Source: Candidatus Sulfopaludibacter sp. SbA3 (GTDB lineage: Bacteria > Acidobacteriota > Terriglobia > 20CM-2-55-15). Taken from it: a stretch of DNA of 34,381 bases. The notes under the pieces are model-generated. The model was not told where the DNA came from and searched no databases. It saw nothing but the letters and a program-made list of their open reading frames with translations. The stretch is from the NCBI GenBank assembly GCA_945865815.1, contig CAMBFR010000036.1, forward strand, positions 1-34,381. The letters run 5' to 3'. This document shows, in pieces, positions 1 through 34,381 of this stretch; within the stretch, counting starts at the first letter, position 1, and each line of letters begins with the position of its first letter. Both the position numbers and the translations under genes were made by a program.

Positions 1-1
1 C

Positions 2-121
2 AACGCCAAGATCCAATGGGTCAAGTACACCGCGCGTGGCTTTCGGAATATGGACAACTTTATCGAGGCTATTTATTTTCACTGCGGCGGCCTGGACTTG
101 GCTCCGTTACCCACTCAATAG
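2..121 (+). pseudogene. C-terminal end of an ISL3-like DDE transposase (cut by window edge)
   Basis: Reading from base 2, an open frame of 39 codons runs off the left edge and stops at TAG 119-121. The peptide contains NAKIQWVKYTARGFRN followed by a hydrophobic segment and CGGLDLAP. This N-x-K-I-Q-x-(V/I)-K...ARGFRN pattern is typical of the extreme C-terminus of ISL3 (IS204/IS1001/IS1165) transposases. Only the tail is visible, so I cannot tell whether the element is complete outside the window. The stop lies about 12 bases before the first palindromic MITE-like repeat, so this left edge is a mobile-element junction. The longer frame that begins at base 36 in another phase is a shadow. Confidence 0.6.
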
Positions 122-132
122 CCTGAAGAACC

Positions 133-358
133 GTTTTAGGAGGGGTGGCTGCGCCACCAGGGGAATGGTCCCGTTCCTTATTGGCGCAGACGGGGTGGTA
201 TGGAATGGCGCGAAGCCACCTTGTGGATGCTCGCGTAGCGCTCATTCAAATCGGTGCGCTGCGCGAATATCTATAGGGTGGCTTCGCAGCATGTACACCA
301 CCCCGCCGTTCGCTAAAAAACGCGCGAACGGCACCCCTCCTAATCCAGGAGGGGAGTT
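133..358 (+). repeat. MITE-like palindromic repeat, copy 1 (left arm truncated)
   Basis: This is about 96% identical by eye to the element at 5293-5528. It carries nested inverted repeats: GACGGGGTGGT (189-199) pairs with ACCACCCCG (297-305), and GCGAAGCCACC (210-220) pairs with GGTGGCTTCGC (277-287). The right end is the hairpin CCCCTCCT/AGGAGGGG followed by AGTTTTT. The left terminal arm AACTCCCCTCCTG of copy 2 is missing here and is replaced by unrelated sequence just after the transposase stop. I see no credible protein in it. Confidence 0.85.
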
Positions 359-361
359 TTT
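334..361 (+). terminator. Terminator-like hairpin at the right end of repeat copy 1
   Basis: CCCCTCCT (334-341), a 5-nt loop and AGGAGGGG (347-354) form a perfect 8-bp stem. It is followed by AG and five T residues. It lies about 100 bases upstream of the FKBP gene and would insulate that gene from read-through out of the transposase. It is part of the repeat rather than a gene-specific terminator. Confidence 0.55.
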
Positions 362-466
362 GCACTACTCTTCTTTAGGAGAGATCCACAACATTTCAGC
401 CCATCATTCGAAGAAGCCGCGTTACACTAATCGCCTAAATTTAAGGGAGGAGATGCGTACACCGAT

Positions 467-883
467 ATGCGAACAGCAGTTCTGATCTTTACAGGAATGG
501 TCATCTCGACGGTATTGGTATTGGCGCAAGCGAACGTGACCACAACAAGCAGCGGACTAAAATACATCGACCAGAAGGTGGGGACCGGAGTGGAGGCCAA
601 GGCCGGCGCAACCGTGGAGGTCAACTACACGGGCTGGCTCTACATCGACGGCAAACGCGGGAAGCAGTTCGACAGCTCCATAGGACGCGCCCCGTTCAGT
701 TTCAGGTTGGGCGCGGGCCAGGTCATTAAGGGCTGGGATGAAGGCGTCCAGGGAATGAAGATCGGCGGCAAGCGCGAATTGATCATTCCGGCGACTCTCG
801 GCTATGGAACGCGCGAAATCCCCGGGGTGATACCGGCGAATTCGACGCTCACTTTCGAAGTCGAATTGCTGAAGGTGAACTAA
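467..883 (+). CDS. Exported FKBP-type peptidyl-prolyl cis-trans isomerase
   Basis: This is a 138-residue protein predicted to catalyse cis-trans isomerisation of prolyl bonds during folding of exported proteins. The N-terminus (about residues 1-22) is a signal peptide with a hydrophobic core ending ...VLVLAQA, so it should act in the periplasm. The rest is a single FKBP domain: VEVNYTGWL, then KQFDSS, then GAGQVIKGWDEGVQGM, then PATLGYG, then IPANSTLTFEVELL. These are the classic hydrophobic-pocket segments (Tyr, Phe-Asp, Val-Ile, Trp, Tyr) of FKBPs. ATG 467 is preceded by AAGGGAGGAG at 443-452, a somewhat long spacing. The next gene starts 5 bases after the stop, so both are probably co-transcribed. 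The length is normal for a minimal one-domain exported FKBP. Confidence 0.93.
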   Translation: MRTAVLIFTGMVISTVLVLAQANVTTTSSGLKYIDQKVGTGVEAKAGATVEVNYTGWLYIDGKRGKQFDSSIGRAPFSFRLGAGQVIKGWDEGVQGMKIGGKRELIIPATLGYGTREIPGVIPANSTLTFEVELLKVN

Positions 884-888
884 CCGGC

Positions 889-1083
889 TTGAGCGGCGAC
901 GTCCGAACGAACATCAAACCGGGCATGCGCGTGCGCATCGTTGAGAAGCAGAATCAGCGTACGGGAAAGCTCACCGAAGGCATCGTCCAGCGGCTCCTGA
1001 CGAAATCACCCACGCATCCTCATGGAATCAAGGTGATGCTCGAAAGCGGAATCGTCGGGAGAGTGAAAGAAATCGTCGTGTAG
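889..1083 (+). CDS. ywbE: YwbE family protein (DUF2196)
   Basis: This 64-residue protein matches the small YwbE family throughout: a basic RxxIKPGMRVRIVEKQ start, then QRTGKLTEGIVQ, then SPTHPHGIKVML, then G-x-VGRVKEI. The family has no established biochemical role. Its length and beta-rich basic character suggest a small KOW/SH3-like fold, which is an inference. The start is TTG at 889, five bases after the FKBP stop, with only a weak Shine-Dalgarno, so translation is likely coupled to the FKBP gene. The stop TAG (1081-1083) abuts the stop of the convergent outer-membrane gene with no spacer. Confidence 0.85.
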   Translation: MSGDVRTNIKPGMRVRIVEKQNQRTGKLTEGIVQRLLTKSPTHPHGIKVMLESGIVGRVKEIVV

Positions 1084-1695
1084 TCAATTGCCGAACGAAA
1101 CCACGATCCCGGACCGCCATCTCACGTTGTGCAGGAATCCGGTGTCATTGTGGTGCGCCGGCAAGTAGTCGAACTCAATGACGCGAACCGCGATGGTACT
1201 GCTGAGCGCGATATCGGTCCCGCCGCCCACCGCCCCGACAAATCCGTGAGCCGTCTCGTCCAGGCCCACACCATTAAAGTTTTTCCCCGACGCCGAAACC
1301 CACGCAAAACCAGCAAGGGCGTGGAAAAAAGGCGTGACCTGCCGGTTGCCGCGTACCGTTACCGTGGGGCCGAACATGAATGAATAAGCGCTGGCCCGCA
1401 CGCGCGCATCGTCGACATTCAACCGGCGGTAATACCCGCCGAAATCTGCCGTGAGCCCGATATTCCGATAGATGTTATCGGTCACCGATGCGCCCCAGCC
1501 AATCACATTGGTAATGACGGGTGTGGCGTCGCGGGCGTCGGGCCGCAAGATGGAATAGCCGCCGAAAATCTGAAAGCGCCGGGGCTGAATCGGGGCCTGG
1601 GCCTGGACCTGGGCCTGGGCCGAGGGTGGCAAGAGGACAAATGCTGCCAGAACGAAAACGAAAGAGAGCGCGGCATGTCTAAGTGGAGTTCTCAT
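1084..1695 (-). CDS. Outer-membrane beta-barrel protein
   Basis: This 203-residue protein begins with a clear signal peptide (hydrophobic run to ...PSAQAQ, residues 1-29) and a short Gln/Ala/Pro linker. The mature part alternates polar and aromatic or hydrophobic residues in strand-like blocks: FQIFGGYSILR, GLTADFGGYYRR, SFMFGPTVTVR, TPFFHALAGFAW, FVGAVGGGTDIAL and WRSGIVVSFGN. About eight strands fit an OmpA-transmembrane/OmpW-like small barrel. The GGYS and FGP motifs are common in acidobacterial porin-family proteins of this size. There is no OmpA peptidoglycan domain. It is probably a structural or adhesion surface protein, and the ligand is unknown. It is transcribed alone, convergent with ywbE. 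Confidence 0.75.
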   Translation of the reverse strand: MRTPLRHAALSFVFVLAAFVLLPPSAQAQVQAQAPIQPRRFQIFGGYSILRPDARDATPVITNVIGWGASVTDNIYRNIGLTADFGGYYRRLNVDDARVRASAYSFMFGPTVTVRGNRQVTPFFHALAGFAWVSASGKNFNGVGLDETAHGFVGAVGGGTDIALSSTIAVRVIEFDYLPAHHNDTGFLHNVRWRSGIVVSFGN

Positions 1696-1805
1696 CGCTT
1701 TGTCCGGCGGGAGTATAGCCGGTTTACAGCCGAATTAGTAAGCACGAATCCCGGGCCGGACAGTGTAGAATTTCCCAACCTATTTAAGGTCCCTAGGAGT
1801 ACCTG

Positions 1806-3530
1806 ATGAAACGACGTTCCGGGTGGATTTTTTCCCTCCTCTGCCTCGCCATGTTGGGCCTGTTGCATCAGTCCGCGGCGGCACAGACGACGCCGGACTC
1901 TCTGATAAGGCGGGCGCTCGGCGACGAACTCCGGCTTGCAATGGACGTGCTCGGCCAGAAGAGCGATCCGCCGGCCTATTTCATCGGTTACCAGGTGAAC
2001 GAAATAACCTCTGTGTCGGTTGATGGCTCGCGCGGCGCGTTGCGGAACAGCACCACGAATCGATCGCGGTTCCTCGACATCGACGTGCGGGTCGGAGACT
2101 ATGCATTCGACAATACGCACCAGATTCGCGGCCAGCGGGGCGTTGCAGGAGCGCCGGCGTATACGCCCCCGGTCCTGCTTCCGATTGATAACGACATCGA
2201 CGCTATCAAGAGCGTCATATGGCTTGAAACCGACCGCAGATACAAGGCCGCCGGCGAGCGCCTGACACAGGTGAAGGCCAACAGGGAGGTCAAGGTCGAA
2301 GAGGAAGACACCTCGGCCGATCTCTCGCGTGAAATAGCCCAGACGGCCGCGCTGCCGCTGGTGAACGTCGATCTGAAAGTTCCGGAATGGGAAACCAAGG
2401 TGAAGGCGTACTCCGCCCTATTCAAGAAGTACCCCGAAATTCTCGATGGATCGGCGGCGTTCAGTGTTACCGCAACGAATCAGTACGTTGTGAACAGCGA
2501 GGGCACGTCCATCCAGCACGGCGCCGTTCTTCTGCGCCTCAGCCTGTCGGCCCGGACGAAGGCCGACGACGGCATGGATCTGGACCGTTTCGAATCGTTC
2601 GATGCGCATACACTCGGCGGGCTTCCGTCTGACACCGTTGTCGAACAGAAAATCGAGCAGATCGTTCGCGACTTGAAGGCCCTGCGAGTGGCGCCGGTCA
2701 TCGAACCGTTTACCGGCCCGGCGATCCTTTCCGGCCGCGCCAGCGGCGTCTTTTTCCATGAAATTTTCGGCCATCGTATGGAGGGTCAGCGCCAGAAGAA
2801 TGAAGGCGAAGGCCAGACCTTCACACGGCAGATCAACAAGCCGGTCTTACCGGAATTCATTTCCGTGTTCGATGACCCGACGTCGCGGCAGATGGCCGGC
2901 ATCGACCTGAACGGCGCTTACGCCTTTGACGATGATGGCGTGCCGGCGCAGCGCGTGACGGTTGTCGACAAGGGAATTCTTCGCAACTTCCTTCTTTCGC
3001 GCGCGCCGATCGCCGGCTTTGAAAAATCCAACGGCCATGGGCGCAAAGCTCCCGGATATCGAAGCGTTGGAAGACAGGGCAACCTGATCGTCCAGGCATC
3101 CAACACCGTCACAAACGAAAAGCTGCGCGAAATGTTGATCGAAGAGGCCCGAAAGCAGGACAAGCCTTTTGGACTGCTGTTTGACGATATCTCCGGAGGC
3201 TTCACAACGACGCAGCGCTTCAGCCCCCAGGCCTTCCAAGTCACGCCCATCATGGTCTACCGCATCTACGTTGACGGACGGCCGGATGAACTCGTTCGCG
3301 GCGCCGAGTTGATCGGCACCCCCCTGACCTCGTTCAGCAAGATCGTGGCGGCCGGCGACAAACCGGAAGTCTTCAACGGTTACTGCGGCGCCGAATCGGG
3401 CTACATTCCGGTTTCCGCCATAGCGCCCGGCATTCTCACGACACAAATTGAAGTTCAGAAAAGAGCAAAGTCGTCGGACCGGCTACCTATTCTGCCGGCG
3501 CCTTCTGCGGATTCGAGGGGCAGGCTGTAA
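1806..3530 (+). CDS. tldD: Exported TldD/PmbA-family metalloprotease, intact metal site
   Basis: This 574-residue protein belongs to the TldD/TldE (U62) peptidase family. E. coli TldD is cytoplasmic and cleaves peptides such as microcin B17 precursor and CcdA. Here residues 1-27 form a signal peptide ending SAAAQ, so the enzyme should work in the periplasm. The metal motif is present: HEIFGH at residues 318-323 (HExxxH) and the expected third-ligand Cys in GYCGAESG near residue 527. ATG 1806 has AGGAG at 1795-1799, and a TAGAAT box lies at 1766-1771. The gene overlaps the next one by one base (TAATG), which implies translational coupling and a two-subunit product. Exported TldD-like proteins occur in several environmental phyla, and their substrates are unknown. 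Confidence 0.88.
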   Translation: MKRRSGWIFSLLCLAMLGLLHQSAAAQTTPDSLIRRALGDELRLAMDVLGQKSDPPAYFIGYQVNEITSVSVDGSRGALRNSTTNRSRFLDIDVRVGDYAFDNTHQIRGQRGVAGAPAYTPPVLLPIDNDIDAIKSVIWLETDRRYKAAGERLTQVKANREVKVEEEDTSADLSREIAQTAALPLVNVDLKVPEWETKVKAYSALFKKYPEILDGSAAFSVTATNQYVVNSEGTSIQHGAVLLRLSLSARTKADDGMDLDRFESFDAHTLGGLPSDTVVEQKIEQIVRDLKALRVAPVIEPFTGPAILSGRASGVFFHEIFGHRMEGQRQKNEGEGQTFTRQINKPVLPEFISVFDDPTSRQMAGIDLNGAYAFDDDGVPAQRVTVVDKGILRNFLLSRAPIAGFEKSNGHGRKAPGYRSVGRQGNLIVQASNTVTNEKLREMLIEEARKQDKPFGLLFDDISGGFTTTQRFSPQAFQVTPIMVYRIYVDGRPDELVRGAELIGTPLTSFSKIVAAGDKPEVFNGYCGAESGYIPVSAIAPGILTTQIEVQKRAKSSDRLPILPAPSADSRGRL

Positions 3531-5263
3531 TGAGAAACCGGTTTGCACAACTGGCAAGACTGCCAAAACTGCCAAAACTGAAGGTCGCGCTTTTCCTCGG
3601 CATCATTCTACCGGCCGCCGCTTTGATGTCCTTCGGTCAGGGTGGGACGGCCTCCGACAACGTCGTCATCAAAGCGATGAACGACGAGTTGCAACGGTCG
3701 GTGGCGGAACTGCGGCTCGGCAATCTCGACAAGCCATACTTCATTCAGTACGTCGTTCACGATGAAGAGGAATACAGCGCGGAGGCCACGTTCGGCGCAC
3801 TCACGTCTTCCGACAACAGTCATCGCCGTTACGTGCAGGTTCAGGTTCGCGTGGGCAGCTACGAGTTCGACAACACCGAGTTTGTTGCCGCCGGGTCCAA
3901 CGGCCCCTCGACGGGCGTTTTACTGTCGACCGTGGTCGACAACGACTACGACAACCTGCGGCATACGCTCTGGCTCGGAACCGACAGCGCGTACAAGCAG
4001 TCCGTTGAACTGCTGGCGCGTAAACGCGCCTTCATACAGAACAAGATCCAGGAAGTGCAACCGCCCGACTTCTCGAAAGAGGGTGCGACGCAATCCATTT
4101 CTTCCTCCGCACGCGGACTCGACTTTGACAAGGCGGGCATGGAGACGCGTCTGCGGGAATGGTCTCGAATTTTCAGGGAGTTTCCGGAGATTCAAACGTC
4201 GAATGTGAGGGTCATTGCGCGGCTCACGCATCGGTACATTGTGAATAACGAAGGCACCGCGACGTTGCAGCCCACAATGATCGTTTCGCTGGAAGTCAGC
4301 GCCGGCACGCAGTCATCGGACGGAATGCGGCTCTCGCATACCTTGCCGTTCAATGTTCGCAGTGTGGACCAGCTTCCGGCGGCAGAGTCGATTGCTCAAT
4401 CCATCCGGCAGCTTGCCGCCGATCTGACCAGCCTCCGCTCGGCTCCCGTCCTCGATGCCAATTATTCCGGACCCGTGCTCATGGCCGGCCAGGCATCCGC
4501 GGAGATGTTTGCCCGCATTCTGGCGCCGAACCTTTCCGGACAGCGCGGCCCCATGCTCGAACGTCAGCTTCAAGAGAACAACGTGAGCGATCTGGTAGAC
4601 CGGATGAACCGGCCCGTCCTTCCGGCGTACTTCTCTGTTTTCGACGATCCTGCACAACTCAACTCGGGAGACAAGAGCCTGATTGGCTACTATCCGGTGG
4701 ATGACCAGGGAATCCCGTCACAGCGCGTGTCATTGATCGAGGACGGCCTGCTCAAGAATATGCTGATGGGAAGACGGCCGGGAAAGCATCGGAATCAATC
4801 CAACGGCCACGGCCGTTCCGGCTATCCCGGGCGCGAAGCGGCGCAGATTGGAAATCTCTTCATAGCTGCCAGCGAAGGCAAGAACTATGAGGAACTGAAG
4901 CAGGAACTCATCCGGCTCGGCAGCACTGAAAAGCTCGAATACGCGCTGATTATCAAGTCGGTGGATAGTTCGGGACGCGGCCCGATCGGTACGCCGATAT
5001 TGACCTATAAGGTGTACATGGAAGACGGCCGGGAGGAATTAGTCCGGGGAACTTCGGTAAGAGGGCTGTCGGTACAGTCGTTGCGGCACATACAGGGCGC
5101 CGGGAGCGATCTGTTCGTCGCCAACCGCCTGACAGGCCCCCGAGGCACGGAGACTCCGGTCAGCGTCATTGCTCCTTCAGTGCTGCTGGAAGAAATGGAA
5201 CTCGAGCGCCCCACCGGCGTTCAGCAGAAACCCGCACTGCTCAGCCACCCGTATTTCCGATAA
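3530..5263 (+). CDS. Exported TldD-family paralogue with all metal ligands lost (TldE-like partner)
   Basis: This 577-residue protein aligns with the upstream TldD along most of its length: the DNDYDNLRHTLWL region, PVLPAYFSVFDDP, SNGHGR and ELVRGTSVRGL. Residues 1-37 form a signal sequence with a basic, Lys/Leu/Pro-repetitive n-region. At the position of HEIFGH it reads ARILAP (in SAEMFARILAPNLSG), so His, Glu and His are all replaced. The Cys-containing segment near the C-terminus is ANRLTGPRG, without Cys. It should therefore be non-catalytic. In E. coli the TldD/TldE heterodimer also pairs an active with an inactive subunit, so a heterodimer with the upstream product is likely. The start overlaps the upstream stop (TAATG). 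MITE copy 2 follows and ends transcription. Confidence 0.85.
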   Translation: MRNRFAQLARLPKLPKLKVALFLGIILPAAALMSFGQGGTASDNVVIKAMNDELQRSVAELRLGNLDKPYFIQYVVHDEEEYSAEATFGALTSSDNSHRRYVQVQVRVGSYEFDNTEFVAAGSNGPSTGVLLSTVVDNDYDNLRHTLWLGTDSAYKQSVELLARKRAFIQNKIQEVQPPDFSKEGATQSISSSARGLDFDKAGMETRLREWSRIFREFPEIQTSNVRVIARLTHRYIVNNEGTATLQPTMIVSLEVSAGTQSSDGMRLSHTLPFNVRSVDQLPAAESIAQSIRQLAADLTSLRSAPVLDANYSGPVLMAGQASAEMFARILAPNLSGQRGPMLERQLQENNVSDLVDRMNRPVLPAYFSVFDDPAQLNSGDKSLIGYYPVDDQGIPSQRVSLIEDGLLKNMLMGRRPGKHRNQSNGHGRSGYPGREAAQIGNLFIAASEGKNYEELKQELIRLGSTEKLEYALIIKSVDSSGRGPIGTPILTYKVYMEDGREELVRGTSVRGLSVQSLRHIQGAGSDLFVANRLTGPRGTETPVSVIAPSVLLEEMELERPTGVQQKPALLSHPYFR

Positions 5264-5292
5264 TTCGGGACAGACGTATCTCTCCAGGTCCG

Positions 5293-5528
5293 AACTCCCC
5301 TCCTGTGTTAGGAGGGGTGGCTGCGCCACCAGGGGAATGGTCCCGTTCCTTATTGGCGCAGACGGGGTGGTACGGAATGACGCGAAGCCACATTATGGAT
5401 GCTCGCGTAGCGCTCATTCAAATCGGTACGCTGCGCGAATATCTATAGGGTGGCTTCGCAGCATGTACACCACCCCGCCGTTCGCTGAAAAACGCGAACG
5501 GCGCCCCTCCTAATCCAGGAGGGGAGTT
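5293..5528 (+). repeat. MITE-like palindromic repeat, copy 2 (complete)
   Basis: This 236-bp element is bounded by perfect 13-bp terminal inverted repeats, AACTCCCCTCCTG (5293-5305) and CAGGAGGGGAGTT (5516-5528). Each end also folds on its own into a CCCCTCCT/AGGAGGGG hairpin. The interior contains nested inverted repeats (GACGGGGTGGT with ACCACCCCG, GCGAAGCCAC with GTGGCTTCGC), so the whole unit could extrude as one branched cruciform. Apart from a few substitutions and a 2-nt indel it matches 133-358. It sits between the convergent tldE-like and M28 genes. No coding capacity was recognised. Confidence 0.9.
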
Positions 5529-5532
5529 TTTT
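5504..5532 (+). terminator. Intrinsic terminator formed by the right end of repeat copy 2
   Basis: The perfect 8-bp stem CCCCTCCT (5504-5511)/AGGAGGGG (5517-5524) with an AATCC loop is followed by AG and six T residues. This is a strong rho-independent terminator for the tldD pair. On the opposite strand the left-end hairpin (5297-5317) lacks a T tract, so it is a poorer terminator for the M28 gene. Confidence 0.7.
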
Positions 5533-5563
5533 GAGCACTCCCCGAAAATGTGAGGGCTCGTCC

Positions 5564-7213
5564 CTACCGGATCTTTCCGCTGGCCCCGATTCCCATCCTT
5601 GGCCCTTTGAAGTCGCGGACCGGGGCGCGCTCCGTATCCGCCAGGCGGCGGCCGGTCTCGAATACCAACTGGCCGATTCGAATCATCTTTGCGTACTCGA
5701 TTTTATCCTCCGTATCGGTCACACGGTGATAGTCCGGATGCAGCCCCGTGAAGAAGAAAATAACCGGAATGCCTTTGGCGGCGTAGCTGTAGTGATCGCT
5801 CCGATAGTAGATCCGCTCGGGGTCGGTGGCGTCGTTCATCTCGAAGTCGAGCGTGAGCGGCCTGGGCAGGCTCTCGTTCGCGTCGATCAGCACATTGTGA
5901 ACATCGGTACTGATGCGGTCGGCTCCAACTGCCAATACGGTATTCGACTGCGACGGGTCGTTGTCGCGGTTGCGGCCGATCATATCGATGTTCAGTTCGG
6001 CGAGGATGCCTTCCATCGGAACCGTCGGATTGTCTGCAAAGTACCCTGAACCCCAAAGCCCCCGTTCTTCGCCCGCGTGCCAGATGAAGATCAGCGAACG
6101 CTTCGGTTTCGGTCCGCGCGCAAAGGAGCGCGCGATGCCCATCAGGGTGACCGTGCCGGATCCGTCGTCGTCCGCGCCGTTCGAAATGCGGTCCTCGGTT
6201 CCGCCGTTCAGGATTCCCGCCGTGTATCCGACGTGGTCATAATGGGCTCCGAAAATGACGTAACTATTCCGGAGCTGAGGATCGCTCCCCTCGACCATGC
6301 CCACGACGTTTCGGGTGTACTGCGTGTTGACGACGGTGTAGTCCGCGTCGAGATTGAAGGTCAGCTTCACGCCTTTCAACGCAAACACCGGCAGATCGGC
6401 CTGGGCATCGCTCTTGAGTCTCAAGTCGGGATACTTTGCATCGGCCGCGCTGAACAGAAATTCGAAGAACTCGTCGCTTGCCGCCACGCTCGGTTTTTTG
6501 ACCGTGTCCAGCCGCTGAACGGTGGTGAAATCCGGCGGCACTCCCCGACCGCCCTGTCCGCCGGCCTCTGGGTCGAAGCCGCCGGCCAGAACCGGAAAGA
6601 TCACGGCTGCCGCGCCCATCTCATCGGTGGCATTCGATGAGCGGCTGTTCAGCAACCGCCCGGCGCGCTGAGAGTCCACGGACCCTGGCCCGCGGTTGCC
6701 AAGAAAGACCACGGCCTTATTCCTGACGTCGATTCCCTTGTAGTCGTTGTGATTCGGGCCGACATTCAGCCCGTAACCCACAAACTCCACCTGATCCAGC
6801 GTCAGCGTTCGCTTTCCGCCAACGTTCTTCGGAAACGTCACGCCCTGACCGTCCCTGAACGTCCGGCTCTGTCCATTGACCTCCACCGTCAGTGAGGACC
6901 GGTTGGTGCTTCTCACACCGAGCACGCTCACGCGCTGGAAATAAGACCCGTTGTCGCCGGCCGGCCTGACGCCCGCTTCTCTCATGCTGTCGGCGATGTA
7001 GGCCGCCGCCAGGCCGAGACCTTCGGAAAACGTCGCGCGGCCGCCGAGTTCGTCGGACGCAATATAGGTGAGCCAGCCGCGCAGTTCATCGACGGAGAGC
7101 AGCGCCGTAACCGGAGTGTTCTGGGCCGAGATTTCGATCATCTGGACGCCGGCCGCCACACTAAAAACGCAAATGGCGGCCAGGCCAATCATCAGGAGTC
7201 GTCTATTCCACAT
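5564..7213 (-). CDS. Exported M28-family zinc aminopeptidase with PA-like insert
   Basis: This 549-residue protein starts with a signal anchor (residues 1-22) and should be periplasmic or secreted. The M28 metal ligands are visible: GAHYDH (His324), NGADDDGSG (bridging Asp), HAGEERGLWGS (catalytic and metal Glu), NIDMIGR (Asp) and HPDYH (His). Residues about 130-260, around VGYGLNVGPNHNDYKGIDV and KAVVFLGNRGPG, resemble the protease-associated domain found before the catalytic domain in many M28 enzymes. Predicted activity is removal of N-terminal residues from peptides using two zinc ions. The start ATG is preceded by GGGGAT inside the end of the upstream oxidase gene, which ends only 6 bases earlier, so the two genes form an operon. 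Confidence 0.92.
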   Translation of the reverse strand: MWNRRLLMIGLAAICVFSVAAGVQMIEISAQNTPVTALLSVDELRGWLTYIASDELGGRATFSEGLGLAAAYIADSMREAGVRPAGDNGSYFQRVSVLGVRSTNRSSLTVEVNGQSRTFRDGQGVTFPKNVGGKRTLTLDQVEFVGYGLNVGPNHNDYKGIDVRNKAVVFLGNRGPGSVDSQRAGRLLNSRSSNATDEMGAAAVIFPVLAGGFDPEAGGQGGRGVPPDFTTVQRLDTVKKPSVAASDEFFEFLFSAADAKYPDLRLKSDAQADLPVFALKGVKLTFNLDADYTVVNTQYTRNVVGMVEGSDPQLRNSYVIFGAHYDHVGYTAGILNGGTEDRISNGADDDGSGTVTLMGIARSFARGPKPKRSLIFIWHAGEERGLWGSGYFADNPTVPMEGILAELNIDMIGRNRDNDPSQSNTVLAVGADRISTDVHNVLIDANESLPRPLTLDFEMNDATDPERIYYRSDHYSYAAKGIPVIFFFTGLHPDYHRVTDTEDKIEYAKMIRIGQLVFETGRRLADTERAPVRDFKGPRMGIGASGKIR

Positions 7214-7219
7214 CCGTGC

Positions 7220-8368
7220 CTATCCCCTTCGCCCCGTGTCGATCACCGAGGCCCGTCCGATTTCTTTGACGGAACGGGCGCCGCATTGTCCCATCGCGAG
7301 ATTCAACTCGCGATTGAGAATGCCCAGGACGCGCTCGACACCAGGCTGTCCGAAACTGGCCAGGCCCCATATATAAGGCCGCCCGATACCCACGGCGCTT
7401 GCGCCGAGAGCGAGGGCTTTAACGGCATCGGTACCGCGCCGGACTCCGCCGTCGAGAAGAACCGGAATCCGCCCGCGTGTTCCGGCAACCACTTCCGACA
7501 GGCAATCGATTGTGCCGCGTCCGCTTTCACCGGCGCGCCCGCCATGGTTTGAAACGATAATCCCGTCGGCGCCGTTCTCGACCGCGAGTTCGGCGTCTTC
7601 GCGCGTCTCCAGTCCCTTCAAGAGTACTTTCATGGTCGTGAAATCCTTGAGCCGCTTCACAAAATCCCAGGCCAGCGTGGCGTCGGTCAAACCGGCGTTG
7701 GGCAGATTCTCGAACATGGGCTTGGCGCCGGAATGGCAATTGTCACATGTGGAAAGGTCGGATTGCCGCCGGAATCTCTCCTGCGTCTCGGTGTTCCTTC
7801 CCGCCGGAGTATCCACCGTGACGGCCACCACCGGACAGCCGGCCGTTTGCGCGCGCCGGACCAGTTGCTGCGCGCCGGCCCAGCTTCGGGTGGTATAGAG
7901 CTGGTACCACAAGCCGCCGCCCCGCGCTTCGATCACACGTTCGACAGCCACTGTCGTTTGAGTGGAAAGCACCTGCAGTGTGTTCGATTTTTGGGCGGCC
8001 TTCGCGCTTGCGATCTCACCCTCGGGATGAAATGCGGCCTGGCTTCCCACGGGACAAAGAAAAATCGGAGAATTGAATTTCGCGCCGAAGAGCTCGATCG
8101 ATGTGTCGATCCGGCTCACATCGACGAGGCGGCGGAACCGAAGCTGATAGTGGGCATACGCGTCTTCGTTGGCCCGCACGGTCCGGTCGTCGTCGACACC
8201 CGACGCAAGATAGCCCCAATGCTGGGGAAGCAACGCTTTCTGGGCCAGCGCTTCGAAGTCTTTGACGCTGAGCACCCGCGTTGCCGGATCCTGCGCGGCG
8301 CCCGCCGCTATCCCGGCAAACAACGGACTGCCGGCAAGAAATTTCAAGAACTCACGGCGATTCGACAT
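7220..8368 (-). CDS. Tat-exported FMN-dependent alpha-hydroxy-acid oxidase with a CXXCH motif
   Basis: This 382-residue protein belongs to the FMN-dependent alpha-hydroxy-acid oxidase/dehydrogenase family (lactate, glycolate or mandelate class). SNHGGRAG holds the catalytic His275 and substrate Arg278. LLDGGVRRGTD and GIGRPYIWG bind FMN phosphate, and YQLYTT is the usual Tyr motif. I chose ATG 8368 (MSNRREFLKF) over an ATG nine codons upstream because GGAGG lies 7 bases before it. This start gives a consensus twin-arginine signal, NRREFLK, so the folded flavoprotein is likely exported. Unusually, residues 208-212 read CDNCH, the c-type haem motif CXXCH, in the loop where barrel enzymes of this family vary most. 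It is cotranscribed with the M28 peptidase. The substrate cannot be told from sequence. Confidence 0.9.
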   Translation of the reverse strand: MSNRREFLKFLAGSPLFAGIAAGAAQDPATRVLSVKDFEALAQKALLPQHWGYLASGVDDDRTVRANEDAYAHYQLRFRRLVDVSRIDTSIELFGAKFNSPIFLCPVGSQAAFHPEGEIASAKAAQKSNTLQVLSTQTTVAVERVIEARGGGLWYQLYTTRSWAGAQQLVRRAQTAGCPVVAVTVDTPAGRNTETQERFRRQSDLSTCDNCHSGAKPMFENLPNAGLTDATLAWDFVKRLKDFTTMKVLLKGLETREDAELAVENGADGIIVSNHGGRAGESGRGTIDCLSEVVAGTRGRIPVLLDGGVRRGTDAVKALALGASAVGIGRPYIWGLASFGQPGVERVLGILNRELNLAMGQCGARSVKEIGRASVIDTGRRG

Positions 8369-8462
8369 GCGTAATCCTCCAGAAAAATGAATCAACGGTC
8401 TGAGCAGCGTAAAGCAGGCTACAACGGTCCGCCCAATTCAGCAAAGCGAGAATGGCTTGAAA

Positions 8463-11117
8463 CTACTGCGCGGGAGGCTTCCAGTTCATGAGGAGTGTGA
8501 TGGAGGAGGAGGAGTCGTCCAGGACCGTGTTGATCAGGAAGCGTCCGTCGCGGGCGACGTCGTATTGCTGCCTGTTGTTGGCGTTCCTGCCTCCGCCCCA
8601 GATCCGGGTCTGGAACAGAACTATGGGAGTTCCGGGCTCGATCGCATTATCTTTAACAGCGGTCAGGACTGCCATTAGTTTTCCGTCGGGCGCAATGTAA
8701 TACAGTTCCCTGCCGTCGCGTCCCCAGCGTGGTTGAACCCCGCCGGCCGTCGAAATCTGCCATTGCCCGCCGGGTCCCGGGAATGGGCGAACATAGATTT
8801 GATTAATTCCCGATTCATTGGACTGATACGCCACCCAGCGCCCGTCAGGGGAAAACTGGGGACTGCGTTCGTCAAAGCTCGTCTTAAGGAAGACAAACGG
8901 TTTCCGCTCTCCGGTGATGGGTAGCACCATAAGATCTCCCGAGGCTCCCGCACTTGCCGCCGCAATATAAATAAGGAATCGGCCGTCGTTCGACCAGCTC
9001 TGGGGGCTTTTGTCTTCCGCCGATTCGAAAAACAGTTCTTCATTGCCCGCACTATTCGAAGGCTTGCGGTACAAGTCGCGAACGCCGCTCTTTCCCGTCC
9101 GATTGGATGTGAAGGTAATCCATCTCCCGTCCGGCGACCAGGTGGCAAAGGTATCGGTACCCGCATCGAACGTGAAGCGGGTCGTGCGGGTAGCGTCGAG
9201 GAGCCAAATGTCAGTATTCGCCTGCACCGTACGATGGGTAGCGACCCGCTGTCCATCTGGCGAGAGCGCGACAGTTCTAAGATCGTTTTCATCCGGCGCG
9301 CCCATCGCGCCCATCGCCTTGCCCGAACGGTCGAACCAGGCCAGTTGCCGCCGGTTGGTCCCACCCTCCCGGTAGGCCAACAGGCCTGCCGCCGATACCG
9401 ACACCGCGCTTGCAAACGTGGCAGCGTCGAAGGCCACCGGATCGGCCAGCGTCGCCGGATCGCCGGTGAGCGCCTTCTGTTCCAGGTCCAGCCGCTGGGC
9501 CAGGAGCGTTCCCCCGCGCACCGACAGGAGCCATCCCCCATCCACCCCATCCAGCCCATCTACGGAAGACAGGTAGACGCCCGCCGCATCGGCCGCGGTC
9601 AGCCGCCGGGTTTCGGCCGAGTCGAGCGCGCCCAGGTAGATCCCCGTAGTTTCCGGCGTTCCCTGCGCGTAGAACAGGAATTGCCGGCCATCGGGCAGGA
9701 ACGAGGGAAACCGGTGGCTCGTCTGCCGGTCGAGCGTGGTCACCGCCACCGGTTCGCCTCCCGTGGCCGGCACGCGGAACAGCGGAGTTCCGTTGCTTCC
9801 AAACAGAATGACGCCGTCCGCATTCCAGGTCCCGCCGCGGCCGACGTGGCCAATTGCTACTGTTTGCGGCGCGCCGCCGCCGATATCGAGCCGCCTCAGA
9901 CTGCTACCCGCGAAGAAACCGACCGAACGGCTGTCGGGCGACCAGAACGGATAGACCGCGCCTTCGGTTCCGGCCAGCGGCTGCGCGCCGGTTGTGGCCA
10001 GGGACCGCAGCCACAGGCGGGGAGCGCCGTCTCCGGATGCCACGAAGACGATCTGGCGGCCGTCGGGAGACAGGGCAAAGGAAGCAGGATCGGTCGTGGC
10101 GGGCGTGTTGATTTCGAGGCGCGTCTCGGGCGGCGCAGGTGGTGCGGAACGGAAGTACGGAATCGCCAAGGCCACAGCGGCGGCGGTAGCGAGGGTGGCG
10201 GCAAACCATGCGGCCCTCACCCGCCCCTTCGGGGCACCCTCTCCCGACGGGAGAGGGACTGCTTCCGGCTCCGTTCCCGCCTGTTCGATGTCGATCCGCA
10301 CGTCGGCGGCATCGCGGCGGCGCTTCCTCGGATCCTTCTCCAGGCATCGCTTCAGTAATTCGGTAATCCGGCCCGGCAGCTTCGGCGGCAGTTTGCTCCA
10401 GTCCGGTTCCCGTTCGATGACTCGCGCGAGAATCTCGCCGACATCCTCACCCTCGAATGCCGGATGCCCCGTCAACATCTCGTACAGCAGCGCGCCGAAC
10501 GCGAAAATGTCGGTGCGCTTATCCACAGCCCGGCCTTTCGCCTGCTCCGGACTCATGTAGGCCGCCGTTCCCAGTATCACTCCCGCTTTCGTCGCCGCCA
10601 TGCTCAGCGTCGGCGAGTTCGAACTCGCCGCATCCGTCGCGTCCGTCTCGAAGGCCTTGGCCAGTCCGAAGTCCAGCACCTTCACTTTCCCTTCCGGCGT
10701 GACCTTCACATTCGCCGGCTTCAAGTCCCGGTGCACCACTCCCTTCTCGTGCGCCGCCTCCAGCGCATCGCAAATTTGATTCGCAATCGCAAACGCTTCA
10801 TCGGTTGGTATCGCGCCCCGCCGGATGCGCTCGGCCAAGGTCTCTCCCGGAACCAGTTCCATCACCAGGAAGTGATGCGCCCCCGACTGCTCGAACCCAT
10901 AAATGGCCGCAATATTCGGATGATTCAACGACGCCAATACGCGCGCTTCGCGCTCGAACCGCGTCACGCGTTCCGCGTCGTGTTTGAAGGCTTCAGGAAG
11001 GAACTTGATAGCCACACTTCGGCCCAGCTTCGAGTCCGTGGCCTGATAGACATCGCCCATCCCGCCCGATCCCAGGTGGTTCGTGATCTCGTAGTGTGCG
11101 AGCTTCGTTCCAATCAT
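8463..11117 (-). CDS. Transmembrane Ser/Thr protein kinase with TolB/WD40-like propeller
   Basis: This 884-residue protein carries a PknB-type kinase domain at about residues 9-280: glycine loop GSGGMGDVY, VAIK (Lys38), HRDLKPAN (Asp131), DFG (Asp149) and activation segment GTAAYMSPEQAKG. A single hydrophobic segment follows at about 302-322. The C-terminal part, about 330-880, has repeated SPDGR-x-(I/V)-x-(F/Y) units (FALSPDGRQIVFVAS, FWSPDSRSVGFF, FSPDGRWVAYQS), i.e. PD40/TolB-like propeller blades that would lie in the periplasm. It likely senses an outside ligand and phosphorylates cytoplasmic proteins. The start MIGTKLAHYE is shared with the paralogue at 11924-14578, which has the same length. 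No Shine-Dalgarno is evident. A REP-like palindrome is embedded in the linker. Confidence 0.93.
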   Translation of the reverse strand: MIGTKLAHYEITNHLGSGGMGDVYQATDSKLGRSVAIKFLPEAFKHDAERVTRFEREARVLASLNHPNIAAIYGFEQSGAHHFLVMELVPGETLAERIRRGAIPTDEAFAIANQICDALEAAHEKGVVHRDLKPANVKVTPEGKVKVLDFGLAKAFETDATDAASSNSPTLSMAATKAGVILGTAAYMSPEQAKGRAVDKRTDIFAFGALLYEMLTGHPAFEGEDVGEILARVIEREPDWSKLPPKLPGRITELLKRCLEKDPRKRRRDAADVRIDIEQAGTEPEAVPLPSGEGAPKGRVRAAWFAATLATAAAVALAIPYFRSAPPAPPETRLEINTPATTDPASFALSPDGRQIVFVASGDGAPRLWLRSLATTGAQPLAGTEGAVYPFWSPDSRSVGFFAGSSLRRLDIGGGAPQTVAIGHVGRGGTWNADGVILFGSNGTPLFRVPATGGEPVAVTTLDRQTSHRFPSFLPDGRQFLFYAQGTPETTGIYLGALDSAETRRLTAADAAGVYLSSVDGLDGVDGGWLLSVRGGTLLAQRLDLEQKALTGDPATLADPVAFDAATFASAVSVSAAGLLAYREGGTNRRQLAWFDRSGKAMGAMGAPDENDLRTVALSPDGQRVATHRTVQANTDIWLLDATRTTRFTFDAGTDTFATWSPDGRWITFTSNRTGKSGVRDLYRKPSNSAGNEELFFESAEDKSPQSWSNDGRFLIYIAAASAGASGDLMVLPITGERKPFVFLKTSFDERSPQFSPDGRWVAYQSNESGINQIYVRPFPGPGGQWQISTAGGVQPRWGRDGRELYYIAPDGKLMAVLTAVKDNAIEPGTPIVLFQTRIWGGGRNANNRQQYDVARDGRFLINTVLDDSSSSITLLMNWKPPAQ
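10214..10257. repeat. REP-like double hairpin embedded in the kinase linker
   Basis: Within the coding region for kinase residues 287-302 lie two adjoining palindromes: GCCCC-TTC-GGGGC (10223-10235) and CCCTCTCCCG-A-CGGGAGAGGG (10237-10257). This sequence type (CCCTCACCCG... CTCTCCC...GGGAGAGGG) is a common dispersed intergenic palindrome in GC-rich bacteria. The paralogous kinase has unrelated codons at this point. The element is in frame and translated as PLPSGEGAPKGR. Confidence 0.7.
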
Positions 11118-11135
11118 GGTGTGTTGAAATCTGGC

Positions 11136-11151
11136 CGGATTCTATCAAATA
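11136..11151 (-). promoter_or_regulatory. Conserved box upstream of the kinase gene, candidate -10 region
   Basis: The minus strand reads TATTTGATAGAATCCG 18 bases before the ATG. The identical 16 bases lie before the paralogous kinase (14601-14616), while the bases between box and ATG have diverged. TAGAAT resembles a -10 hexamer. No matching -35 is conserved, so another sigma factor is possible. Confidence 0.45.
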
Positions 11152-11231
11152 TCCACTGCAGGTGAATCAAGCATGTGTAGCTCTCCGCGGGAGGAATGGG
11201 ATGAAGGACTCCGTGGGCGGGAAACGAATTC

Positions 11232-11543
11232 TCAGCGGCCGCGGGTTTCGCGTACGAGGCCCTCGCGCACGAGCATCTTCAAAAAAGTCTGGTAGCCAAT
11301 GCCCTTGCGTTCAGCGATCTCGCGGGCCTGTGCGATATCGGCTGCAGGCAGGCGAATGGCAATCTGCACGCTACTTTTCTTATTCAGCATCGCGACCAAA
11401 CTCGATCCCCTGGCTTTGGTTCCTTTCGATTGAGCCTCGGCCGATTTCCGCTTCAGATAGGCTCGCCCCTCGGGACTGGCCCACCAGTCCGCCTCCTCCC
11501 CTTCGCTTCTGAATTTAGGCATCCGCGGCACTTTCTTGTTCAT
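11232..11543 (-). CDS. CopG/BrnA-like antitoxin
   Basis: This 103-residue protein is encoded directly after a BrnT-like toxin. The N-terminal half, MPKFRSEGEEADWWASPEGR, matches the CopG-antitoxin family start (PF12441 type) and is the likely toxin-binding part. The C-terminal half, SVQIAIRLPAADIAQAREIAERKGIGYQ in sense, is a ribbon-helix-helix DNA-binding domain (beta strand with SVQIAIRLP, then two helices). I chose ATG 11543 (MNKKVPRMPKF) because AAGGAG precedes it by 10 bases. The longer frame to 11600 lies entirely within the toxin gene. The gap to the toxin stop is 4 bases. It should neutralise the toxin and repress the operon, possibly at the palindrome 11840-11852. Confidence 0.85.
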   Translation of the reverse strand: MNKKVPRMPKFRSEGEEADWWASPEGRAYLKRKSAEAQSKGTKARGSSLVAMLNKKSSVQIAIRLPAADIAQAREIAERKGIGYQTFLKMLVREGLVRETRGR

Positions 11544-11547
11544 TGCG

Positions 11548-11823
11548 TCATTCTCCTTCCGCACGCCTCTTGAGATAGTCTCGCCTTTGCCCGGCATCAA
11601 GATCGTAGGCGGTCACCACCCGGATGTTGTGGCCGCGTTCCGTCACGATCACCGCGAGCAAGCGCCCCGCGCCCGTTTCGCCATAATAAACGAAGCGGCG
11701 TTCACCCTCGACATCTTGCACATAGACCAACATCGGACTGTTAAGGAGCGTCTGCTCTGCCTCCTCCTGCTTGATCTGGTGCGCCTGAATTTTGCGGAGG
11801 TTGCCGCGGTCCCACTCAAACAT
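11548..11823 (-). CDS. BrnT-like ribonuclease toxin
   Basis: This 91-residue protein starts with MFEWDRGNLRKIQAHQI, the BrnT signature (FEWD...N..K...H.I), followed by EEAEQTLLNSP, EGERRFVYYGETGAGRLLAVIVTERG and IRVVTAYDLDAGQRRDY. These are the conserved strand and helix blocks of BrnT RNase toxins, which adopt a RelE-like fold and cleave RNA until bound by BrnA. The last conserved block R..RR.Y is complete, so it looks functional. A TTG start at 11865 would add 14 residues that are not family-like and would run through the probable promoter, so I prefer ATG 11823. Toxin-first order, as here, is normal for brnTA. The pair sits between two kinase paralogues. Confidence 0.83.
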   Translation of the reverse strand: MFEWDRGNLRKIQAHQIKQEEAEQTLLNSPMLVYVQDVEGERRFVYYGETGAGRLLAVIVTERGHNIRVVTAYDLDAGQRRDYLKRRAEGE

Positions 11824-11839
11824 CGCTTTGCCAATTGTA

Positions 11840-11852
11840 TATGCAATGCATA
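11840..11852. promoter_or_regulatory. Candidate operator of the brnT-like operon
   Basis: TATGCA-A-TGCATA is a perfect 6-bp inverted repeat with a one-base centre, 17-29 bases upstream of the toxin ATG. It overlaps a TATACA-like -10 on the minus strand (11841-11836). Ribbon-helix-helix antitoxins typically bind such short palindromes for autoregulation. Assignment to this antitoxin is inference. Confidence 0.4.
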
Positions 11853-11923
11853 GGCTATCCAACAACTGGGCCGCAACGGCGGGGCAAACCTTTCAGATCG
11901 TGGACGGAAACAGAGGCTTGAAA

Positions 11924-14578
11924 TTACTGCGCAGGCGGGTTCCAGTTCTGAATGAGCGTGATCGGGGAGGAGGCGTCGTCCAGGACCGTGTTGATCAGGA
12001 AGCGGCCGTCGCGCGTGACGTCGTACTGCCGGCCCTGGTTATTGTCCGCGCCGCCGCCGAAAATCCGGGTTGGAAACAGCGCCACCGGCGCGCCCGGCTC
12101 GATCGTGGTTGCCGTGGCCGCGACCGGCGCGGCCATCATCTCGCCATTGGGCCCGATGTAGTACAGTTCCCGGCCGTCGGACCGCCACCTCGGAAAGATG
12201 CCGCCCGCCGTGGACGCCTGCCACTGCCCGGACGCGGGACTGGCTGTCGATCCCGAAGCCGCAGCCGCCGCAAACGGCCGGATGTAGATCTCGTTGCGCC
12301 CCGATTCGTTCGACATGTACGCCACCCAGCGGCCGTCCGGCGAAAACTGGCCATTGCGTTCCTCAAAGCCGGTCTTCAGGAACACCCAGGGTTTGCGGTC
12401 CCCCTCGGTTGGGAGCACCCAGAGGTCGCGAGCCGTCTGTGGGTCGGTGCTGTTATAGAGCACGAACCGGCCGTCCGGCGACCAGCCGCTGGCGACCTTG
12501 AGTTGTAGGGACTCCACCAGAAGCTCCTCCGCTCCCGCGCCACTGGAGGGCTTTTGATAGAGGTCGCTCGGCCCCTTCCGGGGCGAGGAGAACACGATCC
12601 GGCTGCCGTCGGGGGACCAGATGGGGAAACGGTCCGGGGCCGCATCAAAGGTGAACCGGCTCGTGCGGGTTCCGTCCAGCAGCCAGATGTCGAAGAGGCC
12701 CTGCACGGTGCGCTCCACGGCCACGCGCCGGCCATCGGGAGCGATGCGGGGGTTACTGAGACTATTTTCATCCGGCGCGCCCAACGTGCCCAGCGCCTTG
12801 CCGGAGGGGTCGAACCAGGCCAGTTGCCGCCGGTTGGCGCCGCCCGCCCGGTAGGCCACAAGGCCGGACTCCGATACCGACACAGCGCTTACATTGAAGC
12901 CAGCGTCGATGGCGACCGGATCGGCCAAGGTCACCGGATCGCCGGTGAGCGCCTTCTGTTCCAGGTCCAGACGCTGGGCGACGAGCGTTCCGTCCCGCAC
13001 CCACGCGAGCCATCCCTCCATCCTCGCCGGCAACCCCGGCAGGTAGACGCCCCGCGTATCGGCCGGTGTCAACCGCTTCGTGTCTTCCGATTCCAACGAG
13101 CCCAGATAAATTCCCGCGGTTTCCGGCGTTCCTGTCGCGAAGAACAGGAATTGGCGGCCATCAGGCAGGAAGATCGGAAACTGGTGGTTTCCCTGCCGGT
13201 CCAGCGTCGTCACGGCCACCGCCTCGCCTCCGGAGGCGGCAACGCGGAACAGCGGACTTGTAGTAGTTGGCGCAAACAGGATGACGCCGTCCGCGGTCCA
13301 GGTTCCGCCCCGGCCTCTCGCTGCCGTTGCCAGTGTTTGCGGCGCGCCGCCACCGATGTCGAGCCGCTTCAGCCTGCCTTCCGCGAAGAAGCCCACCGAG
13401 CGGCTGTCGGGCGACCAGAAGGGAAAGGCCGCGCCCTCGGTTCCCGCCAGCGGCTGCGCCGTGGTGGACGCCAGGGACCGCAGCCACAGGCGCGAGGCCC
13501 CGTCGCCGGAGGCCACGAAGACGATCTGGCGGCCGTCGGGAGAGAGGGCAAAAGAAATGGGGTCGGCGGTCGCGGGGGTGTTGATCTCGACGCGCATCTC
13601 GGGCGGCGCAAGTGGCGGACGCAGCGCCACCACAACCGCGAGAATTGCAACGATGGCGAACATCGACGCGGCAATCCATGCGAGGCGTGCGCCTCGCGCG
13701 GGTGGCGCCGCCGGCGTCGCCACCGCCGGTTCCGCCAGCGCCTGTTCGATATCGATCCGCACGTCGGCGGCGTCGCGCCTCCGCTTCCTCGGATCTTTCT
13801 CCAGGCATCGCTTCAGTAATTCGGTAATCCGGCCCGACAGCTTTGGCGGCAGCTTGCTCCAGTCCGGCGCCCGCTCGATCACCCGCGCGAGAATCTCGCC
13901 CACATCGTCGCCCTCGAATGCCTGCCGCCCCGTCAGCATCTCGTACAGCACCGCGCCAAACGCGAAAATGTCGGTTCGCTTATCCACGGCCCGGCCTTTC
14001 GCCTGCTCCGGACTCATGTATGCCGCCGTTCCCAGTATCACTCCCGCTTTCGTCGCCGCCATGCTCAGCGTCGGTGAGTTCGAACTCGCCACATCCGATG
14101 CGTCCGTCTCGAAGGCCTTCGCCAGCCCGAAGTCCAGCACCTTCACGGTCCCTTCCGGCGTCACCTTCACATTCGCCGGCTTCAGGTCCCGATGCACCAC
14201 TCCCTTCTCGTGCGCCGCCTCCAGCGCGTCGCAGATCTGATTCGCAATCGCAAACGCTTCACCGGTTGGTATCGCGCCTCGCCGGATGCGTTCGGCCAGC
14301 GTCTCTCCAGGGACCAGTTCCATCACCAGGAAGTGATGCGTCCCGGACTGCTCGAACCCGTAGATCGCCGCAATATTCGGATGATTCAACGACGCCAGCA
14401 CGCGCGCTTCGCGCTCGAATCGCGCCACGCGTTCGGCGTCGTGTTTGAAGGCTTCGGGAAGGAACTTGATGGCCACACTTCGGCCCAGCTTCGAGTCGGT
14501 GGCCTGATACACATCACCCATGCCCCCGCTGCCGAGGTGTGCTGTGATTTCGTAATGTGCGAGCTTCGTTCCAATCAT
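11924..14578 (-). CDS. Transmembrane Ser/Thr protein kinase with TolB/WD40-like propeller, paralogue 2
   Basis: This 884-residue protein is paralogous to the kinase at 8463-11117. The kinase domains differ at only about 15 of 280 residues by eye, with the same catalytic VAIK, HRDLKPAN and DFG. The linker, transmembrane segment (about residues 300-320, ARLAWIAASMFAIVAILAVVVAL in sense) and propeller have diverged much more. Propeller units include FALSPDGRQIVFVAS, FWSPDSRSVGFFAE and FSPDGRWVAYMS. The start at 14578 (MIGTKLAHYE) is chosen by agreement with the paralogue. A 15-codon upstream extension to 14623 is not family-like and overlaps the conserved promoter-like box. A likely role is sensing through the propeller and signalling through the kinase, with a different ligand from its sister because the propellers differ. 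Confidence 0.92.
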   Translation of the reverse strand: MIGTKLAHYEITAHLGSGGMGDVYQATDSKLGRSVAIKFLPEAFKHDAERVARFEREARVLASLNHPNIAAIYGFEQSGTHHFLVMELVPGETLAERIRRGAIPTGEAFAIANQICDALEAAHEKGVVHRDLKPANVKVTPEGTVKVLDFGLAKAFETDASDVASSNSPTLSMAATKAGVILGTAAYMSPEQAKGRAVDKRTDIFAFGAVLYEMLTGRQAFEGDDVGEILARVIERAPDWSKLPPKLSGRITELLKRCLEKDPRKRRRDAADVRIDIEQALAEPAVATPAAPPARGARLAWIAASMFAIVAILAVVVALRPPLAPPEMRVEINTPATADPISFALSPDGRQIVFVASGDGASRLWLRSLASTTAQPLAGTEGAAFPFWSPDSRSVGFFAEGRLKRLDIGGGAPQTLATAARGRGGTWTADGVILFAPTTTSPLFRVAASGGEAVAVTTLDRQGNHQFPIFLPDGRQFLFFATGTPETAGIYLGSLESEDTKRLTPADTRGVYLPGLPARMEGWLAWVRDGTLVAQRLDLEQKALTGDPVTLADPVAIDAGFNVSAVSVSESGLVAYRAGGANRRQLAWFDPSGKALGTLGAPDENSLSNPRIAPDGRRVAVERTVQGLFDIWLLDGTRTSRFTFDAAPDRFPIWSPDGSRIVFSSPRKGPSDLYQKPSSGAGAEELLVESLQLKVASGWSPDGRFVLYNSTDPQTARDLWVLPTEGDRKPWVFLKTGFEERNGQFSPDGRWVAYMSNESGRNEIYIRPFAAAAASGSTASPASGQWQASTAGGIFPRWRSDGRELYYIGPNGEMMAAPVAATATTIEPGAPVALFPTRIFGGGADNNQGRQYDVTRDGRFLINTVLDDASSPITLIQNWNPPAQ

Positions 14579-14600
14579 AGATGTGAAGAAAATCCGAGGG

Positions 14601-14616
14601 CGGATTCTATCAAATA
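14601..14616 (-). promoter_or_regulatory. Conserved box upstream of kinase paralogue 2, candidate -10 region
   Basis: The 16 bases are identical to 11136-11151 (minus strand TATTTGATAGAATCCG) and lie 22 bases upstream of the start codon, although the flanking DNA differs between the two genes. TAGAAT is the probable -10 core. It suggests that both kinases share a promoter class. Confidence 0.45.
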
Positions 14617-14665
14617 ACCGCAAGTCATTTACGTATTTGGGCTATTTGAGTAACAACGGACCTGG

Positions 14666-14751
14666 CTGTGGGCGCGGAGCTTCAGCTCCGTGCAAAGTTC
14701 CAGAAAATTTCTGTTTGAACCTGGCACGGGGCTGAAGCCCCGCGCCCACAG
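14666..14751. repeat. 86-bp palindromic intergenic repeat, copy A
   Basis: The unit begins CTGTGGGCGCGGAGCTTCAG and ends with its near reverse complement CTGAAGCCCCGCGCCCACAG. The centre contains AGAAAATTTCTG. A second copy in the opposite orientation lies at 34308-34381, with about three mismatches over the shared part. It occupies much of the 290-base gap between kinase 2 and the PQQ dehydrogenase; nothing else was recognised in that gap apart from the kinase promoter box and the PQQ ribosome-binding site. Confidence 0.85.
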
Positions 14752-14869
14752 GTCAACTGGAAACCAACTCTGACGTGACCGCGGGAAGCTGCACACGTTC
14801 TTGACTTACCGGAGACGGCTCGCATATTCTCCGCCGCACCGGCTCATACCGACTTTGGAGGTTCACACA

Positions 14870-16819
14870 ATGACTCGCCGTCTTCTTTACGTACTGCTGA
14901 TCACTTCACTGTTCTGCGCTATTCCGTTGATGGCCCAGTATGGGACGACAACCGGAGAGTGGCGCGTTACCAGCGGCGACGCCGGAGGCACGCGCTACTC
15001 GGCTCTCGATCAAATCACCCGCGACAACGTGAAGGACCTGAAAGTCGCCTGGACCTGGAAGTCCGATAATTTCGGCAGGTCCGAGCTCAAGAACGAGACC
15101 ACGCCGATCATGGTGAATGGCGTTCTCTATTTCACCGCCGGCGACCGGCGCGCCGTTGTCGCCGCAGACGCAGGAACCGGCGAGACCCTGTGGATCTGGA
15201 GAATGGATGAAGGCGAACGGTATCAGCGGGCGCCCCGAAGGACCTCCGGACGCGGCGTCACCTATTGGGCCGACGGGCAGGACGAACGCATCTACACAAT
15301 CACTCCGGGATTCCGGCTGGTTGCATTAAACGCAAAGACCGGCCAGCCGGTGCAGAGCTTCGGCCAGAACGGCATGGCCGATCTTTTCAATGACTACACC
15401 TACACCGAGGAACTTACCGGCAAGATCGGCAACAGCTCGCCGCCGGTTATTTCAAATGGCGTCATCGTGGTTGGTCCCGCGCTGCTCGTGGGCAACCGCG
15501 TGAACCGGGAAAACGTGAAGGCCGATATCAACGGATACGACGTCAGGACCGGCCGAAAACTCTGGACCTTCCACACCATCCCGCGCGCGGGTGAACCCGG
15601 TTACGAAACATGGCTGAACGGTTCCGCCGACTACACCGGCAATGTCGGACTCTGGCCGCCCTTCTCTGTCGATAGCGAGCTCGGGTACGTGTACCTTCCC
15701 ATTGAAGCCGGAACCAACGACGCGTACGGCGGGCATCGGCCCGGCACGAATCTTTATTCCAGTTCGCTGGTGTGCGCGGATATCCGGACAGGAAAGATCA
15801 TCTGGCACCACCAGCTGGTGCATCACGATATCTGGGATCTCGACATGCCTTCGACGCCCATTCTGCTCGACTTCAACGCCAACGGCCGCCGCGTCAAGGG
15901 CGTGGTTCAACTCACAAAGCAGGCGTTCGCATATGTGTTCGACCGCGTCACGGGCCAGCCGGTCTGGCCAATTGAGGAGCGGCCGGTTCCGAAGGGCGAC
16001 GTTCCAGGCGAATGGTACGCCCCCACACAGCCTTTTCCCACGAAGCCTCCGGCTTTCGATCGGCAGGGGCTGACGCCCGACGATCTGGTCGACTTCACGC
16101 CGGCCATCAAGCAACAGGCGCTGCAGGTTGTCGAGGGATACCGGATCGGACCGCTCTTTACGCCACCCGCGCTGGCCGCATCGCCGGACGGGACCAAGGG
16201 ACTGATCGCAGTACCCGGCTTCACCGGCGGCGCAAATTGGGAATCCGGAGCCGCGGACCCGGAGACCGGATTCGTGTATGTCGGCTCTCAGACATTGCCG
16301 ACGCTGGTGGCATTGGTCAAACCGCAAAACAACCAGTACAACTCGGATTTCATCGGCGGCGGCGGCCAGGTTCCCCAGATCGAAGGCTTCCCACTCGTGA
16401 AACCTCCCTATGGGCGCATAACGGCGTATGACATGAACCGGGGCGAAATCGCGTGGCAGACGGTGAATGGCGACACGCCGCCTGCAATCAAAGCGCGCGC
16501 GGCACAGCAAGGCATAACCCTCCCGAAAACCGGCAGCAGCTCGCGCGCGGGAATCCTGGTTACGAAGAATTTGCTTTTTGCGGGCGAGGGTTGGGGCGGA
16601 CAGCCGATGTTTCGCGCCTACGATAAGCGAACCGGCGAGATCATCTGGGAAACACAGATTCCCGGCGTGCAGACCGGTTTGCCCATGACCTATCTGCACC
16701 AGGGCAGGCAATACGTCGTATTCTCGACCGGAGACGGCCAGACGCCCGCGCAGTTGGTGGCCTTCGCAGTACCTCCGGCGCCCGCGGCTCCGGCAGCGCC
16801 GGCGGCGCCGGCTCGATGA
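14870..16819 (+). CDS. Periplasmic PQQ-dependent (quinoprotein) alcohol/sugar dehydrogenase
   Basis: This 649-residue protein resembles PQQ dehydrogenases of the glucose/alcohol dehydrogenase type. The start ATG 14870 has TGGAGG 8 bases before it and opens a signal peptide (residues 1-23, ...IPLMAQ). An in-frame ATG at 14801 lacks both. The mature protein shows propeller motifs: WRVTSGDAGGTRYSALDQI, LKVAWTWK, RLVALNAKTGQPV, GRKLWTFHTIPR, GKIIWHHQLVHHDIWDLD and GEIIWETQIPG, the A-x-(D/N)-x-x-TG-x-x-x-W blades of the eight-bladed fold. It has no transmembrane domain and no cytochrome c domain, so electrons must pass to a separate cytochrome or quinone. The C-terminus is a Pro/Ala run. The gene overlaps the next ORF by ATGA. 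Confidence 0.9.
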   Translation: MTRRLLYVLLITSLFCAIPLMAQYGTTTGEWRVTSGDAGGTRYSALDQITRDNVKDLKVAWTWKSDNFGRSELKNETTPIMVNGVLYFTAGDRRAVVAADAGTGETLWIWRMDEGERYQRAPRRTSGRGVTYWADGQDERIYTITPGFRLVALNAKTGQPVQSFGQNGMADLFNDYTYTEELTGKIGNSSPPVISNGVIVVGPALLVGNRVNRENVKADINGYDVRTGRKLWTFHTIPRAGEPGYETWLNGSADYTGNVGLWPPFSVDSELGYVYLPIEAGTNDAYGGHRPGTNLYSSSLVCADIRTGKIIWHHQLVHHDIWDLDMPSTPILLDFNANGRRVKGVVQLTKQAFAYVFDRVTGQPVWPIEERPVPKGDVPGEWYAPTQPFPTKPPAFDRQGLTPDDLVDFTPAIKQQALQVVEGYRIGPLFTPPALAASPDGTKGLIAVPGFTGGANWESGAADPETGFVYVGSQTLPTLVALVKPQNNQYNSDFIGGGGQVPQIEGFPLVKPPYGRITAYDMNRGEIAWQTVNGDTPPAIKARAAQQGITLPKTGSSSRAGILVTKNLLFAGEGWGGQPMFRAYDKRTGEIIWETQIPGVQTGLPMTYLHQGRQYVVFSTGDGQTPAQLVAFAVPPAPAAPAAPAAPAR

Positions 16820-16980
16820 CGCCCGGGGACACAACGCAGGTCCTGGCGGCGCGGGCTGAAGAGAAGTTCGGCAAGGAACGCGCGAACGAGCTTCGACCGG
16901 AAATCGAGCTCATGGCTGCCGATCTGTTAAAGCTATCCGCGGCCACGGCTGTGACGCCGGGCATTGACGATGAACCCTGA
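16816..16980 (+). CDS. 54-residue ORF overlapping both neighbours; possible amidase accessory subunit
   Basis: This ORF starts at ATG 16816, overlaps the PQQ gene stop by four bases (ATGA) and ends at TGA 16978-16980, eleven bases into the amidase gene. The peptide is acidic and helical in character: AARAEEKFGKERANELRPEI, then ELMAADLLKLSAATAVTPGI. I do not recognise a named family. Its position and size recall GatC or AtzG, small helical subunits encoded beside Ser-cisSer-Lys amidases. The double overlap and clean frame argue that it is a real gene translated by coupling. It may instead be a leader that only links translation of the two enzymes. Confidence 0.55.
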   Translation: MTPGDTTQVLAARAEEKFGKERANELRPEIELMAADLLKLSAATAVTPGIDDEP

Positions 16981-18319
16981 GGATCTCTCCCTCCTTGAAG
17001 CCGCTTCGGCAATCCGAAGCGGCACGCTCTCCCCACTCGAATATGTGCGTTCTCTCCTTGCGCGCATCGACCAACTGGACTCGCGCGTCCAGGCATGGGC
17101 GACGGTGGATCGCGAGGCCGTGCTGGCCGAAGCGAAGCAATGCGAAGCCGAGGCCCGGCAGAAACAGTTCCGGGGGCCGCTCCATGGAATTCCCGTAGGC
17201 ATCAAGGACATCTTCTATACGAAGGGATTGCGCACCACGATGGGATCGGTCCTGTTCAAGGATTTCGTTCCCGATCGCGATGCGGAAGCCGTTTCGCGCC
17301 TCCGGAACGCAGGAGCCATCATCCTGGGAAAGACCGTCACCACGATGTTTGCAAATCTCGATCCCGGGCCGACGCGCAATCCGTGGAATCTCAATCACAC
17401 ACCCGGCGGATCGAGCAGCGGTTCGGCAGCCGCGGTGGCGGCGCGGATGTGCCCCGCGGCGATAGGCACCCAGACTGTCGGATCGGTTGGAAGGCCGGGC
17501 GCTTTCAATGGTGTCGTGACCATAGTGCCGACGCAGAAAACAATCAGCCTCAATGGAGTCTTTCCGCTCGCGTGGTCGCTCGATCACGCGGGCATATTCG
17601 GCCGATCGGTCGAGGACGTTGAAGCGATGATGGATTCGCTGGCCCAGGTGGAGCCGATGGACCATGTGGCTCAGTGGGAAACCGGACCATCAACGTCAAC
17701 CGCTCCATCCGGAAAGTTCCGCATTGGCATTGTCCGCGACTTCTTCCACGAACACGCCACCAGCGAGACCCGCGCAACGATCGACGCGCTTGCCCATAAG
17801 CTCGCCGGCTCGGGCTTTGAAGTCGATGAAGCCCGCCTGCCGGAAGTCTTCGCCCTGAGTCAGCCAATACTTCGCATGATCGTGCGGACAGAAGCCGCAT
17901 CGAATCACGAAAAACTGTTCAGCCGCGCTCCCGAAACGTACGGGCCGAAACTTCGAACTCTCATCGAAACCGGAATGCTGGTGGAAGGCGTGGACTATCT
18001 CCGGGCCAGCCGCCTTCGCACGCGGTATCAGCGCGCCATGGCGAAACTGTTCGATGACTTCGACGCGCTCCTGACTCCCGCGGCGCGGGGCACGGCCCCT
18101 GAAGGAATCGGATCGACCGGCGATCCGGTGATGAACGGTCCGTGGACTCTCGCGGATTTTCCAACGATGACCCTGCCCTGCGCTCTCGGCGGCAATGGCC
18201 TGCCTTTGGGCGTGCAGCTCTCCGCGCCGCCATTTCAGGAACGATCGTTATTGGAACTGGGCAAAATCGTGGAAGCAGTCGTGGGATTCAACTCGAAACC
18301 GGATATTACCGCGGCATGA
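16970..18319 (+). CDS. Amidase signature family enzyme
   Basis: This 449-residue protein has the Ser-cisSer-Lys catalytic triad of amidase signature enzymes: Lys in GIPVGIKDIFY, cis-Ser in the glycine/serine-rich GGSSSGSAAAVAA, and the nucleophile Ser in GTQTVGSVGRPGAF. The usual GGS before the nucleophile is VGS here. It probably hydrolyses an amide in the cytoplasm, as no signal peptide is seen, and the substrate is unknown. I chose ATG 16970 over a TTG two codons earlier. The start lies inside the preceding 54-aa ORF. The stop overlaps the convergent gene on the other strand by 14 bases. Co-transcription with an exported PQQ dehydrogenase suggests that both handle products of one catabolic route. 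Confidence 0.9.
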   Translation: MNPEDLSLLEAASAIRSGTLSPLEYVRSLLARIDQLDSRVQAWATVDREAVLAEAKQCEAEARQKQFRGPLHGIPVGIKDIFYTKGLRTTMGSVLFKDFVPDRDAEAVSRLRNAGAIILGKTVTTMFANLDPGPTRNPWNLNHTPGGSSSGSAAAVAARMCPAAIGTQTVGSVGRPGAFNGVVTIVPTQKTISLNGVFPLAWSLDHAGIFGRSVEDVEAMMDSLAQVEPMDHVAQWETGPSTSTAPSGKFRIGIVRDFFHEHATSETRATIDALAHKLAGSGFEVDEARLPEVFALSQPILRMIVRTEAASNHEKLFSRAPETYGPKLRTLIETGMLVEGVDYLRASRLRTRYQRAMAKLFDDFDALLTPAARGTAPEGIGSTGDPVMNGPWTLADFPTMTLPCALGGNGLPLGVQLSAPPFQERSLLELGKIVEAVVGFNSKPDITAA

Positions 18320-19379
18320 TGTCCGCGTAACTTCGAATGCGGCCGTCGCTGAACGCTTTCAGTCCATCCACGATCGAGGCAATCGCTGAAAACCACTTGC
18401 CGCCCGGCAGCGGCGTGAAGGAGCGGATGAACGTGCTCGACGTATCTACTGGAAGCGTCTCAACATTCGTGTAAAACCTCCGCCATTCCTGGGGATGCTG
18501 AAACAGATACTGCTCCACGTTCGAAGCGTAGAACGCAGTCAGGGTTGCGCCGCGGCTGCGCATATAGTCGCCGACGGCCCGTATCGCCTTGCTTCCCGCA
18601 AAATCGCCGACCAGTGGCACGATCAGGTTTTTCTTCTGGAGATCCTGCACGTAGCGGAACTTCTCTTCGCTGGAAAGGAAGCTTCGCGCCTCTCCCTGCT
18701 CGTCGGTCGCGGTCATCAGACTTGAATACGTCGTCTGGCCGCCGTTGAAGAACCGCGTCGGCGCGAATGTGAGGTCCGGCCCGCCTTCAAAAAACGCGCC
18801 ATAGATATATGCCATCCGGTCCAGGTCGTCCTGCGAAAGCTTGAAGCCCCGGCGCGCCAAGTGATCGAAGACCAGACGCTTGTTTTCAGCAAGCCTCTTC
18901 GTGTCCGCGGGAATGGGTTTAAGCCGCTCAAAGAGGGTTGCAGCGGTGTAACCGGGATTGAGACCGGACGGGCGGCGGCGCGAAAAAAGCCGCGACACGA
19001 AGTCGGCGCGATCGGACGACATCTCGAAAAGCGCCTTGTAGATCAGGTGTTCGAGCATGTTCTGCCGCCGAATATCGATGATGAACGCCATCTTCGACTC
19101 GAGGGCCGCAAGATACGTAAAATTCTGCTCGGGTCCCACACCGATGAAAACGCCCCCCGGCTTGGTTCTGCGTTGCAGGTCCGGAATAACCCATTGCAAG
19201 GTGTCTTCGTTCGACATGAAATTGTCGAACTGGAAGAACCCGCCGTCTTCGGAAAATTCCGACACCATTCGCCAGAATTCTTCGTCGCTGATCCGGACAG
19301 GCAGATCCTGAGAACGGAGCGGAGCAACAAAAAGACAGAGTACAAGTGCGGCGTAAAGAGCGCGATGCCTGATTGTCAT
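18306..19379 (-). CDS. Exported protein of unknown function, Rossmann-like motif
   Basis: This 357-residue protein has a signal peptide (residues 1-23, ...VAPLRSQ). The mature region contains GGVFIGVGPEQNFTYLAAL followed by AFIIDIRRQN. A Gly-rich loop after a hydrophobic strand and then an acidic strand end resemble the nucleotide or SAM-binding part of a methyltransferase-like fold. Later segments, FSSLMTATDEQG-like and VPLVGDFAGSKAIRAVGDYMRS, resemble a conserved family of bacterial proteins that I cannot name with confidence. An exported protein with a SAM-type fold would be odd, so the motif may serve another purpose. ATG 19379 has no Shine-Dalgarno, and a TATAAT box ends 14 bases upstream, so a nearly leaderless mRNA is likely. 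It is divergent from ridA. Confidence 0.7.
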   Translation of the reverse strand: MTIRHRALYAALVLCLFVAPLRSQDLPVRISDEEFWRMVSEFSEDGGFFQFDNFMSNEDTLQWVIPDLQRRTKPGGVFIGVGPEQNFTYLAALESKMAFIIDIRRQNMLEHLIYKALFEMSSDRADFVSRLFSRRRPSGLNPGYTAATLFERLKPIPADTKRLAENKRLVFDHLARRGFKLSQDDLDRMAYIYGAFFEGGPDLTFAPTRFFNGGQTTYSSLMTATDEQGEARSFLSSEEKFRYVQDLQKKNLIVPLVGDFAGSKAIRAVGDYMRSRGATLTAFYASNVEQYLFQHPQEWRRFYTNVETLPVDTSSTFIRSFTPLPGGKWFSAIASIVDGLKAFSDGRIRSYADIMPR

Positions 19380-19401
19380 GACAATAGCCGCTGATTATAC
19401 T
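19373..19401 (+). promoter_or_regulatory. Sigma70-like promoter of ridA with overlapping palindrome; shared with the divergent gene
   Basis: TTGTCA (19373-19378), a 17-base spacer and TATACT (19396-19401) form a near-consensus promoter for ridA. The -35 lies in a 14-bp perfect palindrome, ATTGTCATGACAAT (19372-19385), which also contains the start codon of the divergent gene. The same -10 area reads TATAAT on the minus strand (19399-19394), so it may fire in both directions. The palindrome is a plausible operator. Confidence 0.65.
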
Positions 19402-19438
19402 GCTCGCTGGTTCGAATCATCGCGAAAAAGGAGTCTGC

Positions 19439-19822
19439 ATGGGCAAGCGGCGAAGTATTGAGATTCCGGGTCTCCAACACGACAATCCGATTCCGTCCGC
19501 GAGCCAGATCGGGCCGTTTCTGTTCAGCGGCGGCATATTCGGCAAGGATCCGCAATCTGGCCAGACGCCCGCCGATATCGAGGGACAGTGCGCCAACATG
19601 TTCGCAAATATTCGCCGCATTATGGATGCGGCCGGCGGCACGCCCGACAACATCATCAAGGTAACGGTGTGGCTGAAAGACCTCACCTACAGACCGCATG
19701 TCAACAAGGAATGGACCGCCATGTTTCCCGATGCGCACTCACGGCCGGCCCGGCACACGTTCAGCCACAACCTGCCGGGAGCGAACCTGGTGCAGTGCGA
19801 GATTATTGCCGTCCTGGATTAG
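19439..19822 (+). CDS. ridA: RidA (YjgF/YER057c/UK114) family deaminase
   Basis: This 127-residue protein matches the RidA family in length and motifs: SQIGPFLFSGGIFGKDPQSG near the start, Q-x-x-x-x-x-NI(R/K)-x-x-x-x-AAG, the DNIIKVTVWLKD strand, and RPARHTF carrying the Arg equivalent to the active-site residue of enamine/imine deaminases. RidA hydrolyses reactive 2-aminoacrylate and related imines released by PLP enzymes. The start has AAGGAG six bases before it and a strong promoter at 19373-19401. It heads a run of same-strand genes that includes threonine synthase, itself a PLP enzyme, which fits a protective role. The C-terminus, QCEIIAVLD, is normal for the family. Confidence 0.9.
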   Translation: MGKRRSIEIPGLQHDNPIPSASQIGPFLFSGGIFGKDPQSGQTPADIEGQCANMFANIRRIMDAAGGTPDNIIKVTVWLKDLTYRPHVNKEWTAMFPDAHSRPARHTFSHNLPGANLVQCEIIAVLD

Positions 19823-19866
19823 ATCTGTCCTAGAATCGCCAGAACTCTCTTTGAGGTAAAACACCT

Positions 19867-20844
19867 ATGAATCGAACACTGCGTTTTTCAGTGCCCTGCC
19901 TGATGCTGTCGGTCGCCATCTCGGGTTTTGCGCAGGCGCCGGCGCCCGCAAAGCCGGATTCTGCGAAGGTCAAGGCGTACGTCGACGAGGCAAAGAAGAT
20001 CGGCGGCACACAGTGGGCCGCTGCCGCCAACTACTTCTGCACACCGGGCCGGGAGCCGAATTCCCCGACAGCCCCGGAGGTCCAGCCTACCAAGGTCTTT
20101 GACAACCTTTACTTCGTGGGCGACCAGGGAACCGTCATCTACGCGCTGACCACGACAGAAGGGATCATATTGATCGATTCGGGTTATGCGAATAAGGTCG
20201 AGCCCATTGTTGTTCCGGGATTGAGAAAACTCGGGTTGGATCCGGCCGAGGTCAAATACGTGCTCGTCGGACATGCCCACGGGGATCACTTTGGCGGCTC
20301 CACCTACTTCCAGGACCGGCATGGCGCGAAGGTTGGTCTCGGCGCCAGGGACTGGGACGAGATCGACAAGATGGCGCCCCCAACACAACCGAATGCCGCG
20401 AAGCCTCCGAAGCGCGACCTTGTCTTGACGAACGGCCAGGTGGTTCGCCTGGGAGACGCCTCGGTAACGATTGCGGACATCCCCGGACATACGCCCGGAG
20501 GCATTGGTTTCATTTTCCCCGTAAAGGACGGAAACCGGACCCGCATGGCCGCGATGAACGGCGCAACGATTCTGCTGCTCGACAATCCAAGACTGGCGCC
20601 CGCGACACTGCAGCAATACGCGACGTCCATCGAGAACTTCAAGGAAGTGACGAAACGGATGAAGGTTGAGGTGGAAGTTCAAAACCATCCGCTGTTCGAT
20701 GACACGTTCGAGAAGGCCGCGAAACTTGCAACGCGGAAGGCTGGAGACCCGAATCCGTTTGTAGTCGGCGAGGCCGGTTATCAGACGTTTCTGAATGTCA
20801 TTTCGGAGTGCATCAAGGCGCACCAGGCGCGCATGGAGAACTAA
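19867..20844 (+). CDS. Exported subclass B3-like metallo-beta-lactamase-fold hydrolase
   Basis: This 325-residue protein has a signal peptide (residues 1-22, ...ISGFAQA). The metal motif HAHGDH covers His136, His138, Asp140 and His141. GHTPG provides His208 and NHPLFDD provides His274, which is the full ligand set of subclass B3 enzymes (His116/118/196, Asp120, His121, His263). Other matches are NLYFVGDQGTVIYALTT and GIILIDSGY. It could be a genuine beta-lactamase or another exported hydrolase of the same fold; no substrate can be assigned. GAGG precedes ATG 19867 and a TAGAAT box lies at 19831-19836, so it may have its own promoter in the 44-base gap after ridA. The DinB gene follows after 17 bases. 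Confidence 0.88.
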   Translation: MNRTLRFSVPCLMLSVAISGFAQAPAPAKPDSAKVKAYVDEAKKIGGTQWAAAANYFCTPGREPNSPTAPEVQPTKVFDNLYFVGDQGTVIYALTTTEGIILIDSGYANKVEPIVVPGLRKLGLDPAEVKYVLVGHAHGDHFGGSTYFQDRHGAKVGLGARDWDEIDKMAPPTQPNAAKPPKRDLVLTNGQVVRLGDASVTIADIPGHTPGGIGFIFPVKDGNRTRMAAMNGATILLLDNPRLAPATLQQYATSIENFKEVTKRMKVEVEVQNHPLFDDTFEKAAKLATRKAGDPNPFVVGEAGYQTFLNVISECIKAHQARMEN

Positions 20845-20861
20845 GCGGGGGATGAACCAGC

Positions 20862-21356
20862 ATGAATAAGAAGGACATCCAACTTCTGTACGATTTCGAC
20901 AAGTGGGCGACGCGCCAGCAGCACGCCGTGATTGCCACTCTCAGCGAGGAGCAGTACACCCGCAATCTGGGAAACAGCTTCGATGGAGGCATTCACGGCA
21001 CGCTGGTTCATATTCATGGCGCACAGCGCATCTGGCTGTCGCGCTGGAAGGGCGGCAGTCCCTCAAGTCTTCCCGGGATTGCCGAGTCGCCCACGCTGTC
21101 CGTCCTCACGGGTCAATGGGCCGCGCTTCGTCAGGAGCAGGACGCGTTTCTCCGGTCGCTTACCGATGAGAAGCTCGCGGAACCTCTCACTTTCAAGAGT
21201 CTCAAGGGCGAAGCGTCCACGCTTCCCCTGTGGCAGCAGATGCAGCACGTGGTGAATCACTCGACCTACCACCGCGGCCAGATTACAACGATGCTGCGGC
21301 AACTCGGTGTGACACCGGCCGGTATTGATCTGATTACGTATTACCGCACGCTGTAG
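20862..21356 (+). CDS. DinB-family (DUF664-like) metalloprotein
   Basis: This 164-residue protein is predicted to form the four-helix DinB/YfiT fold. The metal-binding His triad is visible: His in GTLVHIHGAQRIW and the HxxxH pair in VVNHSTYHRGQI. The opening LLYDFDKWATRQQ is typical. Members include thiol-dependent transferases (bacillithiol, mycothiol) and many uncharacterised proteins, and no substrate can be given. A GGGGG-rich ribosome site lies 10-15 bases before ATG 20862. It sits between the MBL gene and thrC with 17-base gaps on both sides, so it is operonic. Confidence 0.88.
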   Translation: MNKKDIQLLYDFDKWATRQQHAVIATLSEEQYTRNLGNSFDGGIHGTLVHIHGAQRIWLSRWKGGSPSSLPGIAESPTLSVLTGQWAALRQEQDAFLRSLTDEKLAEPLTFKSLKGEASTLPLWQQMQHVVNHSTYHRGQITTMLRQLGVTPAGIDLITYYRTL

Positions 21357-21373
21357 AGGAGACTTCCGGGGCA

Positions 21374-22555
21374 ATGCCTTCGACCATAACGCATCTTCAG
21401 TGTTCGCGGCCCGCGTGCAGCAGAGTCGCACCCTGGTCCTCTCTCCAGAATTTGTGCCCCGTCTGCAGCTCGCCCCTGCTCGCCCGGTACGACCTTTCCG
21501 CTGCAAAACGGACGCTGACTCTCGACGCTCTTCGCACACGCACGAACTCGATGTGGCGATACGAAGAAGTGCTGCCCGGCCCACCCTGGGTCACACTCGG
21601 CGAAGGGATGACGCCGCTGATTCACGCCGTCCGGCTGGGCGAGCGGGCGGGACTGAGCAACCTTTATATAAAGGATGAGGGACTCAACCCGACAGCTTCG
21701 TTCAAAGCGCGCGGGCTTTCGGCGGCTGTCACCATGGCCAAGACGCTGGGGGCCAGGACCCTGGCGCTTCCCACGGCCGGCAATGCCGGGGGCGCGGCAG
21801 CGGCTTATGCAGCGAAAGCAGGGCTGGGCTGCGTGATCGCCATGCCTGCGGATACACCCATGGCGAACATCATGGAGTCCCGAGCTTTCGGCGCCGATGT
21901 GCGCCTGATCAACGGGCTCATCTCCGACTGCGGGAAGTTCATCGCGGAAAACGGGGCCAAAGAGGGTTGGTTCGAAGTTTCCACCCTGAAGGAGCCGTAT
22001 CGCATCGAAGGCAAGAAGACGATGGGTTATGAACTGTGGGAGGAATTCGGCGGCAGGCTGCCGGATGTGATTGTCTATCCGACAGGCGGCGGCGTCGGCC
22101 TGATCGGAATGTGGAAGGCTTTCGAGGAATTGGAAGCGATGGGCCGCATCGGGACCGATCGCCCGCGCATGATTGCCGCGCAGGCCGACGGTTGCGCCCC
22201 CATAGTAAAAGCGTTCGAACAGCACCGCGAATACTCGGAATTCTGGAACAATGCCTCCACCGTCGCTTCGGGCCTGCGAGTGCCCAAACCGCTCGGAGAT
22301 TTTCTGATTCTCGAAGACCTCTATGCCAGCGGCGGCGAAGCCGTAGCCGCCAGCGACAGCGAAATGCTCGCAGCCTGCCGGGAGATGGCCGCATTCGAGG
22401 GCATTTTTGCCGCGCCTGAAGGCGGCGCCGGGCTTGTCGCGATCCAAAAACTCGTCGAGCAGAAAAAAATCGAGCGCGATGAAACCATCGTGCTGTTCAA
22501 CACGGGCAGCGGCTATAAGTACGTTGAAGCCTGGCAAGCCGCCCTGGGAATGTGA
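21374..22555 (+). CDS. thrC: Threonine synthase
   Basis: This 393-residue PLP enzyme converts O-phosphohomoserine to threonine. An N-terminal zinc-ribbon-like segment has Cys10, Cys15, Cys28 and Cys31, as in one clade of threonine synthases. LGEGMTPLI is followed by KDEGLNPTASFKARG, with the PLP Lys at 111. PTAGNAGGAAAAYAAKAG, YPTGGGVGLIGMWK (phosphate loop) and NTGSGYKY complete the fold type II set. No ACT or regulatory domain is present. The stop overlaps the start of the following transporter as GTGA. Cysteate synthase or a related beta-replacing enzyme is a less likely alternative. Confidence 0.9.
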   Translation: MPSTITHLQCSRPACSRVAPWSSLQNLCPVCSSPLLARYDLSAAKRTLTLDALRTRTNSMWRYEEVLPGPPWVTLGEGMTPLIHAVRLGERAGLSNLYIKDEGLNPTASFKARGLSAAVTMAKTLGARTLALPTAGNAGGAAAAYAAKAGLGCVIAMPADTPMANIMESRAFGADVRLINGLISDCGKFIAENGAKEGWFEVSTLKEPYRIEGKKTMGYELWEEFGGRLPDVIVYPTGGGVGLIGMWKAFEELEAMGRIGTDRPRMIAAQADGCAPIVKAFEQHREYSEFWNNASTVASGLRVPKPLGDFLILEDLYASGGEAVAASDSEMLAACREMAAFEGIFAAPEGGAGLVAIQKLVEQKKIERDETIVLFNTGSGYKYVEAWQAALGM

Positions 22556-23982
22556 CGTTGACGCGCGATTGGAGAACGCTCCATCTCCTCGGCGGGCCGG
22601 CCGTTTTTCTTCTGCTTCTCCTGGCTCCGGTGGCGTCGACGCCATACGCCGTGCGCGGCAGCCTGGGCCTCCTCCTGTGGATGTCGTGGTGGTGGATATT
22701 CGAGCCGGTTAATCTGGCGGTCACCGGATTCCTGCCGCTGGTCGTGCTTGCTCTCTTCGATTTTCTTCCGGTCGGCAGAATCCTTCCTTCCTATTCCGAA
22801 GAATTGATCGTCCTGTTGCTGGGCGCCAACATCCTCTCGACAGTGTGGACACGCTGGGGTCTGGACCGCCGCATTGCCCTGGTGTCCCTGATCGGCGTAG
22901 GAACGAGCGCGCGGCGGCAGATCCTTGTGTGGTTTGCCATTGCAACCGCGCTAAGCGCGCTTCTACCCAATACGGTTGTCGCGGCGGCCCTGATACCAAT
23001 CGTCCTGGCGATGCTTCGGTTTATCGGCGTCCAGCAGATCAAGGAAAGCGCGTTCGGTTCGGCGCTGCTGATCGCGATCGCATGGGGAACCAGCGTGGGC
23101 GGATTCTGGACGCCTCTCGGTGGCGCGCCCAATCTGCTCACGATCCGGCTTGTGCAGCAGACGGTCATCCCGCACGAGTTCCTGTTTATGACGTGGGTGA
23201 CCCGGCTGCTCCCGTTGTCGGCCGTGATTGCCGCTCTTTCCTTCATCTTCGTGAGATTTGCGTTCAAGCCGGAACTGCAGCAGGTGGACGGAACGCGCGA
23301 GTATTTTTCAAGTGAACTCCGCTCTCTTGGAAACCTGACGACGCCGGAACGGTGGAGTCTGTTCTTCTTTGTGACTGCAACGCTGCTGGCCTTTACCCGG
23401 CAGTTCTATGCTTCGGTGTTACCGGGCTTCACCCCTGCCTATGCGTTCCTGACCTTCGCCGTGCTGTGTTTCGTGATCCGGCACGAAGGCGAGCCGCTGC
23501 TGAAATGGGACTATGCGCAAAAGCACATGGCATGGGGATTGTTCTACCTGTTCGCCGGAGGAACAGCATTGGGCGAGATCCTCAGCCAGACCGGCACTGC
23601 GAAGTACGTGGCCGACCTATTGATTCCATTTACAGGCGCCGGAGGATTCCGGGCCATTCTCGTATTTTCCTTCATGACAATGGTCATCACCCAGATCACC
23701 AGCAACACCGCGGCAATCGCGATCATGGTGCCCATCACGATCAGTACGTTTCAGGGCCTCGGCCTGAATCCAATCCCCTTCGTGTATATCGTCGCCGTTG
23801 CCGGAAATTGTGGATTCATGCTTCCCTCGTCCGCCGGAGGTCCCGCGATTGCCGCAGGCTATGGCGTGAATCTGAAAACGATGTTTGCCCGGGGCTTCTG
23901 GCTTGCAGCTTTGTTGTGGCTCGTTATTGTGGTCATGGGCTATCTGCTGACAACGTATTGGCCGGGATTCTCGATCGCTTGA
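22552..23982 (+). CDS. SLC13/DASS-family anion symporter
   Basis: This 476-residue integral membrane protein has about eleven hydrophobic segments. The DASS hallmarks appear as an internal pair: LLPNTVVAAALIPIV with WGTSVGGFWTPLGGAPN in the first half, and QITSNTAAIAIMVPI (the SNT motif) with NCGFMLPSSAGGPA in the second. These loops bind sodium and the carboxylate substrate. Family substrates are di- or tricarboxylates, sulfate or similar anions; which one is not evident. The start is GTG 22552 overlapping the thrC stop by four bases. A membrane dicarboxylate carrier would fit a cell that degrades aromatics to C4 acids, but that link is speculative. Confidence 0.87.
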   Translation: MTLTRDWRTLHLLGGPAVFLLLLLAPVASTPYAVRGSLGLLLWMSWWWIFEPVNLAVTGFLPLVVLALFDFLPVGRILPSYSEELIVLLLGANILSTVWTRWGLDRRIALVSLIGVGTSARRQILVWFAIATALSALLPNTVVAAALIPIVLAMLRFIGVQQIKESAFGSALLIAIAWGTSVGGFWTPLGGAPNLLTIRLVQQTVIPHEFLFMTWVTRLLPLSAVIAALSFIFVRFAFKPELQQVDGTREYFSSELRSLGNLTTPERWSLFFFVTATLLAFTRQFYASVLPGFTPAYAFLTFAVLCFVIRHEGEPLLKWDYAQKHMAWGLFYLFAGGTALGEILSQTGTAKYVADLLIPFTGAGGFRAILVFSFMTMVITQITSNTAAIAIMVPITISTFQGLGLNPIPFVYIVAVAGNCGFMLPSSAGGPAIAAGYGVNLKTMFARGFWLAALLWLVIVVMGYLLTTYWPGFSIA

Positions 23983-24053
23983 TTCGCCGTGACATCCGAG
24001 CCCGAGCGTCACGCCACCTTCGGCGTCCTTCTCCAACGCGGTCAGTAACGCTC

Positions 24054-24758
24054 TTAGCTCCGCAGCCAGGTCATCAGCGCCGCGGAAATTTCCCTGGGGC
24101 GTTCCATAGTGCACATGTGGCCGCAGTTTTCGATGACGACGAGGTTGCTGTTCGGAATCAGGGCCGCGATCTCTTCGTGTTGAGACAGCGTGCTCCAGGC
24201 ATCTTCCCGGCCACACAGAACCATCGCCGGACATTGGATGCGGGAAAGTACGGGAGCGCCGTCGGGCCGTTCGAGCAGGGCCTTGATCTGGGCGGCAAAA
24301 ATGGCGGGTGTCTTGCGGGCGATCATGCCCACGATGGACTCGATCAGCGGCGCGTCGGACAGCCGATCGGGGTGCACCATCCCTTGCACCCACTGGAGGC
24401 CCATCGCGCGCATTCCTTCCGTTCTCGCCTTTTCCAGCAGCGCGAAACGGCCGGCCCGCTCGAGTTTGGCGGCTTCGCCGGCAGGGAGCGGCTTGTATCC
24501 GGTATCGAGCAGCGCCAGTTTCGTCACACGCTCCGGAGCCCGGCGTATTACTTCAACGGCCACGCGGCCGCCCATCGAGTGGCCGGCCAACGCGAATCGC
24601 GCCGGGGCGCGATCGAGCAATGCCTCGGCCATTTTTTCAAGCGAGTCGAGCGAGCCATGATCCGGTATCTGGACTGTACCGGCTGCTCGAAAGGCCCCGG
24701 CCTGGTGCGCCCAGACTTCGGCGTCGCAAACCAGGCCGGGAACGAGCACTATTTCCAT
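24054..24758 (-). CDS. Alpha/beta hydrolase (PcaD-like), candidate lactonase of the ligJ operon
   Basis: This 234-residue alpha/beta hydrolase opens with IVLVPGLVCDAEVW (oxyanion region). The nucleophile elbow is AGHSMGG, the acid is in CGREDAWS, and the catalytic His is in NCGHMCTMERP. This is the plain fold of enol-lactonases such as PcaD and of small esterases. The start ATG 24758 overlaps the upstream MetE-like gene's last codons by ten bases. The longer frame to 24851 lies within that gene and is not family-like. Because it is the third gene after ligJ, and the only lactonase-type enzyme near a lig pathway that lacks LigI, a role in opening 2-pyrone-4,6-dicarboxylate is possible. This is inference only. 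Confidence 0.85.
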   Translation of the reverse strand: MEIVLVPGLVCDAEVWAHQAGAFRAAGTVQIPDHGSLDSLEKMAEALLDRAPARFALAGHSMGGRVAVEVIRRAPERVTKLALLDTGYKPLPAGEAAKLERAGRFALLEKARTEGMRAMGLQWVQGMVHPDRLSDAPLIESIVGMIARKTPAIFAAQIKALLERPDGAPVLSRIQCPAMVLCGREDAWSTLSQHEEIAALIPNSNLVVIENCGHMCTMERPREISAALMTWLRS

Positions 24759-25834
24759 ACTTCGCGGACGGTTTCGGCAACGCGGCGCAGCTTGGCGTCC
24801 TGTTCCTGCAGCGTGAGTAAATTTCCGGCCAGGGTCGAAGCGAAGCCGCACTGAGGACTGAGCGCCAGGCGCTCCAGCGGAATGTAGCTGGTCGCTTCCT
24901 TGATTCGCCCCACAAGAGACTCCTTGGTCTCAAGCGCCGATTTCTTCGTGGTGATCAATCCCAGCACGACCGTCCGGTCGTTCGGCACATGCTTCAAGGG
25001 GTCAAAGCCACCGGAGCGGGCGTCGTCGAACTCCAGCAGGAAACGCTGGAACCGCGTCCGGCTGAAAACCGCGGCAATCGGAGCGTAATCTCCACTCGCA
25101 TAGAACTTGCTTTGATTGTTGCCTCGGCAGATGTGGAGACCGAAAGTGATGCCGGGATGATTGCCGATCACGGCATTATCAAGTTCGATACATCGGTCGA
25201 GAAGGCGATCGGGGTCGTTTCCACGCTTTCGATAGCCCTCGCGGATCTCGGGATCGAGCAGGGCCGCGTACTGCGGAGCATCGACCTGAATGTAGGTACA
25301 ACCGAGTTTGACCAACTCTTCAACTTCTTCGCGAAGAATGTTCACGACGTCGCCCAGATACGCGTCGATCGTGGGGTAGGCGCCTTTTGATTTTTCAGCC
25401 TCATAGTACGCCGCGGTCTGCTGCGCGCTGAGAATCGTTACTTTCGCCGGGCGATCGGTGCGCGCGCGCACGTACGTAAACTCTTCGGCGCACATGTGGC
25501 GAATGCGCCGCAACTTGGAAACAACGACGGGACGGGTCTGCACCATCTCGTTTCCCTGCTCGTCGTGAAAAGGAAGCGCCCATCCGCCGGTCTTGTCGTA
25601 GCCTTCGACGGAATCCGGCAGATGTCCGAAGAACGCGTAACGCCGCATCTCTCCGTCGGTAACGACGTCTAGGCCGGCCTTCACATGAGCGTCAATGGCC
25701 TCGTTGACGGCCCGGTCTTCGATTTTCTTGAAATCCGCATGAGTGAGAGCGCCTGAGTCGTGGCGCTGGCGCGCTTCCTTTAAGTATTCCGGACGCAAAA
25801 GACTTCCAACAACATCGCTGCGAAAGTTAGACAT
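24749..25834 (-). CDS. MetE C-terminal-like (cobalamin-independent) methyltransferase
   Basis: This 361-residue protein is a single barrel of the UROD/MetE-like class, equal to the catalytic C-terminal half of cobalamin-independent methionine synthase. The zinc ligands are visible: HICRGN (His and Cys), Glu in LLEFDDARSG and Cys in LSPQCGF. Other matches are DVVTDGEMRR and YIQVDAPQYA. The N-terminal folate-binding duplicate domain of full MetE is absent, as in archaeal MetE-like proteins that use other methyl donors. AGGAG lies 10 bases before ATG 25834. It starts 17 bases after ligJ. Placement in an aromatic-degradation operon suggests that it handles methyl groups from methoxy-aromatics such as vanillate; this is inferred, not shown. 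Confidence 0.87.
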   Translation of the reverse strand: MSNFRSDVVGSLLRPEYLKEARQRHDSGALTHADFKKIEDRAVNEAIDAHVKAGLDVVTDGEMRRYAFFGHLPDSVEGYDKTGGWALPFHDEQGNEMVQTRPVVVSKLRRIRHMCAEEFTYVRARTDRPAKVTILSAQQTAAYYEAEKSKGAYPTIDAYLGDVVNILREEVEELVKLGCTYIQVDAPQYAALLDPEIREGYRKRGNDPDRLLDRCIELDNAVIGNHPGITFGLHICRGNNQSKFYASGDYAPIAAVFSRTRFQRFLLEFDDARSGGFDPLKHVPNDRTVVLGLITTKKSALETKESLVGRIKEATSYIPLERLALSPQCGFASTLAGNLLTLQEQDAKLRRVAETVREVWK

Positions 25835-25851
25835 AAAAAATGAACTCCTGA

Positions 25852-26871
25852 TTAGGTTGGGATTTTCTTATTCATCCTCGGATAGACCTTGCGTGCATTG
25901 CCTTCAAAGATCTTCTGCTTGTCGGCGGCGCTGATCGACTTGTTATTGTCGATGTACTGCTTCGTGTCGTCGTAAAACTGGCCGGACTCGGGATCGAGGC
26001 CGCGGACGGCGCCGACCATCTCCGATCCGAACAGGATGTTATCGGCGGGAATGATTTTGAGAAGCAGGTCGATTCCAGCCTGGTGGTATACGCACGTGTC
26101 GAAAAACACGTTGTTCCGGATCATATCGCTCAACAGCGGGCGTTTCATATCCTGCGCAAGGCCGCGATAGCGTCCCCAGTGGTAAGGCACCGCGCCGCCG
26201 CCGTGCGGAATGATGAATCGCAGCCCCGGAAAATCCTTGAAAAGGTCGGCCGTAATGAACTGCATGAATGCGGTCGTGTCGGCGTTGATGTAATACGCTC
26301 CGGTGGTATGGAACGCGGGCACGCACGAGCCGCTGACGTGGATCATTGCGGGAACATCCAGCTCGACCATCTTTTCGTAGAACGGATACCAGTACTTGTC
26401 CGTGAGCGGTGGCGCGGTCCAGTGCCCGCCTGAAGGATCCGGATTCAGATTGCACCCGATAAAACCATACTCATTGACGCAGCGCTCGAGTTCCGCGATC
26501 GAGTTCGACGGCGGCAGCCCCGGCGTCTGCGGGAGCTGGCACACACCGATGAAATTCCGCGGATAGAGCGTGCAAATGCGATGGATCAGGTCGTTGCAGT
26601 GCTGGGTCCAGTGCAGGCTGGTGGTGGCGTCGCCTACGTGATGCCCCATACCGGACGCGCGCGGGGAAAAGATCGTCAAGTCGGCTCCCCGCTCCCGCTG
26701 AAGCTTGAGCTGGGCGCCTTCGACGCTCTGGCGGAGTTCGTCATCGCTGATGCCGAGCGAGCCCTTTGACGCAACATTCGAGGGATTCTTCAACCCTGTG
26801 ATCTGGCTGTCACGGTAGTCCTGAAGTTGCTTCGGCGCTGTCGTGTAGTGTCCGTGGCAATCGATAATCAT
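25852..26871 (-). CDS. ligJ: 4-oxalomesaconate hydratase
   Basis: This 339-residue amidohydrolase-superfamily protein closely resembles LigJ of Sphingobium. The segments MIIDCHGHYTTAPK (HxH metal pair), RGADLTIFSPRASGM, GCNLNPDPSGGHW, PAMIHVSGSC, NADTTAFMQFITADLFKDFP, IPHGGGAVPYHWGRYRGLAQ and GNARKVYPR follow the LigJ pattern as I recall it. LigJ hydrates 4-oxalomesaconate to 4-carboxy-4-hydroxy-2-oxoadipate in the protocatechuate 4,5-cleavage and gallate routes. Length is normal. It is the first gene of the minus-strand unit with the MetE-like and hydrolase genes, and is divergent from ligC. No good Shine-Dalgarno is visible before ATG 26871. A decarboxylase of the ACMSD type is the alternative but fits less well. 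Confidence 0.9.
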   Translation of the reverse strand: MIIDCHGHYTTAPKQLQDYRDSQITGLKNPSNVASKGSLGISDDELRQSVEGAQLKLQRERGADLTIFSPRASGMGHHVGDATTSLHWTQHCNDLIHRICTLYPRNFIGVCQLPQTPGLPPSNSIAELERCVNEYGFIGCNLNPDPSGGHWTAPPLTDKYWYPFYEKMVELDVPAMIHVSGSCVPAFHTTGAYYINADTTAFMQFITADLFKDFPGLRFIIPHGGGAVPYHWGRYRGLAQDMKRPLLSDMIRNNVFFDTCVYHQAGIDLLLKIIPADNILFGSEMVGAVRGLDPESGQFYDDTKQYIDNNKSISAADKQKIFEGNARKVYPRMNKKIPT

Positions 26872-26972
26872 AGGCCGATGATGCTACCAAAAAACGGACA
26901 AAATGGGGCATGATCTGTGAGCGCAGTCTATAGATAGAAGCTGTGAATGAATCGCAGCCGCGAACTTTTCAA

Positions 26973-27136
26973 ATGTCGAATGTCCCATGTGCAATGTCCA
27001 ATGTATTTGTCAAACGACCCGCCAACCCAATCACCCAATCCTTGCACAATGAACCATTAGTCACTGCGTCAGTTAGTAATTGGGACTTTTGACAAGTACA
27101 TTGCACATCGCACATGGGACATCTGACATTCGACAT
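26973..27136. repeat. Long imperfect inverted repeat in the ligJ-ligC intergenic region
   Basis: The left arm begins ATGTCGAATGTCCCATGTGC at 26973. The right arm, read on the minus strand from 27136, begins ATGTCGAATGTCAGATGTCC, and both arms continue through TGCAATGT and TTGTCAAA. The right arm has two extra ATGT-containing units. The arms enclose a unique centre of about 60 bases. The element fills most of the 296-base divergent intergenic region, so it could affect both promoters. It looks like a dispersed palindromic element, but only one copy is in the window. Confidence 0.7.
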
Positions 27137-27167
27137 ATCTAATTCATAAAAATTGCTGGAGGTCGTA

Positions 27168-28112
27168 ATGAAGATCTGCATGGTGGGAAACGGCGCGTTC
27201 GCCAAGAAACATCTGGACGGCCTGGCTCGCATCAAAGGCGCTGAGGTGATCAGCATCGTGGGCCGCGTTCCCGAAACGACACAGGTAGTCGCAAAAAAAT
27301 ATGGCATTCCGCATAGCACGACCATGCTGGAAGAAGCACTGGCGCAGCCGGGACTTGACGCTGTCATTCTGACGTCGCCGACCCAGGTTCACGCCGCCCA
27401 GGCCATCCAGGTCATGCGGGCCGGAAAGCACGTGGAAATCGAAATCCCGATTTCGGACACGCTTGCGGATGCCGAACGCATCCACGCCGTGCAAATGGAG
27501 ACCGGATTGGTGGCAATGGGAGGTCACACGCGACGTTTCAATCCCAGCCACCAGTGGATTCACAAGAAGATCAAAGCCGGCGAACTGAAACTTCAACACC
27601 TGGTCGTCCAGACGTTTTTCTTCCGACGGACCAATATGAACGCCGCGGGCCAGCCCCGGAGCTGGACGGACCATCTGCTCTGGCACCATGCCTGCCATAC
27701 GGTGGATCTGTTCCAGTACCAGTCCGGTGAAACCGCTTCCCAGGCGCGCGCGCTTCAGGGACCGATGCACCCGGAGCTTGGCATTGCGATGGATATGAGC
27801 ATCGGGATGAGAGTGCCTTCGGGCGCGGTCTGTACGCTCGCGCTGTCGTTCAACAACAATGGTCCGCTTGGAACGTGGTTCCGTTACATCTGCGACAACG
27901 GCACCTACGTTGCGCGTTACGACGAACTCCTCGATGGTAATGACAAGCCGGTGGATGTCTCGAAGGTGGATGTCTCGATGGACGGAATCGAGTTACAGGA
28001 CCGGGAATTCATTTCGGCGATCCAGGAAAGGCGCGAGCCCAATTCCAGCGTCGCGCAGGTGTTGCCCGCAATGCGCACGCTCGATCGGCTGGAAAAGTCA
28101 CTGGGAACGTAG
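27168..28112 (+). CDS. ligC: 4-carboxy-2-hydroxymuconate-6-semialdehyde dehydrogenase
   Basis: This 314-residue Gfo/Idh/MocA-family oxidoreductase closely resembles LigC (315 residues in Sphingobium). The Rossmann start is MKICMVGNGAFAKKHLDGL. VILTSPTQVHAAQAI, GGHTRRFNPSHQWIH, FFFRRTNMNAAGQPRSWTD, LLWHHACHTVDLF, HPELGIAMDMS, RYICDNGTYVARYD and IELQDREFI match the LigC pattern and set it apart from generic sugar dehydrogenases. It oxidises CHMS, the ring-cleavage product of protocatechuate, with NAD(P)+ to 2-pyrone-4,6-dicarboxylate. ATG 27168 has TGGAGG five bases upstream, which overrules a start five codons earlier. It is divergent from ligJ. A 22-bp piece of its 3' end recurs at 31504-31525. 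Confidence 0.92.
   Translation: MKICMVGNGAFAKKHLDGLARIKGAEVISIVGRVPETTQVVAKKYGIPHSTTMLEEALAQPGLDAVILTSPTQVHAAQAIQVMRAGKHVEIEIPISDTLADAERIHAVQMETGLVAMGGHTRRFNPSHQWIHKKIKAGELKLQHLVVQTFFFRRTNMNAAGQPRSWTDHLLWHHACHTVDLFQYQSGETASQARALQGPMHPELGIAMDMSIGMRVPSGAVCTLALSFNNNGPLGTWFRYICDNGTYVARYDELLDGNDKPVDVSKVDVSMDGIELQDREFISAIQERREPNSSVAQVLPAMRTLDRLEKSLGT
28084..28105 (+). repeat. 22-bp direct repeat, unit 1 (inside the ligC 3' end)
   Basis: This 22-base stretch, coding for the RLEKSLG tail of LigC, recurs exactly at 31504-31525 in the same orientation. The flanking bases differ on both sides. It marks one border of the roughly 3.4-kb segment between the copies. Confidence 0.8.
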
Positions 28113-28232
28113 CGGAATTCGCAGCTTTAAAATCGCGTTATCGCCGAAAAGCGGACCAATTCCGCGGCCTCGCATCGAAGACTGAATAGCTTCGGGATGG
28201 TGATGCATTTGCGATATTCTGCGAGTGCGCTT

Positions 28233-28793
28233 ATGGCAATCGAAATCTCAAAGAGGCTTTTTACGGTTCACGATTATCACCGAATGGTCGGCGCAGGCAT
28301 CCTGTCTGAAGACGATCGCGTGGAACTCATTCGCGGAGAAGTTCTCGCGATGAGTCCTATCGGGCCTCGTCATAGCGCAGCGGTACTCCGCGCCACCCAG
28401 GCACTGGTGAGAATTGCCGGGGATCGGGCGATCGTCGGCGTGCAGGGTTCAGTTCGCCTGGATGAGTACGACGAACTACAGCCCGACATCTACTTGCTAC
28501 GGCCCAAGGACGATTTCTATGCCTCAGGGCATGCGGGCCCGGCGGACATTTTCCTGATTATCGAAATGGCGGACTCTTCGCTCGACTACGATCGGACGAT
28601 CAAACTGGGCCTCTACGCGGAAACTGGTGTGCCGGAGTATTGGGTGGCGGATATACAGAGTGAATGCCTGCTCGCCTATTCGGAGCTTCACGAAGGCGCC
28701 TATCGCGCGACTCGCGAATTTCGGCGTGGTAGTTCGATCGCGCCACAGTTTCTTCCCGAATGTCCAATCCCGGTCGACGCTCTCCTGCCCTAA
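28233..28793 (+). CDS. Uma2-family PD-(D/E)XK nuclease-like protein
   Basis: This 186-residue protein has the Uma2 pattern: KRLFTVHDYHRMVGAGILSE, DDRVELIRGEVLAMSPIG, RHSAAVLRATQAL, ELQPDIYLL and PADIFLIIEMADSSLDYDRTIK, then YAETGVPEYWVADI. The Asp and the Glu of these strands with the following Lys correspond to the restriction-endonuclease-like active site. Uma2 proteins occur in large numbers in cyanobacteria, acidobacteria and other environmental phyla. Their role is uncertain, and many are thought to be mobile. I start at ATG 28233 because family members begin a few residues before KRLFTV; ATG 28197 is possible. It lies inside the segment that separates ligC from ligK. Confidence 0.87.
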   Translation: MAIEISKRLFTVHDYHRMVGAGILSEDDRVELIRGEVLAMSPIGPRHSAAVLRATQALVRIAGDRAIVGVQGSVRLDEYDELQPDIYLLRPKDDFYASGHAGPADIFLIIEMADSSLDYDRTIKLGLYAETGVPEYWVADIQSECLLAYSELHEGAYRATREFRRGSSIAPQFLPECPIPVDALLP

Positions 28794-28813
28794 CGCGCTC
28801 CCGTCTTTGCGAT

Positions 28814-28848
28814 GAATTCACTTCTCCCACTTCCACGAGGCGCGACTG
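28814..28848 (-). pseudogene. Short remnant related to the exported unknown gene at 31518-32246
   Basis: GAATTC followed by TTCTCCCACTTCCAC and GCGCG (28814-28848) aligns with 31593-31628, part of the exported-protein gene, with one single-base indel. Translated on the minus strand the fragment gives SRLVEVGEVN, compared with PRFVEVGESEF in the intact gene. Only about 35 bases are recognisable. It fills part of the gap between Uma2 and the exchanger gene. Confidence 0.45.
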
Positions 28849-28894
28849 TCCACCAAGAGCGACCTCGACCATTCATCGATGGCGGAACGGCACA

Positions 28895-29890
28895 ATGACA
28901 ACGTGGATTCAGTTCGCTATGTGCACGGCGGTCATCCTATATGCAGGAGCCAAGCTTTCCCGTTACGGCGACATCATTGCTGAGAAAACGGGACTGGGCA
29001 GGACATGGATCGGAGTCGTGCTGCTGGCGTCGGTGACGTCGCTGCCCGAATTGATTACGGGAATCAGCTCTGTAGCACTGGTTGGCGCGCCGGATATTGC
29101 CGCTGGCGATATTCTGGGCAGTTGTATGTTCAATATTCTTATCATCGCGCTACTGGATCTGATTGGCGGGCCGTCTCCGCTTTCAGCCAGGGCTCACCAA
29201 GGGCACGTTCTCACGGCTGGCATGGGAATCTTCCTCCTGGGCCTCGTCACCATCAGCCTTCATCTGGGACCGCAGATGCCGTCTGTCGGCTGGGTCGGGA
29301 TTCACAGCGTCGCTTTGATCGTCCTGTATCTGGGTGCAATGAGGTTGGTACTCGCTTATGAGAAGCGCCGGGTTGCGGAATTTGTGGATCTGGTCGAACA
29401 CCCTGGATATGGCCGGATCTCAGCGAGCCGCGCTTACACGATGTACGCCCTGAACGCTGCGTTTATTGTCGCCGCCGCTACTTACCTTCCCTATCTCGGC
29501 GCAGAGATTGCGCGAAGCACCGGCCTGGGGCAGGGCTTTGTCGGAACTACACTGATTGCGGCGTCAACATCTCTGCCGGAAATTGTTGTTTCCCTGGCTG
29601 CCTTGAAGATGGGTGCAGTCGATATGGCATTTGGAAATTTGTTCGGCAGCAATCTGTTCGACATGGCGATCCTGGGCATTGATGATGTGTTTTACACTAA
29701 CGGCGTTCTGACAGCTCATGTCTCACCCAGTCACCAAATCGCCGCGGTTGCGGCTATGACAATGACCGCCGTTGCTGTGGTCGGTCTGACTTATCGAGCT
29801 AGTAGAAAAACGCTTCTGCTTGCATGGGACTCCTGGGCAATCGTGGCGGTATACGTTCTGGCAACGGTGGCACTCTATCTCGTACGATAA
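28895..29890 (+). CDS. Sodium/calcium exchanger family (CaCA) membrane protein
   Basis: This 331-residue protein has about ten transmembrane segments and the two inverted alpha-repeats of CaCA exchangers. These are LLASVTSLPELITGISS with GSCMFNILIIALLDLIGG in the first half, and IAASTSLPEIVVSLAAL with FGNLFGSNLFDMAILGIDD in the second. The acidic TSLPE residues and the G(S/N)xxFN/D segments coordinate ions. It is expected to export calcium in exchange for sodium or protons, as in YrbG-type bacterial proteins. I start at ATG 28895 (MTTWIQF), where the first membrane helix begins. The frame to 28760 adds a basic, non-membrane stretch that overlaps Uma2. It is convergent with nhaA, with a 7-base gap. 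Confidence 0.88.
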   Translation: MTTWIQFAMCTAVILYAGAKLSRYGDIIAEKTGLGRTWIGVVLLASVTSLPELITGISSVALVGAPDIAAGDILGSCMFNILIIALLDLIGGPSPLSARAHQGHVLTAGMGIFLLGLVTISLHLGPQMPSVGWVGIHSVALIVLYLGAMRLVLAYEKRRVAEFVDLVEHPGYGRISASRAYTMYALNAAFIVAAATYLPYLGAEIARSTGLGQGFVGTTLIAASTSLPEIVVSLAALKMGAVDMAFGNLFGSNLFDMAILGIDDVFYTNGVLTAHVSPSHQIAAVAAMTMTAVAVVGLTYRASRKTLLLAWDSWAIVAVYVLATVALYLVR

Positions 29891-29897
29891 AATCTCA

Positions 29898-31316
29898 CTA
29901 ACGCGAAGTGGAAGCCTCCGCTTCCGCCTCGGTCATCGCAACACCCGGACCGTTTCCAACCTTCAGTATTCGATAACCGGCAAAAAGCGATATCACGCCG
30001 GCCAAACCCGAGCCACAGAGAATCGCAAGTTTCGCTGTTTCGAGCAACGGCCCCGGAGGAAACGCAAGCTGCGCGATAAAAAGCGCCATTGTGAAACCAA
30101 TGCCCCCTACGATTCCTACGATACTGACGTGGGACCACTGCACGCCGCCCGGCAGTGTGGCAGCCCGCGAGCGGACGGCCAGCCAGGACACGGCCAGAAT
30201 ACCGAGCGGTTTGCCAACCGTCAGGCCAATCGCCACGCCCAGAAAAACCCACAGGGCGTCTCCCTCAAAGGAGATCTGGCCCATCGGAACCCCAGAGTTG
30301 GCGAATGCGAACAACGGCATGATGCCGAAAGCGACCCAGCCGTGCAGGAGATGCTGGAGTCTTTCGACGGGAGATACTGCTTCGCGATTGGCGATTTGCA
30401 GCGTGTCGAGGTGCGGCAGTAGCACGCGGTCATCTTGTATGCCCTTCGAGCGAAGGGATTGAACGCCGGCTTCCGTCTGATCGAGGAATCTGGCGGCTCC
30501 GTACCAGGCCCTCGCCGGAGTCATGAAACCCACAATCACGCCGGCAAGTGTCGGATGGATTCCCCCGAAGTAAGCTCCGGCCCAGACTATTATTGCCGGT
30601 AAGACATACGCCAAAGGCGAACGAACGCCAAGGATCTGCATCACGAATGTGACCGCGATTCCCAGCCCAAGAATGAGAAAGCCCAAGGCGGCCAACCCCG
30701 TCGAGTAGAAGACAGCAATCACAAGAATGGCTCCGACATCGTCGATTACCGCCAGCGCCAACAGCAAAATGCGCAGCGCCGGGGCCACGCGTTTTCCCAG
30801 CAATGCCAGCGCTCCGACTGCAAAAGCGATATCCGTTGCCATCGGAACGGCCCAGCCGGAGGCGGATGTGCGGCCGGCGTTCAAAGCCAGGAAAATCATC
30901 GCGGGAACCAGCATCCCTCCCAGCGCGGCTGCTAATGGCAGAGCAGCGCGGCGGACCTCACTGAGTTCGCCACCGTGAATCTCGCGGCGAATCTCCAGGC
31001 CCACGACAAAGAAGAAAACCGTCATCAGTCCATCGTTAATCCAGAAATGGATATCGCGCTCAAAGACGAAGCTTCCAAGCGTTATACCGATGGGTGTGTG
31101 CCAAAGATTGACGTAGGCCGTCCGCCAGGGGGAATTGGCCCACACGAGCGCTGCAATTGCAGCGATCATCAATACGATGCCGCTGGCTGCCTCGATGGCG
31201 AGAAAGCGCTCCACCGGAGCAAGCATGCGTTGCACGCCCTTACGTGCGGGCAACCACGCGCCAGGAGGGTTGGAATTTGCAGGATCAGGAAACTTAGTGA
31301 GACTTTTTTCGGCCAC
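29898..31316 (-). CDS. nhaA: Na+/H+ antiporter NhaA
   Basis: This 472-residue protein exchanges internal sodium for external protons. NhaA motifs are clear: FLAIEAASGIVLM, HFWINDGLMTVFFFVVGLEI, ATDIAFAVGALALLG (assembly motif TDxAFA) and LALAVIDDVGAILVIA, with the paired Asp-Asp of the ion site corresponding to Asp163/Asp164 of E. coli NhaA. The C-terminal half includes IMPLFAFANSGVPMG. It is longer than E. coli NhaA (388 residues) because of a hydrophilic N-terminal stretch of about 30 residues and an internal loop around residues 290-320. The start is GTG 31316 with AGGT five bases before it. It is convergent with the CaCA gene, so both ion exchangers sit together. Confidence 0.93.
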   Translation of the reverse strand: MAEKSLTKFPDPANSNPPGAWLPARKGVQRMLAPVERFLAIEAASGIVLMIAAIAALVWANSPWRTAYVNLWHTPIGITLGSFVFERDIHFWINDGLMTVFFFVVGLEIRREIHGGELSEVRRAALPLAAALGGMLVPAMIFLALNAGRTSASGWAVPMATDIAFAVGALALLGKRVAPALRILLLALAVIDDVGAILVIAVFYSTGLAALGFLILGLGIAVTFVMQILGVRSPLAYVLPAIIVWAGAYFGGIHPTLAGVIVGFMTPARAWYGAARFLDQTEAGVQSLRSKGIQDDRVLLPHLDTLQIANREAVSPVERLQHLLHGWVAFGIMPLFAFANSGVPMGQISFEGDALWVFLGVAIGLTVGKPLGILAVSWLAVRSRAATLPGGVQWSHVSIVGIVGGIGFTMALFIAQLAFPPGPLLETAKLAILCGSGLAGVISLFAGYRILKVGNGPGVAMTEAEAEASTSR

Positions 31317-31372
31317 GCGACCTCATCGCGCTGACGCACGATTTACGGTGGCGGCCCGACCATCCGATTGCC

Positions 31373-31393
31373 TGCGGTGACATCTTCACCGCA
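31373..31393. promoter_or_regulatory. Perfect hairpin upstream of nhaA
   Basis: TGCGGTGA-CATCT-TCACCGCA forms an 8-bp perfect inverted repeat 57 bases upstream of the nhaA start codon. It has no T tract on either strand, so it is more likely an operator or leader hairpin than a terminator. The rest of the 201-base gap holds only the 22-bp ligC-derived repeat, with nothing else recognised. Confidence 0.35.
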
Positions 31394-31503
31394 CCCTTAG
31401 ACATCATTCTTCGCGTGTCCGTATCCCGCGTCAACCCCATTCGGAACAGGGTCGTGGACTACTCTCAGCCTCAGCCGAGTGGCCTGTGGGCAACTCCAAA
31501 CCT

Positions 31504-31525
31504 ATCGGCTGGAAAAGTCACTGGG
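31504..31525 (+). repeat. 22-bp direct repeat, unit 2 (orphan ligC tail)
   Basis: This is an exact copy of 28084-28105 outside any ligC gene. It overlaps the last codons and stop (31518-31520, minus strand) of the exported unknown gene, so the 3' end of that gene was built from ligC-derived DNA or recombined with it. Confidence 0.8.
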
Positions 31526-32246
31526 GAGCCGAGCAGTACTCGAGGGTGGGCGTCACCGATTGAATCTGGATGTCGCCGCCCCTCGGGATCACGAATTCGC
31601 TTTCTCCCACTTCCACAAAGCGCGGCTCGCCGCCCTCCGCCGGCGCCCAGTCGAACGTGTATCCCAGCGCCGTCCACGGATAGGTCGGAGCCACACCGAA
31701 GGAAAAGTAGTACTGGCGATAGAACCAGTTCCGGTAGCCGGCAGGGACGGACTCCGCCGGCGGTTCCACGCCACACGTCCCTGTCACAACCGAAGGACTC
31801 GCGCACGGACGGAACAGATTCTTCGTCTTCGCCGCGTCTTTGACCTCCAGTTCGACGAATGCGGTCTTGTTATTGCCCGGCGGCAATCCCAGCCGCTGCT
31901 CCAGTCTCAAGGTAAGCTCGCCAATACTTGCCGCGCGGGACGCGGCAAAGGCGCGGCAGAACTCCCGCAGCTTCGGAACAACGGTTACCCACATATCGGA
32001 CGGAGCCTTCCTGAGCCAGGCCCCGGTTCCAGGATCTTTCAGCCGGTTGACCTGATCGGAGCGAACCCAGGTGACAACTCGGACCGGGCTCTTCGCATCG
32101 ATGACAATAAGAGAGTTGGAGACCTCATCCAGCGTCCGCACGAGGGCATCGGCTACAGCGGCAACGTAGTTGTCGATCGGCGCCTGCGCAAACACGGCGC
32201 CATAGGCAGAAACGGCAAGAAACAACGACAAGAAGCAATGAATCAT
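31518..32246 (-). CDS. Exported protein of unknown function
   Basis: This 242-residue protein begins with a good signal peptide (MIHCFLSLFLAVSAYGAVFAQ) at ATG 32246. The frame to 32462 adds a non-homogeneous stretch that includes the ligK promoter area and is rejected. The mature part has VADALVRTLDEVSNSLIVID, a long middle segment with basic and aromatic residues, and a C-terminal region rich in Tyr/Trp/Phe (YRNWFYRQYYFSFG, YPWTALGYTFDWAP), suggesting a beta-rich fold. Cys residues (FCRAF, FRPC, TGTCG, EYC) could form periplasmic disulfides. I recognise no family. The last codons overlap the ligC-derived 22-bp repeat, so the natural C-terminus may be altered. Confidence 0.65.
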   Translation of the reverse strand: MIHCFLSLFLAVSAYGAVFAQAPIDNYVAAVADALVRTLDEVSNSLIVIDAKSPVRVVTWVRSDQVNRLKDPGTGAWLRKAPSDMWVTVVPKLREFCRAFAASRAASIGELTLRLEQRLGLPPGNNKTAFVELEVKDAAKTKNLFRPCASPSVVTGTCGVEPPAESVPAGYRNWFYRQYYFSFGVAPTYPWTALGYTFDWAPAEGGEPRFVEVGESEFVIPRGGDIQIQSVTPTLEYCSAPQ

Positions 32247-32292
32247 GGTGGTTGTGCATTCTATCTCAAGGGTCCGGACACCCACAAAAGCC

Positions 32293-32322
32293 TTGACAGT
32301 CCTGATTCTCGGATCCCATACT
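32293..32322 (+). promoter_or_regulatory. Candidate sigma70-like promoter of the ligK-ligBA operon
   Basis: A consensus TTGACA (32293-32298) is followed after 18 bases by CATACT (32317-32322), a four-of-six match to the -10 consensus. It would leave a leader of about 100 bases before ligK ATG 32432. It lies upstream of the divergent exported-protein gene and outside its chosen coding region. Confidence 0.5.
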
Positions 32323-32431
32323 CCGAATTCGCTACGCCGATTTGAGCCTTCGTAGAGGGATACCATGACCACACAAACACAGCCGCAAAAGGCCATACGT
32401 GTTCCCGATAGAGCCTGAGGAATAAACAAGT

Positions 32432-33115
32432 ATGAAACCCACGATCGTAAAGCGAATTCCAAGGGCCGATGCCGCGGCCGTCAAGACGCTCGGCGAACTC
32501 GGCGTGGCCACGGTTCACGAAGCGCAAGGCCGGATCGGACTGATGAAGCCCTACATGCGGCCCATCTATCCGACCGCAAAGACGTCGGGCAACGCCATTA
32601 CCGTCTCGTGCGCTCCGGGTGATAACCTGATGATCCACGCCGCGCTGGAATTCGTTCAGCAGGGAGACATCCTGGTCGTTGTAACGACATCGGAATCCAC
32701 GGACGGGATGTTCGGGGATTTACTGGGTGTTTCGTGCCAGGCGCGTGGCGTAGTTGGTCTTATTATTGAGGCTGGAGTTCGCGACGTGGCGGACCTGACG
32801 ACAATGGACTTCCCCGTGTGGTCGAAGGCGATCTCGGCGCAGGGCACGGTCAAGGACACTCCGGGATCGGTAAACATTCCGATCGTTTGCGCCGGCGTCA
32901 GCATTCGTCCCGGAGACGTCATTGTTGCCGACGTGGACGGGGTTTGTGTTGTCGAGCGGCAGGCTGCTACAGAAATCGCGCGGCTTGGAAACGAGCGTGT
33001 CGCGAAGGAAGCAAAGTCGCGGGAACGGCTCCGGGCGGGCGAACTGGGATTGGATTTTTACGGATTGCGCGCGAAGATCACTGAACTCGGAATCCGTTAC
33101 GTGGATGAAGAATAA
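32432..33115 (+). CDS. ligK: 4-carboxy-4-hydroxy-2-oxoadipate aldolase
   Basis: This 227-residue RraA-like protein has the pattern of class II HMG/CHA aldolases (LigK, GalC, ProA): ELGVATVHEAQGRIGLM, TVSCAPGDNLMIHAAL, GLIIEAGVRD (catalytic Arg and metal-binding Asp) and GDVIVADVDGVCVV. It cleaves CHA to pyruvate and oxaloacetate with a divalent metal, and it can also decarboxylate oxaloacetate. GAGG lies 11 bases before ATG 32432. The next gene starts ten bases after its stop. Together with LigJ, LigC and the dioxygenase here, it marks the protocatechuate 4,5-cleavage pathway. A plain RraA regulator is unlikely because of this context and the longer C-terminus. Confidence 0.92.
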   Translation: MKPTIVKRIPRADAAAVKTLGELGVATVHEAQGRIGLMKPYMRPIYPTAKTSGNAITVSCAPGDNLMIHAALEFVQQGDILVVVTTSESTDGMFGDLLGVSCQARGVVGLIIEAGVRDVADLTTMDFPVWSKAISAQGTVKDTPGSVNIPIVCAGVSIRPGDVIVADVDGVCVVERQAATEIARLGNERVAKEAKSRERLRAGELGLDFYGLRAKITELGIRYVDEE

Positions 33116-33125
33116 GGAGTAGATC

Positions 33126-34295
33126 ATGGGCGAAATAGTTGCAGCATTTGGCGTGTGTCACGCGCCGCAGTTGATCTGGCGGCCACCCGACGAAAAGCCG
33201 GAAATGATGGATGCGAGTATTGCGGCGATGCGCGCGCTCGGGAAAGTTCTCGACGAAACCAAGCCGGATGCCATCATTTTCCTCGGCAGCGACCACCTGG
33301 AAACCTATTCCCTGAACTGCGTTCCGACTTTCGCGCTCGTTTCCGGAACCCGTGCAATCTCGCACTTCGGCGGCAAGGTATACGACCTGCCGATTCATCG
33401 CGAACTGGCCGAAGATCTGCTCGAAAAACTGATTCGCGCCGACTTCGACATCGCATATTCCGAATTCGCCGAGCTCGGCCACACGTTCGCGACTCCCTTT
33501 GAATATGTGCTCGAAGGACGCGACATTCCCATTGTTCCCTTCCTGACGAACGTTTACCTGCCGCCCCTGCCGACAATGCGGCGTTGCGCGGCGATGGGAA
33601 GAGAAATCCGGAAAATCGTCGAGTCGCGGAAGGAGAGAGTGTGCCTTCTCGCCAGCGGCGGCATGTCGCACTATCCGGGAACATCGAAGTACCACTACCC
33701 CGAATACGGGTTCGACCACTGGATGATTGCCCAGCTGGAGCTTGGCAACTTTGACGCGATTCTGAACCTCACGCCCGAACAACTCGATGAGACGGGAAAT
33801 ACGGAAATGCTCAACTGGGCGCCCATGCTGGGAGCCCTTGGATCCGTGCCGGGCGAATTGCTGCAGTACACGCCCACGTGGCATCACGGCCACGGATACA
33901 TGCGATTCCTTCCTCAGCGTGAGAGAAAGAATCCCGTGACCGAAGTATTAAAGGACTACGGCGGATTCAATTTCAAGAATCAGGGTTTCGAGTTTTATGT
34001 TCATCCGCCGGCTTCGGCATACGACCTGAACCGGCTTCTGTTTGAAGTTCGCCACGATTCCGGACTGCGGGAGAGGATCATGAAGGATCCTGAGGCAGTC
34101 GGAGCGGAATACGGACTCGAGGGCCAGCAGCGCAAATCCATCCGGGCCCTGGTTGACGCGACCACCGCGAAGGTTGTCAGCGAATACGTCAAGCCCTTGG
34201 CCGATGCCGGCGCCCATCCTCTGCAGGCGCTCATGTGCCTCCATACGATTGCCTCGGAAAGCCGCCGGAAGCTTCAGGAATCCCATACCAAGTAA
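33126..34295 (+). CDS. Extradiol ring-cleavage dioxygenase, LigB-LigA fusion (protocatechuate 4,5- or gallate dioxygenase)
   Basis: This 389-residue protein joins two domains. Residues about 1-285 are the catalytic LigB (beta) type, with iron ligands His12 in FGVCHAPQL and His57 in FLGSDHLE, as in Sphingobium LigB, plus ELGHTFATPFEY, SGGMSHYPGT and NWAPMLGALG. Residues about 295-380 match the LigA (alpha) subunit: YDLNRLLFEVRHDSGLRERI, then MKDPEAVGAEYGL and a helical tail with ALMCLHTIA. Fused beta-alpha enzymes are known for gallate dioxygenases (GalA, DesB), whereas classical LigAB uses two genes. The presence of ligC, which is needed for protocatechuate but not gallate, favours protocatechuate or dual use. 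AAGGAG overlaps the ligK stop. Confidence 0.9.
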   Translation: MGEIVAAFGVCHAPQLIWRPPDEKPEMMDASIAAMRALGKVLDETKPDAIIFLGSDHLETYSLNCVPTFALVSGTRAISHFGGKVYDLPIHRELAEDLLEKLIRADFDIAYSEFAELGHTFATPFEYVLEGRDIPIVPFLTNVYLPPLPTMRRCAAMGREIRKIVESRKERVCLLASGGMSHYPGTSKYHYPEYGFDHWMIAQLELGNFDAILNLTPEQLDETGNTEMLNWAPMLGALGSVPGELLQYTPTWHHGHGYMRFLPQRERKNPVTEVLKDYGGFNFKNQGFEFYVHPPASAYDLNRLLFEVRHDSGLRERIMKDPEAVGAEYGLEGQQRKSIRALVDATTAKVVSEYVKPLADAGAHPLQALMCLHTIASESRRKLQESHTK

Positions 34296-34307
34296 CTGGA
34301 CACTAAC

Positions 34308-34381
34308 CTGTGGGCGCGGGGCTTCAGCCCCGTGCCAGGATCAAACAGAAATTTTCTGGAACATTGCACGGGGCTGAAGCC
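34308..34381. repeat. 86-bp palindromic repeat, copy B (inverted, cut by window end)
   Basis: It begins CTGTGGGCGCGGGGCTTCAG 13 bases after the dioxygenase stop and runs off the window. It is the reverse complement of 14666-14751 with about three mismatches in the shared part. The long palindrome directly downstream of the operon could end transcription, although no T tract is visible. Confidence 0.85.

Follow-up and report, generated by a model that had tools for sequence, protein, structure and literature searches.

The window, a stretch of 34,381 nucleotides from Candidatus Sulfopaludibacter sp. SbA3, encodes a protein of the FMN-dependent alpha-hydroxy-acid dehydrogenase/oxidase family that combines a twin-arginine (Tat) signal with a CxxCH motif (Table 1). 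The frame begins with ATG, and its product matches the Pfam family FMN_dh (PF01070) over profile positions 1-348 of 350, with the barrel match beginning near residue 32-42. The N-terminus, MSNRREFLKFLAGSPLFAG, is a twin-arginine signal by sequence, and its RRxFLxxLA(A/G)SP pattern is common to other members of the clade described below that have an intact N-terminus. The motif, CDNCH, lies in loop 4 of the barrel, which forms the active-site lid. No Pfam cytochrome c domain was found in the 382-residue protein, and no other haem-carrying domain was matched. The initial annotation had reported a Tat signal on this flavoprotein and a CxxCH haem motif at residues 208-212; the N-terminal sequence bears out the former, and the position of the latter agrees exactly.

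Two other loci in the window also encode apparently exported proteins. Two adjacent proteins with PmbA/TldD C-terminal domains (PF19289) have signal-peptide-like N-termini and appear to be exported relatives of a normally cytoplasmic pair. A PQQ-dependent dehydrogenase (PF01011, 1.4e-183), encoded near the flavoprotein gene, is likely to be periplasmic as well.

Table 1. Features of the window, with nucleotide positions counted from its first base and residues numbered along the flavoprotein.
Feature	Position	Strand	Remarks
FMN-dependent alpha-hydroxy-acid dehydrogenase/oxidase family protein, with Tat signal and CxxCH	7220..8368	-	382 aa plus stop; Pfam FMN_dh, E = 2.5e-106
Tat signal peptide region, residues 1-24 (MSNRREFLKFLAGSPLFAGIAAGA)	8297..8368	-	by sequence, without a tool-predicted cleavage site
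His50, candidate distal haem ligand	8219..8221	-	48/48 in clade, 0/30 outside
CDNCH, residues 208-212, putative haem c attachment motif, loop 4	7733..7747	-	48/48 in clade; absent in L116 and L004
Met218 of KPM motif, alternative candidate distal haem ligand	7715..7717	-	46/48 in clade, 0 outside
His275, catalytic base	7544..7546	-	invariant inside and outside the clade
Two adjacent PmbA/TldD C-terminal-domain proteins	1806..5263	+	PF19289
PQQ-dependent dehydrogenase	14873..16816	+	PF01011
Amidohydrolase	25855..26871	-	
RraA-like aldolase	32432..33112	+	
LigB-type ring-cleavage dioxygenase	33126..34292	+	

Conservation and distribution of the motif

Given the composition of the protein (6 Cys and 5 His in 382 residues), about 0.0012 CxxCH motifs per protein would be expected by chance. 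Homologues were translated and aligned from 396 genomes of the same phylum, 101 relatives, a Nevskiaceae MAG and a Methylobacterium bullatum plasmid, and a wider set with intermediate relatives was added for a tree in which the loop columns were masked. CxxCH is present in 46/46 close homologues in the alignment and in every one of the 48 members of a clade in the wider tree, and is absent from the 30 other family members examined. Proteins of this clade have a median pairwise identity of 51%, and the two central residues of their motif are highly variable, with 34 different pairs. The loop around it is poorly conserved (median top-residue frequency of 0.48 vs 0.69 for the rest of the protein), and between residues 187 and 233 only Asn192, Cys208, Cys211, His212 and Met218 are at least 95% conserved. 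Because the motif is kept in 46/46 and 48/48 proteins while the surrounding loop varies, a chance origin is ruled out. The initial annotation had accepted that a motif not conserved in close homologues would refute its haem proposal, and this ground for refutation fails. The same genome also encodes a second copy of the protein (57% identity), with CTSCH at the same place.

In the loop-masked tree, the 48 CxxCH proteins form a single clade without internal exception, which excludes all 30 proteins lacking the motif. Its members come from the phylum of the window, the Nevskiaceae MAG and the Methylobacterium bullatum plasmid; a search of 274 genomes from the class of the Nevskiaceae MAG found no further carriers. 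As far as sequences alone can tell, CxxCH was gained once on this tree, with a support of 0.62 for the base of the clade. Its two sister proteins (L116 and L004) carry a Tat signal and lack both CxxCH and the extra loop length, and Tat export is consequently older than CxxCH. Within the clade, all 47 members with an intact N-terminus carry the signal. The initial annotation had suggested looking for co-variation of CxxCH, a distal Met or His ligand and Tat signals; such co-variation is found, with CxxCH, His50 and a [KR]P-Met that follows it along the chain after the motif forming one clade-specific set.

An apparent lack of the Tat signal in L033, L037, L039, L040, L041 and L117 was dismissed as a matter of start-codon choice, in-frame Tat signals being present upstream. 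Four of these belong to a subgroup (L037, L039, L040, L041 and L132) with an additional CxxCG pair in the segment that links the Tat signal to the barrel (CPDCG, CADCG and CPGCG, for example). One carrier genome, G474 (L059/L102), has an in-frame TAG inside the gene, likely reflecting a pseudogene or a sequencing error.

Fold, active site and candidate haem ligands

An AlphaFold model built with 58 aligned sequences (mean pLDDT 93.8) adopts the glycolate-oxidase fold, and its top Foldseek match is spinach glycolate oxidase (1gox; TM 0.92, 1.8 A, 40% identity). In this model a short helix spanning mature residues 179-186 has CDNCH at its end, and in that of the paralogue, built without the plasmid-derived sequence, a short helical turn starts at the first motif Cys. 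Within the barrel, both models are least confident in this loop, where block confidence falls to 67-82 for the window protein. Loop 4 is flexible, often unseen in crystals, and contributes to catalysis (PMC10153336).

The catalytic residues Tyr53, Tyr158, Asp186, Lys251, His275 and Arg278 are all conserved. By the sequence match to solved structures, Tyr53 is the counterpart of Tyr24 in spinach glycolate oxidase, and His275 corresponds to its His254. Conservation of Tyr158, Asp186, Lys251, His275 and Arg278 points to the family's usual FMN-dependent oxidation of a 2-hydroxy acid, the substrate class itself being inferred. Residue 191, which aligns to the substrate-binding Arg164 of glycolate oxidase, is an arginine in only 33/48 clade members, and since this arginine is not strictly kept, the substrate may differ from glycolate or lactate. 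The amidohydrolase, RraA-like and LigB-type genes of the window suggest a protocatechuate/gallate meta-cleavage route nearby, a possible hint at aromatic hydroxy acids as substrates of the flavoprotein.

Two conserved residues that co-occur with the motif are candidates for a distal haem ligand. The first, His50, lies in the substrate pocket, three residues before the active-site Tyr53; glycolate oxidase 1gox has a valine there. The second, Met218, is usually preceded by [KR]P and follows CxxCH at a distance of 5-21 residues in the members where this was scored. It is missing in a few members (L043, L032 and L051), so His/Met ligation cannot be general. On sequence distribution, and with no geometry measured, His50 is the more regular of the two candidates, its ligation being inferred.

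Proposed haem attachment and competing explanations of the motif

Covalent attachment of haem c would require a maturation system, and the genome contains CcmF-like (682 aa) and CcmC-like (266 aa) frames. ResB (System II) is absent from this genome, which makes System I the likely attachment route. The Ccm family PF01578 was also detected in 41/41 further genomes, which had been picked from the gene searches (40 CxxCH carriers plus G172, the genome of L116, the sister protein without the motif). Since the search did not cover non-carriers as a group, the presence of Ccm is weak evidence, consistent with haem attachment but no correlation with the motif. For recognition, System I needs little more than CxxCH, and it modifies peptides of 12 residues (PMC3601427). 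Some of the features expected of a c-type cytochrome are in place: a CxxCH conserved in homologues, export through Tat, and a Ccm attachment family. The export route itself speaks against haem attachment. Cytochromes c of the periplasm usually leave the cytoplasm through Sec, before they fold (PMC3601427). Tat export is odd for such a protein, and here Ccm would need to work on a loop of a chain that has already folded. Split-Soret cytochromes c have been described with predicted Tat signals (PMC4429474). We infer that the flexible surface loop is the one part of the folded flavoprotein that is open to Ccm.

The conserved residues could instead bind a metal ion. Cys208, Cys211, His212, Met218 and His50 might hold copper, zinc or mononuclear iron rather than haem, as two invariant cysteines, two invariant histidines and a near-invariant methionine have the make-up of a copper or zinc site, and the exported protein reaches a compartment where copper is available. 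We consider this improbable: the adjacent Cys211 and His212 are awkward for one metal ion, the spacing from Cys-His to Met ranges from 5 to 21 residues, and an exported CxxCH in a Ccm-bearing cell is expected to receive haem (PMC3601427). A zinc site with four cysteines was rejected, as no further Cys is invariant among 46 aligned close homologues; a zinc site, which the initial annotation had listed among the outcomes that would refute haem, is in this form unsupported.

The two cysteines might alternatively be joined in a disulfide with a structural or a redox role, making the lid more rigid or passing electrons on, and the histidine would then serve only to tune their pKa. CxxC pairs in the periplasm are open to oxidation (PMC3601427), and such a bond would tether a loop that is otherwise flexible. 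A structural disulfide, however, needs neither an invariant adjacent His nor the distant invariant His50, and the known members of the family do without a thiol relay in delivering electrons to oxygen, quinone or cytochrome c (PMC8491902), making this explanation very improbable. Although single-CxxCH hits in proteome scans are mostly random (PMC4429474), it is scarcely tenable that the motif is a functionless lineage relic or a chance match in an ordinary oxidase, which its conservation already contradicts: it is retained in 48/48 proteins at a median identity of 51%, within a variable loop whose varied XX and linker length mark it as free to change, and the combination of conservation and a signal sequence used as a criterion in the same study is met.

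Proposed electron transfer and relation to known enzymes

The reading we prefer, with a probability of roughly 0.8, is that the protein is a periplasmic FMN/haem-c dehydrogenase, in which a haem c attached to loop 4 by Ccm carries electrons from FMN to a cytochrome c or another periplasmic acceptor. Haem attachment, ligation, electron path and substrate class are inferred, with no spectra, haem stain or FMN-haem distance to support them. In the proposed sequence of events, FMN would be bound and the (beta/alpha)8 barrel folded in the cytoplasm, and Tat would export the folded protein. In the periplasm, Ccm would attach one haem c to Cys208 and Cys211 on the flexible lid, with His212 as the proximal ligand and either His50 or Met218 as the distal one. 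The conserved Tyr/Lys/His/Arg active site would oxidise a 2-hydroxy acid, and reduced FMN would pass electrons one at a time to the lid haem, which would hand them on to a periplasmic acceptor such as a soluble cytochrome c. A more specific version, which we offer tentatively and regard as somewhat more apt to be wrong than right, is a bis-His haem c that acts as the lid itself. Here the loop-4 CxxCH and His50, next to Tyr53, would clamp the haem over the mouth of the FMN pocket, coupling lid closure to electron exit, and Ccm would load a folded, Tat-exported flavoprotein.

The FMN_dh family is divided according to the electron acceptor, which is oxygen, quinone or, through a fused haem b domain, cytochrome c. 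Glycolate oxidase/hydroxyacid oxidase (1gox, EC 1.1.3.15) is the closest solved fold and shares the active-site residues, but it passes electrons to O2 and has neither a Tat signal nor CxxCH. In the (S)-mandelate dehydrogenase of Pseudomonas putida, a long loop 4 serves as the membrane anchor. This enzyme (EC 1.1.99.31; 1huv, 6bfg) likewise combines the FMN_dh barrel and a special loop 4 with electron delivery to the respiratory chain, and differs in using quinone as acceptor (PMC8491902) and in lacking CxxCH. Flavocytochrome b2 (L-lactate:cytochrome c oxidoreductase, EC 1.1.2.3) also has the FMN_dh barrel, and its haem carries electrons from FMN to cytochrome c. That haem resides in a separate N-terminal b5-type cytochrome domain (PMC8348568), whereas the motif of the window protein is of the covalent type and lies inside loop 4. 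The cytochrome b5 domain (PF00173) that defines flavocytochrome b2 has no Pfam match in the window protein. By analogy, and with the haem relay inferred, flavocytochrome b2 may be regarded as the nearest functional analogue.

Outside the family, FAD-containing flavocytochromes c, such as sulfide dehydrogenase and p-cresol methylhydroxylase, pair a flavin with haem c in the periplasm, as proposed here, but use FAD and other folds and carry the haem on a separate subunit. A minimal Magnetochrome (MamP) haem c domain fused to FAD glucose dehydrogenase demonstrates that CxxCH with few surrounding residues can be the electron outlet of a flavoenzyme (PMC8348568); this fusion is man-made, unlike the natural lid-loop insertion of the window protein. 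Haem-c Cache domains (DUF3365/Tll0287) similarly hold a short CxxCH fragment in a non-cytochrome fold, with haem c demonstrated (preprint PMC12889525), but they are sensor domains that have no flavin and no dehydrogenase activity. The variants named in a 2021 survey of EC 1.1.3.15 are limited to those with a b5 domain or a long loop 4 (PMC8491902). No haem-c member of the FMN_dh family was found in the open-access literature, which does not prove absence, and none of the solved family structures matched by sequence and fold is described as a haem-c protein. The CxxCH branch suggests an undescribed wiring of a 2-hydroxy-acid enzyme to the respiratory chain, with the haem inferred. If correct, a haem c inside the catalytic barrel would add another route to an acceptor, far more compact than the others, and would account for the access of a Tat-exported member to the respiratory chain. 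The automatic annotation as ‘oxidase’ would then be wrong for the clade, and the enzyme would be a test case for haem loading by Ccm on a Tat substrate that has already folded. It would also be a natural enzyme of small size that could transfer electrons directly to electrodes.

Across the neighbourhoods of 34 target hits, no conserved operon partner or partner cytochrome was found, and without a conserved neighbour a stand-alone enzyme feeding a common cytochrome pool fits. Candidate partners occur only in single cases: at locus L076, for example, the flavoprotein gene is preceded at ~40 bp by a gene on the same strand for a 107-residue monohaem cytochrome c (7411-7732, + strand), which may be its electron partner there.

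Follow-up and report, generated by a model that had tools for sequence, protein, structure and literature searches.

The 34,381 bp stretch analysed here (the window, which is one whole contig, C36) probably encodes the lower part of a lignin-acid pathway in which the hydrolase LigI has been replaced in the lineage, with a DUF6282 protein in its place in many relatives. The host genome is a gp5-type member of the Acidobacteriota, in a family common to MAGs named 'Acidobacteria bacterium gp5'. Six open frames were confirmed. Three lie on the (-) strand: abH (24054-24758), encoding a PcaD/MenH-type alpha/beta-hydrolase, a gene for a MetE-like methyltransferase with the catalytic domain of cobalamin-independent methionine synthase (24749-25834), and ligJ (25852-26871). 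The other three, ligC (27168-28112), ligK (32432-33115) and ligBA (33126-34295), are on the (+) strand, and ligBA ends 86 bp short of the contig end. The ligJ, MetE-like and abH genes form a tight operon with ligJ first; ligJ is 17 bp from the MetE-like gene, which overlaps abH by 10 nt. The locus is split and ligJ and ligC are divergent, as originally described, with a gap of 296 bp between them. A further 4.3 kb of other genes separates ligC from ligK, and ligK is spaced 10 bp from ligBA. The abH and MetE-like genes had been overlooked in the earlier reading.

LigJ, LigC and LigK were recognisable as predicted, with strong matches to characterised enzymes and the checked catalytic residues kept. 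LigJ, a 4-oxalomesaconate/KCH hydratase of the amidohydrolase family by similarity and metal site, scored 535 bits against PDB chain 2gwg (named 4-oxalomesaconate hydratase) and 496 bits against 6dxq; its residues 6, 8, 178 and 284 are H, H, H and E, which we take to be the metal ligands of LigJ. LigC, a CHMS dehydrogenase of the Gfo/Idh/MocA family, scored 453 bits against PmdC (PDB 9azo) and 311 bits against PF19858. Its HHACH motif at 173 and the Asp that precedes this motif by five residues align with H177/H178/H181 and D172 of PmdC, which places the gene in the LigC/PmdC type on similarity and catalytic His trio together. LigK exceeded two curated cut-offs (TIGR02798, 314.3 vs 304.5; NF006731, 346.9 vs 179), gave 235.6 bits to PDB 3noj and is, by its equivalog score, the 4-carboxy-4-hydroxy-2-oxoadipate (CHA) aldolase. 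The MetE-like protein matched the PF01717 domain and reached 263.7 bits against NF005085, under the cut-off of 313; five of the 81 fusion loci, the window counted, have such a gene (at least 200 bits) close by.

The ligBA product is a fused class III extradiol dioxygenase. Its LigB-like domain (residues 1-265) scored 111 bits against PF02900, over the Pfam cut-off, and H12, H57, H119, H182 and E227 were invariant in all 40 aligned sequences. No LigA domain was detected in the C-terminus by Pfam search at 1e-3. Single profile-profile comparisons matched this region to a LigA+GalA profile (96.9%, E 1.4e-10, 55 columns) and to a profile of LigA alone (94.0%, E 1.4e-7, 54 columns); these columns cover the first half of the LigA-like domain, and the second half could not be aligned. 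The structure model (pLDDT 89.8) had DesB and LigB as its best fold matches, DesB being first in Foldseek, although a search with the whole model is a test of the N-terminal domain. In a midpoint-rooted tree of 20 of the 40 fusion sequences and 21 references, with long branches flagged, the fusion formed its own clade outside both canonical LigB/LigAB and the GalA/gallate dioxygenases. The LigB-LigA fusion that had been predicted is real, but it belongs to a distant clade apart from LigAB and GalA. Scores against NF009903 (66.8, cut-off 317) and the gallate-dioxygenase model (66.7, cut-off 412) were low. The threonines at 13 and 267 described as carboxylate-binding in DesB (PMC3962378) are Ala13 and His254 in the fusion. 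An assignment as a DesB/GalA gallate dioxygenase was rejected on the model score, the tree and the lost threonines. Because these threonines are changed and half of the LigA-like domain, the second, is unaligned, the substrate is not readable from sequence; the fusion probably represents a separate clade of protocatechuate 4,5-dioxygenases.

The fusion occurred with ligC in an identical set of 11 of 61 relatives, the genome under study included (Fisher p 2e-12, uncorrected for kinship). In two of these (G004 and G008, 92% and 81% complete) canonical LigB was not found by a search that detected the canonical LigB of our own genome, which leaves the fusion as their sole LigA-bearing candidate for supplying LigC. 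The predicted protocatechuate 4,5-cleavage pathway is borne out, for its lower part and in this Acidobacteriota genome, in its gene set and in this co-occurrence, while protocatechuate itself is the substrate we infer for the fusion. In G010 the fusion is followed directly by LigM (vanillate/3-O-methylgallate O-demethylase), which makes a lignin-derived substrate plausible; for the predicted catabolism of lignin-derived aromatics, however, all substrates and activities are ones that we infer. No LigM was found in the examined stretches of our own genome. Elsewhere in that genome are two canonical LigA+LigB pairs, overlooked earlier.

LigI is missing from the window, as had been noted, and was found within 10 kb at none of the 81 fusion loci (the window and 80 others); the same query does pick up LigI-like genes in L316 and L319. 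In our own genome a search for Amidohydro_2 returned five genes and the LigI query a single match, on contig C73, with 41% identity over nearly the full length (E 4.7e-60). To judge from its altered motifs, this best homologue leaves the assembly with no convincing LigI. The original claim of a 'complete set' does not hold, since the PDC step is left open.

In relatives DUF6282 (PF19799), likewise missed in the earlier reading, often stands in place of LigI; it was present within 10 kb at 32 of the 81 fusion loci and in 17 of the 18 that have GalB; six loci share the order DUF6282-ligC-ligJ-ligK-ligBA. The predicted fold is an amidohydrolase-type barrel containing invariant His/Asp/Lys; no PDB sequence matched the DUF6282 profile at E up to 1. 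This fold, together with the occurrence at 32 fusion loci, makes the operon-type protein a candidate PDC hydrolase. The operon type (at least 68% to L116, all other copies being at most 40%) was found in 5 of 11 LigC-positive and none of 50 LigC-negative relatives; Arg69 is specific to it. LigC was present in 13 of the 32 DUF6282 loci and an SDR gene in 10, never both, as if either makes the pyrone. On a plasmid of Thermus oshimai, DUF6282-GalB-LigK is accompanied by a VOC dioxygenase, a DUF1932-like oxidoreductase and PobA, with no LigI in that 18.9 kb. It is possible, at somewhat short of an even chance, that operon-type DUF6282 proteins (in Acidobacteriota, Thermus and probably others) form a second family of PDC hydrolases, not orthologous to LigI, and that the LigBA fusions found in Acidobacteriota and Chloroflexota constitute a third protocatechuate-type 4,5-dioxygenase lineage beside LigAB and GalA/DesB. 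A literature search returned nothing on DUF6282 and nothing on protocatechuate in Vicinamibacteria, although such negatives do not show absence from print.

Several observations weigh against replacement of LigI by DUF6282. The best fold matches were other amidohydrolases, with LigI only at rank 29 (E 6.5e-5). Nine of the 32 loci have neither LigC nor SDR. A LigC-less DUF6282-GalB-LigK cluster exists in G342, and the protein could instead serve a tautomerase or isomerase step. The operon type was not found in 6 of the 11 LigC-positive relatives, our own genome among them. The two DUF6282 copies in our genome (35% and 29% by tblastn against the operon type, and 38% and 32% against the closest operon copy) fall in another part of a tree built from 13 of the 22 sequences of set A4 and 19 others, and were rejected as the answer to the PDC step. 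With the operon broken up and operon-type DUF6282 absent, that step is open in this genome. A simple exchange of LigI for either DUF6282 or abH was also rejected, since G002, G005 and G009 have LigC but lack both operon-type DUF6282 and a strong abH. The C73 protein might instead be the PDC hydrolase here, LigI having been relocated and diverged, not replaced; we consider this a conceivable but rather doubtful reading of the homology. Besides its 41% identity, the protein keeps R124, R217 and the metal-site residues of LigI, and its variant motifs (RFAFLPH, GTDRPRPN) occur in five of the six LigC-positive relatives that lack operon-type DUF6282 (G000, G002, G005, G010 and G013) and in none of the five that have it. 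It has, however, His for R130 and RPRPN for WPHPN, its gene neighbours are of the HMGL-like, biotin-carboxylase and enoyl-CoA hydratase kinds, and it scores 174.8 against the 4-sulfomuconolactone hydrolase model (cut-off 500); G001 (81% complete) has a C73-type protein and no LigC was found there. R130 was rejected as a decisive mark because His also stands there in a Roseomonas LigI-like protein whose gene adjoins LigK; the G042 protein has it too. Operon-type DUF6282 could also be an oxalomesaconate tautomerase or isomerase, since with GalD within 10 kb at none of the 81 fusion loci and PrpF-type genes in only 6 of 61 relatives the LigU/GalD step is open as well. This appears unlikely: a barrel with invariant His/Asp/Lys is suited to hydrolysis, the fold of LigU and GalD is a different one, and G048 carries, besides operon-type DUF6282, a GalD with 65% identity to the Azospirillum protein.

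The abH gene bears on two further alternatives. Its product has Ser-Asp-His triad motifs at 59, 183 and 211, and with 24057-24755 as the query (first residue left off) strong orthologues (at least 51% identity) were found in 6 of 11 LigC-positive and 0 of 50 LigC-negative relatives (p 8e-6, uncorrected for kinship). This distribution, and best NCBIfam matches to PcaD, an enol-lactonase, and PcaDC, both under cut-off, would fit a PDC lactonase replacing LigI. Such a role seems improbable from the gene neighbourhoods: abH relatives adjoin LigM in G007 and Sphingobium TomTYG64, LigA-LigB in two Roseomonas species and S. fuliginis, GalD in G048 and tannase in G013. The usual partners, LigM or a LigAB pair, suit CHMOD hydrolysis better, and the regions of TomTYG64 and Roseomonas that carry an abH relative also contain LigI or a LigI-like gene. 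These neighbours make abH a candidate CHMOD methylesterase of 3-O-methylgallate catabolism, by which PDC would be bypassed, with the exception that a Bosea relative lies beside a homoprotocatechuate gene cluster. The window might also serve gallate or 3-O-methylgallate in place of protocatechuate, LigC being a side branch; because both substrates reach 4-oxalomesaconate without PDC, LigI would not be needed. A syringate degrader without a PDC hydrolase, Pseudomonas NGC7, is described as using the 3-O-methylgallate/CHMOD route (PMC12314914), and the Foldseek rank of DesB, the apparent CHMOD esterase and the LigM and tannase beside abH in relatives agree with this. We nevertheless regard it as unlikely, given that LigC accompanies the fusion in all 11 relatives, sharing one operon in six loci, and that the gallate-dioxygenase score and the tree speak against a gallate enzyme.

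In the pathway that we favour, fused LigBA would open protocatechuate, with gallate or 3-O-methylgallate as possible further substrates, and LigC would oxidise the cleavage product to the pyrone PDC. In many relatives PDC would be handled by DUF6282 of the same operon; in this genome the step may be carried out by the C73 amidohydrolase or by a gene outside the assembly, or may be avoided. A second route would run from 3-O-methylgallate to the methyl ester CHMOD, to be hydrolysed by abH. Both would join at 4-oxalomesaconate, which LigJ would hydrate before LigK splits the product to pyruvate and oxaloacetate, and methyl groups set free by O-demethylation would pass to the MetE-like protein. 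Against this pathway stand the large distance of the fusion from all characterised dioxygenases and the two canonical LigAB pairs, which could make CHMS instead.

The window genes resemble LigABCIUJK of Sphingobium SYK-6 and the Comamonas-type pmd operons (Diaphorobacter L037, Arthrobacter keyseri L311) in LigC, LigJ, LigK and a LigB/LigA-type dioxygenase. They differ in having no LigI or LigU/GalD in the cluster, a dioxygenase from a separate B-A fusion clade, and a ligJ operon to which MetE-like and abH genes are added; the operon of relatives begins with DUF6282. Fused dioxygenases in themselves were known before. DesB/GalA has the same B-A order, fold, iron and catalytic positions, whereas identity over the aligned domain is 24%. 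The fused protocatechuate 4,5-dioxygenase PcaA/PcmA of Pseudarthrobacter and Arthrobacter keyseri, reported as a single subunit in Pseudarthrobacter and with the order A then B (PMC8431788), is likewise encoded in an operon with LigJ, LigK and LigC, but it groups with canonical LigB and its operon has LigI. The CHMOD route of DesC/DesD and MgaABCD (Pseudomonas NGC7) uses an alpha/beta-hydrolase and no PDC hydrolase, as proposed here. With its alpha/beta-hydrolase fold and triad, and with relatives linked to 3-O-methylgallate genes in several genomes, the abH product is a candidate for the DesC/MgaC role; DesC and MgaC themselves are reported to be only 13% identical (PMC12314914).

We consider the locus a known pathway in lineage-specific form that yields a new candidate enzyme assignment. 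PDC hydrolysis commits protocatechuate carbon to central metabolism and PDC is a polymer precursor, so the enzymes that remove it are of interest for engineering. Should DUF6282 prove to be a PDC hydrolase, a role would be assigned to a Pfam family whose function is unknown, and surveys of genomes scored by LigI would miss the pathway in Acidobacteriota. By way of LigM in two relatives, the gene set connects bacteria that are abundant in soil with acids of guaiacyl and perhaps also syringyl lignin. Ring-cleaving dioxygenases of SAR202 Chloroflexi have already been linked to homologues in terrestrial Acidobacteria (PMC6123686). Within the phylum the pathway seems patchy, LigC occurring in 3 of 386 evenly drawn genomes.

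The genome of Candidatus Sulfopaludibacter sp. SbA3 comprises 4.34 Mb (98% complete), and the window is its entire contig C36. On the minus strand, ligJ (25852-26871) is the first of a tight three-gene unit; a MetE-like gene (24749-25834) follows after 17 bp and overlaps by 10 nt the gene for a PcaD/MenH-type alpha/beta-hydrolase, abH (24054-24758). On the plus strand, ligC (27168-28112) diverges from ligJ across 296 bp, ligK (32432-33115) is separated from ligC by 4.3 kb of other genes, and fused ligBA (33126-34295) begins 10 bp past ligK and stops 86 bp short of the contig end. The original prediction of a locus split in two, with divergent ligJ and ligC, stands as an observation; its interpretation requires correction.

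LigC, LigJ and LigK were recognisable, as had been claimed. LigJ scored 535 and 496 bits against PDB chains named 4-oxalomesaconate hydratase, and LigK exceeded both of two curated model cut-offs. PmdC was the best PDB match of LigC (453 bits; runner-up 58 bits), and the alignment showed that LigC retains the aspartate and the three histidines reported for PmdC (PMC11489326).

The LigB-LigA fusion was likewise recognisable but did not fall within the known clades. It passed only the general LigB model; scores against the specific models (LigB, gallate dioxygenase, MhpB) were 57-88 bits, far under the cut-offs. The last 120 residues were LigA-like by profile comparison. With the predicted model (pLDDT 89.8, pTM 0.88), Foldseek ranked DesB first (E 1.4e-19) at an rmsd of 18 Å, which reflects different placement of the two domains, while VIA-align gave Z 32.4 for DesB (2.0 Å over 258 residues) and Z 31.3 for LigB (3.0 Å over 269 residues). 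In a midpoint-rooted tree of 41 rows, with long branches flagged, the fusion rows formed one group (97/99), distinct from that uniting canonical LigB with GalA (100/100). This separate clade is new and testable. Scanning the fusion alignment against 84,980 species genomes yielded at least 80 loci. Among the 80 listed, record titles assigned seven to Chloroflexota (SAR202, Dehalococcoidia), one to Bordetella and the others to acidobacteria. The title Bordetella parapertussis of the MAG contig concerned (CALQCC020000007.1) looks wrong, as the contig apparently belongs to G013, a genome of the same class as ours.

The fusion is not the sole ring-cleavage candidate in this organism, since LigA+LigB pairs above curated cut-offs occur on C59 (L283:2954-4236) and C40 (L282:7910-9304), and C115 encodes a LigB-like protein of 356 residues (L281:5691-6758). 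One of the two paired LigB proteins grouped with canonical LigB (100/99), the other with Azospirillum LigB (99/97). One pair is divergent from a LysR-type regulator; the other is flanked on one side by cytochrome oxidase genes and on the other by a radical-SAM gene. Counterparts of the C115 protein (L042:14458-15522, L270:7661-8743, L274:55-1122; 355-361 residues) were found, and the gene lies immediately behind ligJ in the relatives G004, G007 and G010. The protein is an uncharacterised extradiol dioxygenase whose substrate is perhaps 3-O-methylgallate. A second cluster in G048 (L284:3551-7636), with LigJ-like (46%), MetE-like (63%) and LigB-like proteins and an RraA-type aldolase (35% to LigK), suggests a parallel pathway.

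Several observations point to protocatechuate as substrate of the fusion. The fusion was matched strongly (E 1e-41 or better) in 11 of 61 genomes (our own and 60 relatives), and these were exactly the 11 with LigC, a count uncorrected for kinship. The fusion search, which did show both canonical LigB copies of our genome, showed none in G004 or G008. In G010, the gene directly behind the fusion, in the same orientation, encodes a LigM 63% identical to G007 LigM, which scored 602 bits against a vanillate/3-O-methylgallate O-demethylase structure. A caveat is that the fusion lacks both threonines with which DesB binds the carboxylate.

LigI, the 2-pyrone-4,6-dicarboxylate (PDC) hydrolase reported missing from the window, had a single match in the rest of the genome, on C73 (41% identical; 38% in a separate alignment), with altered motifs (RFAFLPH for RFNFLKR, GTDRPRPN for GTDWPHPN); we take R124, R130 and R217 to be important positions of LigI. 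Neither LigI nor GalD was found in any of 81 fusion loci (the window and the 80 listed), which held ligK (42), ligC (27), ligJ (18; 15 at 300 bits), DUF6282 (33; 32 at 150 bits), GalB (18) and DUF1932 (18). DUF6282 was present in 17 of the 18 GalB-bearing loci, and six loci had the order DUF6282-ligC-ligJ-ligK-ligBA. The subfamily found in such operons occurred in 5 of 11 LigC-positive relatives and 0 of 50 LigC-negative ones. A Thermus oshimai plasmid carries DUF6282 (50% identical) flanked by a VOC-type dioxygenase and GalB-LigK, with PobA nearby; on a Roseomonas plasmid, where DUF6282 gave no match, a 66% identical dioxygenase is accompanied by LigK, DUF1932 and a LigI-like gene (45%). From these arrangements, LigI seems to have been swapped for DUF6282. 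The VOC-type enzyme itself (annotated catechol 2,3-dioxygenase; L316 and L300), alongside LigK in both, is perhaps a type I protocatechuate dioxygenase.

The predicted DUF6282 model is a barrel (pLDDT 86.3, pTM 0.88) whose best fold matches are metal-dependent amidohydrolase-superfamily enzymes. Foldseek placed 2i5g first (E 1.5e-8), and the PDC hydrolases 2ffi and 4d8l came 21st and 29th; VIA-align placed 1bf6 first (Z 21.2, 3.1 Å over 244 residues). Invariant in 32 diverse members were Asp26, His30, Lys60, His62, Asn96, His184, His209, Glu233 and Asp266, and Arg69 marks the operon type together with Thermus and Alicyclobacillus. Of the 32 DUF6282 loci, 13 had LigC, 10 had an SDR gene, none had both and nine had neither. 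We read DUF6282 as a candidate PDC hydrolase, a new and testable assignment, although it may instead be an isomerase. Both DUF6282 copies of our genome belong to other subfamilies, so neither supplies a clear candidate for a PDC step here. The C73 protein is a serious candidate: its variant occurred in five of six LigC-positive relatives lacking operon-type DUF6282, whereas all five with the operon type lack the variant. Against C73, its neighbouring genes are of another kind and the variant also occurs in G001, a genome without LigC. Because operon-type DUF6282 is absent from 6 of 11 LigC-positive relatives, the joint claim that it forms a second PDC hydrolase family and fused LigBA a third 4,5-dioxygenase lineage is tentative, slightly more apt to fail than to hold.

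At 51% identity or more, abH was found in 6 of 61 genomes, every one LigC-positive. It lies behind LigM in G007, near GalD in G048 and behind a tannase-family gene in G013. As for its relatives, those of two Roseomonas species come after a LigA-LigB pair, that of Sphingobium fuliginis is close to such a pair, that of Sphingobium TomTYG64 precedes LigM, and that of Bosea adjoins homoprotocatechuate genes; the Niveispirillum record carries no annotation. DesC and MgaC, esterases for CHMOD (the methyl ester of the 3-O-methylgallate route), are alpha/beta-hydrolases (PMC12314914), and abH is taken for a candidate CHMOD esterase of this kind.

Elsewhere in the window, an MBL-fold protein (19867-20844) scored 133.7 bits against the subclass B3 beta-lactamase model (cut-off 240), and no resistance gene was called. 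Two long paralogous genes on the minus strand (8463-11117 and 11924-14623) have near-identical N-termini and, judged by eye, read like putative serine/threonine kinases with a propeller part.
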